Shown: positions 1-64,000 of the stretch, in pieces
Layout: every line of letters starts with the position of its first letter
Numbering within the stretch: the stretch's first letter is position 1
Virus record (IMG/VR): IMGVR_UViG_3300043395_001986
Coordinates: 62,001-126,000 of that record
Length of the DNA stretch: 64,000 nt
Origin: a virus
Direction: 5' to 3' (one strand)
The notes under the pieces: generated by a model
What the model was told of the DNA's origin: nothing
Seen by the model: the letters and a program-made list of their open reading frames with translations, nothing else
Databases searched by the model: none
Position numbers and translations under genes: made by a program

Positions 1-17
1 TTCGTTACATTTGTAAA

Positions 18-1508
18 ATGGAAAATAAAAGATTAGGTCTAATAGTTCCGTGGAGAGGAGATTACCAAGACCTTCATAAGTTTTTAGGTCATATAGAATA
101 TTTCTTAAATAATAAAGAGATAAATTATAAATTCTATATAATTGAACAGGTTGATAAAAAACCTTTCAATTATGGTGCGTTGTGCAATACTGGCTATGAA
201 TTGGCAAAAGATGAATGTGATTATTTTATTTTCCACAGCCCTTATTTTATTCCAGTTGATGATACATGTGATTATTCTTATTCCACAAAAGTTCAACATC
301 TATCATCGGTAGTAGATGCATTTGGATATAAAAAACCATATGCAGAATGGATAGGTGGTGCAATAAAATTTACACACGAAACATTTGAAGAAGTAAACGG
401 ATATTCTGATGAATATTGGGGAATAGGTATGGAAGATGTTGATATGTTGTATAGATTAAATCGTAAAAAATTAGTAAGAAATAAAAAATATTTTAATATT
501 GATATGCTTAAAGAGCATGATTTATTTGATATAAATGAAATTTCAAATCTAAAAAAAGTAAGTTTAACATATTTTGATTTTGATAAAAAATATAAATCAT
601 GTATGATTAAATCAACAAAAAATACAAAATATGTTTTTCAAGATAGTTTTACTATTGATATGTTTTTGTATGTAGATAGAAATAAAAACTACGATAGTTT
701 TATTTTTGGAAAACAAGGTTATAACGCCGGCATCTTTTTTAAAGATAACAAAGCATTGAATTTACAATTATGGAATAGTGATGGTAAGGTATGTGAAGTT
801 TGGTATGAGAATTTTAATTTATTAGAAAGGTGGATGAAAATAACTATGAAATTTGATTTTGATGCACAACATCTTTGGTTATATGTCGATGGTCTACCAG
901 TAGCAAGTAATTCATTTAATGGTGAAGTATTTGATTATACAGATAAAGATATTTGGATTGGTAGTTTAGCATTCAATCATCAATTTTCTGGTAAAGTTTC
1001 AAACATATTGGTATTTGACTACGCATTATCGGATTCGGAAATATTAAACTTATATAAACAAAATTATATAAACGAAACCGGTAATATTGTAACGAGAGAA
1101 AAGGCAATTATTGATATTCCATTTTCTAAAAAATATAAAGATTTTTATATTGATATGGGATTATATGAATCGCATGTAAGAGATTTATCCGCAACAAAAG
1201 AAGATAATACAAAAACAGAATTAATATCATTAAATTATGATTATAATTTTCCAGAAGAAACACCTGGAAAATACAAATGTTTAGATGTAGATAGAATGAA
1301 TGACTTCAAAAATATTTGGAGATGGTCTGGTAATGTGGATTTAGAAGAAAACAAACATATATTTTTTAATGATGTACTACCATCAAAAACTTATTTTAAA
1401 AAAGTTGGATTATCATCATTGGAATTTAAAAAAGAAAACGAATTTTATCCAAAAGGAGAAGATGGGATGGATAGAAAAAATGTAGAAATATATCAAATTA
1501 AACTATAA
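18..1508 (+). CDS. GT7-like glycosyltransferase paralogue with inserted LamG domain, probably inactive
   Basis: The 496-residue protein has the layout of a beta-1,4-galactosyltransferase (GT7) N-terminal half: IVPWRGD at 9-15, IEQVDKKPFNYGAL at about 42-54 and WGIGMEDVDMLYR at 134-146. The metal-binding DxD motif, HDVD in the paralogue at 1806, is replaced by HSPY at 73-76, so transferase activity is doubtful. A LamG/concanavalin-like domain follows (roughly 170-350, with DIWIGSLAFNHQFSGKVSNI). The C-terminus keeps a trace of the GT7 DGLNSL segment as DGMDRKNVEIY. It is the first of three paralogues in a row. An upstream reading frame ends with TAA at 14-16, so the cassette probably continues to the left. 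The fold assignment is firm; the function (decoy, lectin or regulator) is unknown. Confidence 0.7.
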   Translation: MENKRLGLIVPWRGDYQDLHKFLGHIEYFLNNKEINYKFYIIEQVDKKPFNYGALCNTGYELAKDECDYFIFHSPYFIPVDDTCDYSYSTKVQHLSSVVDAFGYKKPYAEWIGGAIKFTHETFEEVNGYSDEYWGIGMEDVDMLYRLNRKKLVRNKKYFNIDMLKEHDLFDINEISNLKKVSLTYFDFDKKYKSCMIKSTKNTKYVFQDSFTIDMFLYVDRNKNYDSFIFGKQGYNAGIFFKDNKALNLQLWNSDGKVCEVWYENFNLLERWMKITMKFDFDAQHLWLYVDGLPVASNSFNGEVFDYTDKDIWIGSLAFNHQFSGKVSNILVFDYALSDSEILNLYKQNYINETGNIVTREKAIIDIPFSKKYKDFYIDMGLYESHVRDLSATKEDNTKTELISLNYDYNFPEETPGKYKCLDVDRMNDFKNIWRWSGNVDLEENKHIFFNDVLPSKTYFKKVGLSSLEFKKENEFYPKGEDGMDRKNVEIYQIKL

Positions 1509-1512
1509 AATT

Positions 1513-1806
1513 ATGGCAACATCAAAAAAAGAAACTGAAAAAAATGTAGAATCTACATCAGTAGCATTATTAGAAGAAAGAAAAGTTAAAGCATTGGAAA
1601 AAATAGCCAAATCACTGGATGCATTAACATCTTGGGTTGAAGATATAGATAAGGCAGAATGGAGCGAAAGAATCCAGTATTATTTATATGAGTTCTTAAA
1701 TAAAGACCAATCCAAATCGTATAGACAAGATAAGAATACTAAAACACAAGAAGAAGATACAGAAGAAGCAGAATTTGTAAGACCAACTCGTAGAATAGTT
1801 GAATAA
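1513..1806 (+). CDS. Small charged hypothetical protein between glycosyltransferases
   Basis: A 97-residue protein, rich in Lys and Glu, with a central segment likely to be helical (ALLEERKVKALEKIAKSLDAL, about 18-38), a Trp-containing patch (WVEDIDKAEWSERIQYYLYEFL) and a disordered, acidic tail. I recognise no family. Its stop overlaps the start of the next gene by one base (TAATG), so it is probably translationally coupled to the GT7-LamG enzyme that follows. A small accessory or adaptor protein for the neighbouring enzymes is possible, but that rests only on position. Confidence 0.6.
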   Translation: MATSKKETEKNVESTSVALLEERKVKALEKIAKSLDALTSWVEDIDKAEWSERIQYYLYEFLNKDQSKSYRQDKNTKTQEEDTEEAEFVRPTRRIVE

Positions 1807-3254
1807 TGAAATTAGGAGTAATCGTACCATATAGAGATAGAGAAGAACATCTTAATATTTTTAAGAAAGAGTTTTGTGCTTTTTTAGAGCAAAAATCTAT
1901 TCCGTTTGAACTTATCATTGTAGAACAATATGATGATAAACCATTTAATAGAGGAAAGCTTTTAAATATAGGTGCTATGAAGGCATCTGAAATCGGATGT
2001 ACTTATTTAGCATTTCATGATGTTGATATGATACCATTGGAGGCAGATTATTCATTTGAGTTTAAACCAATACATTTGGCAACATCATTTGTTAAAGATG
2101 AAACAAATGAGATAGAAACATTGCATTTTGATGAATATTTTGGAGGAGTAACATTATTTCCAGTAGACCAATTTGAACAAATCAATGGGTATTCAAATGA
2201 ATATTGGGGATGGGGATTTGAAGATGATGATTTACTTTTTAGATGTAAAAAATTTAATTTACCATTAGATAAAAAAACATATGGTAAATCTACATTAAAA
2301 GTAATGAATAGTTTTTCATTTACAGGAGATGCATACATATCAATACCAATTCAACCATTAGCAAATGATACTTTATTTGATTGGAGAAAATCACAGACAG
2401 TTTTAATAACATTCCAGCCAAGTAACATATATTGTGATACATCAAAGAAAAAAGATGATTTTACAGTCTTTTCTATACCAGGATATGATACCTGTATTTC
2501 GTATACTTCCGATAGAAGATACAAAGTAGAAACATGGACAGATAGTAATGAGTGTGTATCTATAAATTCTGAACAAATGGATGAACAATGGGTACAGATT
2601 GCATTTGTTATGGATGTAAAAAGAAAAGAAATTAAATTTTACTTAAATAGTAAATTAATTGGAATTGAAAAAATGCCATCATTCTTTAAAGAGTATGTAA
2701 CAGAAGAACCACATTTTTATTTAGGAGTGGGAGACCCATATAGAGAGAAAGACAAAAACTTTTTTACAGGATTAGTATCAGGATTTTCTGTATTTGATAC
2801 TATTTTAGATGATAAAGAAATTGAGTTTTTATATGAAAACATAAATTCTTTTTCTTTATTAAGTAATTTTAAAAAATATAAAAGTTCTGAACATCTTGCT
2901 GTATATTATGATTTTCAACATTATAAAAATGGAAAAATATTAGATATAAGTGGTAAGGGAAGACATGGTGAAATTACAAATGCTTATTTTAAGCAAACAA
3001 AAGAAGTATTTGGTAAAACAATACCTCTTCCATATAGAAGGATATCTAAATTTAAAAAATTAAATCATTATAATAATGGATGGGAAAGAGGAGGATGGAT
3101 ACAAGAAGAAACCCGTTTAAATCAAATTCGTTTTATGAATGATGTTTCAAACAATATGATAGATATAAGAAAGGATGGATTAAATAGTTGCTTATATAAC
3201 ATAGTAAAACAAGAATCAGTAAATAATATTCATCACATATATACAAGAATATGA
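1806..3254 (+). CDS. GT7-type glycosyltransferase with a LamG domain inserted in the catalytic fold
   Basis: This 482-residue protein shows the GT7 (beta-4-galactosyltransferase) signature: VPYRDREEHL (7-16), EQYDDKPFNRGKLLNIG (40-56), the metal-binding HDVD (71-74) and YWGWGFEDDDLLFR (133-146). A LamG/jelly-roll domain (about 165-400) interrupts the family pattern, and the usual GT7 C-terminal elements resume after it with PYRR (409-412), LNH and KDGLNSCLY (456-464). The LamG part ends with the typical YYDF...DISGKGRHG. It probably transfers a hexose from a nucleotide sugar, with the LamG part binding the acceptor glycan; the substrate cannot be read from sequence. It overlaps its upstream neighbour by 1 nt and its downstream paralogue by 4 nt. 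Confidence 0.8.
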   Translation: MKLGVIVPYRDREEHLNIFKKEFCAFLEQKSIPFELIIVEQYDDKPFNRGKLLNIGAMKASEIGCTYLAFHDVDMIPLEADYSFEFKPIHLATSFVKDETNEIETLHFDEYFGGVTLFPVDQFEQINGYSNEYWGWGFEDDDLLFRCKKFNLPLDKKTYGKSTLKVMNSFSFTGDAYISIPIQPLANDTLFDWRKSQTVLITFQPSNIYCDTSKKKDDFTVFSIPGYDTCISYTSDRRYKVETWTDSNECVSINSEQMDEQWVQIAFVMDVKRKEIKFYLNSKLIGIEKMPSFFKEYVTEEPHFYLGVGDPYREKDKNFFTGLVSGFSVFDTILDDKEIEFLYENINSFSLLSNFKKYKSSEHLAVYYDFQHYKNGKILDISGKGRHGEITNAYFKQTKEVFGKTIPLPYRRISKFKKLNHYNNGWERGGWIQEETRLNQIRFMNDVSNNMIDIRKDGLNSCLYNIVKQESVNNIHHIYTRI

Positions 3255-4708
3255 AATTAGGCGTATGTGTACCATATAGAAACAGAGAAGAACATTTAGC
3301 AAAATTTTCACCTCATGTTCATGAATTTCTTAAAAAAAGAGGAATAGACCATAAGATTTATTTTGCACACCAATGCGACGATAAATTGTTCAACAGAGGT
3401 AAAATGAAAAATATTGCAGCGGATATTGCATTTAAAGATGGGTGTGATTATATCGTATGGCATGATATTGATATGTTACCAGAAGATGATTCCTGTGATT
3501 ATAGTTACAATCCTGATACTCCAAAACATTTGGCAGTAAGAATATCACAATCAGATTATAACCTCAAATATGAGGAGTATTTTGGTGGCGCCGTATTGTT
3601 TACAAAGGAGCAGGTTATGAAAACCAATGGTTACTCAAATGATTATTGGGATTGGGGTATGGAAGATGATGATTTGTTTTGGAGATGCGTTGTGAACGGA
3701 TACGCTGACCAAAAGTATTTACACGACAAATATGTTCAAAAAGTTTTACATTTTAATGGAAAAAATTCATCAGTAGAAATACCTGTAAGTAGGAATATTA
3801 GGGGATTATGTTCACGTTCTCATACTGTCTCAATTTTAGTAAAAGCAGAACAGCAATTAGATAAGGCTCCATTGTATTTAATTGGTGATGATGAAAGAAG
3901 ATTTGTGGAATATCCTATAATAAGAAGACCTGGATATGATTGGGGATTGAGTTATAATAATAGTAGAGCATATACAACTATGTTATGGAATTATGAAAAG
4001 GAATTTTTATATATGTGGATGAAAAGATACGAAGAACAATGGACATGGGTAACATTGACAGTTGATGATGAAACAAAAGAAATTCGTTTGTATTTAAATG
4101 GAAAGGAAAGTGATAGTAGATTTGGAACAGGTGTGCCATCACCATTAAAATATAATGGATTATTGAAACGATATGCAAGTGAACCATATATATTAGGAAC
4201 AACAAATTCATTAGCAGATTCACATCCTGCAAAATGGTTTAAAGGTTCAATTGCAAAAGTTGCAATGTGGGACAGATGTTTATCAGAAGAAGAAATTCAA
4301 CAAAGTATTTTAGGTGAACCTATTAAAGAAGATTTGCAATTATATTATGATTTTGCAAAATCTAGATTTGGATTAATAAATGATTTAAGTGGAAATGACA
4401 ACTATGGAAATATATTTAATATAACTGAAATAGAAGATGAAATTGCAATTCCATATACAATATTACCACATCGGAGAGATGGTAAATTCTTTTGTTTACC
4501 ACACCAAACAGAAGGATTAATCCAAATAGATGGTGTAGATAAATGGGCTAAAGGAGAAACAACTGCAAGAAATGAAAGAAGATATGTTCTTCAAATGCAA
4601 CAAGGTGAATGGGATTGGAAAAATGATGGGATGAATAACTTAACCTATGAGTTATTATCAATAGAAGATATAGGTAACAATTCAGTAATAATAAATTGTA
4701 AATGCTAA
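3251..4708 (+). CDS. GT7-type glycosyltransferase with inserted LamG domain (second active-looking copy)
   Basis: A 485-residue paralogue of the protein before it. Intact motifs are VPYRNREEHL (7-16), QCDDKLFNRGKMKNI (41-55), HDIDMLP (71-77) and YWDWGMEDDDLFWRC (132-146). The LamG-like domain covers roughly 165-400 and ends in YYDFAKSRFGLINDLSGND. After it come LPHRRDGKFFCLPH and DGMNNLTYELLS, the segments that close the GT7 fold in animal and microbial enzymes. Both metal-binding acidic clusters are present, so this copy is predicted to be catalytic. Its ATG overlaps the previous stop by 4 nt. The substrate is unknown. Confidence 0.8.
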   Translation: MKLGVCVPYRNREEHLAKFSPHVHEFLKKRGIDHKIYFAHQCDDKLFNRGKMKNIAADIAFKDGCDYIVWHDIDMLPEDDSCDYSYNPDTPKHLAVRISQSDYNLKYEEYFGGAVLFTKEQVMKTNGYSNDYWDWGMEDDDLFWRCVVNGYADQKYLHDKYVQKVLHFNGKNSSVEIPVSRNIRGLCSRSHTVSILVKAEQQLDKAPLYLIGDDERRFVEYPIIRRPGYDWGLSYNNSRAYTTMLWNYEKEFLYMWMKRYEEQWTWVTLTVDDETKEIRLYLNGKESDSRFGTGVPSPLKYNGLLKRYASEPYILGTTNSLADSHPAKWFKGSIAKVAMWDRCLSEEEIQQSILGEPIKEDLQLYYDFAKSRFGLINDLSGNDNYGNIFNITEIEDEIAIPYTILPHRRDGKFFCLPHQTEGLIQIDGVDKWAKGETTARNERRYVLQMQQGEWDWKNDGMNNLTYELLSIEDIGNNSVIINCKC

Positions 4709-4711
4709 TAA

Positions 4712-6106
4712 ATGATAAGTAATAATTTTTTTGATGATGTAAGATATAAACTCAATTCAGTAGGACCTGGATTTTGTTTGGCTAAATGGAAACAGGTTAC
4801 ATTACATCTACACATTGGTCACAATCATAGTTGTCACCACCCGGGTACACATAAAATTTCTGAAAGAGAAATAGCAGAAGACCCATCGCATCTTCACAAT
4901 ACTCGATTTAAAAAAGAGAGAAGAAAGGAAATGTTAGAAGGTAAAAGACCTAAAGAGTGCGATTATTGTTGGAGAGTAGAAGATAGTTCCGATGCGTTTT
5001 CCGATAGAACATTTAAATCAGCAGAACCATGGGCGTTACCATATTATAATCAAATAAAAAACCTACCAGCAGATGCGAATGTATTACCATCATATGTAGA
5101 AGTATCATTTAGTAATGCATGTAACTTTAAATGTTCATATTGTGCACCACCATTTTCAACACAATGGATGGAAGAAATTGAACAATTTGGTGCATATCCA
5201 ACTGCGGGTAAATTTAATGGATTAGAACATTTCCAATTAAGTGATAGAATGCCAATACCACAAAATCAGCACAATCCTTATGTAGAAGCGTTTTGGAAAT
5301 GGTGGCCTGAATTATATAAAGGATTACATACATTTCGTATAACTGGTGGTGAACCATTTATGCATAAAGATACATTTAAGGTATTGGATTATATTTTGGA
5401 AACACCAAATCCAAATAAAAACTTAGCATTAAGTATGAATAGTAATTTGGGAGTTCCTGATAAGTTATTCAATAAAGCAAAGGAAAAATTAAAAGAGATA
5501 AGTGATAGAGGATTGGTTAGAGAATTGATTTTATTTACATCAGTAGATACACATGGTGCACAGGCCGAATATATTAGAAATGGATTAGTATATAATCAAT
5601 TGATGGATAGAATGGATATTTTGTTAAAAGAAATACCAAGATTAACAATTATCATTATGAGTACATATAACGCATTATCTGTTCCAAAATATAAAAAATT
5701 AATTCACGAAGTATATGATTTAAAAGCATTATATGCAGATGAAAATCGTTATTATCAACAATCGGTTTTATTGGATAGTTCATATCTTCGTTGGCCATCA
5801 CATCAACATATTAAATTATTAGATAATCATTGGTCAAAAGAAATAATGGAGCAGGCACAACTTATGGATTTTTATGAGTTTAGTAGAGTTGGAGCAGGCT
5901 GTTGGGGATATAGTGATGTTGAAATTGTTAAAATGAAAAGAATAGCTGATTATATGAAATCAGTAGAAAATGAAGAAGCTATAAAATACGATAGACAAGA
6001 TTTCTATCGCTTTTTTAGCGAACATGATAGACGAAGAGGAACTGATTTTTGTAAAACATTCCCCGAATTAGAAGAATTTTATAATAAATGTAAAGAGTTA
6101 TGTTAA
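4712..6106 (+). CDS. Radical SAM protein (twitch-domain type)
   Basis: The 464-residue protein carries the 4Fe-4S/SAM motif CNFKCSYC (Cys137, Cys141, Cys144) in the context VEVSFSNACNF, followed by TGGEP at about 211-215, which binds the SAM amino group. Extra Cys and His residues precede the core (HNHSCHHPGTH around 37-47 and ECDYCWRVED around 82-91), as in twitch-domain radical SAM proteins common in environmental phages and in glycan clusters. It should generate a 5'-deoxyadenosyl radical that modifies a sugar, peptide or other small molecule. The substrate is unknown, but it sits between GT7-LamG enzymes and a lone LamG protein. The next gene starts 7 nt before its end. Confidence 0.85.
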   Translation: MISNNFFDDVRYKLNSVGPGFCLAKWKQVTLHLHIGHNHSCHHPGTHKISEREIAEDPSHLHNTRFKKERRKEMLEGKRPKECDYCWRVEDSSDAFSDRTFKSAEPWALPYYNQIKNLPADANVLPSYVEVSFSNACNFKCSYCAPPFSTQWMEEIEQFGAYPTAGKFNGLEHFQLSDRMPIPQNQHNPYVEAFWKWWPELYKGLHTFRITGGEPFMHKDTFKVLDYILETPNPNKNLALSMNSNLGVPDKLFNKAKEKLKEISDRGLVRELILFTSVDTHGAQAEYIRNGLVYNQLMDRMDILLKEIPRLTIIIMSTYNALSVPKYKKLIHEVYDLKALYADENRYYQQSVLLDSSYLRWPSHQHIKLLDNHWSKEIMEQAQLMDFYEFSRVGAGCWGYSDVEIVKMKRIADYMKSVENEEAIKYDRQDFYRFFSEHDRRRGTDFCKTFPELEEFYNKCKELC

Positions 6107-6936
6107 ATGAATATGTAAAATTTACGGATAATCTTTCCGTACAGGTCTATGAAAATAGTAAACATGGTACATCTATGAAAGATGATGCTGTTAAAACTTT
6201 TTTTAATAAAACATTTAGCATATACGCTAAATTTAAATTAGATAAAACTGCCTTTTGTAATGCAGAAAATACATATGGTGTATTTGCTAAACAAGGAATG
6301 CACTCTGGTGTTTGGTTAAGAGATAGTTGCGTTGTTGGTTTGGTTTTTACTCAAGATGAAAAAAATAATGTTAAAGAAATAGCGTTACCAATATGGATAG
6401 ATGAAAAAGAGTTTTATGGTGAGATACAAATTTTATTTCAAGTAGATAATGAAAATAAAAAAGTAAAACTATATGTAAATGATAAAGAAGCAGAAGCAAC
6501 ATTGGATAATCCAGTAGTAGATTATTCACAGGCACCTTTTTGGATTGGAGCATGTGCACCCTGGTATACCGAAGATTTACAATGGTTTTTTAATGGGGAA
6601 ATATATGAATTTGCAATAAATGAAAAATTCTTAAATGAAGAACAAGTAAAAACAATATTTGTAAATAAAGGATATACTAATATTGTTAATTCTGAAATAA
6701 ATGAATCTTTATTTGCTTGGTATGAATTTACTATTAAAAATTTTAGTAGATTTAAAGTGTTTGATAAAAGTAATAATGGTAACCATGGAATAGTACCAGA
6801 TTGGCATTTTTTAGAGGTTAGAGATAAATTACAAGCATATAGTAGGGATAAAATAGAAATAAGCGAATTTGGAAAAAAATTAATACCAAAAAAAGAAGAA
6901 GTAAAAAATAAAAGTAATCCATTTAATCTTATATAA
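6100..6936 (+). CDS. Stand-alone LamG/concanavalin-like protein
   Basis: A 278-residue protein related to the LamG part of the three GT7-LamG proteins just upstream. It keeps the same features: KTFSIYAKFKLDK, AKQGMHSGVWLRD, a strand pair with KVKLYVNDKEAEATL, PFWIGACAPWY, FFNGEIYEFAINEKFLNEEQV, and the closing FAWYEF...FDKSNNGNHGI. No GT7 motifs remain on either side, so it looks like a LamG module freed from the enzyme or the source of the insertion. It is probably a carbohydrate-binding partner. No signal peptide is visible. It overlaps the radical SAM gene by 7 nt. Confidence 0.75.
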   Translation: MLNEYVKFTDNLSVQVYENSKHGTSMKDDAVKTFFNKTFSIYAKFKLDKTAFCNAENTYGVFAKQGMHSGVWLRDSCVVGLVFTQDEKNNVKEIALPIWIDEKEFYGEIQILFQVDNENKKVKLYVNDKEAEATLDNPVVDYSQAPFWIGACAPWYTEDLQWFFNGEIYEFAINEKFLNEEQVKTIFVNKGYTNIVNSEINESLFAWYEFTIKNFSRFKVFDKSNNGNHGIVPDWHFLEVRDKLQAYSRDKIEISEFGKKLIPKKEEVKNKSNPFNLI

Positions 6937-6937
6937 A

Positions 6938-7906
6938 ATGAAAATATTAATCACCGGTGGCGCGGGATATTTAGGTTCAGTTATAACAAAAAAAATGTTA
7001 GATGTAGGACATGAAGTAACGGTCGTAGACAATCTTTCATTTAAGCAGTTATCACCATTAAATCATACAGCAAATCCAAACTATAATTTTATCAATGTTG
7101 ATGTAAGACAAAAATTAGTGTTAAAAAGATTGGTAGCGTTTCATGATGTTATTATACCATTAGCTGCAATTGTTGGATTTCCTGCGTGTAAAGCAGACCC
7201 ACAATTAGCATGGGATGTAAATTTTCATCAAATTGAAACAATATTAGAAGCAGTAGATGACCATCACATAATACTTTATCCAAATACAAATAGTGGATAT
7301 GGTATAGGTGAAGGACAAACCGAATGTACAGAAACATCACCATTAAATCCAATTTCAGTTTATGGTGAAAGTAAAGTAGCGGCTGAAAAATTATTATTAG
7401 AAAGTTCATCTGCTGTATGTTTCCGTTTAGCAACTGTCTTTGGTACATCACCAAGAATGAGAACAGATTTATTAGTAAATGAATTTGTTTACAAAGCAAT
7501 GACAGATAAATATATTACCGTCTTTGAGAAGAATTTTAAAAGAAATTTTATTCATATTCAAGATGTTGCAAATGTATTTTTACATGCATTAAACAATTAT
7601 GATAAAATGAAACATAATGTTTATAATGTTGGATTGAGTGATGCAAATTTAAGTAAACAAGAATTATTAGAAAAAATTAAAGAACATATACCTGATTTTG
7701 CAATTACATATTCTGATTTTTATGAGGACCCGGATAAAAGAGATTATATTGTATCAAACTCAAAAATAGAAGCAACTGGTTGGAAACCGCAATATACATT
7801 AGATGATGGTATATTAGAATTGATGAAAGGGTATAGAGTTTTAATACCAAGAATGACATCGGAATTTAGAAACGGATTTCCTTTGGGATATGCACAAAAC
7901 TTTTAA
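6938..7906 (+). CDS. NAD-dependent sugar epimerase/dehydratase (extended SDR)
   Basis: The 322-residue protein has the Rossmann dinucleotide motif TGGAGYLG (6-13), VVDNLS (29-34) and the complete active-site pair Tyr142 and Lys146 in VYGESKVAAE, with the Ser/Thr partner in NTNSGYG. It belongs to the extended SDR family that converts nucleotide-activated sugars (epimerases, 4,6-dehydratases and reductases). Of the three SDR proteins in this cassette it is the only one with a standard YxxxK. It is followed after 2 nt by an RmlC-like epimerase, a pairing typical of deoxysugar synthesis. Its exact substrate cannot be named. Confidence 0.85.
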   Translation: MKILITGGAGYLGSVITKKMLDVGHEVTVVDNLSFKQLSPLNHTANPNYNFINVDVRQKLVLKRLVAFHDVIIPLAAIVGFPACKADPQLAWDVNFHQIETILEAVDDHHIILYPNTNSGYGIGEGQTECTETSPLNPISVYGESKVAAEKLLLESSSAVCFRLATVFGTSPRMRTDLLVNEFVYKAMTDKYITVFEKNFKRNFIHIQDVANVFLHALNNYDKMKHNVYNVGLSDANLSKQELLEKIKEHIPDFAITYSDFYEDPDKRDYIVSNSKIEATGWKPQYTLDDGILELMKGYRVLIPRMTSEFRNGFPLGYAQNF

Positions 7907-7908
7907 GT

Positions 7909-8445
7909 ATGAGTAGCAAATGGGACGAGTTCAAAATAACTCCATCAAAAAAATTTGGTATAGAAGTTCCACAATTTCAACCATCGGTATTTAGAGAATA
8001 CAGAGGCGAGATATTTACAACCTTTCATTCAAAAGAACACCCTGTAATGAATTATGTGAGTGATGGATGTGAAATACATGGTAGGTTTTCTCGTTCATAC
8101 AAAGGTGTATTGAGAGGATTGCACTGGGATAATAAGACTTGGAAATTAGTTCAAGCAGCAGTTGGTGATATCTATTTAGTTGTATTAGATATGAGAAAAA
8201 ATAGTCCTACATTTGGTGAATGGGAAAATTATATTATAAGTGAGAGATTAAGAAATCAAGTATTAGTTCCACCAGGATTTGCAAACGGACACTATGCATT
8301 AACCGATTGTATGTTTCATTATAATTTATTTTATAAAGATGGTTATGTAGATGCGGATGAGCAAGGCGTAGTGAAGTGGAATGACCCGGAATATCAAATT
8401 GAATGGCCAACAAATAATCCAATATTACAAAAAAGAGACAGATGA
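7909..8445 (+). CDS. dTDP-4-dehydrorhamnose 3,5-epimerase-like (RmlC-type cupin)
   Basis: A 178-residue cupin-fold protein, close to the usual RmlC length. It shows SYKGVLRGLHWDNKTWKLVQAAVGDIYLVVLDMRKNSPTFG in order (about 63-103, catalytic His72 in RGLH), then VLVPPGFANGHYAL (118-131) where RmlC has PxGFAHGF, and a tyrosine-rich FHYNLFY (136-142). The segment after RGLH is shorter than in textbook RmlC, so a related 3- or 5-epimerase of a nucleotide 4-keto sugar is possible. It lies directly behind an SDR gene and overlaps the TPP enzyme gene by 4 nt. Confidence 0.8.
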   Translation: MSSKWDEFKITPSKKFGIEVPQFQPSVFREYRGEIFTTFHSKEHPVMNYVSDGCEIHGRFSRSYKGVLRGLHWDNKTWKLVQAAVGDIYLVVLDMRKNSPTFGEWENYIISERLRNQVLVPPGFANGHYALTDCMFHYNLFYKDGYVDADEQGVVKWNDPEYQIEWPTNNPILQKRDR

Positions 8446-9074
8446 TAAAAAATTTAGAAAAATATCCAGTTGTATCTGAAGCTAGATTTACAAAGGATGA
8501 ATTAGTTAATTACGAAAGAATGATTGCTGACCATTGGGAAGCAGGTAGAATTAAAGGACCAGTTCATTTAAGTGGTGGTAATGAAGAACAATTAATTGAA
8601 ATTGGAAAAAGAATTAAAGAAACCGATTGGGTATTTTCAACCTGGCGTTCTCACTATCATGCACTAATCAAAGGTGTATGCCCGGTTTGGTTAGAAGAAG
8701 AAATATTAGCAGGTAGAAGTATTACCATTGTTAGCGAAGAACAAAGATTTTATGCAAGTGCAATTGTAGGTGCAATTATACCAATAGCAACCGGTGTAGC
8801 AATGGTAAACAAACGTGATGGTAAAGATGATAAAGTTTGGTGCTTTGTTGGTGATATGGCATTTGAAACGGGTGGTTTCTATGAAATGCATAAATACGCA
8901 GTAAATTTTGACTTACCAATTGTATTTGTAGTTGAAGATAACGGAGTATCAACAAATACACCAACAGAAGCAACTTGGAATGTTAAAAAAGATATTCCTT
9001 CGGAAAAAGTTATTTGGTATAATTATGAAAAAGTGTGGCCGCACTACGGAACAGGAAAATGGGTAATTTTTTAA
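8442..9074 (+). CDS. Thiamine-diphosphate enzyme, E1-alpha/transketolase-N-like subunit
   Basis: A 210-residue protein with the ThDP-binding motif of dehydrogenase E1-alpha and transketolase N-domains: VGDMAFETGGFYEM (136-149; GDM instead of GDG) and, about 27 residues on, VVEDNGVSTNTP (163-174) whose Asn167 would bind the Mg ion. WRSHYHALIKGV (68-79) matches the E1 substrate-channel histidines. It is much shorter than pyruvate dehydrogenase E1-alpha (about 320-370 residues) but ends with PHYGTGKWVIF, which I judge to be a natural end of the compact phage/LPS-cluster form. The partner Pyr-domain subunit lies at 15223. The stop overlaps the next start by 16 nt. Confidence 0.8.
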   Translation: MIKNLEKYPVVSEARFTKDELVNYERMIADHWEAGRIKGPVHLSGGNEEQLIEIGKRIKETDWVFSTWRSHYHALIKGVCPVWLEEEILAGRSITIVSEEQRFYASAIVGAIIPIATGVAMVNKRDGKDDKVWCFVGDMAFETGGFYEMHKYAVNFDLPIVFVVEDNGVSTNTPTEATWNVKKDIPSEKVIWYNYEKVWPHYGTGKWVIF

Positions 9075-10549
9075 ATTTAGTTTTTGATAAAGAAATAGAT
9101 GGGTGTTTTATTCCAAACGGAAATACCGATGATATTATAAAATCTTTAGATAAAGTTAGAGAATTTTATGATAATCAAAGTTGGGAAGATTTTACACGCC
9201 ATTGTCACGATGGAATGTGGGATGCATATGTAAAAAATAAAAATGAAAAAGTTTACAATTATGTATATAATAAACCATATAAATGGTATGGGTATTGGGA
9301 AGGTATTGATGAAAGAAAATATAGGTTTAAGTTACAGAATTCAGAAGATAGATGGACGGTTCATCTAAAAAATATAGATGATATTGTAGAAGGTGAACAA
9401 AACATATATTTGGTAGATTTTAAAGGTAATGTTCTTTTTATTTTTGCAGAAGAACCAGAATGGATAGAACCAAATGGTAGGGGTTACAGACCTGGTAAAT
9501 TATTTAATTTAAGTGATAAAGTTTTAACGGCATTAAAAGATAGAAAAATAAAGTTAGTTTTATCAAATATAGAAGAAGGTGGTGGTGATATAAATTTATT
9601 CTTTGATTGTGTATATTCTTCTATAAAATTTTATGATTTACCTGCTGATTTAATTTATATTATACATGGTAATCATAATATAGAAGAATTATACGAAGAA
9701 TACTGCATAGAAAATAAAATAGATAATAAAATAAAAGTTTATAAATCAGAATATCTTTTTGAAATAATATCAAAAAGTATGCAGATGAATATCGGTAGAG
9801 TAGATAAATTGGGATATGATATAAAAGACCTTACCGAAAAAGAAGTTTTAGATAACTTGGATAGAAATAAAAAATTTATTTTATTAAATAGAAATGCATA
9901 TAAACCTCACCGATTTTATTTATTATCTAAATTAAATCAAATAGGAGCGTTGGATGATAGCTATTTTTCTTGTCTTTTTAATAACGAAGGAGATATTAAA
10001 TACGAAAATTATTTAGAACCAATATTAAGTAAAGAAGATTTTGAAAAAGAGCTACCGATAATGAAAGCCTTTCAAGATTTAGGCTCCGTAAAAATACCAG
10101 AAGAAAGAACACAATTGGAAAATTTAAAAGAATTTTTTGATGTATTTGCAAATACAGATTATACATTGTTTAAAAATTCATATTTTTCAATTGTATCAGA
10201 AACTTGCTTTGAAGATAATTCTGCCCATTTGACAGAAAAAACTTGTAAAGCATTATATTATTTTCATCCATTTATAATTGTTGGTGGTTATAAACATTTA
10301 TATCATTTAAAAGAAAGAGGATTTAAAACATTTGATAAATGGATTGATGAAAGTTATGATTTGATAAAAGACCCAAAGGAAAGAATGAAAGCGGTTTTAA
10401 AAGAAATTGAAAAAATTAATAACATAGAAACACTTAAAAAAATCTATATAGAAAGTTTTGATATATTAAAACATAATCATGACATGTATATGGATTTAAA
10501 AAATAAATCTTTTTTATCTAAAATTTTAGTTCAAATTGCAAACGATTAA
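9059..10549 (+). CDS. Putative GT-B glycosyltransferase, GT10-like (paralogue 1)
   Basis: A 496-residue protein starting at ATG 9059 (MGNFLNLVFD). An in-frame GTG at 9035 lies deeper in the preceding gene and is less likely. The C-terminal part has FSIVSETCFEDNSAHLTEK (about 376-394) then CKALYYFHPFIIVGG. That closely resembles the fucosyltransferase (GT10) donor-site pattern with a TEK triad. A GF.TF.kwiDEsYD segment follows. The N-terminus has a motif, G-x-I-P-N (GCFIPNG), shared with the paralogues at 10536 and 15761. I infer a nucleotide-sugar glycosyltransferase of unknown specificity; it is too divergent to name a donor. Confidence 0.6.
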   Translation: MGNFLNLVFDKEIDGCFIPNGNTDDIIKSLDKVREFYDNQSWEDFTRHCHDGMWDAYVKNKNEKVYNYVYNKPYKWYGYWEGIDERKYRFKLQNSEDRWTVHLKNIDDIVEGEQNIYLVDFKGNVLFIFAEEPEWIEPNGRGYRPGKLFNLSDKVLTALKDRKIKLVLSNIEEGGGDINLFFDCVYSSIKFYDLPADLIYIIHGNHNIEELYEEYCIENKIDNKIKVYKSEYLFEIISKSMQMNIGRVDKLGYDIKDLTEKEVLDNLDRNKKFILLNRNAYKPHRFYLLSKLNQIGALDDSYFSCLFNNEGDIKYENYLEPILSKEDFEKELPIMKAFQDLGSVKIPEERTQLENLKEFFDVFANTDYTLFKNSYFSIVSETCFEDNSAHLTEKTCKALYYFHPFIIVGGYKHLYHLKERGFKTFDKWIDESYDLIKDPKERMKAVLKEIEKINNIETLKKIYIESFDILKHNHDMYMDLKNKSFLSKILVQIAND

Positions 10550-11834
10550 ATTATATTACAAAGATTGGTATGATGGAAAATATCCAATACCAAATGGAAC
10601 ATCAAATGATGATATACAAAAAATGAATTTTCATAATTTGGAGTCATTTAATGAATTTAAAAAATATATACACATAAATTTTAATTCAACACGTCACACA
10701 GAATTTGTTGCAAATCAAAATGTAGAAGAAGAAAGACCTGGTTTAATTAAACTTTCTCTTGATAATGAAAGAAAGATTTATCTTACAAACAATCATGAAA
10801 ATTGTCATTTCATTTTATTTTGTGGAAAGGTTAGATATGATAGTTTAGATTTTGAAAAAGTAAAAGAACTTAAAAGTTTAGGAAAGCCATTTTTGTTTAT
10901 TAATATGCACGAAGGTAGTTATGATGATTGGTCTCATAATAAATTAAAAGAGCAAATTGGATATGATAATTGTATATTTGTTTCGGGTAATACAATATAC
11001 GAAAGTTTAGAAACCGATAAAGGAATATGGTTTCCATTTTTCGCATATAGTATGGGACAAGAAATAAAACAATATGAAACAACAACACGTCAGTTTTATT
11101 TAAATGATAATCTAATTAAAATTGGAGAGGTTGATAGGTGGATATCTCAACCAAAAGAAAAAAAATATTATTCATTAAATAAAAGTGCAAATAGAGCACA
11201 TAGAGCAGTTTTATTGTTGTGGTTGTATAAAAATGGATATTTGGATGAAGGATATGTATCTGCTTTATTATGTGAACATATAGATTATTCCGATGAACTA
11301 TTTAAAACAATGAAAGGATATAGGAATATGCGAGCGTTGACTAAAGAAATTTCTGATGAATTTATAAAAATATTACCACTAACATTAGATGCGACAACAC
11401 CAGAAGAAATATCAGAACATGCATCACCAAAGTATAATATTGCAAACTATTATGAAAATACTTGTTTTAATATTGTAACCGAAACAGATTTCTTTTCAAA
11501 AGGATGTAATATAACGGAAAAAATATTTAAACCAATTCTTAATGGACAATTTTTTATACCAATTGGTAATAGGCATTTAGTAAAAAATTTAGAAAAATTA
11601 GGATTTAAAAAGTATACTATTTTGGATTATTCTTTTGATGAATGTGAACATGATTTTGAAAGATTAGATATGGTTTTATCCCAAATAGATAAATTTATGA
11701 AATTATCAAAAGAAGAATTGGTTGAATTAATAAAAAAAGATATAGATATTATTAGAGAAAATCAAAAACATTTCTTATCTTTGAATATTAATGATGGATT
11801 TAAAGTTTTATTTGACAAAATAAATAATTTATGA
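10536..11834 (+). CDS. Putative GT-B glycosyltransferase, GT10-like (paralogue 2), TTG start
   Basis: A 432-residue protein with the same C-terminal signature as its neighbour: CFNIVTETDFFSKGCNITEK then IFKPILNGQFFIPIGNRHLV. A GFKKYTILDYSFDECEHD segment follows. The start at TTG 10536 is chosen because the N-terminus KLYYKDWYDGKYPIPNG aligns with the start of the paralogues (LVFDKEIDGCFIPNG and LVYDNWNINGFIPN). The first in-frame ATG, at 10623, would delete this shared motif. It overlaps the upstream gene by 14 nt and the downstream SDR gene by 4 nt. A sugar transferase acting in this glycan cassette is the best guess. Confidence 0.6.
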   Translation: MQTIKLYYKDWYDGKYPIPNGTSNDDIQKMNFHNLESFNEFKKYIHINFNSTRHTEFVANQNVEEERPGLIKLSLDNERKIYLTNNHENCHFILFCGKVRYDSLDFEKVKELKSLGKPFLFINMHEGSYDDWSHNKLKEQIGYDNCIFVSGNTIYESLETDKGIWFPFFAYSMGQEIKQYETTTRQFYLNDNLIKIGEVDRWISQPKEKKYYSLNKSANRAHRAVLLLWLYKNGYLDEGYVSALLCEHIDYSDELFKTMKGYRNMRALTKEISDEFIKILPLTLDATTPEEISEHASPKYNIANYYENTCFNIVTETDFFSKGCNITEKIFKPILNGQFFIPIGNRHLVKNLEKLGFKKYTILDYSFDECEHDFERLDMVLSQIDKFMKLSKEELVELIKKDIDIIRENQKHFLSLNINDGFKVLFDKINNL

Positions 11835-12769
11835 AAAAGGTTTTAATAACAGGATGCAGTGGATTGGTGGGAACACATTTAGTAAAAAAATGTATAGATT
11901 TAGGATATAAAGTAATTGGTGTAGATATCAATAGAAGTAAAAATCTACCAGATATTGGGTGGCAATTTATACAGGATGATTTAACTAAACCATTTGCAAT
12001 AGAGAGTTTATTTATGAATAATAAATTCGATGCGGTATTTAATACATTTGGTGTAAAAGGTTCACCAATGAGAGCAAAAAATCAACCAGTAGACTTTCTA
12101 TACCCATCATTTAAAATTAATACAGAGATTATCAACCAATGTGCAAAGAATAATATTTGGTTGATATTTGTAAGTTCGGTTGGAGTATATGCACCAGCTG
12201 AAAAGTTTGTAGAAGATAGTGTATGGAAAACACTTCCATCCGAAGCAGATTGGTTTCCATCTTGGAGTAAAAGAATGGGTGAAATATTATTAGAAGCATA
12301 TAAAGTTCAATATGATTATACTAAATGGTCAATAATTAGACCTGCAAATATTTTTGGAGAATATGATGATTTCAGCGGAAAGGGGACAGTTATTGCATCC
12401 ACAATTAAAAAGATTTACGAAGCAGATTCGGATTCAATAGAAGCGTGGGGAGATGGTTCACCAATTAGAGATTTTGTTTACGGCGGTGATGTAGCAGATG
12501 CAATTTTACAACTATATCAAAATGGTAAAAACGAAATTGTAAATTTTGGTGCAGGCGAAGAAATTACAATTAAACAAATGATTGAAACTCTTATTAAAAT
12601 TAGTGGTAAAAATTTATCTATAAATTGGGATACTACAAAACCAAATGGAGACCTTCGTAGACAAATGGATACAACTAAACAAAAAGAAATTAGTTTATTA
12701 CCAAAGTTAGGTTTTGAAAAAGCATTGGAAAAAAGTTATAACTTTTATAAAAAAAATTTAAATAAATAA
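11831..12769 (+). CDS. Extended SDR sugar epimerase-like protein lacking the catalytic Tyr
   Basis: The 312-residue protein has TGCSGLVG (7-14) for NAD(P) binding, VDINRS after strand 2, FVSSVGVY (113-120), RPANIFGEYDDFSG and a GDGSPIRDFVYGGDVADAI segment typical of NDP-sugar epimerases. The active-site helix reads FPSWSKRMGE (142-151). Lys147 is present, but the position four residues before it is Pro143 instead of Tyr. Either the active site is rearranged or the protein no longer catalyses the usual redox step. It starts 4 nt inside the previous gene and is related to the SDR at 14242, which shows the same loss. Confidence 0.75.
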   Translation: MKKVLITGCSGLVGTHLVKKCIDLGYKVIGVDINRSKNLPDIGWQFIQDDLTKPFAIESLFMNNKFDAVFNTFGVKGSPMRAKNQPVDFLYPSFKINTEIINQCAKNNIWLIFVSSVGVYAPAEKFVEDSVWKTLPSEADWFPSWSKRMGEILLEAYKVQYDYTKWSIIRPANIFGEYDDFSGKGTVIASTIKKIYEADSDSIEAWGDGSPIRDFVYGGDVADAILQLYQNGKNEIVNFGAGEEITIKQMIETLIKISGKNLSINWDTTKPNGDLRRQMDTTKQKEISLLPKLGFEKALEKSYNFYKKNLNK

Positions 12770-12783
12770 TTATTAAAAAAGAT

Positions 12784-13527
12784 ATGGAAATTTTAGAAAA
12801 AGGATTTTCTGTAAGAAATATAAAAGATGTTTTATCAGAAGAAATGATTAATTATTTAATACAACTTACTGATATTTTTCCATTTGTAGAAAATAATAAA
12901 GAAGAAATTTTAAGAAAAAGAGTTAGTTCAAATTATTCGGAAAGAAGTGCAGATGATACATATGATTATAAGGAAGGTGTAGAAAAACAACAATATCTTT
13001 TTAATAATGCATATCACATTTCTCAAGCCTGGTCTTTTTTAAAACCATTTGAAATGTTCAAAGAAGCAGGAAAAGATGGAAGATTTGTAACAGAATTTGG
13101 AAACAACCTACAAAAAATATCAGAAGATTTAATTAAATTTGAATATCCAAATTTTGATATAAACCCACAGGATGTTAGAAGTAGAGGAGGTTTAACTTAT
13201 TATGAAGATGGTGATTTTATAGAAATGCACGCCGATGGTAAAAATGAAACTCGTCTTTGTGTTATTTTATTATATCTAAACAAAGATTGGAATAGTGAGT
13301 GTGGTGGAGAATTGGTATTAGAAGATTCTGGACATAATAAAATAGCAGTAGTTCCACCTAAATTTGGTGATTATGTTATTCTAGATTTTGTTCAAAATAA
13401 TGTAAGACATGCAGTTAATCATATTAAGAATGGGTTTAAAAGATTTACCTTTGCTCATTTTATCGAATTAAGAGAAAATGAAAGGTCAAATTGTTGGAAC
13501 GAATTCAAAAAAATAAAAGTAATATAA
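12784..13527 (+). CDS. 2OG-Fe(II) oxygenase (prolyl-4-hydroxylase-like)
   Basis: A 247-residue double-stranded beta-helix dioxygenase. The iron ligands are His149 and Asp151 (FIEMHADGK) and His209 (NVRHAVNH). The 2-oxoglutarate-binding Arg220 lies in GFKRFTFAHF. ILLYLNKDW, CGGELVL and PPKFGDYVILD match the P4H-type family. It should hydroxylate an amino-acid side chain or small molecule using Fe, O2 and 2OG. A second, related oxygenase follows at once with a one-base overlap. Its position in a glycan cassette suggests hydroxylation of a sugar or of a glycosylated protein, but that is inference. Confidence 0.8.
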   Translation: MEILEKGFSVRNIKDVLSEEMINYLIQLTDIFPFVENNKEEILRKRVSSNYSERSADDTYDYKEGVEKQQYLFNNAYHISQAWSFLKPFEMFKEAGKDGRFVTEFGNNLQKISEDLIKFEYPNFDINPQDVRSRGGLTYYEDGDFIEMHADGKNETRLCVILLYLNKDWNSECGGELVLEDSGHNKIAVVPPKFGDYVILDFVQNNVRHAVNHIKNGFKRFTFAHFIELRENERSNCWNEFKKIKVI

Positions 13528-14240
13528 TGGAAAACTTTTTTGAAAAAGGATATCATATTGGTAGTATCTACGATATATTAAATGATTCGGAAATAGAACA
13601 ATTAAAAGAAATAAAAAATAAAGTTATAGAACAAAGTAAAGATGATAATAATATATCCGGTAGATACGACCATTCGGGTGGAAATTATGAATCAAATAGA
13701 GTTACGATTGATGAATTAAAACAAAGAGATATAGAAGTTTTTGATAATGATTATACAATTTATCAAAGATGGAGAGAAATAGAAGGCATATATGACCAAA
13801 CTATTCAAGAAGAAATAAACAGATTAACTTTCAAATTATTAAATCATTTATATTCGGAATATGAATTTGAAGAATCTGATTTAAATTTAGGAGGACCATT
13901 TACTTTATATGTAGAAGGTGATATGCAAAATCCACATAGAGATGGTAACGGAGGAAATATATTATGTGCAGTTTTAATTTATTTAAGTAATCCAGAAGAT
14001 TGGAAAGAAGAAAATGGTGGAATGTTATATATAAGAAATAAAGGTGAGGATAAAATGGCAATAGAACCTGTATTTGGAAATTATGTTGTATTGGATATGT
14101 TAAAGAATGATGTAGAGCATGGGGTATCGCATGTAAATGGAGATTTTAAAAGATACGCATCAATACATTTTCCATCGGTATATGAAACAAGCCAAAAATA
14201 TAAAAAATTTATAGAAAACAAAGTTATAATAAAAAAATAA
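13527..14240 (+). CDS. 2OG-Fe(II) oxygenase, tandem paralogue
   Basis: A 237-residue paralogue of the preceding gene, with ligands His137 and Asp139 (NPHRDGNG) and His198 (VEHGVSH), and the co-substrate Arg209 in DFKRYASIHF. CAVLIYLSNPEDW and GGMLYIRN follow the same order. The start is the ATG at 13527, which overlaps the stop of the previous gene (TAATG). Its first residues, MENFFEKGYHIGSIYDIL, align with MEILEKGFSVRNIKDVL of the neighbour. An in-frame TTG at 13491 lies inside that gene and is rejected. The role is predicted to be hydroxylation in the same pathway. Confidence 0.8.
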   Translation: MENFFEKGYHIGSIYDILNDSEIEQLKEIKNKVIEQSKDDNNISGRYDHSGGNYESNRVTIDELKQRDIEVFDNDYTIYQRWREIEGIYDQTIQEEINRLTFKLLNHLYSEYEFEESDLNLGGPFTLYVEGDMQNPHRDGNGGNILCAVLIYLSNPEDWKEENGGMLYIRNKGEDKMAIEPVFGNYVVLDMLKNDVEHGVSHVNGDFKRYASIHFPSVYETSQKYKKFIENKVIIKK

Positions 14241-14241
14241 T

Positions 14242-15219
14242 ATGATAAACAAAGATTCAAAAATCCTAATAACAGGTGGTTCCGGATTAGTAGGACAAAA
14301 TTTAACCAACAGATTATACAGAGAAGGTTATACAAATTTAAGAGTTAATTTACACAGAAGAGGTGTAAGAAAAAAATTAGATGGAGTTGAGTACACTCAC
14401 TTAAATTTAAAAGACCATAATGAATGTTTAGAAGCAACAAAAGGAATTGATGTTGTATTCCATTGCGCAGCAAGTACATCAAACGCAGTTGATACTGTCG
14501 TTGACCCATTGGCACATGTTACACCAAATGTGGCAATGAATAATTTCTTAATTGATGCTAGTTGGAGAAACAAAGTTCAACATTACATCTTCTTATCATC
14601 TAATACAGTCTATCCACCAAAAGGAGATACACCGGTAGTTGAAACGGATTTCTTATTTGATGAACCATATCCTGTATATTTTCCAGTAGGTTGGATGAAA
14701 AGATATGCAGAAGTTCAATGTGAATTATATGCAAAGTATTTGCCTGAAAAAATGAAATGTACAATTATTAGACCTGCAAACTTATATGGGCCACATGATA
14801 AATATGATTTCAATAAATGTCACGTTACTCCTGCAACAATCCGTAAAGTAGCTGATAAGATGAATCCTATTCCAATTTGGGGTGATGGTAGTGAATTGAG
14901 AGATTTATTATATATTGAAGATTTTGTAGAAGCATTACAAATAGTAATGGAAAAAGAAACTGAAGATTTTCAAGTTTATAATATTGGTTCTAACCGAGTT
15001 TATTCTGTATTAGAAGTATTGGAAGCAATGAAAAGAATTGCAAACTTTGATGCACCAACCGAATTTATTAAAGGAAAACCATCAATGATTCCAACTCGTA
15101 AAATTGATTCATTTAAGATTTATGATAATTTGGGATGGCAAGCAACTACTAAATTAGAAGATGGTTTAGCAAACGCATATGAATGGTATTTAGAAAATAA
15201 AGAAGAATTTAAAAATTAA
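14242..15219 (+). CDS. Extended SDR sugar epimerase-like protein lacking the catalytic Tyr (second)
   Basis: The 325-residue protein has ITGGSGLVGQN (10-20), VVFHCAASTS (71-80), YIFLSSNTVYPP (115-126), RPANLYGPHDKYDF and WGDGSELRDLLYIEDFVEAL, all typical of NAD-dependent epimerase/dehydratases such as GDP-fucose synthase relatives. The active-site helix is FPVGWMKRYAE (147-157). Lys153 is kept, but Val149 stands where Tyr is expected. It is followed after 3 nt by the TPP Pyr-domain gene. It shares the W-x-K-R-x-x-E helix with the SDR at 11831, so the two form one subfamily. Confidence 0.78.
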   Translation: MINKDSKILITGGSGLVGQNLTNRLYREGYTNLRVNLHRRGVRKKLDGVEYTHLNLKDHNECLEATKGIDVVFHCAASTSNAVDTVVDPLAHVTPNVAMNNFLIDASWRNKVQHYIFLSSNTVYPPKGDTPVVETDFLFDEPYPVYFPVGWMKRYAEVQCELYAKYLPEKMKCTIIRPANLYGPHDKYDFNKCHVTPATIRKVADKMNPIPIWGDGSELRDLLYIEDFVEALQIVMEKETEDFQVYNIGSNRVYSVLEVLEAMKRIANFDAPTEFIKGKPSMIPTRKIDSFKIYDNLGWQATTKLEDGLANAYEWYLENKEEFKN

Positions 15220-15222
15220 GTT

Positions 15223-15768
15223 ATGAGCTCACCAGAATATACTCCATATAAAGATGCATTAACAAATGCAATGACGGAATTGGCAAAAAAAGATGATATC
15301 GTTTTTATTGGACAACAAATAGTTTATCCAGGCAATCCTATGAGTACAACATTGGGTAATGTATCTAAAGACCTAATGATTGAAGTTCCTGTTATGGAAG
15401 AATCACAAATGGGTATGAGTTTAGGAATGGCGATGGCAGGTAAATTTGTAGTTACATTTTATCCACGTTGGGATTTTATTATTTGTGCAGCAAATCAATT
15501 AATAAATCATGTTGATAAAATTGGTTTGATGAGTGGCGGAAAATGGAAACCAAATTTATTAATCAGATTAGGCAAGGGTTCTGATAAACCATTAGATCCA
15601 GGACATCAACATAGAGGTAACTATTTTGAAGAGTTTAAATCTATTTGTAAAAATATTGAATTTCACGATTTAAAAACACCTATTGATATTGAATTAGCAT
15701 ACAAATATGCAACAAAAGAAGGTGGTATACATGTATTGGTAGAATATCCTGAATTATATTATGCGTAA
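15223..15768 (+). CDS. Thiamine-diphosphate enzyme, E1-beta/transketolase-Pyr-like subunit
   Basis: A 181-residue protein that matches the N-terminal Pyr domain of E1-beta and transketolase: YKDALTNAMTELAKKDDIVFIGQ (9-31), EVPVMEESQMGMSLGMAMAGK (54-74), where Glu59 or Glu60 would activate the thiazolium ring, YPRWDFIICAANQLIN and PGHQHRGNYFEEF. The usual C-terminal domain of E1-beta is missing, leaving about half of the normal length. It probably pairs with the alpha-like subunit at 8442 to give one active ThDP enzyme. Its last 8 nt overlap the next gene. Confidence 0.8.
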   Translation: MSSPEYTPYKDALTNAMTELAKKDDIVFIGQQIVYPGNPMSTTLGNVSKDLMIEVPVMEESQMGMSLGMAMAGKFVVTFYPRWDFIICAANQLINHVDKIGLMSGGKWKPNLLIRLGKGSDKPLDPGHQHRGNYFEEFKSICKNIEFHDLKTPIDIELAYKYATKEGGIHVLVEYPELYYA

Positions 15769-17104
15769 TTTTGATAGACTTTATTTAGTATATGATAACT
15801 GGAACATAAATGGATTCATTCCAAATTGTGTTGAAAAGGAAGTGTTTCAAAAAATAGATGAAACAATACACACAATAGGAAATGGATTAGAAAATTTTTT
15901 AGGTAGAGAATTTCCACCAGAAAAATTTAATACATGGACAAACTATTGTGGGTTTAAAAAAACACACCAACAATTAGTAGATTTTGTTCCATATTATTAT
16001 GCATCAACCGGTGCATGTAATCATTGGTTTTATGCAATAGAACCATGGGGGCATTGGTCTTATTCTATTTTTGAATCAAATGTATTTAATAAAATAGATA
16101 ATAAAATAAAGAATAATATAAACAATGGAAATGCTACTTTGATAATTAATTATTCACATGAAGGAAATGTTAGTGATTTTTTCATAGATAGTATAATTAG
16201 AAAGTTGAAAGAAAGACAAATAGATTTACGAAATGTATTGATTATCGTAAATGATTTTGATATTGATAATAAAATAAAAAAATATAAAAGTGAAAGAGGA
16301 AGCGGATTATTATCCGAAAGATACTTTCCAACATTTTTTAATTTTTCTTGGTATTTACTAAATAGTTCAGAATATTACATTGAAACATCAAAATACATTT
16401 TATCAAAAGATAACATTCAAAAAAAAGATATTAAGTTTTTATCATATAATAAAAATATGTCTCAACATAGAATAATGTATTTGATGGAACAATATGAAAA
16501 ACTAAAGGATAATTCTTTAATTAGTTTTGATAAAACATTGTTAAGCAATTTATGTAAAAGATGGTTAGATGAAGAAGCGAGTGATGAAATAAAAGAAAAA
16601 TATAAAAATTTTAAAGAAAGAGAGGTGTTGGATATAACCGATATGAATAATGTTCATGGCTATGGTTGTGATGTGTTAGAGCATTATGATAAAACATTAA
16701 TTAATATTACAACAGAAACTTCATTTTTTGATGAAGCAAATTATATAAGTGAAAAAATTTGGAAACCAATTTGGTATGGGCAACCTTTTATTTTAATCGG
16801 AAGACCTGGTACATTAAAATATCTCCGTTCTTTAGGATTTAAAACATTTGGTTGGTTAATAAATGAAAGATATGATGACATTGAAGATAACGATAAAAGA
16901 TTTACTTTATTAATGAATGAAATTGACAGATTAAATTCAATGGATATAGAAGAAATCAAAAACTCAATATCAATAAATTTTTTTGATTTAGAACATAATA
17001 GAAAATTATTAGAAAAAATTGGAAAAGAACGTGATAGTTATGAGTACAAACTTTATAAAAAAATTAAAAATTATAAAAATGAAAAAGATTTTAATGTATT
17101 TTAA
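15761..17104 (+). CDS. Putative GT-B glycosyltransferase, GT10-like (paralogue 3)
   Basis: A 447-residue protein with NITTETSFFDEANYISEK (315-332), then IWKPIWYGQPFILIG and GFKTFGWLINERYDDIED, the same C-terminal block as the two paralogues at 9059 and 10536. The N-terminal LVYDNWNINGFIPN motif is also shared. Trp-, Tyr- and His-rich segments in 85-115 (CNHWFYAIEPWGHWSYSIF) could shape an acceptor site. A nucleotide-sugar glycosyltransferase is the most reasonable reading. The donor and acceptor are unknown. Confidence 0.6.
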   Translation: MRNFDRLYLVYDNWNINGFIPNCVEKEVFQKIDETIHTIGNGLENFLGREFPPEKFNTWTNYCGFKKTHQQLVDFVPYYYASTGACNHWFYAIEPWGHWSYSIFESNVFNKIDNKIKNNINNGNATLIINYSHEGNVSDFFIDSIIRKLKERQIDLRNVLIIVNDFDIDNKIKKYKSERGSGLLSERYFPTFFNFSWYLLNSSEYYIETSKYILSKDNIQKKDIKFLSYNKNMSQHRIMYLMEQYEKLKDNSLISFDKTLLSNLCKRWLDEEASDEIKEKYKNFKEREVLDITDMNNVHGYGCDVLEHYDKTLINITTETSFFDEANYISEKIWKPIWYGQPFILIGRPGTLKYLRSLGFKTFGWLINERYDDIEDNDKRFTLLMNEIDRLNSMDIEEIKNSISINFFDLEHNRKLLEKIGKERDSYEYKLYKKIKNYKNEKDFNVF

Positions 17105-17198
17105 AAAATTATACAAAGAATATAAATTAAGAAAAGAGTTCAAAAAGAAAATAAAAGAGCTTCGCAAAAGAGACCCATTTATTTATAAGAATATGTAA
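17094..17198 (+). CDS. Tiny basic hypothetical protein (34 residues)
   Basis: An ATG at 17094 opens a 34-residue frame (MYFKKLYKEYKLRKEFKK at the start, RKRDPFIYKNM at the end) that overlaps the previous stop by 11 nt and ends 2 nt before the next start. It fills exactly the space between two genes and is strongly basic. Similar short basic frames between genes are common in large phages. No function can be assigned. Confidence 0.45.
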   Translation: MYFKKLYKEYKLRKEFKKKIKELRKRDPFIYKNM

Positions 17199-17200
17199 TT

Positions 17201-17995
17201 ATGAATGTATTTCTTTTTTTAGGGTGTTCTTTTACGTGGGGTGAAGGATTGCAATATTATTCTGAACTACCATCTGTTATATTTCATACACATCATATAT
17301 TTGATAGTAGAGAAATAACATACCCACAATATCAATTTATTAAAAAAAATAGATTTGCAAGATTAGTTGCGGATAGATTAAATGGTATAGAAATAGTAAC
17401 TGCGGTAAATGGTGGAAATCATACTACAATGACAAATATGCTATTTAGACCAACTGAATTTATACCAGATTACATAAACGGAGACCCTAAAAATTATAGA
17501 AAAGAATCATTTTTTAATAAAAATGAAATAACACATATTGTAATCCAATTTACAGATGTATATAGAGATAACTTTGAAAGTTGTGGAGCAAGCATCAAAT
17601 GGAATAGACCTGCGCAGCATCAGTACTGCATAGAAAAAGGAATTAGTACAGAAGAATTTGAAAAAGACGGTATCAGATATATTTTAAGAAATTTTAAAAA
17701 AGAATTAGAACCATACATTGAATTAAATGTAAAATTTGCTTTTTTAATGTGGAGACATAAATTTTGGTATGATGTGATATTAGAAGAAGAGTTTGAATTT
17801 TTTAAAAACAATTTAATAGAAATACAACAGAATAATAATATATGTTATTCAATTGATGGTTTAACAAATACTGGAAAGAAATTTACAATACATTCTGATT
17901 TTTGCGAAAAAGGTTATCAATGTGGTGACGCTCATCTTTCATTAGAAGGGCATAAAATAATTGCAGAAAGTATAATTAAGAAGTTTTCTAATTAA
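17201..17995 (+). CDS. SGNH/GDSL hydrolase-like protein
   Basis: A 264-residue protein starting with the block I motif FLGCSFTWGEGL (6-17), in which Ser10 would be the nucleophile. It ends with the block V motif GDAHLSLEGHKIIAE (242-256), where the acid and His245 complete the site. GGNHTT (about 71-76) may supply the Asn of block III. SGNH enzymes remove acetyl or acyl esters from polysaccharides and lipids, so a role in trimming glycan decorations fits this cassette. The family also contains inactive or structural members in phages. This is the last gene of the glycan region. Confidence 0.65.
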   Translation: MNVFLFLGCSFTWGEGLQYYSELPSVIFHTHHIFDSREITYPQYQFIKKNRFARLVADRLNGIEIVTAVNGGNHTTMTNMLFRPTEFIPDYINGDPKNYRKESFFNKNEITHIVIQFTDVYRDNFESCGASIKWNRPAQHQYCIEKGISTEEFEKDGIRYILRNFKKELEPYIELNVKFAFLMWRHKFWYDVILEEEFEFFKNNLIEIQQNNNICYSIDGLTNTGKKFTIHSDFCEKGYQCGDAHLSLEGHKIIAESIIKKFSN

Positions 17996-17999
17996 AATG

Positions 18000-18007
18000 A
18001 TATTTAT
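18000..18007 (+). promoter_or_regulatory. ATATTTAT motif 13 nt before the 1360-residue gene
   Basis: The octamer ATATTTAT lies between the glycan cassette and the head region. It is the first (leftmost) copy I can find. The motif start is 13 nt from the ATG, so a transcript from it would be almost leaderless. Confidence 0.4.
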
Positions 18008-18012
18008 CTATA

Positions 18013-21000
18013 ATGAATAATTTATCCAATTTTTTAGTTGAGCAAATTTTAAAAGAAGCAAAAGAAATGCAGCCTGTGGTTGTATATTCTGGTCGTTTTC
18101 AACCATTTCATAGAGGTCACTATGCAGCATACCAAAGATTAGTATCTAAATTTGGAAGTAATAATGTATTTGTTGCATCATCAAACGCACAGGATGATAC
18201 TAAATCTCCATTTTCTTTTAAAGATAAAAAAGAGATTGCAAATAAAATGTTTGGAATTCCAACTTCTAAATTTGTACAAGTTAAAAACCCATACGCACCG
18301 GAAGAAATATTAAGTAAATTTGATAAAAAGAAAACTTATTATGTGGCAGCAGTTGGTGATAAAGATGCAAGTAGATTAAAAGGTAACTATTTTGTAAAAT
18401 ATACAAATAGTGGTGAGAAAGAAGGGTATTTGGATAAGGGATATTACTATATCATACCACCTGAACAGGATGTATTAAGTGGAACGGAAGTTAGAAACGC
18501 ATTTAAAAAAGGCACCGATAAAGATAAAAAAAAGTTTTTTACAAATGCATTTGGTAAAATGGATAAAGGAATATTTGATTTAGTTAAAAGAAAATTACAA
18601 GAAGAATTTATACCAGGCGGAAAATCAGAGGGCAAAACATTGGAAGATATTGCAAGAAAATATGCCGGTCAATATTATGATTGGAGAAATGTAATGCAGA
18701 TTGTAAAAGAAGAAATGAAAATCGGTATTAAAATTGAAATGGAACACACAACCGATATCAGAATTGCAGCCGAAATTGCAAAAGACCATTTATGGGAAGA
18801 TTTGCATTACTATACTAAACTAAAAAAGGTAGAAGAAGTTGGGATTGGAACAGGTGGTGTTACTGCACTTTACAAAGGTTACCCTGGAAAAGATGAGTTA
18901 AGAGCAAGAATGAAAAAAGTAGCGGATTATAGAAAGAAAACCGATACCGATAAAGAATATTGTTATGACCCAATAAATGAGGCAAGTTCCGATGGAACTG
19001 GATATAGTGAAGAAATTTTAAATCAGACAGTAGAAAATCCTCATACAAAACAAAAAATTAAAGTTAAAACCGCTCTTAATTATTCGGATGCTAAAGATCC
19101 AGGAATGAGAGCAGCCTATAAAGCTGCATTGGCATTAGTACAAAAGAAAGGAGCACAAAAACCAGTAGAACCAAATGGCAAACCAAAAACAGCAAAACAA
19201 GAACCAACAGGTCAAAAAGGAGCAGAAGCACCAACAACCAAATCAGCTTCTACTGAAAAACCTAAAGCCCCAACAAAAGCCGGTGACCAACAAAAAGATG
19301 AACTTCCGAAGAATGGGGTAGAACAGCCACAAGGTCAAGGTGGAGAAGAACAACCTCAACCAAATATATTTAAACCAAGCTCAAATAAAGCAGAATTAAA
19401 ACCTTATGGTGATGACACTAATTCTAAAATAAAAGTATTCAAAGGAAAATCATCAGGAGAAGAAATTAAAACTCTTTCATTTAAAGGCGGTGGATATTTG
19501 TATGGAACTATTCATAGAAATACAAAAATGGTTGATGATATTCTTAATCAAGTTAAAGCAACAATACCGGAAGAAAAGTGGAAAGATATTGTATTTGTGG
19601 GTGAAGGTGGTGCAACCGGAGATGATGGTGAGTTAGTATTTCATGATGAAATGGAATACGCAGCACCTAAATTTAAAGAAATTGGTGCATCAATTGATAC
19701 ATTTGATGGTGATGAATTGGATGTACATAATCCGGATTCCAATTTATATCAAATGCAACTTAAGGCAACAGGTCTTAGCCACTCACAAGTAAAGGCTGGA
19801 AACTGGGCAAGTATGATTGGACAGGGAGAAGGAACGGATACTATGAGTCCAGATATTTTTTTAGATGATGAAGGAAAAAAATTCTTACAAGATTCTGCCA
19901 AAGAAGCAGGATTTAAGCCAATAGAAAATTGGGAAAATCCAACCGAAGATGATAAAGATACGCTTTATAGATTATCATTTCCAGAAGATAATTCCGATAA
20001 AGAAACAAAAGTAAACGATATTCAGGTTGCATTTAATAAAGCTAGAGACCTTAATTTAATTAAAAAAACAAAAGAATTAGCATCACAGGGTAAGATACCA
20101 GTAACAATAGCAGGTGATGGGCACGTTGATTTAGTAGGAAGTGGATTGAAAGTAGCAGGAACTTCAATAGACAAAGAGCCTAAATTACAAGATGTACCGG
20201 AAGATTTTAAAAAGCAAGTTGCCACAAAAATAAACGATTTGCAAAAGATGTTTGATGATGATAAGAAAAATGGAGTAAAAAGAGAAGTATATAATTTATG
20301 TCAAATTTCAGTACCTGGAACAAACTTATACTGCGATGATAACAAAAATATAAAAAGAGATGCAATGCCACAATTCAAAGGAAAACCAATTCCAGGAACC
20401 CCGGCAGCTGAAATGGAATTAAATAAAGATGGTGAAGTTGATACTGAACCAATGTTCAAAAAAATGTTAGCAGATAAGGGAATCAAAGTTACAAATGAAG
20501 AAGTACCTGTTGAATCATTAAAAGCAACACAAAACGAATTAGTTGGACAAAAGGTATTGGGTATGGAAGGAGCATTAGAAGAAAATCCAGAAAATCCAAA
20601 TATAACAGCACCTATATACGTTTCAAATGATGGATATGTGGTTGATGGACATCATAGATGGGCAGCGGTTACATCTTATAACCTTAAACACCCAGATAAA
20701 CCAATACCAATGAAAGTAATGATTATTGATGATACCATTGATAATATTATTCCAATGGCAAATAAATTTGCAGAGGATATGGGTATTGCAGCAAAATCGG
20801 GTTCAGATAAAACAAAAACAGAAAGCTATATTTCATTATCGGATTATTTAGTTAAAACTCTTTTAGAAGATATTAAAAATGAAGATATCCTATTAGAAGG
20901 TGGTGCATATGGACATATGAATCATCCATTTGACATTCAAATGAATCTTACATTTGGAGATTTAAAAAATATTATTAATAATGCATTGGATGGTAATTTG

Positions 21001-22095
21001 GGTGTAGTTAGAGAAAAAACAGATGGTCAAGCCTTAGCAATCAGTTGGAAGAATGGTAGATTAATTGCAGCAAGAAATAAATCACATTTGTCAAATGGTG
21101 GTGCAAATGCATTAGATGCATCTGCGTTATCTGATAAATTTAGTGGTAGAGGACCTTTAGCTGATGCATATAATTTTGCAATGAAAGATTTGGCAAGTGC
21201 AATAAGTTCATTGGGCGAAAAAGATAGAAAAGCAATATTCAAAGATGGTTCTGCGTTTTGTAATCTAGAAGTAATATATCCTAAAAATGCAAATGTAATT
21301 CCATATGGACAAAACTTATTAGTGTTCCATAATGTAGTTGAATATGATATAAAAGGAAACGCAATTGGTGTGGTAAAGGGTGGTGAAAGTAAATTAGCTA
21401 ATATGATTAAAAAAGTAAATGCTGATGTACAATCAAAATATGTAATACAAGGACCACCTATTACAAAATTACCAAAAGATGAAAAATTGAGTTCTCAAAA
21501 AAGTAGATTTAATTCTATGTTATCTAAATTACAATCTGAATTTAAACTATCGGATAGTGATGGTGTAGCAGATTACCACTTTGCTTGGTGGATGAAATTT
21601 GTAAAAGATTCAAAGAAAAAATTATCTCAATTAGAAAAAGAAGGATTAGCAAGAAGATGGGCTTTTGATAACAAATCATTTACAATCAAATCAATCGTTG
21701 ATGAAGATGCTAGAAAATGGGCAGATGGTGTAGATAAAGATGCGAAGGATAAAATTATGAAAGGAAATCTTCGTAAGTTTGAGGATATCTTTTTAGGAGT
21801 AGGCGCGGAAGTTCTTTCATTTATGAGCTCAGTATTAACCGCACAACCAGATAAGGCATTACAATTAATAAAAACATCATTGGATAGTACAATATCACAA
21901 ATCCGCTCACAGGGCTCTGCTGAACAAATTAAAAGATTAGAAAAAGAATTATCTAGATTAAATTCAATTGGTGGATTTGATAAATTAGTTCCAAACGAAG
22001 GATTGGTATTTTTCTACAATGGAAATACATATAAATTAACTGGAACATTTGCTCCTTTAAATCAAATACTAGGAATTTTTAAGTTTGGCAGATAA
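18013..22095 (+). CDS. Giant fusion: NMNAT-like, DUF5661-like, ParB-like and RNA-ligase-like domains
   Basis: The 1360-residue protein joins several units. A cytidylyltransferase-fold domain has VVYSGRFQPFHRGHY (23-37) and VLSGTEVRNAF (154-164), as in nicotinamide-nucleotide adenylyltransferases. A DUF5661-like part (about 200-272) has IEMEHTTDIRIAAEIAKDHL. A Gln/Pro/Lys-rich linker covers 375-455. An unassigned domain (463-640) contains VFVGEGGATGDDGE. A ParB-like part (826-910) has YVVDGHHRWAA. The C-terminus (963-1345) resembles nucleotidyltransferases of the ligase fold, with EKTDG (1001-1005, Lys1002 as likely nucleophile) and FCNLEVIYP. An amphipathic leader starts the protein (SNFLVEQILKEA), and a similar helix (SLSDYLVKTLLED, 941-953) precedes the ligase part, followed by LLE/GG at 960-964, a good site for a gp21-type protease. 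This could be a packaged polyprotein that is ejected with the DNA. Confidence 0.7.
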   Translation: MNNLSNFLVEQILKEAKEMQPVVVYSGRFQPFHRGHYAAYQRLVSKFGSNNVFVASSNAQDDTKSPFSFKDKKEIANKMFGIPTSKFVQVKNPYAPEEILSKFDKKKTYYVAAVGDKDASRLKGNYFVKYTNSGEKEGYLDKGYYYIIPPEQDVLSGTEVRNAFKKGTDKDKKKFFTNAFGKMDKGIFDLVKRKLQEEFIPGGKSEGKTLEDIARKYAGQYYDWRNVMQIVKEEMKIGIKIEMEHTTDIRIAAEIAKDHLWEDLHYYTKLKKVEEVGIGTGGVTALYKGYPGKDELRARMKKVADYRKKTDTDKEYCYDPINEASSDGTGYSEEILNQTVENPHTKQKIKVKTALNYSDAKDPGMRAAYKAALALVQKKGAQKPVEPNGKPKTAKQEPTGQKGAEAPTTKSASTEKPKAPTKAGDQQKDELPKNGVEQPQGQGGEEQPQPNIFKPSSNKAELKPYGDDTNSKIKVFKGKSSGEEIKTLSFKGGGYLYGTIHRNTKMVDDILNQVKATIPEEKWKDIVFVGEGGATGDDGELVFHDEMEYAAPKFKEIGASIDTFDGDELDVHNPDSNLYQMQLKATGLSHSQVKAGNWASMIGQGEGTDTMSPDIFLDDEGKKFLQDSAKEAGFKPIENWENPTEDDKDTLYRLSFPEDNSDKETKVNDIQVAFNKARDLNLIKKTKELASQGKIPVTIAGDGHVDLVGSGLKVAGTSIDKEPKLQDVPEDFKKQVATKINDLQKMFDDDKKNGVKREVYNLCQISVPGTNLYCDDNKNIKRDAMPQFKGKPIPGTPAAEMELNKDGEVDTEPMFKKMLADKGIKVTNEEVPVESLKATQNELVGQKVLGMEGALEENPENPNITAPIYVSNDGYVVDGHHRWAAVTSYNLKHPDKPIPMKVMIIDDTIDNIIPMANKFAEDMGIAAKSGSDKTKTESYISLSDYLVKTLLEDIKNEDILLEGGAYGHMNHPFDIQMNLTFGDLKNIINNALDGNLGVVREKTDGQALAISWKNGRLIAARNKSHLSNGGANALDASALSDKFSGRGPLADAYNFAMKDLASAISSLGEKDRKAIFKDGSAFCNLEVIYPKNANVIPYGQNLLVFHNVVEYDIKGNAIGVVKGGESKLANMIKKVNADVQSKYVIQGPPITKLPKDEKLSSQKSRFNSMLSKLQSEFKLSDSDGVADYHFAWWMKFVKDSKKKLSQLEKEGLARRWAFDNKSFTIKSIVDEDARKWADGVDKDAKDKIMKGNLRKFEDIFLGVGAEVLSFMSSVLTAQPDKALQLIKTSLDSTISQIRSQGSAEQIKRLEKELSRLNSIGGFDKLVPNEGLVFFYNGNTYKLTGTFAPLNQILGIFKFGR

Positions 22096-22100
22096 TTTAT

Positions 22101-22117
22101 ATATTTATATATACAAA
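22101..22117 (+). promoter_or_regulatory. 17-nt intergenic motif, copy 1 of 3
   Basis: ATATTTATATATACAAA occurs here and, base for base, at 57523 and 60731. It starts 31 nt before the ATG at 22132 and is a probable promoter. Confidence 0.5.
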
Positions 22118-22131
22118 TATAAATTAGTTAT

Positions 22132-22827
22132 ATGGCAAAAAGAAAATCGTTTGATGAAAAGAATAAGCACATTCATAAGTCAAGACAAAAAATTATAGAT
22201 ACTGTCTATGGTAGAGCATCGAATACCAAAGATACATTTGGTTGGACACCTGAAGTTGAGAAAAAAAGAGAAGTAGGTGAAAGATGGATAGATAGTGATG
22301 GAAAAGAGTGGGAACAAAAAGATGGATTTAAAATAAGCGTTTCCAAATATGATGATGTTCGTCAATACATAGAATCACTTTCAAATTGTAAAGCAACAGA
22401 TTGTAAAACAATTAAATTAAATTCATATGACCTGAAAATGGTTAGAAGAACAGGATTTTGTTTAGATTGTTTATCAAAAAGAGAAACTGAAATTAGAAGA
22501 TTAAATCTATGGAAAGAATATGAAGATTGGAAAATATCCCAAAATGAAATAGGATATTTTAATGATGTTCTAAATAAGTTAGAGCAGGCATATAAAGATG
22601 CCAAACAAACTACTGAAATTGTAAATGAAGATGGAACATTTGAGAAATGGAATTTTGAAGGAAATATCGAAGATTTGAAAAAAACAATTTTAGATGATAT
22701 TGAAAAAGTTAATAATTTACTAACCGACTTGAGAAATTTGAGGGATGCAAGTTGGGAAAAAATAAAAGATTTATATATTCCTCTATTTATAGAAAACAAT
22801 TATTATGAAAAAACTATTGAACATTAA
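22132..22827 (+). CDS. Hypothetical protein with zinc-ribbon-like Cys pairs, two genes before the terminase
   Basis: A 231-residue charged protein. Two Cys pairs (SNCKATDCKT and TGFCLDCLSKRE, about 83-90 and 105-110) could hold a zinc ion. The C-terminal half is helical (FNDVLNKLEQAYKDA, LKKTILDDIEKVNNLLTDL) and probably a coiled coil. It has the position where T4-like phages may carry a small terminase or packaging factor, but I cannot show similarity to gp16. The last 23 nt overlap the next gene. Confidence 0.6.
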   Translation: MAKRKSFDEKNKHIHKSRQKIIDTVYGRASNTKDTFGWTPEVEKKREVGERWIDSDGKEWEQKDGFKISVSKYDDVRQYIESLSNCKATDCKTIKLNSYDLKMVRRTGFCLDCLSKRETEIRRLNLWKEYEDWKISQNEIGYFNDVLNKLEQAYKDAKQTTEIVNEDGTFEKWNFEGNIEDLKKTILDDIEKVNNLLTDLRNLRDASWEKIKDLYIPLFIENNYYEKTIEH

Positions 22828-23452
22828 GAACATTGCAATAGCAGTTTTGATTGCAATCATTTTATTAGAGTATTTTAATCCAGGTGGCAAAATGCCAGGA
22901 AGAACCATCAGAATTGAAGGTAAGAAGTATGAAGTTATCAAACATGATATAGATACACTTGAAGTTGTTAAAACTAAAGTTGTAACTAAAAAAGGAGCAG
23001 ATATCTATCATGAAACAATTGTTGAGAAAGAAGTTAAAATTCCTGCAATAGTAGATACTGCAGCATTATTAAAAGATTTCTTTGCTAAAAATGTTTACAA
23101 AGATACTTTAAGATTACCTGATTCATTGGGTATGGTAGCAGTAACAGATACTATTACACAAAATAAGATATTGGGTAGAACTTTCAATGCAAGTGTAAAA
23201 CAAAGAGAAATTAAAGAAACTCTTATTGTTAAAGAATTACCTAAAACACAAGTATATTATGGATTCAATGGTGGATTCAATAAAGCAGATGTGGTATCTA
23301 ATATAGGAGCGGGTGTTATAGTAAAGACTAAAAAAGATAAAATTTACCAATTAGGTGCCGGTGTTGCAAATAGAGTAGTAGATGGTACAAATGGTTCATT
23401 ATCTCCATACATCGGTGCAGGTGTATATTGGAAGATTAAGTTGAAAAAATAA
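22805..23452 (+). CDS. Membrane-anchored protein with outer-membrane-like C-terminus
   Basis: The 215-residue protein begins with a basic stretch and one hydrophobic segment (IAIAVLIAIILLEYF, 10-24), which looks like a signal anchor or uncleaved signal. The middle is polar and helical. The C-terminal 75 residues contain alternating beta strands rich in Gly and Tyr (TQVYYGFNGGF, SNIGAGVIVKT, YQLGAGVANRV, YIGAGVYWKIKL), like a small outer-membrane barrel or sheet. An envelope-spanning lysis (spanin-like) protein is one possibility. I do not recognise a named family. It sits directly before terL, with a 2-nt gap. Confidence 0.55.
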   Translation: MKKLLNIKNIAIAVLIAIILLEYFNPGGKMPGRTIRIEGKKYEVIKHDIDTLEVVKTKVVTKKGADIYHETIVEKEVKIPAIVDTAALLKDFFAKNVYKDTLRLPDSLGMVAVTDTITQNKILGRTFNASVKQREIKETLIVKELPKTQVYYGFNGGFNKADVVSNIGAGVIVKTKKDKIYQLGAGVANRVVDGTNGSLSPYIGAGVYWKIKLKK

Positions 23453-23454
23453 TT

Positions 23455-25059
23455 ATGGCTAAAACCCTTAAAGAAGTAATTAGGGAGGAATATGGTAAGT
23501 GTGCGATAGACCCTATTTACTTTATGAGAAAATATTGTAAGATTCAACATCCAATTAAAGGTAAAATTCCATTTGACCTTTACCCATTTCAGGAGGATGT
23601 TTTATCCGATTTCAAAGACAATAGATTTAATATCGTATTGAAATCTCGTCAGCTAGGTATATCTACCTTGGTGGCGGGATTTTCGCTTTGGAAAATGATT
23701 TTTAATAATGACTTTAACGTGTTGGTTATTGCAACAAAACAAGAAGTTGCAAAAAACCTTGTACTTAAAGTTAGAGTTATGAATGAGTTTCTTCCATCTT
23801 GGTTAAAAGTAACTGAACAGGAAGATAACAAACTTTCACTTCGTTTTACAAATGGTTCTCAAATCAAAGCAATTTCATCTAAACCAGATGCAGGACGTTC
23901 AGAAGCGCTATCATTACTTGTATTTGATGAGGCAGCATTCATTGACTATATTGATGATATTTGGACTTCAGCACAATCAACTCTTTCAACGGGTGGTAGT
24001 TGTATTGCACTTTCTACTCCTAATGGTGTGGGTAACTGGTTCCATCAGATGTGGGTAGGTGCTGAAAATCACGAGAATTTATTTAATACAATAAAACTCC
24101 ATTGGACGGTTCATCCTGAAAGAGACCAAAGTTGGAGAGATGAACAAGAAACACAATTAGGAAAAAAAGGAGCGGCACAAGAATGTGATTGTGACTTTAT
24201 TTCAACAGGTGATACTGTCATAGATTCAGAAATTCTTATTAAATATTTAGATAACCATATTCAGGAACCAATAGAGAAAAAAGGATTTGATGGAAACTAT
24301 TGGATATGGAAAAGACCAGATTACACTAAAAATTATTTATTGTGTGCGGACGTAGCGAGAGGCGATGGTGCGGATTTTTCTGCATTTCATGTAATAGAAT
24401 TGGATAGTTGTGAACAAGTTGCCGAATATAAAGGGAAAATAGAACCAACTGAATTTGGTAATTTTTTAGTAATGGCAGCAACCGAATACAATGATGCTTT
24501 ATTGGTTATAGATAATGCAAATATTGGATGGGCAACAATACAAAGAGTTTTGGATAGAGATTATAAAAATTTATTCTATTCAAATGATGATATAAAATAT
24601 GTTGATATAGATACACAATGGACAAATAAATGGTATCGTAAAGAAAAGAATATGACACCTGGGTTTGGTATATCATCAAAAACACGTCCTTTGATTGTTT
24701 CTAAAATAGATAACTATATGAGAGAAACATCTGTTATTTTACATAGTAAAAGATTGATAGATGAATTTTTTGTATTCATATGGGGACCAGCAAGTAGAGC
24801 AGAAGCAATGCGAGGATATAATGATGACCTTATATTTGCATTAGGTATTGGATTGTGGATTAGAGATACTGCATTAAGATTAAAACAAGAAGGAATTGAT
24901 TTAACAAGACAGGCTTTAAATGGCATAACACAAACCAAATATGAAATGTTTTATTCATCAACAGATTTTCAGGAAAATCCATACAAAATGAAAATAGGAG
25001 GACAAGAAGGAGAAGAAGATTTAATGTGGCTAATTGATAGGTCCTCAATTCGTAAATAA
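23455..25059 (+). CDS. terL: Terminase large subunit (gp17-like)
   Basis: The 534-residue packaging motor has an ATPase domain with a Walker A variant VLKSRQLGIST (61-71), Walker B LLVFDEAAF (154-162) and a coupling motif ALSTPNG (185-191). A nuclease domain of the RNase H fold follows, with first Asp299 in LLCADVARGDG, a second acidic residue in LLVIDNANIGW and a third in GYNDDLIFALGIG. It uses ATP to move concatemeric DNA into the prohead and cuts it. It is slightly shorter than T4 gp17 (610). Portal, protease, scaffold and capsid genes lie downstream in T4-like order. Confidence 0.95.
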   Translation: MAKTLKEVIREEYGKCAIDPIYFMRKYCKIQHPIKGKIPFDLYPFQEDVLSDFKDNRFNIVLKSRQLGISTLVAGFSLWKMIFNNDFNVLVIATKQEVAKNLVLKVRVMNEFLPSWLKVTEQEDNKLSLRFTNGSQIKAISSKPDAGRSEALSLLVFDEAAFIDYIDDIWTSAQSTLSTGGSCIALSTPNGVGNWFHQMWVGAENHENLFNTIKLHWTVHPERDQSWRDEQETQLGKKGAAQECDCDFISTGDTVIDSEILIKYLDNHIQEPIEKKGFDGNYWIWKRPDYTKNYLLCADVARGDGADFSAFHVIELDSCEQVAEYKGKIEPTEFGNFLVMAATEYNDALLVIDNANIGWATIQRVLDRDYKNLFYSNDDIKYVDIDTQWTNKWYRKEKNMTPGFGISSKTRPLIVSKIDNYMRETSVILHSKRLIDEFFVFIWGPASRAEAMRGYNDDLIFALGIGLWIRDTALRLKQEGIDLTRQALNGITQTKYEMFYSSTDFQENPYKMKIGGQEGEEDLMWLIDRSSIRK

Positions 25060-25063
25060 TATT

Positions 25064-25074
25064 ATATTTATATA
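25064..25074 (+). promoter_or_regulatory. ATATTTATATA motif before the 78-residue gene
   Basis: It lies in the 37-nt gap after terL, 33 nt before the ATG at 25097. Confidence 0.45.
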
Positions 25075-25096
25075 AATAAGACAAAATATATTAACT

Positions 25097-25333
25097 ATGA
25101 CAAATTATAGAGCATTTAAGAGTGTAGCAGTAACATCAGCAGAATCACCTTATAATATGAAAACAAATGCACCAAAACATTGGGGTATTTTACTTGGAAA
25201 AAATGCAAGTGGAAGTATCACATTAGAAGGTGGTGGAACTATTCTTATGGTAGATATTGATGACCATAATGTTTTTCCTTGCTATGGACAAACATTGTCC
25301 GTATCTAGTGGGACTGTTTATGTACTTCAATAA
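25097..25333 (+). CDS. Small beta-rich hypothetical protein
   Basis: A 78-residue protein with Gly/Ser/Thr-rich strands (GSITLEGGGTILMVDIDD) and an end, GQTLSVSSGTVYVLQ, that suggests a compact beta sandwich or a short repeat unit of the kind seen in head-decoration and fibre-tip proteins. It has its own upstream motif and may be expressed late, perhaps as a minor virion protein. There is no clear family match. Confidence 0.6.
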   Translation: MTNYRAFKSVAVTSAESPYNMKTNAPKHWGILLGKNASGSITLEGGGTILMVDIDDHNVFPCYGQTLSVSSGTVYVLQ

Positions 25334-25343
25334 AAATTAAAAA

Positions 25344-25931
25344 ATGATAAAGTTAAAAACATTATTAAATACCCAAGAAAATGTACAAAATAATTTGTTT
25401 GATACAAATAAATTAAGTATATTTGAAGGATTGGTTTATCATATTAGTAAACAAATTCCATTGGAAGAAAACATTTACAGATATGAAAGCCAAAATTATT
25501 TTAAATTATTTGTTGAAGCTAGAAAATTGTGGAAAGAAGGAATATTAGAAGTAACAAATAAAAATGATTTGTTCTTTTTAGAAAGTAATTTAGGTGAAAC
25601 TGCACTATATGAAGGTAAGCAGGTTTATTTAGATTTTCCGTACATAAACGAAGAAGAAGAAAAAAAAGAACCACTTAATCAACCAAAAAGAGGTGGTCCA
25701 AAAAAATTCTATGTTTATGTTAAGGATGGCGATAGTGTAAAGAAAGTAACATTTGGTGATACAACAGGTCTTTCTGTTAAAATAAATGATTTAGAAGCAT
25801 CTAAAGCATTTGCAGCAAGACATAAATGTGACCAAGAGAAGGATAAAACATCAGCGAATTATTGGGGATGCCATCTACCAAGATACGCAAAACAATTAGG
25901 ACTGGGTAAACCGGCATATAGATATTGGTAA
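25344..25931 (+). CDS. Conserved T4-like phage protein (DUF5872-like), possible packaged protein
   Basis: The 195-residue protein ends with a block that is strongly conserved in many T4-like phages: KKFYVYVKDGDSVKKVTFGD, then TTGLSVKINDLEASKAFAAR, HKCDQEKDKTSANYWGCHL and PRYAKQLGLG. The biochemical role is unknown. The N-terminus MIKLKTLLNTQENVQ is an amphipathic leader, followed by LSIFEGLVYH, whose IFE/G fits the consensus of the prohead protease (I/L-x-E before Gly/Ala). That would be expected for an internal head protein. The family name is recalled, not searched. Confidence 0.7.
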   Translation: MIKLKTLLNTQENVQNNLFDTNKLSIFEGLVYHISKQIPLEENIYRYESQNYFKLFVEARKLWKEGILEVTNKNDLFFLESNLGETALYEGKQVYLDFPYINEEEEKKEPLNQPKRGGPKKFYVYVKDGDSVKKVTFGDTTGLSVKINDLEASKAFAARHKCDQEKDKTSANYWGCHLPRYAKQLGLGKPAYRYW

Positions 25932-25932
25932 T

Positions 25933-26199
25933 ATGAAACCATATAATGAATTTCCGTTAGCGGAAAATGAAAAATTAAGGTTATTTAAAATGGATGTTAA
26001 CGAAGAAGAATTGAGTTGGCATTTGGATGAAAAAGATAGAGAGATTCAAATAATAGAAGGATATGATTGGAAGTTACAATTTGAAAACGAACTTCCAATA
26101 GAATTAAATAAAGGTTTCAATATCAGAATACCAAAACAAACATGGCACAGAGTTTGGAAAGGTACAACTGATTTGATGATAAAAATAAAAGAATTGTAA
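25933..26199 (+). CDS. Small cupin-like protein next to the portal gene
   Basis: An 88-residue single-domain protein with the short cupin pattern SWHLDEKDREIQIIEGYDWKL (about 29-49), then LNKGFNIRIPKQTWHRVWKG (about 58-77), where His residues could bind a metal. Similar small cupins lie beside portal genes in other T4-like phages. The function is unknown. Its stop overlaps the portal start by one base, so the two are probably co-translated. Confidence 0.7.
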   Translation: MKPYNEFPLAENEKLRLFKMDVNEEELSWHLDEKDREIQIIEGYDWKLQFENELPIELNKGFNIRIPKQTWHRVWKGTTDLMIKIKEL

Positions 26200-28022
26200 T
26201 GGCAGATACATCATTATTTGGTAGGTTAAAAAAGTTATTTACTGGTCAAATTATTATTCGTAATGTTGGCGGTAATAAACTTAAAGTGGTTGATTACGAC
26301 GAAACACAAGCAGTAGCAACAAATTTAAGAGATAGATTCTTAAGAATGACTACTTCTGCTACCCAATACAATTATGAAAACTATATAGCATATCAGCAAG
26401 TTAGACAGGAGTTATTCAGAGATTATGATGCAATGGATAATGACCCAATAGTTGCATCTGTATTAGATATCTATTCCGATGAATGTACAACTAGAAATGA
26501 ATATGGAAAAGTACTTACAATCAAATCACAGGATGACCAAGTAAAAGATATTTTAGAAAATTTATTCTATGATATTTTAAATATTGATTTCAATTTATGG
26601 CCTTGGATTAGAAACCTTTGTAAATACGGAGATTTCTTTTTAGTATTAGAAATTGCACCGGAATTAGGTATTGTATCAGTTCAACCTGTTTCAACTTATG
26701 AAATGAATAGAGTTGAAGAATATGATAAAGACCATTTACAAAAAGTTAAATTTATTCAAACACCAATAACTGTCCGTTCAACTTATACGGCAGGACAAAA
26801 GATTGAATACGAAAACTACGAGGTTGCTCATTTTAGACATTTAGCAGATACAAACTGGCTACCATATGGTAAATCAATATTAGAAGGAGCTAGAAGAGTT
26901 TGGAAACAATTAACTATGATGGAAGATGCTATGTTAATCCATCGTATCACGAGAGCACCAGCTAAAAGAAAATTCAAAATTGATATTGGTAATATACCTC
27001 CTCATGAAGTTGAAAACTACATGAAGAGAATTATATCACAATCTAAAAAGCAACCATACATAAATGAAACTACTGGAGATTATAACTTAAAGTATAATAT
27101 TCAAAACATTATGGAAGATTTTTATTTTCCGGTGAGAGGTAGTGATAGTGGAACTGATGTTGAAAATTTAGAAGGATTGGAGTATGTTGCAATTGATGAC
27201 ATAAATTATCTTAAAAATAAATTTATGGCTGCTTTAAAAGTTCCAAAAGCATTTTTAGGATATGAGGAAAATGTAAGTGGTAAAGCAACATTGGCAGCAG
27301 AAGATGTTCGTTTTGCTAGAACAATAGATAGATTACAAAAGATTGTTATTAGTGAATTGTATAAAATAGCGATAACACACTTATATGCACAAAATATAAC
27401 AGATGATAGATTAGTTAACTTTGATTTAGAATTAACAAATCCTTCAACAATTGCTGAGCAGGAAAAAATTAACCTATGGTCAAACAAAGTTAATTTAGCA
27501 AGAGATATGCAAGATAACAAAATTGTATCAACAGATTGGATATATAAAAATGTATTTCATTTTACAAATGATGAATGTGAAGATTTGAGAAATCAATTAA
27601 TTGAAGATGCAAAAGAAAGATTCCGTTTAACACAAATTGAAACAGCAGGACAAGACCCTAAAGCAGAAGCAGAACAACAAAAAACAGATGTTAATGGTGA
27701 ATTGGGAAAATTTAAAGGAGAGGATGAACAACAGGGTGATGATACTGGTGTAGATGAAGATGAAAAAATTAAAGAATTAGAAAATGATTTAGGTGTTAGT
27801 GAAGCTAATAAACCAGCAGGAAGACCTAAATCTGCAAACAGATACGAAAAAGATGATTCTAAATTTGGTAGAGACCCATTAGGAAAAAAAGAAAACCAAA
27901 AAGTATTTGAATCCGAATTCCGTAAGAAACTTATTAAACAATTAAAGGACCAATATAATCCAAAACATATAATTTTAGAAGGAAAGAATATGATGGATGA
28001 GAATAATATTTTTGAAATTTAA
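26199..28022 (+). CDS. gp20: Portal vertex protein (gp20-like)
   Basis: The 607-residue protein matches T4-like portals in order: DPIVASVLDIYSDECT (about 87-102), SILEGARRVWKQLTMMEDAML (about 226-246), MLIHRITRAPAKRKFKIDIGN, and LKVPKAFLGYEENVSGKATLAAEDVRFARTI (about 345-375). Twelve copies form the unique vertex through which DNA enters and to which the tail attaches. It is longer than T4 gp20 (524) because of an acidic C-terminal extension that ends in basic helices (residues about 490-600). A promoter-like motif follows its stop. Confidence 0.95.
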   Translation: MADTSLFGRLKKLFTGQIIIRNVGGNKLKVVDYDETQAVATNLRDRFLRMTTSATQYNYENYIAYQQVRQELFRDYDAMDNDPIVASVLDIYSDECTTRNEYGKVLTIKSQDDQVKDILENLFYDILNIDFNLWPWIRNLCKYGDFFLVLEIAPELGIVSVQPVSTYEMNRVEEYDKDHLQKVKFIQTPITVRSTYTAGQKIEYENYEVAHFRHLADTNWLPYGKSILEGARRVWKQLTMMEDAMLIHRITRAPAKRKFKIDIGNIPPHEVENYMKRIISQSKKQPYINETTGDYNLKYNIQNIMEDFYFPVRGSDSGTDVENLEGLEYVAIDDINYLKNKFMAALKVPKAFLGYEENVSGKATLAAEDVRFARTIDRLQKIVISELYKIAITHLYAQNITDDRLVNFDLELTNPSTIAEQEKINLWSNKVNLARDMQDNKIVSTDWIYKNVFHFTNDECEDLRNQLIEDAKERFRLTQIETAGQDPKAEAEQQKTDVNGELGKFKGEDEQQGDDTGVDEDEKIKELENDLGVSEANKPAGRPKSANRYEKDDSKFGRDPLGKKENQKVFESEFRKKLIKQLKDQYNPKHIILEGKNMMDENNIFEI

Positions 28023-28028
28023 TTCTGT

Positions 28029-28039
28029 ATATTTATATA
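28029..28039 (+). promoter_or_regulatory. ATATTTATATA motif before 28056
   Basis: It lies in the 33-nt gap after the portal gene, 27 nt from the next ATG. Confidence 0.45.
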
Positions 28040-28055
28040 TTAGGAAAATAACATT

Positions 28056-28934
28056 ATGAAATCAATAAAACATTCCAAATTTAGAAACACAGGGTTCATA
28101 TTTGAACTTTTAGTTAGACAAGTGACCTCTGATATTCTAAATGGCAGACCAAAATCTATTGCTGAAAATTTATTAAAAAAATATTTTAATTCTAAAACTG
28201 AATTACATAGTGAATTAAAATTATATCAATTTTTGGTTAATGAAAAATACAATGCAGAAAATAGAGCAGAAAAGTTCATTAGTGCTATTTTAGAAACACG
28301 TTCTAAATTAAATGAAAAAAAAATCCTCAGGGAAAAATATGAATTAATAAAAGAAATTAAAGAGAATTATAATTTGGATAGTTTTTTAAATACACAAATT
28401 CCTAATTATAAAGTTTTAGCTTCTATCTATAAAATATTTGAATATAGCTCTACAAAAGATTCATCTGCAATATACGACCCTAAAGACGTATTAAATACAA
28501 AATTAACAATTGTAGAACACATTATTTCTAAACCAGCCGGAAAAGGAAATTCAGAAGAAAAAATATACGAATCTTTTAAAAAAGAAGATAAAGATATTAG
28601 AGATTTGAGTTATAAAATTTTAGTTGATTCATTTAATAAAAAATATAAAACATTAGATGAATCTCAAAAAAGTTTATTAAAAACATATATCAATTCTTAT
28701 ACAAATGAAGATTCTTTATCTGAAAACATTAAGAAAAAAGTAACCGAACTTAAGAATGAATTTATAGCTATTTCAAAAAACATCAATGATAAAGTAACCA
28801 AAATTAAATTGGCCGAAACTGTCAATCAACTTAAAAAAATTGGTGAAACTAAAAAAATCAAAGATTCTCATATTTCAGCTATAATGATTTCTTATGAATT
28901 AAAAAAGGAATTATTAAATGCAATTGGAAAATAA
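28056..28934 (+). CDS. Conserved T4-like head-region protein of unknown function
   Basis: A 292-residue, Lys/Glu-rich, largely helical protein. The N-terminus KHSKFRNTGFIFELLVRQVTSDIL (about 5-28) resembles a family found next to portal genes in marine T4-like phages. Its start is vaguely like NusB-type helical proteins, but I see no RNA-binding motif. No cysteine pairs or membrane segments are visible. The position between portal and protease suggests a role in head assembly. The end overlaps the next gene by 17 nt. Confidence 0.65.
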   Translation: MKSIKHSKFRNTGFIFELLVRQVTSDILNGRPKSIAENLLKKYFNSKTELHSELKLYQFLVNEKYNAENRAEKFISAILETRSKLNEKKILREKYELIKEIKENYNLDSFLNTQIPNYKVLASIYKIFEYSSTKDSSAIYDPKDVLNTKLTIVEHIISKPAGKGNSEEKIYESFKKEDKDIRDLSYKILVDSFNKKYKTLDESQKSLLKTYINSYTNEDSLSENIKKKVTELKNEFIAISKNINDKVTKIKLAETVNQLKKIGETKKIKDSHISAIMISYELKKELLNAIGK

Positions 28935-29607
28935 ACATCTTTTAAAACTTAAAGAGTTAATAAATAAATTAGCGTTAGAAGAAGATGGTGAAGCCGCGAC
29001 AACCGGTAACACTACATCTTCTTTCGACATTTATAATACTCCAAATGCATTTTCAAAAGGCAAAGACCAAAAGAAAAGACACGATAAGAAATTAGCGGAT
29101 TTGGCTCATGGCCAAGTTGTTTCAGAAAATAGATGGATTGAAATGAAAAGTAATCCAAACTATTCCCCAAAACAAAAGATAGGATTAGGTATCAGAGAAG
29201 TTCGTAAACAAATTGATGAAATCGAAAAGTTTATGAAATGGTATGGTATGCTAAAACATGAAAACAATTTATCTAACGAATCTTTTTGGAAACGCACAAA
29301 TAATCATATTTATAAGATAAAGGAGAGATTGGGTAAATTGGGTAATCATATTAATGAATTACAACAAGACCCAAAAAAACTTCGTAACGATATAGAATCT
29401 CTTATTCATAAGTGGGATTTGAAAAGTTACGATACAATGAAAATTCTACCGAATGGTGGATATGCTTTTGTTTTTTCTGACATAAAAGAAGCAGAAAGAC
29501 TACGAAATTTGGGAAGACCAATATTTAAAGCATATGGGTTTGAAGATATAAATTCAAAATCTACACTTAAAGGTGGGGTATTAATAATAAAAAAGATACA
29601 AAACTAA
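28918..29607 (+). CDS. Conserved head-region hypothetical protein
   Basis: A 229-residue protein. A leader helix (KHLLKLKELINKLALEEDGE, 6-25) is followed by a flexible segment (TGNTTSSFDIYNTPNAFSKGK) and then a helical body with KIGLGIREVRKQIDEIEKFMKWYGMLK. Such leader-plus-linker starts occur in other genes of this head cluster and may be packaging signals cut by the prohead protease. No catalytic motif is visible. The start at 28918 is inside the previous gene, which is normal for this genome. Confidence 0.6.
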   Translation: MQLENKHLLKLKELINKLALEEDGEAATTGNTTSSFDIYNTPNAFSKGKDQKKRHDKKLADLAHGQVVSENRWIEMKSNPNYSPKQKIGLGIREVRKQIDEIEKFMKWYGMLKHENNLSNESFWKRTNNHIYKIKERLGKLGNHINELQQDPKKLRNDIESLIHKWDLKSYDTMKILPNGGYAFVFSDIKEAERLRNLGRPIFKAYGFEDINSKSTLKGGVLIIKKIQN

Positions 29608-29612
29608 ATAAA

Positions 29613-29912
29613 ATGGGAAAACTAACCAGAGAAGCTCTTAAAGGAATTGTAAGAGAAGTAATGAAAGAAGAAGAAGATTACCAAAAAGTATTTCGTAAAG
29701 TAATGGCAAAATATGGTATTAACTCACCAGATGAATTGCAATCAGATGATGAAAAGAAAAAATTCTTTACAACTGTCGATACTATTTACAAAGCAAAAAC
29801 GGAAGCATTAGTTGGTGGACAAAAAGAATTAGATGTTGATGGTGATGGTAAAATTGGTGGCGATGATTTGGCAAAATTAAGAGCAAGTAAGAACGAAAGT
29901 AAAAAGAAATAA
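29613..29912 (+). CDS. Small protein with one EF-hand/dockerin-like calcium loop
   Basis: The 99-residue protein starts with a helix (LTREALKGIVREVMKEEEDYQKVFRKV) and ends with a single calcium-binding loop DVDGDGKIGGDDLAKL (74-89), with Asp at loop positions 1, 3, 5 and 12-like spacing. It precedes the prohead protease gene by 4 nt. A scaffold- or protease-associated head protein is plausible, but nothing proves it. Confidence 0.65.
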   Translation: MGKLTREALKGIVREVMKEEEDYQKVFRKVMAKYGINSPDELQSDDEKKKFFTTVDTIYKAKTEALVGGQKELDVDGDGKIGGDDLAKLRASKNESKKK

Positions 29913-29916
29913 TTAA

Positions 29917-30501
29917 ATGAATAAGAATTTAATCATTGAACATAGATTATTCGAAGGAGTAGTTGAAGAAAAAGATGGTTCTTTTTTGGTTAAAGGTGTC
30001 TTACAAAGAGCAGATGCTGAAAACCAAAATGGTAGAGTATATCCATTTCCTATATTACAAAGAGAAGCTACAAAATACGAAACTTTAATAAATGAGCGTA
30101 GAGCATTGGGTGAATTAGACCATCCAGATTCTGCGGTTATTAATTTAAAAAATGTTTCCCATAATGTAAGAGAAATGAAATGGGATGGTAAAGATTTAGT
30201 TGGAGTAGTTGAAGTATTATCAACACCAGCAGGAAATATTTTAAAAGAATTATTTAAAAATAATATTCGTTTAGGTATTAGTAGTAGAGGATTGGGGTCT
30301 GTAAAACCTATTGGAGAAAACAAAGTAGTAGTTCAAGAAGATTTTGAATTAATTGGATTTGATTTTGTATCTAATCCATCAACACATGGTGCATTTTTAT
30401 CACCTGTAAATGAAAGCGTTAACAAAGGAATAGTAGATGAGTGTGGTAAGTGGTGCAAGGCACAAGATTTAATGAGAAACATTATAGAAGAATTAAACTA
30501 A
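29917..30501 (+). CDS. gp21: Prohead core protein protease (gp21-like)
   Basis: The 194-residue protein has the gp21 protease pattern: GRVYPFPILQRE (39-50), ALGELDHP with His69, VGVVEVLSTPAGN and LGISSRGLGSV with Ser122/Ser123 as nucleophile candidates, then DFELIGFDFVSNPSTHGAFL. It is close in length to T4 gp21 (212). It should cleave scaffold, capsid and internal proteins after Glu in I/L-x-E sites during head maturation. Its own N-terminus contains LFE/G (11-14), a likely self-cleavage site. Confidence 0.92.
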   Translation: MNKNLIIEHRLFEGVVEEKDGSFLVKGVLQRADAENQNGRVYPFPILQREATKYETLINERRALGELDHPDSAVINLKNVSHNVREMKWDGKDLVGVVEVLSTPAGNILKELFKNNIRLGISSRGLGSVKPIGENKVVVQEDFELIGFDFVSNPSTHGAFLSPVNESVNKGIVDECGKWCKAQDLMRNIIEELN

Positions 30502-30505
30502 AAAA

Positions 30506-30877
30506 ATGGAACAACTAGCATCTTTATTTTTTCATAGTAGAACACAGGCACATGTATTCCATTTAGGAGTTAAAGGACCTGGTTCATTTGCAGCACATAA
30601 AGCATTACAAGAATATTACGAAGGTATCGTTGATTTGATTGATGGTTTAGTTGAATCATATCAAGGTAAAAATGGTTTAATTAAATTTCAAGTAGTAAAT
30701 GGAATTGATAACAATTGTGATATCAAAAACATAATTTCTTATTTTGAAAAACTATGTAAAGCATTAGAAAAATTAAGAAAAGATGATAAATTGCAAGATA
30801 GTTGGATTCAAAATGACATAGATAATATAGCAACATTGTTATATTCAACAAAATATAAATTAGAAAATTTAGCATAA
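30506..30877 (+). CDS. Ferritin-like/Dps-like small protein (DUF5856-like)
   Basis: A 123-residue, all-helical protein with SRTQAHVFHLGVKGPGSFAAHKALQEYYEGIVDLIDGLVESYQGKNG in order (11-57), the signature of a family common in T4-like phages that looks like a short Dps/ferritin helix bundle. His15, His18 and His31, with Glu37 and Asp43, could bind a metal, but an iron-oxidation site is not demonstrated. It lies between the protease and the scaffold genes. The family number is recalled from memory. Confidence 0.7.
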   Translation: MEQLASLFFHSRTQAHVFHLGVKGPGSFAAHKALQEYYEGIVDLIDGLVESYQGKNGLIKFQVVNGIDNNCDIKNIISYFEKLCKALEKLRKDDKLQDSWIQNDIDNIATLLYSTKYKLENLA

Positions 30878-30878
30878 T

Positions 30879-31145
30879 ATGATAAAGTTAGGAGCAATGG
30901 TTACTTCGATAGTAACACCAAAAGCAGTAGGAGTAGCATCAACGGCCCCAATGGTAGCAGAAAAAAAAGAAATAGTAGTTGAAGCATTTAGCAGACAACA
31001 CTATGAAGAAGTTGCTAAAATAATTAAAGGAATAGGTAGTTCTTCTATGAGAGAAGAATTATGTGGTAAGTTTACAAATCTATTTAAAAAAGATAATAGT
31101 AGATTTGATTCAGATAGATTCGCAGAAGCGTGTAATGTAAAATAA
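30879..31145 (+). CDS. Small conserved T4-like protein
   Basis: The 88-residue protein has a variable start (MIKLGAMVTSIVTPKAVGV, Val/Ala-rich) and a conserved end FSRQHYEEVAKIIKGI with FTNLFKKDNSRFDSDRF and AEACNV. That end is widespread among T4-like phages, where the role is unknown. It is a helical-hairpin type domain with one Cys near each end. An ATATTTATATA motif follows the stop. Confidence 0.65.
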   Translation: MIKLGAMVTSIVTPKAVGVASTAPMVAEKKEIVVEAFSRQHYEEVAKIIKGIGSSSMREELCGKFTNLFKKDNSRFDSDRFAEACNVK

Positions 31146-31147
31146 TA

Positions 31148-31158
31148 ATATTTATATA
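31148..31158 (+). promoter_or_regulatory. ATATTTATATA motif 13 nt before 31161
   Basis: The motif ends two bases before the ATG of the coiled-coil protein gene. If it is a promoter, the mRNA is leaderless or nearly so. Confidence 0.4.
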
Positions 31159-31160
31159 CA

Positions 31161-32009
31161 ATGATAAAGTTAAAATCACTATATAAAGAAAATTTCAATA
31201 ATGATATTCGTAGAAACTTTTTAGAAATAATTTCTACGTTTAATCAATATGGAAAGCAATTAAAAAGAGAACAAGATATTTCTAGTATTGCAGAAAATTT
31301 AAGCGGCATAGCAAATGCAGCTAGAATGTTTTCAGTAAATGAAGCAGAAGATTGGTTTGATGGCATGACCGTTAAAAAAAATATGGAAGCTTTGGGTAAA
31401 ATTGCAGAAGAATTTAAAAAAGTAGCAAGTGAATCAAAAGTGCATGAAGATAGAATGAGTGCATTGTATGATGATATGGGTCACATATTAGGTAGATATT
31501 TTGAAATTGCAGATTTACCAGACGATGCAAAAATAGCACAAGAAGAAGCAGATGCTGAAATGGCTCAAAAACAAGATACATACGATAGAATTAGTGGAGC
31601 GTATGAAAAAGTTAAATCGTATAAAAATAGATTAAAAGAAGTTGCAGCTAAATTGAAGGAAGAGAAGGGTAGAATACAAAATGCTACAACTCACGTTCAA
31701 ATGCACAAAGAAAGATTAAAAGCGGCTAATGAAGATTTAAAATTAAAAAAAGAAAGAATCAGAGAAGCTAATAAAAAAATAAAAGAATCTAAATTAAGAT
31801 TAAAAGGTTTATACGAAAAATACAAAACACCAACAGAGTCAGTAAATGAAATGGAAAATCCTTGTTGGAAAGGATATGAGATGGTTGGCACTAAAATGAA
31901 AAATGGCAGAGAAGTTCCTAATTGCGTACCTAAAAACGAAATAAAAGAAAACAATTGTGGATGTAACAAAAATCACGATTGTGGATGTGGTGGAGTACAT
32001 AAGCACTAA
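31161..32009 (+). CDS. Coiled-coil protein with Cys/His-rich tail
   Basis: A 282-residue protein with a leader (MIKLKSLYKENF), a helical first half and a long coiled coil (about 135-225, heptads such as RLKEVAAKLKEEKGRIQNA and ANEDLKLKKERI). A loop with PCWKGYEMVGTKMKNGREVPNC (about 235-256) follows, and then a metal-binding-like tail NNCGCNKNHDCGCGGVHKH (264-282). The loop with two Cys residues is a small module seen in other phage virion proteins. It is a possible internal core or scaffold-associated protein. Function unknown. Confidence 0.6.
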   Translation: MIKLKSLYKENFNNDIRRNFLEIISTFNQYGKQLKREQDISSIAENLSGIANAARMFSVNEAEDWFDGMTVKKNMEALGKIAEEFKKVASESKVHEDRMSALYDDMGHILGRYFEIADLPDDAKIAQEEADAEMAQKQDTYDRISGAYEKVKSYKNRLKEVAAKLKEEKGRIQNATTHVQMHKERLKAANEDLKLKKERIREANKKIKESKLRLKGLYEKYKTPTESVNEMENPCWKGYEMVGTKMKNGREVPNCVPKNEIKENNCGCNKNHDCGCGGVHKH

Positions 32010-32012
32010 TAT

Positions 32013-32249
32013 ATGTTGATAATAGACGTTAAAGAAGGTAACATAGATAAGGCATTAAAAAAACTTAAAAGAAAATGGCAAGATTCTAAAGCCGTTGAGC
32101 AATTAAGAGATAGAAAAGAATATACTAAGCCATCCGTTACAAAAAGATTAGAGAAAGAAGATGCTGTTAGAAAAAATTTAAAACAGATAAAGAGTACTCT
32201 AGATTTTAAAAAATCAAAAAATATTCCTACAAAATATAAAAAAGTTTAA
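32013..32249 (+). CDS. rpsU: Phage-encoded ribosomal protein bS21 homologue
   Basis: The 78-residue protein reads MLIIDVKEGNIDKALKKLKR, then KWQDSKAVEQLRDRKEYTKPSVTKR, matching bS21 over its first 45 residues. The MLII start and KPSV motif are closest to Bacteroidota S21. bS21 sits on the 30S platform beside the 3' end of 16S rRNA. In Flavobacteria, host bS21 helps hide the anti-SD sequence, with a conserved Tyr54. By eye, the aligned position here is Arg53 (KEDAVRKN), and the tail is longer than usual. It lies inside the head operon, 4 nt after the coiled-coil gene. It may redirect ribosomes toward phage mRNAs. Confidence 0.85.
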   Translation: MLIIDVKEGNIDKALKKLKRKWQDSKAVEQLRDRKEYTKPSVTKRLEKEDAVRKNLKQIKSTLDFKKSKNIPTKYKKV

Positions 32250-32284
32250 TCTTTTTATAAACTTTGATATATGTATATACAATA

Positions 32285-32315
32285 AATCCTCACAATAGGA
32301 TTACATTTTTATTTT
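32285..32315 (+). terminator. Hairpin and T-rich tract after the bS21 gene
   Basis: AATCCT and AGGATT pair around a 6-nt loop (32285-32302) and are followed by ACATTTTTATTTT. The stem is short, so this may be a weak or partial terminator. Confidence 0.4.
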
Positions 32316-32318
32316 AAG

Positions 32319-32408
32319 GTTAGTTGATGAATATTTTATCTCTATATAAAATCAACGAAAAACTAACTTAACCGAATTGAAGTTCCCTTTTTATATTTAA
32401 TGACTTCA
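32319..32408 (+). promoter_or_regulatory. Structured leader upstream of the scaffold gene
   Basis: Two inverted repeats lie in the 181-nt gap before gene 22. GTTAGTTGAT (32319-32328) pairs with ATCAAC and ACTAAC (32351-32367), leaving a bulge, and TGAAGT (32378-32383) pairs with ACTTCA (32403-32408). The ATG is at 32431. The gap is the longest non-coding stretch in the window. It could be a 5' leader that controls translation or RNA stability of the very abundant scaffold and capsid mRNA. Confidence 0.4.
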
Positions 32409-32430
32409 GAAGACCAAGGACAAATTAACC

Positions 32431-33570
32431 ATGGCAAATTCAAAATTATTGAAAGAAGCAATCGCTGATGCAAAAGCTGTAAAAGAAACTGCATTAGCAA
32501 ACGCAAAAATCCAATTAGCTGAAGCTTTCGCCCCAAGATTGTCATCAATGTTATCTAAAAAATTACAAGCAGAAATGCAAGATAATGAAGAAGATGTTGA
32601 AGATGTAAAAGAAGGTGAAGAGATGGATGCTGAAAAGGATGAAGAAAAGCCAGAGAACGTTTATGAGGAATTGACTTCATCAGGAATTGGTAAAGCAGGT
32701 GCGGGTTCTGGTACAGACGGTAAACAACCATCTTACACAGACGATAGTAACACTTTACAATTAGGTTTATCTGATACTGACAAGAAAAATTCAGAAGTAG
32801 GTAAAGAAGATGAAGAATATACTGAAACAGACGATTTAATGGAAGGTGATGAAATGGATTCACAAGAAGATGACGAAAAAATGGCATACGAAGGTGAAGA
32901 AATGGATTCAGAAGAAGATGATTTAGATTTAGACGAAATCATCAAAGAATTAGAAGACGAATTATCTAAAAGCGATGAAGCTGAAGACGCATCTGAAGAA
33001 GAGTGGAAAAACGAAGCAGAAGATGAAGCATCAGCAGAAGACGCTGCAGAAGATGCAGCTGAATACAAAGCTGAAGGAGAAGACGCTGAAGATTCTAAAG
33101 ATGACATGATTGACATCGAAGAAATCATCAAAGAATTAGAAGATGAAGAAGCTGCTGAAAAAGCTGGTGAAGAAGAAAAATCTAAAGTAGATTCATTATC
33201 ATCAGATTTGGAAGAAGCGTACGGAGTGATTAAGCAATTAAAAAGCACAATCAACGAAGTAAATCTTTTAAACGCAAAATTATTGTTCGCTAACAAATTG
33301 TTTAGAGCATTTAACATGACAAATGAGCAAAAATCTAAAGTAATTGATACATTAGATAGAACTTCAAATGTTAGAGAAGTTAAATTGGTTTATTCAACTT
33401 TAGCAGAATCAATGAAGTTTGGTGCAAATACTCCAGCTAAAAAGAATATCACAGAAGGTATTGCTTCTAAAGCACAAAAGAGTACTGCTCCAGCAAAAGA
33501 AATCATCAGCGAAAACAAATCTGAAGCATTTGCAAACAGATTCAAGCAATTAGCTGGTATTATTAAATAA
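32431..33570 (+). CDS. gp22: Prohead core scaffold protein (gp22-like)
   Basis: A 379-residue, extremely acidic protein with long Glu/Asp stretches (about 45-250) between an Ala/Lys-rich N-terminal helix and a conserved C-terminal helical domain (DLEEAYGVIKQLKSTINEVNL and LLFANKLFRAFNMTNEQKSKVIDTLDR). The C-terminal block and the position just before the capsid gene identify the T4-like core scaffold. It shapes the prohead and is then degraded by the gp21 protease. LAEAF near residue 30 is a candidate cleavage site. It is longer than T4 gp22 (269) because of the acidic insert. Confidence 0.88.
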   Translation: MANSKLLKEAIADAKAVKETALANAKIQLAEAFAPRLSSMLSKKLQAEMQDNEEDVEDVKEGEEMDAEKDEEKPENVYEELTSSGIGKAGAGSGTDGKQPSYTDDSNTLQLGLSDTDKKNSEVGKEDEEYTETDDLMEGDEMDSQEDDEKMAYEGEEMDSEEDDLDLDEIIKELEDELSKSDEAEDASEEEWKNEAEDEASAEDAAEDAAEYKAEGEDAEDSKDDMIDIEEIIKELEDEEAAEKAGEEEKSKVDSLSSDLEEAYGVIKQLKSTINEVNLLNAKLLFANKLFRAFNMTNEQKSKVIDTLDRTSNVREVKLVYSTLAESMKFGANTPAKKNITEGIASKAQKSTAPAKEIISENKSEAFANRFKQLAGIIK

Positions 33571-33592
33571 TTAAACAAAAAATTAAATAACA

Positions 33593-35230
33593 ATGGCACA
33601 ATTCGATTTATCAAAATTGATGGAAGGCAAAAACCCACAATCAGTAATGCTTGAGCAAACTAGAGGTTTGAGAAGCAAGTGGGAAAAAACTGGCCTTTTA
33701 GAAGGTATCGGAACTGCAACTGAAAAAGCAGGTATGGCGGTACTTTTAGAAAACCAAGCAAAGCAATTGTTGGATGAAGCAAACTATACTTCAACAACAG
33801 CTGGTAACGAAGAATGGTCTGGAGTGGCTTTACCACTTGTAAGACGTATCTTCGGTGAAATTGCAGCAAAAGAATTCGTTTCAGTACAACCAATGAACTT
33901 ACCTTCAGGTTTGATTTTCTATATGGATTTCAAATATGGTTCTAACCAACCAGGTAACCCATCTTTCCAAAACTCATCATTATTCGGTAGTGGTGGTTTA
34001 GCAGGTAAAGATTCTTTATCTCCATCAGGTGAAAAATTAGGTTCTACTCAAACTGCACAAGGTGGTTTATATGGTGCAGGTAGATTCGGATACACTTTAA
34101 ACGATACATTCTCATCTTCAGCAGCTACTTTATGGTCTACATCTTCAGTATCTTTCGCAGATGTTAACTTTGATGCTAATTTCTTAGCAACTGGTTCATT
34201 AAAGAAAGTGACTGTAGGTATTCCTTCAGACGCTGATTACAATGGTATCAGAAGTTTCCAAATTGGTGGTGCACAAATCACTTCAGGATACTATCCACAA
34301 TTTACAAAATTAGATGGTACAACTTTATCATTCATCGTTCCTGCTATCACTGGTTTATTAACTGGTTCATTAAGATTGGACTACACTAAGCAACCAACTG
34401 CAGCAAACAGAGGTGATTTCGAAGAGAAAGGTACAAGATTTAATGATGTAAATGATGGTGATGCATTAGACATCCCAACAATCGACCTTGAATTAAAATC
34501 AGAGGCTATCGTTGCTAAAACTCGTAAGTTGAAAGCAGTATGGACTCCTGAATTAGCTCAAGACTTAAACGCTTACCATTCAATTGATGCAGAAGCTGAA
34601 TTAACTTCTATGTTATCTGAATACATCTCTTTAGAGATTGATTTGGAAATTTTAGAAATGTTACAGCAAAATGCATTGACTACAGAAAGATGGTCAGCTA
34701 GAGTTGGTTATGAGTACGACCAAGCAACAAGTGCATTCGTAGCTGATTCTTCAACAAATGCAGCATCTGCATACCAAAAGAACACTTGGTTCCAAACTTT
34801 AGGTGTTAAAATCAATAAGGTATCTAACAAGATTCACCAATTGACTTTAAGAGGTGGTGCTAACTTTATCGTTGCATCTCCAGATGTATGTACTATTTTA
34901 GAATCAATTCCAGGATTTGCAGTAACTGCTGATAAAGACGCTAAGCAATTCTCTGCTGGTGTTTCTGCAGTAGGTAACATCGCAAACAGATACACTGTCT
35001 ACAAAAATCCTTACATGACTGAAAACGTAATGTTAATGGGTTACAAAGGAAATAACTTCCTTGAGACTGGTGCTGTTTATTCTCCATATGTACCATTGGT
35101 ATTAACTCCATTGGTGTACGATCCAGATAACTTCACTCCAAGAAGAGGAGTTATGACTCGTTACGCTAAGAAGATGGTAAGACCAGAATTCTATGGTAAG
35201 ATTGTTATCGCTGATATGGATAAAATCTAA
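33593..35230 (+). CDS. gp23: Major capsid protein (gp23-like)
   Basis: The 545-residue protein has the HK97-fold T4-like signature: SVMLEQTRGLRSKWEKTGLLEG (17-38), PLVRRIFGEIAAKEFVSVQPMNLPSG, YHSIDAEAELTSMLSEYISLEID, and a late block NPYMTENVMLMGYKGNNF followed by GAVYSPYVPL. LLE/G at 35-38 is a plausible maturation cleavage site for gp21. It forms the hexamers of the shell. A strong terminator lies directly downstream, as expected for the most abundant late mRNA. Codon use is richer in C-ending codons (AAC, TTC, ATC) than the glycan genes, consistent with high expression. Confidence 0.95.
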   Translation: MAQFDLSKLMEGKNPQSVMLEQTRGLRSKWEKTGLLEGIGTATEKAGMAVLLENQAKQLLDEANYTSTTAGNEEWSGVALPLVRRIFGEIAAKEFVSVQPMNLPSGLIFYMDFKYGSNQPGNPSFQNSSLFGSGGLAGKDSLSPSGEKLGSTQTAQGGLYGAGRFGYTLNDTFSSSAATLWSTSSVSFADVNFDANFLATGSLKKVTVGIPSDADYNGIRSFQIGGAQITSGYYPQFTKLDGTTLSFIVPAITGLLTGSLRLDYTKQPTAANRGDFEEKGTRFNDVNDGDALDIPTIDLELKSEAIVAKTRKLKAVWTPELAQDLNAYHSIDAEAELTSMLSEYISLEIDLEILEMLQQNALTTERWSARVGYEYDQATSAFVADSSTNAASAYQKNTWFQTLGVKINKVSNKIHQLTLRGGANFIVASPDVCTILESIPGFAVTADKDAKQFSAGVSAVGNIANRYTVYKNPYMTENVMLMGYKGNNFLETGAVYSPYVPLVLTPLVYDPDNFTPRRGVMTRYAKKMVRPEFYGKIVIADMDKI

Positions 35231-35251
35231 TCAGTAATGATATAATAAACT

Positions 35252-35284
35252 AAAAGGGGGTGAGAAATCACTCCCTTTTTTTAT
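35252..35284 (+). terminator. Rho-independent terminator after the capsid gene
   Basis: AAAAGGGGGTGA and TCACTCCCTTTT pair across a GAAA loop with one G-T pair, followed by a T tract. It ends the scaffold-capsid transcript. Confidence 0.85.
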
Positions 35285-35298
35285 TTAACAATATTTAG

Positions 35299-35309
35299 AT
35301 ATTTATATA
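35299..35309 (+). promoter_or_regulatory. ATATTTATATA motif downstream of the capsid terminator
   Basis: It lies 15 nt after the terminator and 32 nt before the neck gene ATG at 35331, which is where a promoter for the next unit should be. Confidence 0.5.
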
Positions 35310-35330
35310 AAATCAAATTAAATATATTAA

Positions 35331-36581
35331 ATGTCTTGTAACAATAACACGAGCGGCGGACTTTCAGCAAAATGGCCAGGAAGTGCATCATTTTCATCTG
35401 GTTCCGGCGATACTCCTTTTGGAATATATGATTCGGATTTGGATTTCCAACATGACGCACCTTTGGTTGCAAATTATGTAGCTAGAAGATTAGGATACCC
35501 ATCTATTGATATTGAATTAAATGCTTGCCAATTATTTACCTGTTTTGAAGAAGCAGTTACTGAATATTCTGCACAAGTAAATCAATTTAATATTCGTAAT
35601 AACTTATATAATTTAGTTGGTAACGAAAGAACATATGAAAAAGTAAATGATTCTTCATCATTAGATTTAAATGGTAAATGGGTAGAAGGTTCAAACTTAA
35701 ATCAGGTAATACAAATATCTGACCAATATGGAAGCGAAGCATTGGTAGGTGGTAACATAGCATTGAGAAGTGCTAGTATTAGTTTAGAAGTTGGACAACA
35801 ATCATATGATTTAAAAGAACTTTTTGAAAATACATTACATAGTGGAAGTAAAATAGAAGTTCGTAAAGTATTCCATGATGGTATACCTGCTGTATCGCGT
35901 TTCTTCGACCCGTATGCAGTATCTGCGATGGGTACATTGAATTTAATTGATGAATTTGGATTTGCATCGTTTTCACCAACTGCTCAATTTGTATTGATGC
36001 CTTTGTTCGAAGATATTTTAAGAATGCAACAAATTGAATTCAATGACCAAATTCGTAGAAGTTTTTATTCATTTCATATAGTAGATAATGTAATAAAAAT
36101 TTTCCCAATACCAACAACAACACAATCTATTAAAAAGGTTTGGATTCAATATACATTAGAAGATGATAGATATGAAGGAAGTAGTACTGGTAATATTAGA
36201 ATAAAAGGAGATGATAATAGTGGAGTAAGTAATGTTATTGGTGATTACTCAAATATTGGTTATGATTTTATGAAATATGCAGCAATCAATTCCGTTGGTA
36301 AACAATGGATTTGGAGATATACATTGGCTTTGGCAAAAGAATTATTAGGGGCAGTTAGAGAAAAATATGCAACTATACCGATTGCAGGGCAAGATAGTAT
36401 TTCTTTAGATGGAGCGGCATTAAGAGCAGAAGCATTGCAGGACAAGGAAACATTGTTTAATCAATTAAGACAAACATTAGAAGAATTAAGTAAACCAAAG
36501 CAAATGGAATATAAAGCAGCAGAAGCTGAGCAAGTTCAGAAAATGTTGGGTAAAGTTCCTTTGCCATTTTATATAGGATAA
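35331..36581 (+). CDS. Neck protein, gp13-like
   Basis: The 416-residue protein has the features of T4-like neck protein 13: an N-terminal block DAPLVANYVARRLGYPSIDIEL (about 43-64), MPLFEDILRMQQIEFNDQIRRSFYSF and a C-terminal KQWIWRYTLALAKELLGAVREKY (about 323-345). It is expected to join portal and tail, closing the head after packaging. It is longer than T4 gp13 (309). Gp14- and gp15-like genes follow directly. The identification is by motif and synteny. Confidence 0.65.
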   Translation: MSCNNNTSGGLSAKWPGSASFSSGSGDTPFGIYDSDLDFQHDAPLVANYVARRLGYPSIDIELNACQLFTCFEEAVTEYSAQVNQFNIRNNLYNLVGNERTYEKVNDSSSLDLNGKWVEGSNLNQVIQISDQYGSEALVGGNIALRSASISLEVGQQSYDLKELFENTLHSGSKIEVRKVFHDGIPAVSRFFDPYAVSAMGTLNLIDEFGFASFSPTAQFVLMPLFEDILRMQQIEFNDQIRRSFYSFHIVDNVIKIFPIPTTTQSIKKVWIQYTLEDDRYEGSSTGNIRIKGDDNSGVSNVIGDYSNIGYDFMKYAAINSVGKQWIWRYTLALAKELLGAVREKYATIPIAGQDSISLDGAALRAEALQDKETLFNQLRQTLEELSKPKQMEYKAAEAEQVQKMLGKVPLPFYIG

Positions 36582-36582
36582 T

Positions 36583-37062
36583 ATGAGTGAAACTTGCGTA
36601 AACCCATCAACGGGAATAATAGGTGGCAATGATATTAATTTATTTATTTCCATAGGAAGTGAACTGATAACAAATGTTACTCAGCAACTTTGCTATTATT
36701 TTAAAGTAAATCCATATGAAAGTAAAACAAATTTATATGGTGAATCATTGGGTAAAACTTATTTTAGACCAGTAGAAATTTATGCTAGAATAGAATATGG
36801 TGAAATAAGTGCAACTTATGAGGGATTTGGACAAGATTCTACGCAGACTGTTAATTTTATATTTACAAAAAATGCATTAATAACCGATGGTATATATCTT
36901 GAAGTTGGTGACTATTTTAAATTCAATGATGGTTATTATGAGGTTAGTAATGTAAATGAAAGTCAATTTATAGCAGGACAGCCGGCTAATAGCTTATCAA
37001 TTGTTGCACAAACATTCTTAACTAGAAAGTCATCTTTAAACATAGAAGAAAGATTAAAATAA
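36583..37062 (+). CDS. Neck protein, gp14-like (short)
   Basis: The 159-residue protein shows the order of elements seen in gp14: LCYYFKVNPYESKTNLYGESLGKTYFRPVEIYARIEY, a GFG turn, a strand with VNFIFTKNAL, LEVGDYFKFNDGYYEVSNVNE and QFIAGQPANSLSIVAQTFL. T4 gp14 is 256 residues, so this is a compact form or only its core. It sits 1 nt after the gp13-like gene. With gp13 it would form the neck collar. A head-tail connector of another type is the alternative. Confidence 0.55.
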   Translation: MSETCVNPSTGIIGGNDINLFISIGSELITNVTQQLCYYFKVNPYESKTNLYGESLGKTYFRPVEIYARIEYGEISATYEGFGQDSTQTVNFIFTKNALITDGIYLEVGDYFKFNDGYYEVSNVNESQFIAGQPANSLSIVAQTFLTRKSSLNIEERLK

Positions 37063-37063
37063 A

Positions 37064-38455
37064 ATGCCAATAGAAAATCCATTACATAATCCAGGAAACA
37101 GAGCAACCGAAATTAAAAGAGAAGAAACTTTTACTAAAAGAAGTATTACTCTTTATGATGTTGATTTTGCAATATCACAATATATGCAAGATATTGTTAT
37201 ACCACAATTAGAAGAAAATGGACAAAAAATAAATATTCCATTAGTATATGGTAATGCAGAAAGATGGAAAGCTGCACAAATAGATGGCGTTCATAGAGAT
37301 AAAAGAGGAAAAATACAAATTCCTATTATAATGTTCAAACGAAATACAGTCGAAAGAACAGATAGTATGCAGATGTTAAATAGACATTTATCGTACACAT
37401 CACAGGCAATTTGGAGCAAAAAAAATGCATATGATAAATTTTCTATTTTAAATAATTTTAGACCAAAAAAAGAAGTTTATAATATAACAATGCCGGATTA
37501 TGTGGATGTTACATATGAAGTAGTAATATGGACAAACTACACCGAACATATGAATACAATAGTTGAAGCGTTTCAATATGCTTCAGATGAATATTGGGGA
37601 GATAAAAATAAATTTAAGTTTAAAACTAAAATAGATAATTTTGAAACATCACAAGATATGGTAGATGGTGGGGAAAGAATTGTTAAAACTAATTTTACAA
37701 TGTTAGTTAAAGCATACCTTCTTCCTGAAAAATTTGATGGTGAAAATACTATTAAAAAATCAATTTCACCAAAAGCGATTCAAATTGACTCAAAAATTAT
37801 TGGAGAAGAGCCTAGAGTTAAAACGGATGATTATACTGGAAATAAATTAGTACATGATTATATTGTTTTAAATAATACAAGTATAGGTGAATATGAATCT
37901 GCAAATGTAATAACATTTAAAGATGTAAAGTATATAACACCGCCAACCGGATTAGAAACATTAGATACAAATGATACTTTAAAAATATACATCAACGGGC
38001 AGTATCAAACACCGACAGGATATTCGTTGCAAATAAACGATACAAATATTGTAGCTACCTTTAATTCAAATGTGATTGGATTTGAAACAGAAAGTGATGA
38101 TTATATTACAATAACAGGTAAAATAAAATTATTAAAACAATCTAAAAAATATAAACCAAGAACATTCAACGAATTGGTTAATTCATATGAAACAATAAAA
38201 ATAGAATTAACATATGATTCGGATAATTCTAAATTTTGGATATTCAAAAATATAAATTATAGAATAAAAGAATTAGCAGACCCTTCTGTTGTAAAATTTG
38301 ATGTAGATATAAATTCACAATTAATAGATAAAAAAGATTATATTGTTGGTGATATGGATGGGTATATAAAAATAGCGTTTAGAAAAGCAAACTTTCCATA
38401 TTCAATTGATGTTACGGATAAAGTATTTGTAGAAGGACCTATTGAAAATATATAA
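37064..38455 (+). CDS. Tail terminator/sheath stabiliser, gp15-like, with C-terminal beta modules
   Basis: Residues 20-230 resemble gp15: YDVDFAISQYMQDIVIPQLEENGQKINIPLVYGNAERWKAAQ, then VDVTYEVVIWTNYTEHMNTIVEAFQYASDEYWG and KTNFTMLVKAYLLP. Gp15 caps the tail tube and sheath. The remaining about 230 residues are beta-rich and contain a module (DTLKIYINGQYQTPTGYSL, then DDYITITGKI) also found in the next gene. T4 gp15 is only 272 residues, so the C-terminal part is an addition, perhaps a collar or whisker decoration. Confidence 0.65.
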   Translation: MPIENPLHNPGNRATEIKREETFTKRSITLYDVDFAISQYMQDIVIPQLEENGQKINIPLVYGNAERWKAAQIDGVHRDKRGKIQIPIIMFKRNTVERTDSMQMLNRHLSYTSQAIWSKKNAYDKFSILNNFRPKKEVYNITMPDYVDVTYEVVIWTNYTEHMNTIVEAFQYASDEYWGDKNKFKFKTKIDNFETSQDMVDGGERIVKTNFTMLVKAYLLPEKFDGENTIKKSISPKAIQIDSKIIGEEPRVKTDDYTGNKLVHDYIVLNNTSIGEYESANVITFKDVKYITPPTGLETLDTNDTLKIYINGQYQTPTGYSLQINDTNIVATFNSNVIGFETESDDYITITGKIKLLKQSKKYKPRTFNELVNSYETIKIELTYDSDNSKFWIFKNINYRIKELADPSVVKFDVDINSQLIDKKDYIVGDMDGYIKIAFRKANFPYSIDVTDKVFVEGPIENI

Positions 38456-38856
38456 TGAAAATATTAAAAAAATATACAAAAAGAGCAATACAATTTAAAA
38501 ATGATGTTAGAACACAAATAGCAACAGATAAAACAATCATAGCTGATAATGTAACTACCATCGGTACTGATTTTATTGCAACTTTTGCGAACATAGATTA
38601 TGCAAAAGGTTATGATATATATTCAAAAGACTCAATTCAAATATATTTTTCGGGATTACCAATTTTATCAGAATATTTAAAAGATATTAAATTTAATAAA
38701 ACAGAAATAATTTTAACATTTGATAATTCAGATAATTATTTTGTAACATATTCACCTGAAATGATAACAATCAAAGGTAAATTTGTTGATAGTTATCTGG
38801 TATCAGAAGATGATAATTGGTTAGGAACAGAAGATAGTAAAGATATTATATTTTAA
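38455..38856 (+). CDS. Small beta-module protein related to the end of the gp15-like protein
   Basis: A 133-residue protein whose second half, DSIQIYFSGLPILSEYLK with ITIKGKF, aligns with DTLKIYINGQ and ITITGKI in the protein just upstream, so it looks like a duplicated virion module. A single-base overlap (TAATG) couples it to that gene. It is probably a minor structural protein. No family name is known to me. Confidence 0.55.
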   Translation: MKILKKYTKRAIQFKNDVRTQIATDKTIIADNVTTIGTDFIATFANIDYAKGYDIYSKDSIQIYFSGLPILSEYLKDIKFNKTEIILTFDNSDNYFVTYSPEMITIKGKFVDSYLVSEDDNWLGTEDSKDIIF

Positions 38857-38859
38857 AAA

Positions 38860-40950
38860 ATGGGAAAAGTTAGAATTTCAGAATTACCTTATTTAGTAAG
38901 TGCATCTGCAGATGTAATACTACCTGTTGTTGATAATGGTGTAACATATAAAACAGATTTAAATGTTTTAGAAACCGCAATGGTACATGTTTTATCATCA
39001 TCAATTGATAATAGATTGGATTTTTTAGAAACTTTTAGCGCATCGTTTCCTCAATTTAGCTCATCTATTGATATTAAAATAGAAGCCGCAACAAATGAAC
39101 AAAGTTTAGCACATTTAATAACTACATCTTCATTTAATTCATTTACACAATCATATTATAATGTAAGTGCTTCATTTGATAGTAGAATACAAAATCATAT
39201 ATCGTCAACTGCATATATAAGTGAATCATATACAGAATTTGTTTATAGTTATCATTCCGAAAGTTCTAGTTTTAGTAGCAGAATAGATGCGGCAACAAAT
39301 GAGCAATATATAGCAGGATTATTACTAACAGCATCGTACAATACCGATAGTACTTCATTTGACAGTAGATTAGATGGATTAGAAAGTTTTAGTAGTTCAG
39401 CAGATAATAGATATGTTTTGAGTGGGAGCATTACTCAAACAACTTGGGATAATATTGCAAATAAACCAAATGATATTATAAGTTCATCAACACAAATTTC
39501 TGATTTGGGATTTGTAACAGGTTCATATACTACTATAACTTCATTCAATAATTTAACACAATCATTTAATCAAATATCACAATCATTTACGACAGTTAGT
39601 GGTAGTTTTGGCGAAATAGATTTTAGTGGAATTAACTCAATTACAGCTTCATATTTAGAATTTACTCAATCATATTATAGTGAAAGTGCTTCATTTGATA
39701 GTAGAATTATTAGTGGTAGTGCAGTAGCAGGAACAATAAGTGGTAGTTCTCAAATAGCAGCATTGGGATATGCAACTACATCATCCGTAACTACAATAAG
39801 TGCATCAGCATGGGGAGCATTCCAAAGTGCAAGTTCTTATAGTAGTTCTTTACAAACTTCAATTACAACATTAAGTAGTAGTGTAAACACATTAAGTTCT
39901 TCAGTAGATAGTAGATTTGATACATTAGAAGCAACTATCATAAGTGGAAGTCCAAATTATATACAAGTATTAGGTAATCAAAGAAGTGGTATATCAGTTG
40001 ATGGAACATCAATTATTAGTGGTAGTATTACTACGACCGGTAATCCCGTTCAAATTATGGTGACCGGTGATGCAAACCCAACATCAACAACAGGTCAATG
40101 GTGTAGACTTCAATTATATAGAAATAGTAGTGCAATTGGTAATATTATTCAAGTAGAATCTTCTGCACAAAATGAAAATGTTCCGTATTGTTTAAATGTA
40201 ATAGATACACCATCAGCAGGAACATATGAATATTCTCTTAAAATAGCATCACCACAAGGAACTTGGGCATTTGGTGAAGCAACGGGTCCTCTTTTAACCG
40301 CAGTAGAATTAAAAACAAATACAAACTTACCATCTACAAATAATACATTTACTGAAACAAACACATTTACTGGTGCAACCAATTTAAGTGGTTCGGTAAG
40401 AATTGGAGCCGGTGCAGGATTTGAAGGTGGTGAACTACAATTAGCATACGCACCATCGGGTTCTACTTTAACAGGTAGTGCAGTTAGTGTGGATATTTAT
40501 CAAAATAGATTAAGAATATTTGAAGGTGGTGGTAATGCTAGAGGTGCACATTTGGATTTAAGTAAATTACCGGAAGGTGTTGCAGGTGAATTGATATGGA
40601 AAACAAGTGGGTTTGTAAACGCAGGAACATTCTTAACATTAGATAATTTAAAAGTATCAGTAACAACAGGTGGTAGTAGAGGATTGAGTGTGGGAGCAGT
40701 ATCAACAAATTTTACCGCTAACATATCGGGTTGGTTTGGATATACCGGTGGTGGGGGTGGTGCATCCGCATATAACGTATCATACACAACAACCGGGTCA
40801 AATTCGGCATTTGGGTGGTCGTTTGGAACAGAAGGTGATGGTTCGAATTATATTATAAACGATAAAACCAATAATAGAGTTTATCGTGTAAGTTTAATGA
40901 TTGGTGCGGGATACAATAATAATTTCATTTCAATAGAAAGATTATATTAA
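38860..40950 (+). CDS. Tail fibre protein 1, coiled repeats plus C-terminal globular head
   Basis: The 696-residue protein starts with VRISELPYLVSASADVILPVVDNG, a fibre N-terminus seen in other phages. A long Ser/Asn/Thr-rich section (about 45-380) follows with repeats of the type SSSIDNRLDFLETF, SYYNVSASFDSRI and SASAWGAFQSASSYSSS, compatible with a trimeric coiled coil. The end (about 385-696) holds beta-rich, Gly-rich domains, including YTGGGGGASAYNVSYTT, which probably bind the receptor. The shared SAWGAFQSAS block recurs in three later fibres. Confidence 0.75.
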   Translation: MGKVRISELPYLVSASADVILPVVDNGVTYKTDLNVLETAMVHVLSSSIDNRLDFLETFSASFPQFSSSIDIKIEAATNEQSLAHLITTSSFNSFTQSYYNVSASFDSRIQNHISSTAYISESYTEFVYSYHSESSSFSSRIDAATNEQYIAGLLLTASYNTDSTSFDSRLDGLESFSSSADNRYVLSGSITQTTWDNIANKPNDIISSSTQISDLGFVTGSYTTITSFNNLTQSFNQISQSFTTVSGSFGEIDFSGINSITASYLEFTQSYYSESASFDSRIISGSAVAGTISGSSQIAALGYATTSSVTTISASAWGAFQSASSYSSSLQTSITTLSSSVNTLSSSVDSRFDTLEATIISGSPNYIQVLGNQRSGISVDGTSIISGSITTTGNPVQIMVTGDANPTSTTGQWCRLQLYRNSSAIGNIIQVESSAQNENVPYCLNVIDTPSAGTYEYSLKIASPQGTWAFGEATGPLLTAVELKTNTNLPSTNNTFTETNTFTGATNLSGSVRIGAGAGFEGGELQLAYAPSGSTLTGSAVSVDIYQNRLRIFEGGGNARGAHLDLSKLPEGVAGELIWKTSGFVNAGTFLTLDNLKVSVTTGGSRGLSVGAVSTNFTANISGWFGYTGGGGGASAYNVSYTTTGSNSAFGWSFGTEGDGSNYIINDKTNNRVYRVSLMIGAGYNNNFISIERLY

Positions 40951-40952
40951 CG

Positions 40953-40961
40953 ATATTTATA
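40953..40961 (+). promoter_or_regulatory. ATATTTATA motif 13 nt before 40966
   Basis: A near-leaderless spacing to the ATG, as at 18000, 31148 and 41241. Confidence 0.4.
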
Positions 40962-40965
40962 CCTA

Positions 40966-41241
40966 ATGGCAACTTTAATAAGATTAAAACAAATAGAAAG
41001 TGGTTCTGCATTACAAACATCTGCAGATTTGGGAAATAATGTTTCACAATCAATAATAAACATTGTTAGTAGTTCTATTGCAGGTGTATTACCAGATGGT
41101 ATAGTATCTTCATCTGCACAAATAGAATTATTATCAGCAAGTGGATATAATGCATTTACTGAATCATTGAATATTACATTTGCAACAGATTACGAAGTAT
41201 TTGTTACTTCATCATTAATTTTAGACCAGGGAGAATTTTAA
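40966..41241 (+). CDS. Small fibre-related protein with D-x-G-E-F end
   Basis: A 91-residue protein: a short attachment-like start (ATLIRLKQIESGSALQTSADLG), one Ser/Ala coil unit, the motif SSSAQIELLSASGY, and the end ATDYEVFVTSSLILDQGEF. The final ATDYEV, VTSSL and DxGEF also close the next gene. It looks like a minimal fibre: attachment plus end piece without the long repeat section. Confidence 0.6.
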   Translation: MATLIRLKQIESGSALQTSADLGNNVSQSIINIVSSSIAGVLPDGIVSSSAQIELLSASGYNAFTESLNITFATDYEVFVTSSLILDQGEF

Positions 41242-41251
41242 TATTTATATA
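41241..41251 (+). promoter_or_regulatory. ATATTTATATA motif 15 nt before 41256
   Basis: It starts at the last base of the preceding stop codon and is close to the next ATG. Confidence 0.4.
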
Positions 41252-41255
41252 ACAA

Positions 41256-41912
41256 ATGAGTCAAATTTTAAAACTAAAACGCGGTAATTTAGAAAGAATA
41301 TCCATTGTAACGGGTTCGTTAACAAAGGGTGAAATGATTATTGCTTCTTCTTCCGCAAATATAAATTCTATAAATGGAAGTTCAATTGTATTTTCAACAA
41401 CAGAAAATGGACGTATTGAAGCCGTAAATAGAATAATCAAAAGTAATACCGCTCCAAACATATTTAGTTCATCGGTATACGGCAATACAATAGATGGTGT
41501 TCCTTATTTTGATAGTGGAAGTGGTACTCTTTATTTATTAGGTGCAGATGGAAATGAAGCAATTTCTTTAATTGGTAACATTCAACCATTGAGTTCATCG
41601 GTTAACACTAGAATTTCTCAATTAGAAAGTTTTAGTTCTTCATTAACTACAACATTTGCAACAGATATAGAATTAGCAGCAGTTTCTCAATCGGTATCAG
41701 CATCGGAAGCGGCAGTAAGTGCTTCAATTGCAAATTCTTTATCTAATATTTACACTTTCTTTCCAGCAGGTGTTATAAGTAGTTCACAACAAGTTATAGA
41801 TATTTTCAACGCTAACTTCAGTAGTTCAATGGCAACGACGGTTGATAATGTATTTGCAACGGATTATGAAGTTGAGGTCACATCTTCATTGATGGATGGC
41901 GGTGAATGGTAA
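41256..41912 (+). CDS. Short fibre protein with ordered N-terminal module
   Basis: A 218-residue protein. Residues 1-105 (LKLKRGNLERISIVTGSLTKGE, NGSSIVFSTTENGRI, VPYFDSGSGTLYLLGADGNEA) are homologous to the first 105 residues of the 1592-residue fibre that follows. The rest is a short Ser/Ala coil, and the end is VFATDYEVEVTSSLMDGGEW. It may be a short version of the same fibre or a tip/adaptor subunit. Confidence 0.65.
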   Translation: MSQILKLKRGNLERISIVTGSLTKGEMIIASSSANINSINGSSIVFSTTENGRIEAVNRIIKSNTAPNIFSSSVYGNTIDGVPYFDSGSGTLYLLGADGNEAISLIGNIQPLSSSVNTRISQLESFSSSLTTTFATDIELAAVSQSVSASEAAVSASIANSLSNIYTFFPAGVISSSQQVIDIFNANFSSSMATTVDNVFATDYEVEVTSSLMDGGEW

Positions 41913-41964
41913 AAAAAAATAATTAAAATTTATTAATATTAAACAAATTTAAAAATCATTTCTC

Positions 41965-41974
41965 ATATTTATAT
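41965..41974 (+). promoter_or_regulatory. ATATTTATAT motif before the 1592-residue fibre gene
   Basis: It is 34 nt from the ATG at 41999. An AAAGGAG lies at 41979-41985, but 13 nt from the ATG, which is far for an SD. Confidence 0.45.
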
Positions 41975-41998
41975 GGGTAAAGGAGTAACTGAACTAAT

Positions 41999-44900
41999 AT
42001 GGCACAACAAATATTGAATAAACGTGGTAGTTTAGACAGACTATCAGCAAACACCGGCTCAGCACAAAAAGGAGAAATCTTAATTGCAACCGGCTCTAGT
42101 AAATTAAATAATGTAACAAACGGACAAGGTCTTGTTTTTGCAGCAGTAGAAAGTGGTTCGATTGTAGCCGCTAACAGAATATTGACAGGAAATACACCTC
42201 AAATATTCTCTGCATCTCAATACGGGCATTTAATGGACGGAGTTCCTTTTTATGCTAGTAGTAGCAAAACATTGTACTTATTGGGAGCAGATGGTAACAC
42301 TGCAATAGATTTAAGTGGTAACATCTCTGATTTCAGTTCTTCGGTAAGTTCTTCATTTGCAAGTTTAAGTGCATCCGTAGCTTCCGTTACGGGAGATTTC
42401 AGTTCATCAGTAGCAACTTCATTTAGTGCTAGTGCAGCAAGTGTAGCAGCATTAAGTGCATCAATCCATACAACTATTTTTGATTTTGGTGGATTGAGTT
42501 CATCAATTGAACAATCTATTTCAGCAAGTTCTGCAAAAGCAGCTTCTGATTTACATTCATATAGTGCATCAGCAGCAACAACTGATAGTGCAAGTGCAGC
42601 ATCAATTGCAGCATTAAGTGCAAGTGTGGCAAGTGTTACAGGTGACTTCAGTAGTTCAGTAGCAACTTCATTTTCTGCAAGTGCAGCTTCTCAAAATAAT
42701 TTAAGTGCTTCGGTAGCAACTTCATTTAGTGCAAGTGCCGCTTCTCAAAATGATTTAAGTAGTTCGGTAGCAACAACAATTAGTAATTTAAGTTCTTCAA
42801 TTGCAACAACAGATTCAGCGAGTGCAGCTTACGCAGCATCTCAATTGAATTCAGTAAGTGGTGCGGTAGCAACAACTATTAATAATGTAAGTGGTGCGTT
42901 TGCAACATCAACTTCTGCAAGTAATGCAGCAATTGCTTCATTGAGTGCAAGTGTAGCAAGTGTAACAGGAGATTTCAGTTCATCAGTAGCAACTTCATTT
43001 TCTGCAAGTACAGCTTCTCAAAATAATTTAAGTGCTTCATTAGCAACTACAATTAGTGCAAGTTCGGCAACGGCAGCATCTGATAATTTTAATTTAAGTA
43101 GTTCGGTAGCAACAACAATTAGTAATTTAAGTTCTTCTATTGCAACAACTGATAGTGCAAGTGCAGCTTCTCAAAATGATTTAAGTAGTTCGGTAGCAAC
43201 AACAATTAGTAATTTAAGTTCTTCAATAGCAACAACTGATTCTGCATCTAAAGCCGAATATACATCATTTAGTGCAAGTGCAGCATCTCAATTTAATACA
43301 TTTAGTTCTTCGCAAGCATCAGTAAATGCAACTTACGCAACAACTGGTTCAAATACATTCGTTGGAACCGAAGTAATTAGTGGTTCATTATATATTACAA
43401 ATAATTTAGTAGTATATGGTTCTTCTTCGGTTCAAAATGTAACAGCAAGTGCAGTATCAATTGGTACTAACACTGTCGTTTTAAATACAGCAAATCCTGC
43501 AATTAGATTTGGTGGTATACAAGTAATTGATTCTGGTTCTTCTCAAGCAACCGGTTCATTACTTTGGGATTCTGAAAATAATGTTTGGTTATATGCTAAT
43601 CCAGTTGGAGCAGGATATGGTTCAGCTCGTTTAATTGCAGGACCTCAAAACACTGGTTCATTAGGTGAAGAGATTGGTTTATCAACAACATATGTTCCAG
43701 TAGCATTAGGTGATGACCATATTGGTGATTCAAACATTAAAGTTGTTGGTAACGAAGTAACAATCGAAGCTGGTAATTTATATGTAGAAGGTGCTTTAAG
43801 TGCTTCAACTATAACTGGTATAGGAAATGTAGCAGACTTTAGTAGTTCAATTAGTGCATCAATTGCATCAATTAATACAAATTTAGGTAGTGGTGGTTCA
43901 TTAGGAACGAGAGTAGCAAATTTAGAAACTATCTCATCTTCTTATTTAGCATTTACACAATCATATTATAGTGATAGTTCATCATTTGATACAAGAATTA
44001 GTGCAAGTAAAGCAGAATACACATCATTCTCTGCAAGTGCAGCAAGTGATTTAAATAATGTAAGTTCTAGTGTAGCAACTTCATTCTCTGCAAGTGTAGC
44101 ATCTCAATTGGAGTTATCCGCGAGTATTGCAACGACCGATTCCGCAAGTGCAGCATATGCAGCATCACAATTATTAAATGTAAGTGGAGCATTTGCAACT
44201 TCTACTTCTGCAAGTAACGCAAGTATAGCAAGTTTAAGTGCATCCGTAGCTTCTGTTACGGGAGATTTCAGTAGTAGTGTAGCAACTTCATTTAGTTCGA
44301 GCAATGCAAATGTAACTTCAATTAGTGGAGCATTTGCAACTTCATTATCTGCAAGTAATGCAAATGTAACTTCAATTAGTGGAGCATTTGCAACTTCTAC
44401 TTCTGCAAGTAATGCAGCTATTGAAGCGTTAAGTGCAAGTGTAGCAAGTACAACTGGTAACTTTAGTTCTTCAGTTGCAGGTAGATTAAATGTAATAGAA
44501 ACAACATATGCAACAACTGGTTCAAATGTATTTCATGGTGACCAAACATTAACCGGTTCATTCTCAATGACGGGTACTGCAAACTTCAATAATGCAGTAG
44601 CAGTTAATGATTCAAATATGAACTTGGGTAATAGTTCTTCATTGAATTTAACCGGTGGTTCTTCAATTTATGTAGCGGGTGTAGGTGTAATTAGTGGTAG
44701 TATCGTAGGTATAGGTAATGTAAGTGCGTATTCTGCATCAGTAGATAGTAGATTTAGTGCAAGTGCATTTGAATTATCAATATTATCAGCAAGTGTAGCA
44801 TCAGTAGGTGGTACATTCAGTTCATCTGTTGCAACTACAATTTCTAATTTAAGTTCATCAATAGCAACAGACTTTAGTGCAAGTGCGGCTTATGCAGCAT

Positions 44901-46777
44901 CTCAATTAAGTTCTGTAAGTGGTGCGGTAGCAACTTCATTAAGTGCAAGTAAAGCAGAATACACAGCATTCTCTGCAAGTTCAGCAACAGCATTAAATAA
45001 TTTAAGTTCTTCAGTAGCATCTGATTTAAACACTTTAAGTTCATCTATATATCAAACAGATGCAACTCAAAGTAATAATATTTCAATTGTAAGTGCAAGT
45101 GCATGGGGAGCATTTCAAAGTGCAAGTTCATATAGTGGAAGTGCAGCAACCACCTTAAATAACTTCAGTTCATCGGTAGCAACAGACTTTAGTGCGAGCC
45201 AAGCGGCACAAAATCAAATAATATCAGCTTCTCAATATGATGTGACAGTATTAAGTTCATCTGTTGCAACTTCTTTAAGTGCAAGTGCAGCAAACGTAAC
45301 TAATATAAGTTCATCATTTGCAAGTAATATAAACACTTTAAGTGCATCAATATATCAAACAGATGCAACTCAAAGTAACGCAATAAATGCAAATTCTCAA
45401 AGTTTTGCAACTTCTTTAAGTGCAAGTGCAGCAAGTGTAACTGCATTAAGTTCTTCGGTAGCATCTGATTTAAATTCAGTAAGTGGTGCAGTAGCAACTT
45501 CTTTAAGTGCAAGTAAAGCAGAATACACATCATTTAGTGCAAGTGCAGCAAGCAATTTAAATAGTGTAAGTGGAGCATTTGCAACTTCTACATCAGCAAG
45601 TAATGCAGCTATTGCAGCGTTAAGTGCAAGTGTAGCAAGTACAACTGGTGATTTCAGTAGTTCAGTAGCAACTCAATTTAGTGCAAGTGCAGCAAGTGTA
45701 ACTTCATTAAGTTCTTCAGTAGCATCTGATTTAAATAATTTAAGTTCTTCATTAGTAACTTCAATTTCTGCAAGTAATGCAAATGAAGCAGTATGGAGTG
45801 CATCAATAGCAGGTAGAGCAACTAAATTAGAAGCATCTCAATCGGCATTTGATACGGCATTCACTTTAAGTGGTTCAAGTGTAACTGTCAAAGGAAATTT
45901 AGTAGTTAATGGTACAACTACGACCGTTAATTCTACAACTATTGAATTGGGCGACAACATCATCAGTTTAAATGGTACAACTGCAGCATTCGGTGGTATT
46001 CAAATAAATGACCAATTAGATGGTTCGAAAGTAAGTGGTTCATTATTATGGAACGCACAAGATGATTATTGGATAGCGGGTAAGAGTGGTAGTGAAGCAA
46101 AAATATTAGTGGCAGTAGGTGATAATGTAGTAAGTTCATCAGCACAAATAACATTAAGTTCTACAACAGGATTTAGTTCATTTGATACCGCAATTTCAAC
46201 TTCATTCTCTGCAAGTAATGCAAGTATATCATCTTTATCTGCAAGTGTAGCAAGTGTAACTGGCGACTTTAGTTCATCTGTTGCAACTTCATTTAGTGCT
46301 AGTAATGCAAGTATTGCAGCATTAAGTGCGAGTGTAGCAAGTGTAACCGGAGATTTCAGTAGTAGTGTAGCAACTTCGTTTAGTGCAAGTGCAGCATCAC
46401 AAACAGCATTAAGTTCTTCAGTAGCAACCACTATTAGTAATTTAAGTTCTTCAGTAGCGACTTCATTCTCTGCTAGTTACTTTGAAATTGCAAATAATAG
46501 TTCATCATTTGCAACTTCAGTATCAGCATCAAATGCAAGTATAGCAAGTTTAAGTGCAAGTGTAGCAAGTGTAACGGGAGATTTCAGTTCATCAGTAGCA
46601 ACTTCGTTTAGTGCAAGTGCATTTAATTTAGAAGCATTAAGTGCATCAATATACTTAACTGACGCTACTCAAAGTACCGATATAACAAATAATAGTGCAT
46701 CTTTTGCAACCGCAATAAGTTCAAGTAATTACAGAATTACAAACTTGGAGTTAGTAATTGATGGAGGTTCTTTCTAA
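41999..46777 (+). CDS. Giant Ser/Ala-repeat tail fibre (1592 residues)
   Basis: The N-terminal 110 residues (LNKRGSLDRLSANTGSAQKGE, VPFYASSSKTLYLLGADGN) are a module shared with the gene before it. The next 1450 residues are mostly repeats built from SASVASVTGDFSSSVATSF (seven exact copies and three variants) and units such as SASAASQNDLSSSVATTISN, consistent with a very long trimeric coiled rod. Two globular modules interrupt it: about 440-560 (GSLYITNNLVVYGSS, NPAIRFGGIQVIDSG) and about 1285-1375 (VTVKGNLVVNGTTTTVNS). The end is LELVIDGGSF. It probably forms a long side or tail fibre. Confidence 0.8.
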   Translation: MAQQILNKRGSLDRLSANTGSAQKGEILIATGSSKLNNVTNGQGLVFAAVESGSIVAANRILTGNTPQIFSASQYGHLMDGVPFYASSSKTLYLLGADGNTAIDLSGNISDFSSSVSSSFASLSASVASVTGDFSSSVATSFSASAASVAALSASIHTTIFDFGGLSSSIEQSISASSAKAASDLHSYSASAATTDSASAASIAALSASVASVTGDFSSSVATSFSASAASQNNLSASVATSFSASAASQNDLSSSVATTISNLSSSIATTDSASAAYAASQLNSVSGAVATTINNVSGAFATSTSASNAAIASLSASVASVTGDFSSSVATSFSASTASQNNLSASLATTISASSATAASDNFNLSSSVATTISNLSSSIATTDSASAASQNDLSSSVATTISNLSSSIATTDSASKAEYTSFSASAASQFNTFSSSQASVNATYATTGSNTFVGTEVISGSLYITNNLVVYGSSSVQNVTASAVSIGTNTVVLNTANPAIRFGGIQVIDSGSSQATGSLLWDSENNVWLYANPVGAGYGSARLIAGPQNTGSLGEEIGLSTTYVPVALGDDHIGDSNIKVVGNEVTIEAGNLYVEGALSASTITGIGNVADFSSSISASIASINTNLGSGGSLGTRVANLETISSSYLAFTQSYYSDSSSFDTRISASKAEYTSFSASAASDLNNVSSSVATSFSASVASQLELSASIATTDSASAAYAASQLLNVSGAFATSTSASNASIASLSASVASVTGDFSSSVATSFSSSNANVTSISGAFATSLSASNANVTSISGAFATSTSASNAAIEALSASVASTTGNFSSSVAGRLNVIETTYATTGSNVFHGDQTLTGSFSMTGTANFNNAVAVNDSNMNLGNSSSLNLTGGSSIYVAGVGVISGSIVGIGNVSAYSASVDSRFSASAFELSILSASVASVGGTFSSSVATTISNLSSSIATDFSASAAYAASQLSSVSGAVATSLSASKAEYTAFSASSATALNNLSSSVASDLNTLSSSIYQTDATQSNNISIVSASAWGAFQSASSYSGSAATTLNNFSSSVATDFSASQAAQNQIISASQYDVTVLSSSVATSLSASAANVTNISSSFASNINTLSASIYQTDATQSNAINANSQSFATSLSASAASVTALSSSVASDLNSVSGAVATSLSASKAEYTSFSASAASNLNSVSGAFATSTSASNAAIAALSASVASTTGDFSSSVATQFSASAASVTSLSSSVASDLNNLSSSLVTSISASNANEAVWSASIAGRATKLEASQSAFDTAFTLSGSSVTVKGNLVVNGTTTTVNSTTIELGDNIISLNGTTAAFGGIQINDQLDGSKVSGSLLWNAQDDYWIAGKSGSEAKILVAVGDNVVSSSAQITLSSTTGFSSFDTAISTSFSASNASISSLSASVASVTGDFSSSVATSFSASNASIAALSASVASVTGDFSSSVATSFSASAASQTALSSSVATTISNLSSSVATSFSASYFEIANNSSSFATSVSASNASIASLSASVASVTGDFSSSVATSFSASAFNLEALSASIYLTDATQSTDITNNSASFATAISSSNYRITNLELVIDGGSF
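42340..46720 (+). repeat. Tandem and dispersed coding repeats of the giant fibre
   Basis: Degenerate 57- to 90-nt units that code for SASVASVTGDFSSSVATSF and SASAAS-type segments. Good copies begin near 42365, 42620, 42945, 44235, 46235, 46320 and 46550. Copies differ at synonymous positions, so they are not a recent assembly artefact. They allow length change by recombination. Confidence 0.8.
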
Positions 46778-46790
46778 TATAACAAAGGAA

Positions 46791-46796
46791 AAAGGA
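46791..46796 (+). promoter_or_regulatory. SD-like AAAGGA before the 205-residue fibre gene
   Basis: AAAGGA lies 10 nt before the ATG at 46807, with a second AAAGGA just upstream. Most genes in the window have no such site. Confidence 0.4.
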
Positions 46797-46806
46797 TAAT
46801 AAAAAT

Positions 46807-47424
46807 ATGGCAACAGCAGTAACACAATCAATTTTATTAAGACGTTCAAATATAGCGGGAAAAGTTCCTACTACGTCATCACTTCAATTAGGTGAATTAG
46901 CATTAAATACTAATGATGGTAGAGCCTTCATGAAAAAAGATGATGGTGTAAACGTAACCATTGAGCAATTTGTCGTAACTGGTGCAGAAGTAACCGGAAG
47001 TATTAATATATTAGGAACAGGTAGTTTTGGTCAATTAGAAATAAATGGTAATGCAAATTTTGACGGAAATGCACAATTTGTAACTGCTTCTGGATATTTT
47101 ACTGGTTCATTCGGTGGTGATGGTAGCGGATTATATGGTATTACCGCATCAATGAGACCTGATGACTTTGATTTCAATAGACCAGAAGAAGCATTTGCAG
47201 GGACAGTTGGATATATTCAAGGAACAGGTTCAGCATATTCAGTTCAAGCAGTTAATACAGGAGTTGAATTACTTTATAATGATGTAATATTTAGTGCATT
47301 TACAAATGGTGATGGATTTAGTGGAAGTGTATATGGAATTGGAAATGTAACAACATTTAGTTCATCGGTAGATTATAGATTATCTTCATTGGCATCTACA
47401 ACTGATGCGGGTGTTTGGGTATAA
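46807..47424 (+). CDS. Short fibre protein with standard phage-fibre N-terminus
   Basis: The 205-residue protein starts with SILLRRSNIAGKVPTTSSLQLGELALNTNDGRAFMKKDDG (about 8-47), a widespread attachment/first-strand module of phage fibres (LKRS.v.GkvP....L..GElA.Nt.DG..f.K). A beta-helical core follows with NGNANFDGNAQFVTASG and SFGGDGSGLYGITASM, then one coil segment, and the protein ends in TDAGVWV. There is no S74 chaperone, so the head domain is small or supplied by another subunit. Confidence 0.7.
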   Translation: MATAVTQSILLRRSNIAGKVPTTSSLQLGELALNTNDGRAFMKKDDGVNVTIEQFVVTGAEVTGSINILGTGSFGQLEINGNANFDGNAQFVTASGYFTGSFGGDGSGLYGITASMRPDDFDFNRPEEAFAGTVGYIQGTGSAYSVQAVNTGVELLYNDVIFSAFTNGDGFSGSVYGIGNVTTFSSSVDYRLSSLASTTDAGVWV

Positions 47425-47442
47425 TAAAATAAAAATCGCACA

Positions 47443-47916
47443 ATGAGTATAGAATTTACAGGTGGTTTTACAATTACGCAAGGTGGAATTACACCTGAAA
47501 TAGGTAACTATTATTTATCACCGTCATATACACCTGCTATTAATCAAGGTGAAATTACAATTCCAAAGCATGATAATGGGACGTGGACATTGGATTTTAA
47601 TGATGTAAATGAAAATACTGGAAATGCTATTTACATTAATAAATTTGATTCTAATAATAATGATAATAGTGTGTATTTAACTCAATTAGTAGGTAATCAT
47701 ACACATTTAACATTTACACAAAATTCATATCATATAACATTTGATTGTACTAATCAGGCTTGGCAAGATGGTGGAGTGGGTGGACCAAATTCTAATCAGG
47801 TTTTGCATGACCCAACTTTTGGAAATGCACCACAAAACTCAATTAGTATTATTTCAACTTCGGGTGTAACATTTAATAATATCGACCCTGTTGGAATTAC
47901 AATTCAAGTAATTTAA
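47443..47916 (+). CDS. Hypothetical virion protein in the fibre region
   Basis: A 157-residue, Asn/Thr/Gly-rich beta protein (GGFTITQGGITPEIGNYYLS, HDNGTWTLDFNDV, VTFNNIDPVGITIQV) with no cysteine motif apart from one Cys. The composition matches fibre head or receptor-binding domains. It has no attachment module of its own. It might be the receptor-binding partner or a chaperone of the fibre upstream. A perfect terminator follows. Confidence 0.55.
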   Translation: MSIEFTGGFTITQGGITPEIGNYYLSPSYTPAINQGEITIPKHDNGTWTLDFNDVNENTGNAIYINKFDSNNNDNSVYLTQLVGNHTHLTFTQNSYHITFDCTNQAWQDGGVGGPNSNQVLHDPTFGNAPQNSISIISTSGVTFNNIDPVGITIQVI

Positions 47917-47936
47917 TCTTTTTATTTTAAATAACA

Positions 47937-47945
47937 ATATTTATA
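47937..47945 (+). promoter_or_regulatory. ATATTTATA motif immediately upstream of a terminator
   Basis: This copy is oddly placed: the hairpin at 47945-47969 follows at once, and the next ATG (48004) is 67 nt away. Confidence 0.3.
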
Positions 47946-47969
47946 AAGGTACTATATAGTACCTTTTTT
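47945..47969 (+). terminator. Rho-independent terminator
   Basis: AAAGGTACTATATAGTACCTTT is a perfect palindrome (stem of about nine pairs with a TATA loop), followed by TTTT and C. It separates the 47443 gene from the next fibre gene. Confidence 0.85.
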
Positions 47970-48003
47970 CGTTGTTAAATAACAATAAAAACGTTCCATA
48001 CAT

Positions 48004-48540
48004 ATGGCTCAACAAAAAATTATACTGAAACGCTCTGCCGTTCCTGGTAGAGTACCCGATACGTCTTCAATAAATTTAGGTGAAGTAGCAATAAACACCT
48101 ATGACGGTAAACTATATTTCAAAAAATCAGGTTCAGTTGAGTCAGTAGAAACGATTTTAACAACGAACACAATTACAAGTGGTTCGATACAAGTTTCCGA
48201 AGATATTACAGCACAAAGAGACCTTTATGTAATTAGAGATATTATTACTATTGGTGATATTGATGCGGGTGGAGATGTTAGTGGTAGTGGATTATCAATC
48301 AATGATACTGTCCAAATTACACATAATAATATACAACTATCTGGTTCAATGGCATTAACCGGTAGTATGGTAGCAAGTTCATTTAGTGGTGATGGTAGTG
48401 GTTTAACAAATATAGTAGTAGACCTTTCAACTGCACAATTAAATGAAGTGGATGCTAATAATATTCCACCTCGTTCTTTTGCAGAATTATATGTAGGATG
48501 TGCAACATTAGACATAGTAGATTTGGATTTTAATAATTAA
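48004..48540 (+). CDS. Short fibre protein, standard N-terminus
   Basis: A 178-residue protein that starts with IILKRSAVPGRVPDTSSINLGEVAINTYDGKLYFKKSG (about 5-42), the same module as at 46807. Beta-helix-like repeats follow (DITAQRDLYVIRDIITIGDIDAGG, GSMVASSFSGDGSGLTNI). The end, IPPRSFAELYVGCATLDIVDLDFNN, differs from the D-x-G-aromatic ends of the other short fibres. It may be a tip-less or partner subunit. Confidence 0.7.
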   Translation: MAQQKIILKRSAVPGRVPDTSSINLGEVAINTYDGKLYFKKSGSVESVETILTTNTITSGSIQVSEDITAQRDLYVIRDIITIGDIDAGGDVSGSGLSINDTVQITHNNIQLSGSMALTGSMVASSFSGDGSGLTNIVVDLSTAQLNEVDANNIPPRSFAELYVGCATLDIVDLDFNN

Positions 48541-48541
48541 C

Positions 48542-48550
48542 ATATTTATA
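48542..48550 (+). promoter_or_regulatory. ATATTTATA motif before the 882-residue fibre gene
   Basis: It follows the previous stop by one base and is 29 nt from the ATG at 48571. Confidence 0.45.
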
Positions 48551-48570
48551 CAAAACGATAAAAGATATAG

Positions 48571-51219
48571 ATGGCAACTTTTATACTGAAAAACAATAGC
48601 GGTTCTATAACAGCAGGACAATTGGAATTTAACCCAGAAAGCAAATCATTAGCATTAGGTGATGGTTCCAAAGTAATTAATATAGCAAAACTAAACGATG
48701 TTAATAGTGGGAGCTTCAATATAAGTGGTGACTTATTTGTAAGTGGAAACGCTAATATTGTTGGTAATTTAACATTCGGAGATAATTCGGGAGCAGATAC
48801 TGTCACTGTCGTTGCATCTTTATCATCATCTTTAATACCAGAAGGAAATAATGTACATGATTTAGGTAGTACAACAAAATACTGGAAAACAGGTTATATA
48901 ACTGCAATTACGGGTTCATTAAGTGGCTCTGTTAATGGTATAGATATTACCCCATTTAGCGCATCGGTATCGACATCAATTGGTAATTTAAATAATACAT
49001 CTTCTAATCATGAAAATAGAATTTTAAATTTAGAACAACATAGTGGTAGTGTTAATCAATTTACAGCATCCATAACTGCATCATTTAATACAACAAGTGG
49101 TAGTTTAAATGTAGTAAGTCAATCATTATTAAATGTATCAACTTCATATGTTGCAACTTCTCAATCATTAAATTTAGTAAGTTCATCTTTATTAACATTT
49201 AGTGCATCTCAATATAATGCAGATAGTACATCATTTGATAGTAGATTAGATTTAGTAGAAGCAACGGCATCATATCTAAACACATCATTCAGCACTTCGG
49301 TAGATAGTAGATTGGATTTGATAGAACAAACAGGTTCTAATCATGAAAATAGAATTCATATTTTAGAATTATCACAATCTGCATTTGATACAGCAATTGA
49401 ATTAGATTCTACTAATGTAACTATTTACGGAAATTTGACGGTACAAGGAACACAGACGGCAATTCAATCCAATATTTTAAATGTAAAAGATTTAAACATT
49501 ACAATTGCAAGTGGTTCTACCAATTCAGCAGCTGCAAATGGTGCCGGTATTAATATAGATGGTGCAAATGTAACAATGAGTTGGAGTGATGCAAATCAAA
49601 GAATAGAATTAAATAAAGATTTTGCAGCAACCGGTTCAATAAGTTCATCAACAATTAATGGTATTGGAAATGTAACATTATATTCTGCATCAGTAGATAG
49701 TAGATTAGTTAGTTTAGAATTAACCGGTTCTAATTTTAGTACTAAAATAGCTAATTTAGAACAACATAGTGGTAGTGTTAATCAATTTACAGCATCCATA
49801 ACTTCATCATTTAATACAACATCTCAAAGTTTAAATTTAGTAAGTGCATCGTTATTTACATTTAGTGCATCTCAATATTTAGCAGATTCATCTTCGGTAA
49901 ATAATAGATTAATTAATGTAGAATCAACTGCATCATATTTAAATACAACATTTAGTTCTTCGATTAGTAATAGAACAACTTTATTAGAACAAACTGCATC
50001 TTATTTAAATACAACATTCTCAACATCAGTAGATAGTAGAATAGATGCATTAGAAAACTTTAGTGGTTCTGAATATAAAAATGATAGTAGTTCATTTGAT
50101 ACAAGAATTAGTGCAAGTACATTAACATTTAACGATACAACGGGTCAAACAGGAATTGATTTTACACACAATGGCACACAGGTTAGTGCAATTGCAAGTG
50201 GATTAAGTACCACTTCAAATGTACATTTTGCCAGTGTAACCGCATCAAATAGTATTAGTGCATCTGGGACAGTTTATTGTGATACATTAGTAGCAAGTAC
50301 ATTGGTAGGTGCAACTTTACCTGTATTGGAATATGAAACAAATGGTACTTTGGGCAATCTTTTAATTAAAGGTGCAACTTCAAAATCAATTCAAGTTGTA
50401 GATACAATTACGTTCACCGGAATGACACAAAATGGTATTGACCAATATAGTGCAACTGGTTTATATATGACAGGTTCTATTACTGCATCATTAGGATTTA
50501 GTGGTAGTGTTTCTGGTATTGGAAATGTAACATTATTTAGTTCATCAATTGACCAAAGAATTAAAGATGCAACTAACGAACAATATATTGCTGGGTTTGC
50601 AACAACAGCATCATTGCAAATAGTAAGTGCAAGTGCATGGGGAGCATTCCAAAGTGCAAGTTCTTATAGTGGAAGTTTTTATACAACTATAAATAATTTG
50701 AGTTCATCTGTATATACATTCTCATCTTCAATTGATAGTAGAGTAGATACATTAGAAGGAACAACACATACTCACTCTAATAAAGCAAATTTAGATACAA
50801 TAAATCAAAATTTAGGTACAACATCAACTGGTGTTCAATTTGCATCATTGGGTGTTGGAACTGCACCTGATGCAACTTATGAATTTAAAGTAGCAGGTGA
50901 TATAGCAGCAAGTGGTGATATTGTTGCATTTAATTCTTCCGATGAAAGATTGAAAGAAAATATAAAACAAATTGAAAACGGATTAGAAAAAATAAATAAA
51001 ATTTCTGGTTATGAATTTGATTGGAATGAAGATTTGCAAAAGGCAAGAAAAGGACATGATGTAGGTATACTGGCACATGAAATTGAAGAAATTCTTCCAG
51101 AAGCAGTGACTAGAAGAGATAATGGTTATTTAGCAGTAGATTACGAAAAAATAATTCCACTTTTAATACAATCTGTAAAAGAATTATCAGCTAAAGTAAA
51201 GGAATTGGAAAATAAGTAA
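48571..51219 (+). CDS. Tail fibre with C-terminal S74-type intramolecular chaperone
   Basis: The 882-residue protein has an attachment start (TFILKNNSGSITAGQLEFNPESKSLALGDGSK), a long rod of FSASQYNADSTSFDSRLDLV-type units, an internal globular module (VTIYGNLTVQGTQTAIQSNILNVKD, about 285-345) and the SASAWGAFQSASSYSGS block. The C-terminus (about 788-882) is a peptidase S74/intramolecular chaperone: NSSDERLKENIKQIENGLEKI, then GYEFDWNED, GHDVGILAHEIEEILPEAV and LAVDYEKIIPLLIQSVKEL. The Ser-Asp and Lys of SDERLKE are the expected catalytic dyad. It folds the trimeric fibre tip and then cleaves itself off. Confidence 0.85.
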   Translation: MATFILKNNSGSITAGQLEFNPESKSLALGDGSKVINIAKLNDVNSGSFNISGDLFVSGNANIVGNLTFGDNSGADTVTVVASLSSSLIPEGNNVHDLGSTTKYWKTGYITAITGSLSGSVNGIDITPFSASVSTSIGNLNNTSSNHENRILNLEQHSGSVNQFTASITASFNTTSGSLNVVSQSLLNVSTSYVATSQSLNLVSSSLLTFSASQYNADSTSFDSRLDLVEATASYLNTSFSTSVDSRLDLIEQTGSNHENRIHILELSQSAFDTAIELDSTNVTIYGNLTVQGTQTAIQSNILNVKDLNITIASGSTNSAAANGAGINIDGANVTMSWSDANQRIELNKDFAATGSISSSTINGIGNVTLYSASVDSRLVSLELTGSNFSTKIANLEQHSGSVNQFTASITSSFNTTSQSLNLVSASLFTFSASQYLADSSSVNNRLINVESTASYLNTTFSSSISNRTTLLEQTASYLNTTFSTSVDSRIDALENFSGSEYKNDSSSFDTRISASTLTFNDTTGQTGIDFTHNGTQVSAIASGLSTTSNVHFASVTASNSISASGTVYCDTLVASTLVGATLPVLEYETNGTLGNLLIKGATSKSIQVVDTITFTGMTQNGIDQYSATGLYMTGSITASLGFSGSVSGIGNVTLFSSSIDQRIKDATNEQYIAGFATTASLQIVSASAWGAFQSASSYSGSFYTTINNLSSSVYTFSSSIDSRVDTLEGTTHTHSNKANLDTINQNLGTTSTGVQFASLGVGTAPDATYEFKVAGDIAASGDIVAFNSSDERLKENIKQIENGLEKINKISGYEFDWNEDLQKARKGHDVGILAHEIEEILPEAVTRRDNGYLAVDYEKIIPLLIQSVKELSAKVKELENK

Positions 51220-51228
51220 ATATTTATA
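51220..51228 (+). promoter_or_regulatory. ATATTTATA motif before the 1183-residue fibre gene
   Basis: It begins just after the stop at 51217-51219 and lies 54 nt from the ATG at 51274, the longest useful spacing of the set. Confidence 0.35.
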
Positions 51229-51273
51229 ATAAGTAAAAACATTTTTAATCGTCTTAAAAAAAAGGTAAACTAG

Positions 51274-54200
51274 ATGGCACTTAAATTTAGACGTGGGACA
51301 ACCGCACAGAAATCAGGTTCGTTAGCAGTAGGAGAACCATATATTAACTATGACCTACAAACATTACAAATAGGAACGGACCAAGGAGATGTAACATTGT
51401 CTACAACAAGTCCAACTGCAACATCAGCAGTAGCATCTATTTCCGCATCAAACTTTTTATCAGCTTCTTATTTAGAAATTGTAAATGATGCAAATATTAA
51501 AGGAAATGTAACTATTGGTGGTACAATTCAAATTGGTGATAATACATCGGATACTATTAATGTAGTAGCATCATTGAGTTCTTCACTTATTCCGCAATCA
51601 GATAATACCTATGATTTAGGTTCTCTTTCTAAATCTTGGAAAGACCTTTATATATCTACTGGTTCAATTAAATTTGTATCAGCAGGTACAATAGTAGGTT
51701 CATTATCAACAAATGCATCGGGATTACAATTAACAAACGATATATATGTTGCAAGTGATGGTAACACAGGTGTTAGAGTTGGTAGAGGTGCTGGAAGTAA
51801 TACAACATTTAATACTGCATTAGGTTATGCAGCATTAAACAGCAATACAACTGGACAATCAAATACAGCAGTAGGCGCAACGGCATTAACATCAAATAAA
51901 TCTGGTGATAGTAATGTGGCAGTTGGTACAACCGCATTATCATTTAATGAAGCTGGAAGTGATAATACTGCAGTTGGTACTCAAGCATTATATAAAAATG
52001 CGGGATATCAAAATACAGCAGTAGGTAAAGAAACATTATTTAATAGTATTTCTGGTTCAGGCAATACTGCAGTCGGTGCAATTGCATTAAAAAGAATTGG
52101 TGATAATGGCGGAAATAATACAGCAATTGGTTACCTAGCTGGACAATATGCAAGTGGTTCATCAAATTCAAACGTATATATTGGTAATGGAGCCGGTCCA
52201 ACTGCAAGTGTTGAAGAAAGTGGAAAATTATATATTAACAACGCAGCAAGTAACACTCCATTAATTGGTGGTGATTTTACACAAAGAGAAATATATGTTG
52301 ATGGTGATATTATACCAGCAACAACAAATGCAAGAGATTTAGGTTCTTTAACAAATATTTGGAGAGACCTTTACATTTCTACTGGTTCAATTAAAATGGT
52401 ATCAAATGGTGTAGTTGTTTCCGTATTATCAAATACGGGAAATGGATTTGCATTAGACCAGGGTATTACTGCAAATGGTAATAGTTCATTTGGTACATCA
52501 TCTGCAGCAGTAACATCGGTAACCGGTTCATTGAATGTAAGTGGTGCGGTAGCAGTAATTGGTTCAGTAAGTGCATCAACAATTACTGGTATTGGTAATG
52601 TAACAGCATATTCATCTTCAGTAAATAGTAGAGTATCATCATTAGAATCATTCTCATCTTCATTAGGAAATGGATTTGCAACAGATGCAGAATTAGGAGT
52701 AGTAAGTGCAAGTGCATGGGGAGCATTCCAAAGTGCTTCTGCATACTCTGCATCTTTAGCAACTTCAATTAGTGCAAGTAAAGCAGAGTATACATCATTT
52801 AGTGCAAGTAATGCAACAAATGATAATACTCAAACAACAAATATAACAGCAGCTTCTGCAAGTGCATGGGGAGCATTCCAAAGTGCTTCTGCATACTCTG
52901 CATCTTTAGCAACTTCAATTAGTGAAAGTAATGCAAGTGCAGTAGGATATAGTGCTAGTGCAGCAAGTGCATTGAGTTCTGTAAGTGGTGCAGTAGCAAC
53001 TTCATTAAACAATGCTAGTTCTTCTGCGTATTCAACATTTGCTAAATTAAATGGGGATAACACATTCACCGGAACACAAATTATTACTGGTTCACTTTAT
53101 ATAAGTTCTAATTTAATAGTTCAAGGTTCATCATCATTACAAAATATAACTGCAAGTGCAGTATCAATTGGTACTAATACTGTCATTTTAAATACAAATA
53201 ACCCTGCTGTAAGATATGGTGGGTTATCGGTAACTGATAGTGGTAGTGCAGCAGGTAAGAGTGGTTCTTTATATTTTGATTCAACAGATGATGAGTGGAT
53301 ATTTGTACATCAAGGAAATGCAGCAGTAACTTCATCAACAGTCATTACTGGTCCTGAAACCTATGATAATTTAGGCAACGAAACCCATTTAACTGATAAT
53401 AGATTAGTTAAAGCAAAAAATGGTTTCCATATTGTTGATTCAAATATTTCTGATACTGGTACGAAAGTGAGTATCTCAAGTGATTTAGATGTAATAGGAG
53501 CAATAAGTTCATCAACTATAAATGGTATTGGAAATGTAACATTATATTCATCTTCAGTAGATAGTAGAATTATAACTAATGCAAATGCAGCAGCAGGAGC
53601 GTTCGCAAGTGCAAGTGCATATAGTTCATCTGCAGCAACTTCATTTAGTGCTAGTTTAGCAAACGTAACAGCAATTAGTAGTTCATTTGCGGCAAACACA
53701 ATAACAATAAATGGTACAGCAGTTAAATTAGGTGGTACTTTAACAACCGCACAAACTTTAGCAGGAGCAATTTCATCTTCAGCTCAGGTAAATGGTTTAA
53801 GTATTCTTTATAATTCAATGAGTATTGCTGGTACTTCAACTGCATTAGGTGGAACAATAAGTGCAGCAACAATTGGTAACGCAATTGGAGCATTTAGTTC
53901 ATCAGCACAAGTTAATGGTACTGCAATTCAAAATAATTCAATCACTATCAATGGTACATCAGTAGCATTAGGTGGTACTTTAACTACGGCTCAAACATTA
54001 GCCGGTGCAATAAGTTCATCAGCACAAGTTGACCATAACTCAACTACAAACTATTCAGCAAATAGACATATTGACCATACCGCAGTTTCAATTACAGCAG
54101 GTAGTGGTATTAGTGGTGGTGGTGATATTAGTGCAACTAGAACATTAACATTAGATACCGGTTCTGCACACTTTTTAGGTGGAGCAAGAGGAGCAATATC

Positions 54201-54825
54201 AGTATCAGATACAACTGGTGCAAGTGGTATTGATTTAACATATAATAGTGGTACGGGAGTATTGAGTGGTGTTTTAGCAAATTCGGCGATAACAATTGCA
54301 GGTAGTTCTACTTCATTAGGTGGTTCAATAAGTGCAGCAACAATTGGTAACGCAATTGGAGCATTTAGTGGTTCTGCACAAGTAGATTTAACAGCAACAA
54401 CTAACTATGGCACTTATATTAACCAAGCAGTTAAAACAACTTCTTCACCAACATTTGCTGGTTTAACAATCAATGGTTCAATTACAGCAACCGGAGATAT
54501 TACTGCATACTATACTTCTGATAGAAGATTTAAAAATAATGTTCAAACAATTCCTAACGCATTGGATAAGGTTAGAGCATTAAATGGTGTGACTTGGGAT
54601 TGGGCAGAAAATACAAATGATGTAACAAAAGCAGCACCAACAACTGGTCTTATCGCACAAGAAGTTCAAGCAGTATTACCACAAGTTGTTAAGGAAAAAG
54701 AAGATGGTTTCTTGGGATTGGATTACTCAAAGATGATTGGTCTTTTAGTAGAAGCAATTAAGGAACAACAATATAAAATAGATTTATTATCCGCTGAATT
54801 AGAAGGATTAAAAACTAAAGATTAA
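51274..54825 (+). CDS. Tail fibre with YadA-like head repeats and C-terminal S74 chaperone
   Basis: The 1183-residue protein starts with ALKFRRGTTAQKSGSLAVGEPYINYD. Residues about 170-310 carry repeats of the trimeric-autotransporter head type (NTALGYAALNSNTTGQ, NTAVGATALTSNKSGD, NVAVGTTALSFNEAGS, NTAVGTQALYKNAGYQ). Coil units, a globular module shared with the 1592-residue fibre (GSLYISSNLIVQGSS) and a series of TINGTAVKLGGTLTTAQTL repeats follow. The end is the S74 domain: YTSDRRFKNNVQTIPNALDKV, VTWDWAENTND, TGLIAQEVQAVLPQVV and LGLDYSKMIGLLVEAIKEQ. It probably forms another receptor-binding fibre. Confidence 0.85.
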   Translation: MALKFRRGTTAQKSGSLAVGEPYINYDLQTLQIGTDQGDVTLSTTSPTATSAVASISASNFLSASYLEIVNDANIKGNVTIGGTIQIGDNTSDTINVVASLSSSLIPQSDNTYDLGSLSKSWKDLYISTGSIKFVSAGTIVGSLSTNASGLQLTNDIYVASDGNTGVRVGRGAGSNTTFNTALGYAALNSNTTGQSNTAVGATALTSNKSGDSNVAVGTTALSFNEAGSDNTAVGTQALYKNAGYQNTAVGKETLFNSISGSGNTAVGAIALKRIGDNGGNNTAIGYLAGQYASGSSNSNVYIGNGAGPTASVEESGKLYINNAASNTPLIGGDFTQREIYVDGDIIPATTNARDLGSLTNIWRDLYISTGSIKMVSNGVVVSVLSNTGNGFALDQGITANGNSSFGTSSAAVTSVTGSLNVSGAVAVIGSVSASTITGIGNVTAYSSSVNSRVSSLESFSSSLGNGFATDAELGVVSASAWGAFQSASAYSASLATSISASKAEYTSFSASNATNDNTQTTNITAASASAWGAFQSASAYSASLATSISESNASAVGYSASAASALSSVSGAVATSLNNASSSAYSTFAKLNGDNTFTGTQIITGSLYISSNLIVQGSSSLQNITASAVSIGTNTVILNTNNPAVRYGGLSVTDSGSAAGKSGSLYFDSTDDEWIFVHQGNAAVTSSTVITGPETYDNLGNETHLTDNRLVKAKNGFHIVDSNISDTGTKVSISSDLDVIGAISSSTINGIGNVTLYSSSVDSRIITNANAAAGAFASASAYSSSAATSFSASLANVTAISSSFAANTITINGTAVKLGGTLTTAQTLAGAISSSAQVNGLSILYNSMSIAGTSTALGGTISAATIGNAIGAFSSSAQVNGTAIQNNSITINGTSVALGGTLTTAQTLAGAISSSAQVDHNSTTNYSANRHIDHTAVSITAGSGISGGGDISATRTLTLDTGSAHFLGGARGAISVSDTTGASGIDLTYNSGTGVLSGVLANSAITIAGSSTSLGGSISAATIGNAIGAFSGSAQVDLTATTNYGTYINQAVKTTSSPTFAGLTINGSITATGDITAYYTSDRRFKNNVQTIPNALDKVRALNGVTWDWAENTNDVTKAAPTTGLIAQEVQAVLPQVVKEKEDGFLGLDYSKMIGLLVEAIKEQQYKIDLLSAELEGLKTKD
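51800..52170 (+). repeat. YadA-head-like coding repeats
   Basis: Five to seven copies of about 45 nt that encode NTAVGxxAL-type units. They form a left-handed beta roll in bacterial adhesins. Confidence 0.65.
52707..52774 (+). repeat. 68-nt direct repeat, copy 1
   Basis: Identical to 52857-52924, 150 nt later. It encodes the SASAWGAFQSASAYSASLATSI segment of the fibre rod. Confidence 0.8.
52857..52924 (+). repeat. 68-nt direct repeat, copy 2
   Basis: Exact copy of 52707-52774. The flanking codons differ (SKAEYTS after copy 1, SNASAVG after copy 2). Confidence 0.8.
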
Positions 54826-54827
54826 TA

Positions 54828-55838
54828 ATGTATGATGTTTATTATACAACTGGTTACGGAAATAAAGTAGGAGCTGGAAGTGATTTGTGGGTTAACAATT
54901 GGATTGAATGTGTGGCTCCAAAACTTACAAAAAAATCAGTATTACTAATTCATAGAAGTAAGCCAAAAAATTACGAAGAGGGGAATGAACTTCCCCTTTC
55001 CGTTTTTTGGCAAAGTGATGACCCAATTAAATTTGATGAAATGTTGGATGAATGTGAAAATATACACATTCTACACGGACATTATTATCCATCACATGGA
55101 TTAATAAGAAATCTAAATAAAATAAAAAGTTATGTAATGCATAACTCAATTGATTTGAGTTTAAAAGCTGGTTTATTCTCCGATGCACCAGGTGTACAAC
55201 ACTTTGGAGCAGATAGTGAATGGGAAAATAATATAATTGAAAAAGCAGAAAAAAGAATTTGGGTTGGAGTATTTGATACACCAAAACATGCTAATTATAA
55301 ATTTGAAAATATCCCAAATTATTATGAGTTTATTCATAATAAAAAACTATCAGATTCAACAATAGTTGGATTTGCAGCAAGAACTGAAACACGAAAGAGA
55401 GTTTGGTATTTAGAAAATATAAAAAGTGTAATTTTTACAAATGCTAAAATTTTAAGAGATATCTGGGAGAAAAAATATGGATGTGATTTTAGAAAATCAA
55501 AAGTATATAATTTTGATTGGCAATTTCACACTAATTTTTTTGAAATGGATTGGGGAATAGCACATTGTGCATTTAACTATGAACCATTTGGATATGGTAT
55601 ATTTCAAGCCGTTGATTGGGGTAAACTTCCAATAATTAGTAATACATGGAATCCTGATTTTGGCTATCCATTTAGAGCTGATAATAAAAAAGAATTTGAA
55701 AATTGTGTTGAAAATATAAAAAAATTAAGTTACGAAGAAAAAGAAATACATTTTAATAAAATAAAAATGTTTTTATCTGATAATTATTCCGACAAAGAAT
55801 TGTGGACAAAAAGATTATTAGATATTTATATTAGTTAA
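54828..55838 (+). CDS. GT-B glycosyltransferase within the fibre locus
   Basis: A 336-residue protein with an N-terminal Rossmann-like half (VYYTTGYGNKVGAGSDLWVNNW, 4-25; HILHGHYYPSHGL) and a C-terminal half with VGFAARTETRKRVWYLEN and CAFNYEPFGYGIFQAVDWGKLPIISNTW, which mirrors the GT4 donor site EPFG...q.ve.m..g.piI. It probably transfers a sugar to a protein or glycan. Its place, 3 nt after a fibre gene and 12 nt before the Hint-LamG gene, suggests that it glycosylates fibre Ser/Thr residues. An intragenic terminator-like hairpin lies at 54979. Confidence 0.75.
   Translation: MYDVYYTTGYGNKVGAGSDLWVNNWIECVAPKLTKKSVLLIHRSKPKNYEEGNELPLSVFWQSDDPIKFDEMLDECENIHILHGHYYPSHGLIRNLNKIKSYVMHNSIDLSLKAGLFSDAPGVQHFGADSEWENNIIEKAEKRIWVGVFDTPKHANYKFENIPNYYEFIHNKKLSDSTIVGFAARTETRKRVWYLENIKSVIFTNAKILRDIWEKKYGCDFRKSKVYNFDWQFHTNFFEMDWGIAHCAFNYEPFGYGIFQAVDWGKLPIISNTWNPDFGYPFRADNKKEFENCVENIKKLSYEEKEIHFNKIKMFLSDNYSDKELWTKRLLDIYIS
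54979..55008 (+). terminator. Terminator-like hairpin inside the glycosyltransferase gene
   Basis: AGGGGAA pairs perfectly with TTCCCCT over a 5-nt loop (54979-54997), followed by TTCCGTTTTTT. It lies about 150 nt into the coding region and could attenuate transcription from the fibre genes. Confidence 0.4.
55822..55830 (+). promoter_or_regulatory. ATATTTATA motif inside the end of the glycosyltransferase gene
   Basis: It is 29 nt before the ATG at 55851 and is followed by an SD-like site. It is the only copy seen inside a coding end. Confidence 0.4.
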
Positions 55839-55843
55839 AGGAG
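55837..55843 (+). promoter_or_regulatory. Strong SD site before the Hint-LamG gene
   Basis: AAAGGAG lies 7 nt before the ATG at 55851. It supports this start and is unusual in a genome where most genes lack SD sites. Confidence 0.6.
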
Positions 55844-55850
55844 AAAGACC

Positions 55851-57512
55851 ATGCCAAAAACAAATTTAAGTTTAGGAAACTTATTCAGAGCAACAAAAGG
55901 AACAGCACGTTCAACCGAAACTTCATCACTTAATAATAATAATGGTGGAGGTAGTACACAAGTATCACTATCTGATTTTGCAGTAGATTCTGTTACCCAC
56001 AATCACGTATTTACTTATGTTGTAGAAGGAACATCAGAAACATTTACAACAACATTTGGTAGTGCAGGAACAAGACATAGTTCGAGAGTAGCAGGTGTAT
56101 CACAAAATTACACTGTCACAACAAGTGATGCAGCTCAATTCACTATTACGGCAACACCACCAAACTTTTCAATCAATGCACAATCAGTAACATCTGGTGC
56201 ATATGCAGGGCAGAGTGCGGGATGTACAATTAGTGCAACTTATGCAGATGGATTTAATACATCAGCAACGGGATATAATGTAGCATCTACAAAAACAATA
56301 TATTCAGTAGATACATACAATTCAATCAATGATGTTTATTGTGTAAGCACAGATACGCAAATTCAATTAGCAGATGGTTCATTAGTGGATGCAGGCGATG
56401 TGTATGTTGGAGATAAATTATTAGCATATGTACCTACAACTTTACCAGATGAGAGTGATTCATTTAATCCATGGATTTGGTGGAATGAAAATCAATTAGC
56501 AGGTAATACGCAAGAAGTTGTTGTTAGAAATGTATTTTTTAATTTTGTAGATAAATTCTATAATATAAATGATGGTTTATTAAAAGTTACAGAAACTCAC
56601 CCTACATTATGTTTGGATGAACCATCTGGTGTTTATAAGTTTAAGCAGGCAATGGATATTAGAGTTGGTGATAAACTTGTAAAATATAATAAAGATACAA
56701 ACCAAATAGAAGAAATAGTTGTAACATCAAACGCATTAGTATTAAGTTCAATAGAAGTTGTTACAATAGATGTTGAGCAAGCTGACGTTTATTTAGCAAA
56801 TGGGTTTATTTCACATAATAAAGGTTCAAACTCAATTATTCCTATTCCAAACGCAAACTTAAGAATGTATTTGCATCCACAATACTCACAATCAGTTGAA
56901 GTAAATACAACAGACTGGTCAGACCTTTCTGGATTTAAAACAGGATTTAGACAAATTGCAACACCTACTAGAAATACAACCCCATACTATACTTGGACGT
57001 TGAATGGTAGTTCACAATATTTTTTCAAACCAGCAAATGGTTCAGCAGATGCATTAAGTACAGGTGCAACTGAATTTAATCAATCCGCATTTACATTGAT
57101 TATGTGGATTAAAACTCCTGCTACATTAGGTACTGCAACTTTATTTAGTAAAACAAATGGTTCTTCTAAAGATTATGAATTAGCAATGACTTCAACTGCT
57201 TTACAATTGAATTCAAGTGTATTCGGAAATGTATCAGTAACACATGGTTTAAGTACATCTACATATAATATGTTGGCAGTAACATTAAGTGGCACAACAA
57301 CTAAATTTTATAAAAACGGAACACAGGTAGGAACTGACCAAACAACAACGGCGGGTACTGCAAATAATTCATATCCTTTATATATAGGTGGAGGAGTTGG
57401 TACTTACTTTAATGGTGAAATTGGTGAAGTAATATTCTATGGTGGAAGTGCATTAACAGCACAAAACATATCAGATATTTACGCTAATACCAAAGGAAGT
57501 TATGGTTTGTAA
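55851..57512 (+). CDS. Virion-type protein with an intein-like (Hint) domain and C-terminal LamG domain
   Basis: The 553-residue protein has three parts. Residues 1-163 are Ser/Thr-rich and beta-like. A Hint domain follows, from Cys164 (CVSTDTQIQLADGSLVDAGD, block A) through TETHPTLC (247-254, with the block B Thr and His250) to VYLANGFISHN (313-323). The residue after His-Asn is Lys324, not Cys, Ser or Thr. This fits a bacterial-intein-like type A domain, which cleaves more often than it splices. Residues about 355-553 form a LamG/concanavalin domain (FTLIMWIKTPATLGTATLFSK, KFYKNGTQVG, YIGGGVGTYFNGEIGEVIFYGG). It is probably an adhesin or fibre that self-processes. Confidence 0.75.
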   Translation: MPKTNLSLGNLFRATKGTARSTETSSLNNNNGGGSTQVSLSDFAVDSVTHNHVFTYVVEGTSETFTTTFGSAGTRHSSRVAGVSQNYTVTTSDAAQFTITATPPNFSINAQSVTSGAYAGQSAGCTISATYADGFNTSATGYNVASTKTIYSVDTYNSINDVYCVSTDTQIQLADGSLVDAGDVYVGDKLLAYVPTTLPDESDSFNPWIWWNENQLAGNTQEVVVRNVFFNFVDKFYNINDGLLKVTETHPTLCLDEPSGVYKFKQAMDIRVGDKLVKYNKDTNQIEEIVVTSNALVLSSIEVVTIDVEQADVYLANGFISHNKGSNSIIPIPNANLRMYLHPQYSQSVEVNTTDWSDLSGFKTGFRQIATPTRNTTPYYTWTLNGSSQYFFKPANGSADALSTGATEFNQSAFTLIMWIKTPATLGTATLFSKTNGSSKDYELAMTSTALQLNSSVFGNVSVTHGLSTSTYNMLAVTLSGTTTKFYKNGTQVGTDQTTTAGTANNSYPLYIGGGVGTYFNGEIGEVIFYGGSALTAQNISDIYANTKGSYGL

Positions 57513-57522
57513 TAATTTTTAT

Positions 57523-57539
57523 ATATTTATATATACAAA
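57523..57539 (+). promoter_or_regulatory. 17-nt intergenic motif, copy 2 of 3
   Basis: Same sequence as at 22101. It is 27 nt before the ATG at 57550. Confidence 0.5.
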
Positions 57540-57549
57540 AATATAAACT

Positions 57550-57798
57550 ATGAAAATAAGAGAAGAATTGTTACAACAAGTTAAACAGATTAGAACATCT
57601 GCAATTCAAATCACAACTACATTAGGTGATTTAGTAATTGATGAAAATAATATCAAGTTACAAAAAGAAGAGTTATTAAAAAACTATTCTCAATTAATTG
57701 TAAGTGAAAAAAATTTAATAGATACAATTAATAAAGAATATGGAGAAGGTAATTTAGATTTGGCAACCGGAGAGTTCACACCAACTGAACAAAAATAA
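57550..57798 (+). CDS. Small coiled-coil hypothetical protein before the tail sheath
   Basis: An 82-residue helical protein (IREELLQQVKQIRTSAIQI, KLQKEELLKNYSQLIVSEKNLIDTI) with a short tail, GNLDLATGEFTPTEQK, that looks like the end of a virion protein. It could be a small tail component or an assembly factor. It has its own promoter-like motif. There is no family I can name. Confidence 0.6.
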   Translation: MKIREELLQQVKQIRTSAIQITTTLGDLVIDENNIKLQKEELLKNYSQLIVSEKNLIDTINKEYGEGNLDLATGEFTPTEQK

Positions 57799-57830
57799 AA
57801 AAACAAAGATACTTTTCAAACTAAATACAT

Positions 57831-57840
57831 ATATTTATAT
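57831..57840 (+). promoter_or_regulatory. ATATTTATAT motif before the tail sheath gene
   Basis: It is 48 nt before the ATG at 57879. Confidence 0.4.
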
Positions 57841-57866
57841 GAAGAGTATTTCTATATAAAACATTT

Positions 57867-57872
57867 AAGGAG
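57867..57872 (+). promoter_or_regulatory. Strong SD site of the tail sheath gene
   Basis: AAGGAG lies 6 nt before the ATG, a textbook spacing for one of the most abundant virion proteins. Confidence 0.65.
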
Positions 57873-57878
57873 AAAACA

Positions 57879-60137
57879 ATGGCAGAAAAAATAGTATCAC
57901 CAGGCGTATTTACGAGAGAAAATGACCTTTCGTTTTTAGCACAAGGAGTATCAAACATCGGAGCGGCAATCGTAGGGCCTTTCAAACAAGGACCTGCATT
58001 CAAACCAACCATCGTAACATCACAATCTGAATTAGCAGATATTTTTGGTGTTGCAGATGGCACTTATTATACCCCGTTAGCAGCTCAAAATTATTTGAGA
58101 GAAGCAGGTAGTGTAACAATTTGTAGAGTAGCAGGTTTAGGTGGTTATACCGATCCTGGAGCAGTAATTTTAAAAGCAACAACAGCCGGAGAATCTGCAT
58201 CAGTAGGTATCTTATTCAATACAATTGATGGTATCACAGGCTCAGCATTTACTTCATTTGGAAATGGTAATTTCACAATAAATGGAATATCATCTTCAGT
58301 TGTAGCAGCAAGTACAGCATCAATTGATGATGTTTTTGGTACATCTCCGTTAGGTGAAAAAGGTGCATATACAATTGGATTATTCGAAAATCACGGATTA
58401 ACAATAGATGGTACAACTACATTAACAGCAGTTAGTGCATCTCAAAATTTTGCATTTGATGCAACTTACGCATCAACACCTTGGGTTAAATCACAAGAAA
58501 TTGGTGGTGAAAGATTTGATTTATTTAGAATACATACATTATCAGATGGTGATGTTGAGAATACAAGATTCAAAGTAACTATTTCTCAAATTAAGAGAGC
58601 AGGTTCAATCGTAGGTTCTGATTATGGTTCTTTCTCATTGCAAGTTAGAAAATTCAACGATACAGATAAGAAAAGATTTATATTAGAGCAATACAACGGA
58701 TTAACATTAGACCCAGATTCTCCAAATTATATAGCAAGAGTAATTGGTGATATTTACAATACAATTGATACCGAAGGTATTAGTGGTAAAGTATCTGAAA
58801 ATGGTGTTTGGAAAAACAAATCTAAATACATTAGAGTAGAAGTTAAAGATGGTAGTTTATATCCTGCAGCAGCAGTTCCATTTGGACATGGAGCATATAC
58901 ATTACCTGTATCAGTAAGTGCAGCAATAGGTAATATCATACCAAAAGTAACTTATTCAACAGCATCATTGAGTTCTTCTGTATATACTAGTGGTATTGAT
59001 TTAGAAGGAAACACAGATAATAAGATTTATTTAAGAGCTATACCAGCAAATGCGGGTATTGGTGCAAATGAAGTATTTGGATTAGATACAAATGTTGGAT
59101 TGGAGCTATCAGTAGCAAATGATAATCCAACTCAAATTTCATATAGAAGTTTTACTATTGCATTCCAAGGTGGATTTGATGGTTTTGATGTTAGATTATC
59201 TAAAGCAAAATCAGATGATAACGATAATAGTGCATGGTTAACCGGTAATGTAGGTGGTATGTTATGTGCAGCATCTACACAAAGTGGTTCAATAGCATAT
59301 TCTTTATGTTTTAACGCATTATCTAATAAAGATGAATATGATATTAATCTATTAGTAACTCCTGGTATTGTGAGAAGTTTACATCCATCAGTAGTAACAG
59401 CAGCATTAGATATGATTGAAGCTAGAGAAGATGCATTCTATGTATTCGATGCAGTTGACCATAGTGGTGATATTTTAAGTGTAGTAGAGCAAGCAGAGGC
59501 AGTAGATTCAAACTACGCAGGTACTTATTATCCTTGGGTTAAAACAATTGATAGTAATACTAACAAATTAATAACTATCCCACCATCAGTATTGATTCCA
59601 GCTGTTTACGCAGCAAACGATAACGCTAAAGCTGAATGGTTTGCACCAGCAGGTTTAAATAGAGGTGGATTAGTAGGAGCAGTTGGTGTAGTTAATAGAT
59701 TAACACACGCAGAAAGAGATACATTATATGAATCAAATGTAAACCCAATCGCTCAATTCCCAGGACAAGGTATTGTAGTATTCGGACAAAAAACATTACA
59801 ACAATTACCATCAGCATTAGATAGAATTAATGTAAGAAGATTGTTAATCAACTTGAAAAAGTTTGTTGCATCTTCAGCTAGATTCTTGGTGTTCGAACAA
59901 AACACTGCTGAATTGAGAGCTAAGTTTTTAAACATTGTAAATCCATATATGGAATCAATCCAACAAAGACAAGGTTTATATACATTTAAAGTAGTAATGG
60001 ATGAAAGTAATAATACTCCTGATACAATTGATAGAAATATCTTACAAGGAGCTATCTACTTACAACCAACTAAAACAGCTGAATTCATTGTAATTGATTT
60101 CAATGTTTTACCAACCGGCGCTACTTTTAACGCATAA
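57879..60137 (+). CDS. gp18: Contractile tail sheath protein (gp18-like)
   Basis: The 752-residue protein starts with VSPGVFTRENDLSFLAQGVSNIGAAIVGPFKQGPAF (7-42), the typical sheath start. The conserved C-terminal domain has LYESNVNPIAQFPGQGIVVFGQKTLQQLPSALDRINVRRL (about 615-654), FEQNTAELRAKFLNIVNPYMESIQQRQGL and VVMDESNNTPDTIDRNILQGAIYLQPTKTAEFIVIDF. It is longer than T4 gp18 (659). It forms the outer contractile cylinder. The tail tube gene follows directly. Confidence 0.95.
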   Translation: MAEKIVSPGVFTRENDLSFLAQGVSNIGAAIVGPFKQGPAFKPTIVTSQSELADIFGVADGTYYTPLAAQNYLREAGSVTICRVAGLGGYTDPGAVILKATTAGESASVGILFNTIDGITGSAFTSFGNGNFTINGISSSVVAASTASIDDVFGTSPLGEKGAYTIGLFENHGLTIDGTTTLTAVSASQNFAFDATYASTPWVKSQEIGGERFDLFRIHTLSDGDVENTRFKVTISQIKRAGSIVGSDYGSFSLQVRKFNDTDKKRFILEQYNGLTLDPDSPNYIARVIGDIYNTIDTEGISGKVSENGVWKNKSKYIRVEVKDGSLYPAAAVPFGHGAYTLPVSVSAAIGNIIPKVTYSTASLSSSVYTSGIDLEGNTDNKIYLRAIPANAGIGANEVFGLDTNVGLELSVANDNPTQISYRSFTIAFQGGFDGFDVRLSKAKSDDNDNSAWLTGNVGGMLCAASTQSGSIAYSLCFNALSNKDEYDINLLVTPGIVRSLHPSVVTAALDMIEAREDAFYVFDAVDHSGDILSVVEQAEAVDSNYAGTYYPWVKTIDSNTNKLITIPPSVLIPAVYAANDNAKAEWFAPAGLNRGGLVGAVGVVNRLTHAERDTLYESNVNPIAQFPGQGIVVFGQKTLQQLPSALDRINVRRLLINLKKFVASSARFLVFEQNTAELRAKFLNIVNPYMESIQQRQGLYTFKVVMDESNNTPDTIDRNILQGAIYLQPTKTAEFIVIDFNVLPTGATFNA

Positions 60138-60168
60138 TTAAAAAAAGAGATACTTATATACAACGATT

Positions 60169-60174
60169 AAAGGA
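60169..60174 (+). promoter_or_regulatory. SD site of the tail tube gene
   Basis: AAAGGA lies 8 nt before the ATG at 60183. A weaker relative of the promoter-like motif (TACTTATATA) is at 60151. Confidence 0.5.
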
Positions 60175-60182
60175 TAAAAAAT

Positions 60183-60671
60183 ATGGCAGAAGTTCTAACA
60201 TTTGATAAAATATTCTATACTAACTTTGAACCAAAGTTAAAGAACAGATTTATTATGGAGATTGATGATATTCCATCTTTCATAATTAAAGCAGCTCAAA
60301 GACCGACAGTTGAATCAGAGGATGTAGAATTACACCACATCAACTTAATTAGAAAGATTAAGGGAAAAACAAAGTGGAATGATATTACAATTAAGTTGTA
60401 CGACCCAATTGTACCATCTGGAGCACAGGCGGCTATGGAATGGATTCGTACTTCACATGAATCTGTAACTGGTAGAGATGGATATGCAGACTTCTACAAA
60501 AGAACACTAACTTTCAAAACTATTGGACCAGTAGGTGATGTAGTTGAGCAATGGAAATTAGTTGGAGCGTATATTAAAACTGCAAACTTCGGTGATATGG
60601 ATTGGTCAGAACAAGACCCAATGGAAATCGAATTAACAATCAGATATGATTACGCAATTTTAGAATTCTAA
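60183..60671 (+). CDS. gp19: Tail tube protein (gp19-like)
   Basis: The 162-residue protein, almost the same length as T4 gp19 (163), has KLKNRFIMEIDDIPSFIIKAAQRP (about 18-41), WNDITIKLYDPIVPSGAQAAMEWI and a final block FGDMDWSEQDPMEIELTIRYDYAIL. Stacked hexameric rings of it form the DNA-conducting tube inside the sheath. A strong terminator follows. Confidence 0.93.
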   Translation: MAEVLTFDKIFYTNFEPKLKNRFIMEIDDIPSFIIKAAQRPTVESEDVELHHINLIRKIKGKTKWNDITIKLYDPIVPSGAQAAMEWIRTSHESVTGRDGYADFYKRTLTFKTIGPVGDVVEQWKLVGAYIKTANFGDMDWSEQDPMEIELTIRYDYAILEF

Positions 60672-60689
60672 TAAGAACTAAACATAAAA

Positions 60690-60722
60690 AAAAAGGGGTA
60701 CAAAAATTGTATCCCTTTTTTA
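60690..60722 (+). terminator. Rho-independent terminator after the tail tube gene
   Basis: AAAAAGGGGTACAA pairs with TTGTATCCCTTTTT (one G-T pair) over a 3-nt AAA loop, with a following T tract. Its design is very similar to the terminator after the capsid gene. Confidence 0.85.
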
Positions 60723-60730
60723 TTTTTCTT

Positions 60731-60747
60731 ATATTTATATATACAAA
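60731..60747 (+). promoter_or_regulatory. 17-nt intergenic motif, copy 3 of 3
   Basis: Same sequence as at 22101 and 57523. It lies directly after a terminator and 27 nt before the ATG at 60758, the clearest promoter context in the window. Confidence 0.55.
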
Positions 60748-60757
60748 TATATAGGTT

Positions 60758-61348
60758 ATGACATCAAAAGAATTTGTTATTTGGTTAAGAGGATTTACCG
60801 AAGGAGTACATGAATTTAATGTAACTCCAAAACAATGGGATTATTTAAAAGAAAAATTGGCAGAAGTTAGTGATGAACCAAAGATAGGAACTCCAATTGG
60901 GATAGGTGGATGGGGAACACCAAATGGTTCACCACATATTACACCACCACAACCAATAGACCCATACAATCCATATAAAATAACTTGTACACCAGGAACA
61001 ACATCACCTGGATTTCAAGTTACAACAACACCTGGTACTACCGGATTTATTACAATTGCCAATCCAAACATAGCATCATTTGGTACAGGTAGTACGGGCA
61101 TTTTAAATACATATAATCCATCATCAACCACATATGGATATCCAAGCGGTTCTGCATGGAGTTATACAAACGCAACACAACCATATAGTACATATGATGA
61201 TGATAGTGTTAACCCAAATAAAAAAATAACACCCTGTGTTGGGCATGAATTGGAATCACAGAAAGAAGAAAAAAGAATTAGTAAAAAAAGAAAAGCCAAA
61301 TCAGTAAAAGAATGGGAAGAAGAAATTGATTTAGGTGGGGCAGAATAA
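60758..61348 (+). CDS. Hypothetical protein with conserved start and Pro/Gly/Thr-rich body
   Basis: The 196-residue protein has a small conserved domain at its start (TSKEFVIWLRGFTEGVHEFNVTPKQWDYLKEKLAEV, 2-37), which occurs in many unrelated-host T4-like phages with unknown function. A low-complexity region rich in Pro, Gly and Thr (about 45-150) follows, and then a basic, charged tail. It lies between the tail tube and baseplate hub genes. The role is unknown. Confidence 0.65.
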   Translation: MTSKEFVIWLRGFTEGVHEFNVTPKQWDYLKEKLAEVSDEPKIGTPIGIGGWGTPNGSPHITPPQPIDPYNPYKITCTPGTTSPGFQVTTTPGTTGFITIANPNIASFGTGSTGILNTYNPSSTTYGYPSGSAWSYTNATQPYSTYDDDSVNPNKKITPCVGHELESQKEEKRISKKRKAKSVKEWEEEIDLGGAE

Positions 61349-61385
61349 AAAATTTAAAAAACAAATAGTTATATAAAAAGTTATT

Positions 61386-62213
61386 ATGGAAGAAAACATT
61401 CAAATAGGAAGAGGTTCGGTTATACCAACACAGACAGTACAACCAACCGAAACAACACAAAAGAAATATGATTTCCCTACGGAAGTTATATCATTGCCAT
61501 CAGAAGGTAAAGCATATCCTGAAGGACACCCATTATCAAATGGGACAGTTGAAATCAAATTGATGACAGCAAGAGAAGAAGATATCCTTTCTTCACAAAA
61601 CCTTATTAAAAAGGGTATTGTATTAGAAAAATTATTTGAATCAGTTATGATTGACCCTAAATTAGCAGATGAAATGTTAGTAGGTGATAAGAATGCTGTA
61701 TTAATAGTTTCTCGTATGTTAGCATATGGACCAGAATATGTTGTAGAGATGACAGACCCTTATAGTGGATTAAAACAAAAACAATCAATAGACCTTTCAG
61801 AATTAAAACCAAAAGAAATTGATTACTCTCAATTAAATCCACAAAATAGATATACATTTACAACACCATCTGGTAGAGTAATTGAGTTTAAATTATTAAC
61901 TCATAAAGATGAAAAAGATATTACTGCGGAAATTCAAGCAATGCAGAGACTAACCAAATCAGAAACATCTTTAGATTTAACAACTCGTTTAAAGAAAATG
62001 ATTACTGGTATAGATGGTAACACAGATAGAGGTACAATCAATAGATATGTAGACACTCAAATGTTAGCTAGAGATACAAAAGCGTTTAGAGATAATTTAA
62101 GAAAAATTTCTCCAGATTTAGATTTGAAATTTAACTTTGTATCAGAATCAACGGGTGAAGTGGAGGCACTTGATATACCTTTTGGGGTTGACTTTTTTTA
62201 CCCTACCGAGTGA
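61386..62213 (+). CDS. gp26: Baseplate hub subunit/assembly protein (gp26-like)
   Basis: The 275-residue protein has the T4-like gp26 pattern: LPSEGKAYPEGHPLSNGTVEIKLMTAREEDILSSQNLIKKG (about 37-77), VLEKLFESVMID, the DPYSGLKQKQSIDLSELK region and VIEFKLLTHKDEKDI. It helps build the baseplate hub at the tube end. The end of the frame contains a T7 run (62193-62199) 15 nt before the stop. From there a +1 shift opens the next frame. Confidence 0.8.
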   Translation: MEENIQIGRGSVIPTQTVQPTETTQKKYDFPTEVISLPSEGKAYPEGHPLSNGTVEIKLMTAREEDILSSQNLIKKGIVLEKLFESVMIDPKLADEMLVGDKNAVLIVSRMLAYGPEYVVEMTDPYSGLKQKQSIDLSELKPKEIDYSQLNPQNRYTFTTPSGRVIEFKLLTHKDEKDITAEIQAMQRLTKSETSLDLTTRLKKMITGIDGNTDRGTINRYVDTQMLARDTKAFRDNLRKISPDLDLKFNFVSESTGEVEALDIPFGVDFFYPTE

Positions 62214-62400
62214 TTATAGTAAAACATTACACGAAGAAATATTCTTTTTGGTATTTCAAGGAGGTGGCGGATTTACTCATTCAGATATATACAATATGCC
62301 GGTTAAGATTAGAAGGTTTTATGCACACATTCTAATTGATATTAAGAAAAAAGAATTGGAAGAACAAAAGAAAGCAGAAAGTAAAGTTAGGAAAAGATAA
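62188..62400 (+). CDS. Small baseplate-hub-related protein or frameshift extension of gp26
   Basis: The frame from 62137 to 62400 has no ATG before its conserved part (SDYSKTLHEEIFFLVFQGGGGFTHSDIYNMPVKIRRFYAHILI). Its possible starts are TTG at 62188 (70 residues, used here) or TTG at 62137. The IYNMPVKIRRFYAHIL segment resembles the short hub/chaperone proteins that follow gp26 in T4-like phages. A +1 slip on TTT-TTT-T inside gp26 would give GVDFF joined to TLPSDYSK. So it could be an independent gene with TTG start, or the second half of a frameshift product, as in tail chaperones of other phages. A terminator overlaps its stop. Confidence 0.55.
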   Translation: MTFFTLPSDYSKTLHEEIFFLVFQGGGGFTHSDIYNMPVKIRRFYAHILIDIKKKELEEQKKAESKVRKR

Positions 62401-62418
62401 GTCCTAACTTTTCTTTTT
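62386..62418 (+). terminator. Terminator overlapping the end of the hub-related gene
   Basis: GTTAGGA (62386-62392) pairs with TCCTAAC (62402-62408) over a 9-nt loop, followed by TTTTCTTTTT. The stop codon lies in the loop. Confidence 0.75.
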
Positions 62419-62423
62419 ATATG

Positions 62424-62431
62424 ATATTTAT
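62424..62431 (+). promoter_or_regulatory. ATATTTAT motif before 62451
   Basis: It follows the terminator by a few bases and is 27 nt from the ATG at 62451, which supports that start. Confidence 0.45.
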
Positions 62432-62450
62432 TAAGAGTAAAAGACTTATT

Positions 62451-62663
62451 ATGGCAAAAATAGTAATTAGAGAAAATTTTATTGATGATTTAATCGGAAA
62501 GTTTTATCAGTCATTAGTTGATAATACAGAAAAAAGATACATTGATAGAATCAAAAAAGATGACCCGGAGCTTGCAAAATTATTTGATAAGCAAGCGGAA
62601 GCTCATAAAAAAACACAGGACGCTTTTAGAAAAGCAATAGAAAGAGCATCTGGTAAAAGATAA
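62451..62663 (+). CDS. Small basic helical hypothetical protein
   Basis: A 70-residue protein starting MAKIVIRENFIDDLIGKFYQ. An upstream in-frame ATG at 62421 overlaps the promoter-like motif and terminator tail and is rejected. The rest (AKLFDKQAEAHKKTQDAFRKAIERASGK) is a charged helix. It sits 14 nt before the tape-measure-like gene and could be a chaperone for it, but only the position suggests that. Confidence 0.6.
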   Translation: MAKIVIRENFIDDLIGKFYQSLVDNTEKRYIDRIKKDDPELAKLFDKQAEAHKKTQDAFRKAIERASGKR

Positions 62664-62677
62664 ACAATTTATTTTAA

Positions 62678-64000
62678 ATGGCTACATCCGTTTCAGCAGA
62701 CCAAGCTAAATTAAATGATTTAGAAAAAGAATATAAACAACTTTTGGAGAAAAGAAAAGGTCTTCAAAAGGAGTTGAATGCCCTGGATAAAGATAATATA
62801 GATAAAAGAAAAACAATAATTGGTCAGATTAAAGAAATAAACCAATTAATGTATCTTTCTAAAACGTGGCAAGATGAAACTAATGCATCTATAATAAGAG
62901 GTGCAGATGGATTTAGGTCTATTGCCGATACAATGGAAGCAGTTAAAAATTCAGCAGGAGAAAGTCATGTTGAATTTAGAGGATTAGGAGAAGGATTAAA
63001 AGAAAGTTCTTCATTTATACAAAAAATAGGATTACAACTACAAGAAGCACCAACATCATTGGCTCAAATGAGAGCAATGAGCGAAAACTCTTGGATACCG
63101 GAATCCGCAAAAGCTAGATTAGAAGATGCATTAAACATCCAAGGTCAAATGATGGAATTGCAATCGCAAATGGCCGGAATGAGTGCAGAAGATGGGGATA
63201 AGTTTAAAGAAAAATTATCACTATATACTGCATTAGAAACTAAATTAGCAGAATCATTAACACAATATCAGGGAGAATCTAAAATAGCAGCTTCTATTTT
63301 AACTGCTATGATGAATCAAAACGAAGAATTAAATAAAAGATTGCCTATTTTAAAATTAAATCAAGCTCTTACAAAAGACCAAAAAGAAGAATTAGAAGAA
63401 CAATTAGAAATTTTTAAAAAAATTAAAAATGGATTATTGGCGTTAAATGGTATTGTAAAAACAATGTTTGGAAGTATTACTGGTTTTATTGGAGTTGGTT
63501 TAATTGCATTAGGAAAGATGTGGCATAAATTCCACGAAATATCAGAAGAGATTGGTGTAGGTATGATGGGTATGATGAAATTTAAAACCCAATTAATGTT
63601 GACAGGTGCGATATTTGGAGAAAAGGGAGCAGCGGCGGCAAAAGAATTAGCTAAACAGATGGGTAATGTTGACCAGGTTGGGTTTATGGCTTCATTGAAA
63701 GCAGGTTATTTGGCAAACCATTTGGGAATATCGGGTCAAGAAGCAGCAACTTTATCAATGCAGTTTGGTAAAATGCAAGGAGAGAGTGTACTTGTAGGAC
63801 AAAACACAGCCTATGCAGCAGCACATTTAGCAGAAGCAAATAATGTAATGCCAAATGCTGTAATGGAAGATTTAGCAAAAAATACAGAAGTATTTGCTAA
63901 ATTTTCGGCACATGGTGGATATAATATGATTAAAGCAGCAGTTCAAGCGGCTAAATTAGGTGTTAGTGTTGAAAAGACAGCGGGTATGGCAGAACATTTA
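62678..64000 (+). CDS. Tape-measure-like or large tail structural protein, truncated by the window end
   Basis: An ATG at 62678 opens a frame without stops to the last base (441 codons). The start is a coiled coil (DQAKLNDLEKEYKQLLEKRKGLQ). A region with MRAMSENSWIPESAKARLEDAL, helices, and a hydrophobic segment (FGSITGFIGVGLIALGKMW, about 264-282) follow. Then comes an Ala/Gly-rich helical part (GAIFGEKGAAAAKELAKQMG). This organisation (long helices plus hydrophobic segment, after tube and hub genes) is typical of a tape measure protein that sets tail length. A large baseplate or hub protein is the alternative. Confidence 0.6.
   Translation, partial: MATSVSADQAKLNDLEKEYKQLLEKRKGLQKELNALDKDNIDKRKTIIGQIKEINQLMYLSKTWQDETNASIIRGADGFRSIADTMEAVKNSAGESHVEFRGLGEGLKESSSFIQKIGLQLQEAPTSLAQMRAMSENSWIPESAKARLEDALNIQGQMMELQSQMAGMSAEDGDKFKEKLSLYTALETKLAESLTQYQGESKIAASILTAMMNQNEELNKRLPILKLNQALTKDQKEELEEQLEIFKKIKNGLLALNGIVKTMFGSITGFIGVGLIALGKMWHKFHEISEEIGVGMMGMMKFKTQLMLTGAIFGEKGAAAAKELAKQMGNVDQVGFMASLKAGYLANHLGISGQEAATLSMQFGKMQGESVLVGQNTAYAAAHLAEANNVMPNAVMEDLAKNTEVFAKFSAHGGYNMIKAAVQAAKLGVSVEKTAGMAEHL

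Follow-up and report, generated by a model that had tools for sequence, protein, structure and literature searches.

Does a 1360-aa protein that joins several unrelated domains on one frame, encoded among the head genes of a T4-related virus, serve as a precursor that is packaged in the phage head and cut there, as a first-pass annotation of the DNA had proposed? The window (the whole stretch analysed, 64 kb) belonged to a T4-related virus record of 237 kb, and its features are listed in Table 1. Full-length relatives of the polyprotein were found in L006 (84% identity) and L041 (61%). The four motifs named in the annotation, GRFQPFHRGH (residues 27–36), IEMEHTTD (241–248), VVDGHHRWAA (876–885) and EKTDG (1001–1005, including Lys1002), lay on one frame, and its names for the NMNAT-like, DUF5661 and ParB-like domains were borne out at the superfamily level (PF01467, PF18905, phrog_2859 and Foldseek). 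These domains were arranged in the order NMNAT-like, DUF5661, a small cassette, a “GTxH” module, a ParB/sulfiredoxin-fold module and a ligase-like domain. The annotation had overlooked the GTxH module, the small cassette together with the site INE323/A and, most importantly, the exchange of middle modules in relatives.

Table 1. Coordinates of the polyprotein, its modules and predicted sites, and nearby head genes in the window
Feature	Position	Strand	Basis
Polyprotein ORF, 1360 aa	18013..22095	+	ATG start, without internal stop; full-length relatives L006, L041
N-terminal capsid-targeting-type leader MNNLSNFLVEQILKE, predicted cut after Glu15 (ILKE/A16)	18013..18057	+	relatives' pattern
NMNAT-like adenylyl/cytidylyltransferase, residues 19–197, GRFQPFHRGH and SGTEVR, ends KLQE/E	18067..18603	+	PF01467, PDB NMNAT profile
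DUF5661 module, about residues 201–275	18613..18837	+	PF18905, E 1.8e-10
Predicted internal site PINE323/AS	18970..18981	+	same site type precedes same cassette in relatives
Small recurring cassette, residues 324–376, GxGY...NPxTxxxxKVxxALNY	18982..19140	+	recurs in relatives
Low-complexity P/K/Q/E-rich linker, residues 377–470	19141..19422	+	inspection
GTxH module, residues 471–712, invariant GxxH, FxxEGG, GxxH	19423..20148	+	alignment A5; AF2 pLDDT ~90
ParB/sulfiredoxin-fold module, residues 730–930, VVDGHHRWAA	20200..20802	+	phrog_2859, Foldseek
Internal leader ISLSDYLVKTLLE, residues 940–952 (match segment LSDYLVKTLLED, residues 942–953)	20830..20868	+	leader self-comparison
Predicted cut site ILLE962/GG	20890..20904	+	[LIVM]xE/G kept in 159/160 loci
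Ligase-like domain, residues 963–1360, EK1002TDG, ARNK, LEVIYP, EGLVF, YKLTG	20899..22092	+	alignments A1/A3, invariant columns
Terminase large subunit (gp17-like)	23455..25059	+	PF03237
Prohead protease gp21-like (Peptidase_S77), candidate processing enzyme	29917..30501	+	PF03420, E 2e-24
Major capsid protein gp23-like	33593..35230	+	PF07068

The polyprotein gene lay in a packaging/head cluster, followed by genes for terminase (0.7–3.3 kb downstream in 84 of 88 loci), then portal, protease and capsid. T4 gp21 cleaves after [L/I]xE, and 10 residues of IPIII are enough for head targeting (PMC9026906). A cognate Peptidase_S77 was encoded in the same genome as the polyprotein, which carried consensus sites at its predicted mature starts. 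The N-terminal region of the capsid protein contained LLE37, LLE53 and LLDE62/A, and its LxE sites, LLE/G and LLDE/A among them, were invariant across 81 sequences.

ILKE15/A16, a second leader and LLE962/GG (960–964) were all found where the first-pass annotation had placed them. The short N-terminal leader (MNNLSNFLVEQILKE/A) ended in [L/I]xE at the predicted mature start, as in a T4-type CTS, and its pattern in relatives was M..L[SA].[FY]LVE.[IF]L..E/A. Resemblance to the T4 IP leader (KTYQEFIAE) was clear in stand-alone relatives (KSYEEFLNE, KTYLEFINE), but the window protein shared the general pattern only. The internal leader was the best match to the N-terminal one within the polyprotein (score 26, against 12 for the best non-overlapping alternative), a score reached by 37 of 1000 shuffles. 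In L006 the pair NSLSNFLVESILME/A and NSLSDYLAKEIIKE/G scored 37 against 16, reached by none of 1000 shuffles; only in the window protein and this near relative was the internal leader clear. Strict [LIVMF]xE/[AGS] sites occurred just four times in the 1360 residues (15, 323, 531 and 962), three of them at module borders and the one at 531 inside a folded module. The sites preceding cassettes of the 324–376 type in relatives were IKE/AS, IDE/AS and VKE/AS, and another protein encoded by this genome ended in a copy of the cassette.

The NMNAT-like and ligase-like domains co-occurred in 97 ORFs, usually flanking a swapped middle of ~30–1380 aa. Microcystis phage Mel-JY01 was an isolate with a short NMNAT/ligase version of 640 aa, whose predicted cut was INNNIIAE/GG. 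[LIVM]xE/GG stood before the C-terminal domain in 83 of 84 loci of a smaller set (24 of 25 unique contexts, upstream sequence unrelated). In a larger set, 159 of 160 loci (34 of 35 distinct upstream contexts) had it where the ligase-like domain begins; it was missing in LR756508 (L003). At the sequence level, this site is the best-conserved feature of an otherwise variable region. Some modules also occurred alone behind leaders of their own: the ligase-like domain with MKFLKSYEEFLNENLILE/GG and DUF5661 with MEFVKTYLEFINEQ, both compared with MKTYQEFIAEA of T4 IPII/IPIII, and the ParB-like module with MIKLKSLLKEAEEV.

A first test for enrichment of sites at module borders was inflated by redundancy. 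After de-duplication and without the C-terminal junction, the enrichment was 1.8–2.8-fold, still beyond all nulls, and 23 of 168 unique module edges (~14%) carried a strict [LIVMF]xE/[AGS] site against 7.4% expected, above all 100 nulls. Since only ~14% of the unique edges had a strict site, many borders are probably uncut and several modules may remain joined.

The proposal of a packaged, cut polyprotein was thus strengthened by the T4-type leaders, the prohead-protease sites, the gp21-type protease in the head cluster, the near-constant site before the ligase-like domain and the stand-alone leader-bearing modules; packaging, cleavage and injection themselves are what we infer from them. Judging from these features, the polyprotein is probably a precursor that a large T4-related phage packages in its head as a polyvalent payload, cuts with its prohead protease and injects. 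It is unlikely that the protein is instead packaged and injected whole, like the N4 virion RNA polymerase, which is packaged uncut (PMC5512222): the C-terminal hydrophobic-x-Glu/Gly site was nearly invariant while sequence further upstream varied. Under that alternative the xE sites would reflect the composition of Glu/Ser-rich linkers, and the linkers were Glu-rich (an E[AGS] control was raised 1.34-fold at borders in the redundant set), but sites with D in place of E were depleted and a K control was not enriched. Cutting in the host by zincin-type peptidases, its other variant, draws on HExxH peptidase cassettes in some relatives (phrog_87 metallo-protease in 6 of 41; TLAHELVHLKQR), but no HExxH/zincin module was present in the window polyprotein.

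Pfam CTP_transf_like (PF01467) matched the NMNAT-like domain (E 1.6e-5; 25.6 bits against a gathering cut-off of 21), and the domain profile matched PDB NMNATs (E 4e-6 to 7e-6). Like phage NadM-type NMN adenylyltransferases (PMC9503650), it contained GRFQPFHxGH and SGTxxR, and its profile matched archaeal-type NMNAT structures. Unlike them, it fell far under the NCBIfam NMN adenylyltransferase equivalog cut-offs (28.7 against 449 bits and 27.1 against 127 bits) and had no Nudix fusion, and a search of the virus record turned up no NadV/NAPRTase partner; phages with NadM have been reported always to have NadV (PMC9503650). Of the NAD role suggested earlier, the adenylyltransferase superfamily held; the specific NMNAT assignment is the weaker part. 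DUF5661 passed its Pfam cut-off (41.4 against 27 bits), and a literature search on this family returned nothing.

Searches of the GTxH module against Pfam, against PDB profiles and with Foldseek placed it in no Pfam or PDB family, nor did they support a TraB/ChaN/EreA-like reading made by eye. The ParB-like module matched phrog_2859 (E 1.1e-18), and ParB_N was matched in the relative L003 (E 0.0011). Structure prediction by domain, as the annotation had suggested, led the ParB-like model to sulfiredoxin (1xw4, Foldseek probability 0.99) and ParB-N (5k5d, 0.95), but gave the ligase-like model (AF2 pLDDT 73.8) only a non-significant top match, T4 Rnl2 (E 0.43, probability 0.12). The alignment used for the latter left out rows from annotated phage records.

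In the ligase-like domain, the nucleotidyltransferase motif residues E39, K40, D42, G43, R59, E124, E367, G368 and K379 were invariant in 30 sequences, and their order (KxDG, Arg, Glu, EG(V/I/L)V, Lys) was that of T4 RNA ligase 2 and other covalent nucleotidyltransferases. Unlike that superfamily, the domain contained large helical insertions between motifs and reached no family profile: in Pfam, PF09414 gave only E 0.028, in one member. Homology to T4 Rnl2 by profile comparison was not significant (hhalign E 0.12). The MIJ3 phage protein VOH53881 aligned over motifs I–III (32% identity, single-pair E 5.7e-4, probability 29.5%), which is no more than suggestive. The earlier ligase-like reading is carried by the motifs and weak matches, short of family membership in Pfam or a significant Foldseek match, and a ligase fold is proposed tentatively. 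A profile search of the genome with PF09414 turned up no separate RNA ligase. The domain was present in at least 589 candidate viral contigs but in only 3 of 50,697 annotated phage records and has no Pfam family, so that a widespread enzyme of early infection may still lack a name.

A core scaffold-like head protein with degenerate enzyme-like domains, acting in head assembly, would suit a gene adjoining terminase and portal, and head morphogenesis is a role of some polyvalent-type proteins, among them DarA of P1 (PMC12810830). This is quite improbable: the catalytic motifs (GRFQP..H; EK.DG, E, EG, K) varied little or not at all across deep divergence, which together with the freely swapped middles fits a payload better than a scaffold, and other cassettes were plainly enzymes (PolyA_pol, HD). 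A cytosolic multifunctional enzyme, produced in infection and never packaged, with ordinary helices for leaders, is more improbable still: the large clade L007–L039 did lack the N-terminal leader, but the leader, cut site and head-cluster position here speak against it, as do the detection by mass spectrometry of a stand-alone ParB-like relative in Dickeya phage LIMEstone1 virions (17.3 kDa, 5 peptides) and the rarity of N-terminal [LIVMF]xE/[AGS] sites in the genome, where gp21, gp22, gp23 and the polyprotein were among the few carriers, with no genome-wide N-terminal excess (11 of 200 proteins at residues 6–25, against 16–20 in later bins).

The favoured packaged precursor resembled polyvalent proteins (Iyer et al. 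2017, PMC5512222) in that a single large polypeptide, its gene lying among late/head genes, unites many unrelated enzymatic or binding domains; at least two domains of disparate activity were present, and the zincin metallopeptidase, common but not universal there, was absent. Polyvalent proteins include ParB/Srx-fold domains; HExxH peptidases here occurred only in relatives, and injection is a prediction. They differ from our protein, which has constant NMNAT-like and ligase-like ends around a variable middle and would be processed in trans by a gp21-type protease at [L/I]xE, with T4-type leaders, rather than mainly by built-in zincins. In the text of the polyvalent-protein survey, a search turned up no NMNAT, and the only ligases it returned were separate RNA ligases. 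T4 IPI-III and Alt (PMC9026906, PMC3012670) share the short leader ending in [L/I]xE, the gp21-type protease and a conserved targeting element that precedes varied payloads, but have one leader per small protein, whereas here one chain held several modules with an internal leader and cut site. In SPN3US/phiKZ, also large phages with ejected head proteins and a prohead protease cleaving after Glu, the cuts described in parts of PMC10052503 trim N-terminal propeptides (13 of 14 sites), and several mature enzymes from one chain are not reported in those parts.

In the proposed mechanism, the N-terminal and internal leaders would carry the polyprotein into the prohead core, where the gp21-type protease would cleave after Glu at [L/I]xE, removing the leader and freeing at least the ligase-like enzyme 963–1360, with a possible further cut after residue 323. 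The pieces would enter the host with the DNA and work at the start of infection. With cassettes exchanged between constant ends, related phages could vary what is delivered without altering how it is packaged and processed. The individual activities are guesses, and NAD and RNA roles are tentative: the NMNAT-like domain would remake NAD or a related dinucleotide, the ParB/Srx-fold module may be an NTP-dependent nuclease or nucleotidase, and the ligase-like domain may seal RNA or adenylylate a target.

Possible, and put forward with some reserve, is a head-delivered cartridge system in which any cassette placed in the exchangeable middle, between the fixed ends of the polyprotein, would be packaged, released by the prohead protease as the head matures, and injected, and the fixed C-terminal enzyme would represent a new covalent nucleotidyltransferase family, perhaps sealing RNA at infection beside CCA-adding, NMNAT-like and other RNA- or NAD-repair cassettes. 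If the precursor is processed as proposed, T4-like head maturation would yield several injected enzymes from one chain, beyond the trimming of single leaders, and would resemble the processing of RNA-virus polyproteins. Early counter-defence enzymes would then be catalogued in the variable middle, where their position between fixed ends and protease sites makes each of them recognizable from sequence.

An uninterrupted reading frame (18013–22095, + strand) of the window sequence encoded a 1360-aa protein, read in the first-pass annotation as a fusion of NMNAT-, DUF5661-, ParB- and ligase-like domains with built-in protease sites; all motifs named there were found in place. The parent virus record (237,307 bases, of which the window is 62001–126000) encoded a gp17-like terminase, gp20-like portal, gp21-like protease and gp23-like capsid protein downstream of this frame; the last two matched PF03420 (E 2e-24) and PF07068 (E 9.8e-78), respectively. 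Several similar Ser/Ala-rich repeat proteins spanned window positions 38860–54825, including one of 1592 aa (41999–46777) consisting nearly entirely of SSVATSFSASxAS-type repeats.

Features of the 1360-aa protein (a slash marks a predicted cut point)
Feature	Residues	Remarks
Leader	1–15	
NMNAT-like domain	~19–197	PF01467
DUF5661	~201–275	
Small cassette	324–376	INE323/A directly before
Low-complexity linker		between small cassette and GTxH module
GTxH module	471–712	GxxH, EGG, GxxH invariant
ParB/sulfiredoxin-fold module	~730–930	
Internal leader	940–952	
Predicted site ILLE962/GG		between internal leader and C-terminal domain
Ligase-like domain	963–1360	398 residues, after ILLE962/GG

A profile from 19 relatives of the NMNAT-like domain best matched archaeal-type NMNAT structures (E 4e-6 to 7e-6), and none of the libraries searched gave a family name for the GTxH module. 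E39 K40 D42 G43, R59, E124, E367 G368 and K379 of the C-terminal domain were invariant among relatives down to 35% identity (K40 is Lys1002 of the protein). Covalent nucleotidyltransferases, which include ligases and capping enzymes, have their motifs I, Ia, III, IV and V in this order. Since the domain had no Pfam family, its AlphaFold model was of middling confidence (pLDDT 73.8) and the best PDB match, T4 RNA ligase 2, was not significant, it was named “ligase-like”, not ligase.

[LIVM]xE/GG stood directly before this domain in 83 of 84 loci (24/25 distinct upstream contexts) and, in a larger set, in 159 of 160 (34/35), with highly variable positions −9 to −20 and a further [IVL]xE at −8 to −6 in 24/35. 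On sequence grounds, a kept motif beside variable sequence is how a protease site would behave, and is not obviously expected of a fold remnant. T4 gp21 cleaves after [L/I]xE (PMC9026906), and in the capsid protein that these viruses encode, three LxE sites in the N-terminal part were invariant. Homologous-segment edges among 48 proteins, C-terminal junction left out, were reduced to 168 distinct contexts; [LIVMF]xE/[AGS] occurred at 13.7% of them (7.4% expected) and [IVLM][NKST]E/[AGS] at 9.5% (3.4% expected), both above 100/100 nulls, and Asp or Lys versions of both showed no enrichment at these edges, indicating candidate cut sites at some, not most, middle borders. In a contig binned as Bacillus (L209, 2392–4440), the ligase-like domain was fused to a nucleotidyltransferase that is also of HxGH type but differs from the NMNAT-like domain (GSFKPMTGGH); here too the ligase-like domain was preceded by LEE/GG.

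Within the protein, the N-terminal leader best matched the internal leader at 940. The modules occurred in other phages as separate genes, each with its own leader: the N-termini were MKFLKSYEEFLNENLILE/GG (ligase-like domain, LR756500), MEFVKTYLEFINEQ (DUF5661 protein, LR756500), MRITDIITEA (stand-alone NMNAT-like protein) and MIKLKSLLKEAEEV or similar (stand-alone ParB-like proteins); that of T4 IPII and IPIII is MKTYQEFIAEA. Elsewhere in the window's genome (stretch L197), a small protein (14851–15144, MTRKQLKEFVRKSLIE/SGVIKERYTLKEEGG...) with no Pfam family had a leader-like N-terminus, and another (15461–16384; about 180960–181883 of G000) combined IKE/A close to the N-terminus with a phosphatase-like domain of HAD type (DFDDT, PF11019) and ended in the small cassette (residues 327–375 of the 1360-aa protein).

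The ligase-like domain was found in >400 viral contigs by a scan using this domain and in at least 589 candidate contigs by an alignment query. It was joined to the NMNAT-like domain in a single chain of 644–1980 aa in 97 ORFs, most with fixed ends and a middle differing entirely in content and length; DUF5661, ParB-like modules, HExxH peptidases, Zn-ribbon-like pieces and others were present, absent or reordered, and another small cassette (GKFKNKKVxVKDIGxDxxGMPTINGKxATTFR) recurred. In two divergent members (L087 and L208) the NMNAT-like domain was preceded by a poly(A) polymerase/CCA-adding head (E 3.5e-31 and 1.5e-29), in L087 together with an HD domain. One middle cassette (L038 mid region, residues 732–797 of the scanned stretch) weakly matched T4 RegB endoribonuclease (E 0.0032). 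A second polyprotein set (L096, L097, L098, L104 and L106–L110; up to ~1800 aa) had GTxH and ParB-like modules and leader-like internal segments (e.g. MKIESLIKEIISEIKLE/A) but lacked the ligase-like domain, and the fetched stretches contained no terminase. In three contigs (L094, 1213–1223; L095, about 4988–4999; L100, about 4976–4987) the ParB-like ORF ended in ...GAAAAAAAAAAGTAG and the GTxH module went on in the −1 frame, possibly by programmed frameshifting or slippage, or through homopolymer sequencing error.

Dickeya phage LIMEstone1 encodes a stand-alone ParB-like relative, GenBank ORF101 (17.30 kDa), which is annotated “confirmed structural protein” and aligned by BLASTP to the ParB-like module of the 1360-aa protein with E 9e-14 (76 residues, 37% identical). 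By mass it corresponds to published protein 102, a 17.31-kDa virion protein detected by five peptides with 35.57% coverage (PMC3296691, Table 2).

With module content, site conservation, and protease and gene context established for the 1360-aa protein, the best-supported account is that T4-type leaders would target the precursor to the prohead core, a gp21-type protease would cleave it, and the products would be stored in the head and then injected. Polyvalent proteins and capsid-targeting leaders are each already known; in the parts of the literature examined, neither the two combined in a cassette polyprotein that a prohead protease processes in trans nor this unnamed ligase-like family was found. 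A simple NAD-salvage role is disfavoured, because NadV was not found in the 237-kb record and phages that carry NadM reportedly always carry NadV as well (PMC9503650). Our guess is that the payload may act in nucleotide and RNA-end chemistry, because nearly all members have NMNAT-like and ligase-like domains, two have a CCA-adding-type head and one a weak RegB-like match.

Follow-up and report, generated by a model that had tools for sequence, protein, structure and literature searches.

The bS21 gene and its surroundings

The window analyzed here, a stretch of 64,000 nucleotides, corresponds to positions 62001–126000 of a 237,307-bp virus record (G000). It carries a gene for ribosomal protein bS21 near those for the portal (26199), the prohead protease (29917), and a T4-like major capsid protein (33593), all on the same strand as bS21, with a T4-like sheath and tube farther along the window (Table 1). 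As judged by the capsid protein, the nearest isolate is Microcystis phage Mel-JY01, at 54%, followed by Flavobacterium phage immuto at 50%.

Table 1. Features of the window (window coordinates)
Feature	Position	Strand	Basis or remark
Early-class block of 17 genes, SD motif in 0	18..17104	+	class carried down operon
Late-type motif TATTTATA ahead of gene 31161	31149..31156	+	motif position, motif enrichment
282-aa gene immediately upstream of bS21, C-terminus Cys/His-rich	31161..32009	+	sequence
Phage bS21 gene, 78 aa	32013..32249	+	second gene downstream of late-type motif; without an SD motif of its own
Arg53 codon (AGA), in the column of F. johnsoniae bS21 Tyr54	32169..32171	+	alignment
25-residue tail past Arg53, ending IPTKYKKV	32172..32246	+	alignment
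Major capsid protein (PHROG 138), without SD	33593..35230	+	profile match, upstream scan
AAAGGAG, at a long spacing from the start of the 1592-aa gene 41999	41979..41985	+	SD scan
AAAGGA ahead of tail-fiber-like gene 46807	46791..46796	+	SD scan
AAAGGAG SD ahead of LamG protein 55851-57512	55837..55843	+	SD scan, Pfam
SD (AAGGAG) of the tail sheath gene 57879-60137; Arg-type long-tail relatives also have a sheath SD	57867..57872	+	
SD (AAAGGA) of the tail tube gene 60183-60671; Arg-type long-tail relatives also have a tube SD	60169..60174	+	

An earlier, sequence-only reading of the locus had described a bS21 with the motifs MLII and KPSV, and the product indeed matches Pfam Ribosomal_S21 (E 6.9e-14; 51.7 bits against a cut-off of 27), NCBIfam TIGR00030 (E 4.6e-13; 48.8 bits against a cut-off of 28.95), and, by phmmer, chain 7jil_z, the bS21 of Flavobacterium johnsoniae (E 3.5e-9). 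MLII forms the N-terminus, and KPSV occupies residues 39–42. The phmmer alignment stops at residue 52 of the query and 53 of 7jil_z, which sets Arg53 opposite Tyr54 with no intervening gap, and the block running from KPSV through KR to Arg53, the Tyr54 column included, is free of gaps in the alignments of phage bS21s. The observation of a phage bS21 that bears Arg at this position, and neither Tyr nor Phe, is confirmed, as is that of a longer tail, the cellular bS21s compared being mostly 60–68 aa in total length. An AlphaFold2 model built from 30 sequences (mean pLDDT 77.9, pTM 0.36) has helices at residues 11–25, 27–33, and 40–65, the last of which contains Arg53. The tail motif K.IP.K(Y/F) is common to the window bS21, L012, L013, L014, and L058, and spans bS21 groups that are set apart in the core tree (the window protein; L013, L014, and L058). 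The aromatic residue of this motif may serve a separate function.

No Shine–Dalgarno (SD) motif lies upstream of 32013, where pairing amounts to -2.2 kcal/mol, and an extended SD of the autoregulation type is likewise absent ahead of the gene. Such an extended own-gene SD is not a universal feature, since only 7 of 30 Bacteroidia rpsU genes (the 30 best-scoring loci) reach -13 kcal/mol. SD motifs are also absent from the bS21 genes of all five Arg-type phages compared below (G000, G001, G007, G009, and G086). In the gene immediately upstream of bS21, the Cys/His-rich stretch of the product has, by eye, a metal-binding look.

Residue 54 in phage and cellular bS21 proteins

Published work holds that ribosomes of Bacteroidia hosts hide the 3′ tail of 16S rRNA by means of bS21 Tyr54, bS18, and bS6; the F. 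johnsoniae study describes Tyr54 as stacking on A1534 (PMC9976891). For bS21s of Bacteroidetes phages, the available portion of Chen et al. (2022) gives an aromatic residue at position 54 in 61 of 61 (PMC9723584), which places Arg-type phage bS21s outside what is described there. The aromatic residue is not always kept by phages: the 86 phage rows of our alignment (duplicates included) hold Arg in 45, Tyr in 36, His in three, and Ala in two, although these counts are not population frequencies, since the search was seeded with the Arg-type window protein. The phage rows comprise the best 80 of 214 confirmed viral-contig loci plus earlier matches, and the alignment as a whole has 88 rows (45 Arg, 38 Tyr, three His, and two Ala), including two cellular rows, both Tyr. 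Arg at position 54 is common in phage bS21, and the window protein is not unique in this respect.

Among cells, the 30 best-scoring loci of class Bacteroidia (99 genomes searched, 96 matched) comprise 27 with Tyr, one with His, and two with Arg. A draw of 99 genomes from the phylum Bacteroidota, all with a bS21 match, provided among its 30 best-scoring loci 27 outside the class list, 24 of which have Arg and three Tyr. Arg is the commoner state among the Bacteroidota sequences compared from outside the class draw, and some Bacteroidota cells are naturally of the Arg type.

These counts bear on an explanation that seems to us rather unlikely, namely that the host itself has an Arg54 bS21 and reads SDs somewhat, with the phage protein mimicking that of the host and the late SDs described below boosting highly expressed genes. 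Although the frequency of Arg54 outside the class list would favor such a host, and the two Arg-bearing Bacteroidia (L472 and L486) weakly adjoin the phage group in a bS21 tree built on 52 columns (support 0.698, then 0.373), the same tree keeps every phage sequence out of both a clade formed by 17 Arg cells (0.826) and a set of six other Arg cells (0.984). Moreover, the first 50 residues of the window bS21 reach an identity of 0.60 with Tyr cells but no more than 0.44 with the 25 Arg cells, and SDs are barely used in the early genes of the same phages. The phages are placed among Tyr-bearing Bacteroidia at a node support of only 0.027; tree supports are weak, and the tree gives no resolution as to the origin of the phages.

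L472 and L486 have no strong SD ahead of their bS21 genes. Joostella atrarenae possesses three bS21 genes (L426, L428, and L429), with an extended SD only at L428; among the cellular genes found, none is closer to the window bS21 than L426.

Promoter motifs and hosts

Two promoter motifs are relevant to these phages. The first, with elements at -33 and -7 (TTG, a spacer of ~20, and TAnnTTTG), is one that we take to be of the Bacteroidota type, and the second, TATTTATA, is presumably a T4-like late promoter motif. Matches to the first were counted upstream of genes on the coding versus the opposite strand, with a spacer of 19–21. The window's own record, G000, has 11 coding-strand matches versus one on the opposite strand (0.33 in shuffled sequence), and the corresponding counts are 13 versus 0 in G001, 26 versus 1 in G007, 18 versus 0 in G009, 13 versus 0 in G086, 6 versus 0 in G029, 7 versus 1 in a stretch of crAss001, and 0 versus 0 in a stretch of T4. 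The presence of this promoter points to a Bacteroidota host, in agreement with the host setting that the sequence-only reading had assumed; its absence says little.

As a strict host marker, the motif is of limited value. It has no match in Flavobacterium phage immuto (stretches 1–100 kb and 117–155 kb) or in Cellulophaga phage phi14:2 (1–50 kb), while the "Microcystis" phage Mel-JY01 has 15 on the coding strand versus two on the opposite strand, with 0.23 in shuffles (PP395634, 40–140 kb, L421–L422). The 15 matches suggest that the true host of Mel-JY01 may be a member of the Bacteroidota in the culture. Finally, G010, the record of L073, has one promoter match and SD motifs in 105 of 282 genes, and some Arg types (L009 and L073) may infect SD-using hosts.

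SD motifs in late and early genes

A phage that uses SDs in general was ruled out by the lack of any overall SD enrichment in the window, where pairing of -7 kcal/mol or better precedes 3 of 57 genes and 16 of 239 internal ATGs. Genes, defined as first-ATG ORFs by a custom script, were split into late (TATTTATA) and early (Bacteroidota-type promoter) classes, the class being carried along operons; for the early-class block with which the window begins, the promoter match in question (Bacteroidota type) precedes the first position of the window. In the five Arg-type phages, an SD motif is found in 74 of 624 late genes versus 13 of 539 early genes (stratified p 6e-8), the classes being based on motifs rather than expression and the split having been chosen after the sequences were seen. 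The individual values for late and early genes are 11/102 and 0/94 in G000 (p 0.0008), 38/182 and 6/108 in G009 (p 0.0003), and 14/122 and 1/89 in G086 (p 0.005); the difference is not significant alone in G001 (6/92 versus 3/100, p 0.32) or in G007 (5/126 versus 3/148, p 0.48).

The position of the motifs was also informative. Ahead of late genes, GGAG, AGGA, or GAGG occurs 96 times at -15 to -11 and 40 times at -10 to -6, versus ~19.6 per bin upstream, and early genes of the five phages show a slight rise in the same bins (27 and 15 versus ~17.4). Relatives without bS21 (G029, G097, and immuto) have no peak (4 and 3 versus ~7.4), the Arg-bearing, short-tailed G077 and G078 have a weak rise (9 and 13 versus ~5.4), and the peak is absent from Tyr/His-type phages. 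In G029, SD motifs are slightly more frequent in early (5/83) than in late genes (1/101).

Within the window, just 7 of the 41 late-class genes have an SD motif. The tail block at 41999–60671, which was picked after seeing the data, has the motif in 5 of 11 genes versus 2 of 47 elsewhere (p 0.0017). The SDs that the sequence-only reading had placed on the sheath, tube, and "Hint-LamG" genes are all present; the LamG domain of the last was recovered, but Pfam at E 0.001 gave no Hint domain.

SD use across bS21 types

A comparison across bS21 types was made without choosing genes, by setting motif matches in the peak against the background. The 23 Arg long-tail types together have 171 peak matches versus 21.5 in the background, the five Arg short-tail types 14 versus 3.5, and the 16 Tyr short-tail types 9 versus 22.5; one Tyr long-tail type has 4 versus 0.8, three His types 4 versus 1.2, and one Ala type 7 versus 1.8. 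Several Arg long-tail types (e.g., L069, L072, and L074) have little or no peak.

An SD of GGAG or better precedes the sheath gene in all nine Arg long-tail records for which the sheath start is available (G000, G001, G003, G007, G009, G010, G011, G012, and G086), and the tube genes of these records have at least AAAGGA or AAAGGG. The sheath SDs have strengths of ~-6.4 to -9.3 kcal/mol by our own duplex method, which differs from that of PMC9976891. Neither sheath nor tube has an SD in immuto, G029, or G097, and bS21 is absent from the whole scanned record of immuto, from 176 kb of G029, and from 44.5 kb of G097, the latter two being linear and possibly incomplete records. In G086, which has SDs, the usual slot lacks bS21, but an HMM scan located an Arg54 bS21 at ~211 kb.

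There are exceptions to this association. The bS21s of G077 and G078 combine Arg54 with a short tail, yet neither the sheath nor the tube gene of these phages carries an SD, and LR756508 has a long-tailed bS21, Met at position 54 (by eye), and no sheath SD. A sheath SD accompanies Tyr54 in G100, G105, and G108; SD motifs occur in 5/22, 4/16, and 3/13 genes of L308, L313, and L314, which have no bS21 at the slot; and G106 has AAAGGA upstream of an uncertain start, again with no bS21 at the slot. These exceptions show that no rule can be built on Arg alone and that the tail, other residues, or the host's bS18 and bS6 must matter. Tail length as the sole cause was rejected because G013 and Mel-JY01 combine short tails with SDs and LR756508 a long tail with none. 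The Tyr54 long-tail types L065–L068 were set aside as a sister control to G012, only two G012 genes (bS21 and a 94-aa gene) having been matched in their 20-kb loci.

Among 89 sheath sequences, 50 have an SD on sheath and tube (sheath alone being counted where the tube is lacking), 30 have none, and nine are mixed, with several separate SD-less branches. Of the 80 sheath-scan contigs, 50 were searched with PF01165; three contain a bS21, and most of the contigs are fragments that end short of the bS21 region. Cross-tabulation gave 20 records with SD and bS21, none with SD and without bS21, three without SD and with bS21, and three with neither (Fisher p 0.008; G106 and G083 (slot not covered) left out, G107 and G109 classified by tube only), but the table mixes host types with no correction for kinship and is therefore not leaned on.

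It is possible, though in our estimation unlikely, that the association reflects lineage history, the SDs being old in the T4-like clade and their retention or loss following host range, so that residue 54 would play no causal part. The sheath tree shows few changes of state, the Tyr/His-type records searched lack a phrog_23 sheath and mostly represent another phage lineage, and G077 and G078 retain Arg yet have no SD; however, a late-only pattern in genomes with Bacteroidota-type promoters would not be expected from drift, and bS21 is missing from some of the several separate SD-less lineages (G029, G097, and immuto).

A possible switch in message selection

Mutants of F. johnsoniae show what the loss of Tyr54 can do. 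In that study (PMC9976891), GFP output from an AGGAGGU reporter was 70% higher with Y54A, and Y54A ribosomes in vitro gave a ~3-fold higher yield from rpsU'-gfp, which has a strong SD, with a similar yield from the SD-less tuf'-gfp. With a different SD-less mRNA, Y54A was poorer at forming initiation complexes, so that costs are possible. The same text points to exceptionally strong SDs, below -13 kcal/mol, and reports that F. johnsoniae ribosomes without bS21 translate the strong-SD rpsU mRNA.

This last result could be taken to mean that the phage bS21 is a functional top-up or replacement copy, with the late SDs serving otherwise or being read by naturally bS21-less ribosomes, of which a weakly bound competing protein would create more. 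We consider this improbable: the published SDs lie below -13 kcal/mol (PMC9976891), beyond the values obtained for the sheath SDs, albeit by a different duplex method, and such a copy offers no account of why Tyr-type phage bS21s come without SDs.

The reading that we prefer, to which we assign a probability of roughly 0.53, is that a phage bS21 lacking Tyr54 enters 30S subunits late in infection, frees the anti-SD, and favors SD-bearing late virion mRNAs. Because host ribosomes hide the 3′ tail of 16S rRNA, early phage genes would be expected to be SD-less, as by motif they are. The message for phage bS21, itself SD-less, would need no SD for its translation, and the absence of the motif in all five phages means that the protein can be made before the switch. 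Late in infection, phage bS21 would take the place of the host protein in 30S subunits. With Arg53 in place of Tyr54 and an extended tail, it would presumably no longer hold the anti-SD, and the SD-bearing late virion mRNAs, chiefly those for sheath, tube, and a LamG protein, would then benefit. The late bias of the SDs fits such a release late in infection, and the combination of an Arg-type bS21 with late-only SDs suggests a virus-driven switch in the ribosome's choice of message.

Since Arg alone does not predict SD use, its effect probably depends in part on the tail or on other changes. The interpretation that the sequence-only reading had offered, a switch toward SD-bearing phage mRNAs, is partly supported: here and in related Arg-type phages, SDs do precede late tail genes but not early genes; however, Arg alone fails as a predictor (G077 and G078), and Arg is also the commoner residue among the Bacteroidota sequences compared from outside the class draw. 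A broader scheme, to which we would give even odds, combines two-stage initiation, in which early mRNAs, being SD-less, are suited to the sequestered ribosomes of the host and a Tyr54-less bS21, made from an SD-less message, exposes the anti-SD on entering 30S and thereby leads to selection of virion mRNAs with SDs, with two classes of phage bS21, mimics (Tyr/His) and switchers (Arg plus an extended tail), the switch having evolved more than once from Bacteroidia-type proteins.

If the preferred reading is true, the swap of one ribosomal protein alters the rule of mRNA selection during infection, providing a natural specialized ribosome with defined target mRNAs. Moreover, the question of why phages carry bS21 becomes testable with existing F. 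johnsoniae ribosome assays.

Relation to known systems

A Tyr54-less phage bS21 would be a natural counterpart of Y54A. The Y54A and delta-C proteins of F. johnsoniae share with the window protein the loss of Tyr54, and in them the use of strong-SD mRNA rises, as far as the available text of PMC9976891 goes; they are, however, laboratory mutants with rpsU as the natural target, whereas here a natural phage protein has several candidate late targets and its own gene is SD-less. The bS21s of Chen et al. lie near capsid genes, as here, and were proposed to replace host bS21 late in infection and, like it, to keep the anti-SD blocked (PMC9723584). In contrast, the window protein has Arg and a longer tail, some late genes of its phage carry SDs, and the portal, protease, and capsid genes lie on the same strand as bS21, whereas in Chen et al. 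they lie on the opposite one (PMC9723584).

Entry of a phage bS21 into ribosomes was shown in E. coli with the protein of Pelagibacter phage HTVC008M (Mizuno et al. 2019, PMC6375957), which has an alphaproteobacterial host; E. coli ribosomes with this bS21 translated poorly (~5%), and the available text of that paper draws no link to anti-SD sequestration. Al-Shayeb et al. (2020) discussed phage S21 and, in relation to S1, SDs (PMC7162821). A search of the open-licence literature found nothing linking late-gene SDs of Bacteroidota phages to phage bS21.

Among isolates, Mel-JY01 (PP395634; stated host a cyanobacterium; 128 of 190 kb covered) is a T4-like relative with bS21 between the prohead protease and capsid genes, Arg at position 54 (by eye), and SDs on sheath and tube, as in G000. 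Unlike in G000, its SDs are not late-only (early 9/79 and late 1/15 at 40–140 kb; 5/21 at 12–40 kb).

Other features of the window

The late motif TATTTATA ends just 4–6 nt ahead of some start codons (motif and start at 31149/31161, 40954/40966, and 41242/41256), and such mRNAs would thus be nearly leaderless. The gaps between motif and start are larger for the SD-bearing genes 41999, 55851, and 57879. Finally, at 18–4708, three adjacent early-class genes fuse a galactosyltransferase (Glyco_transf_7) to a LamG domain, and this trio is followed by radical SAM and epimerase genes.
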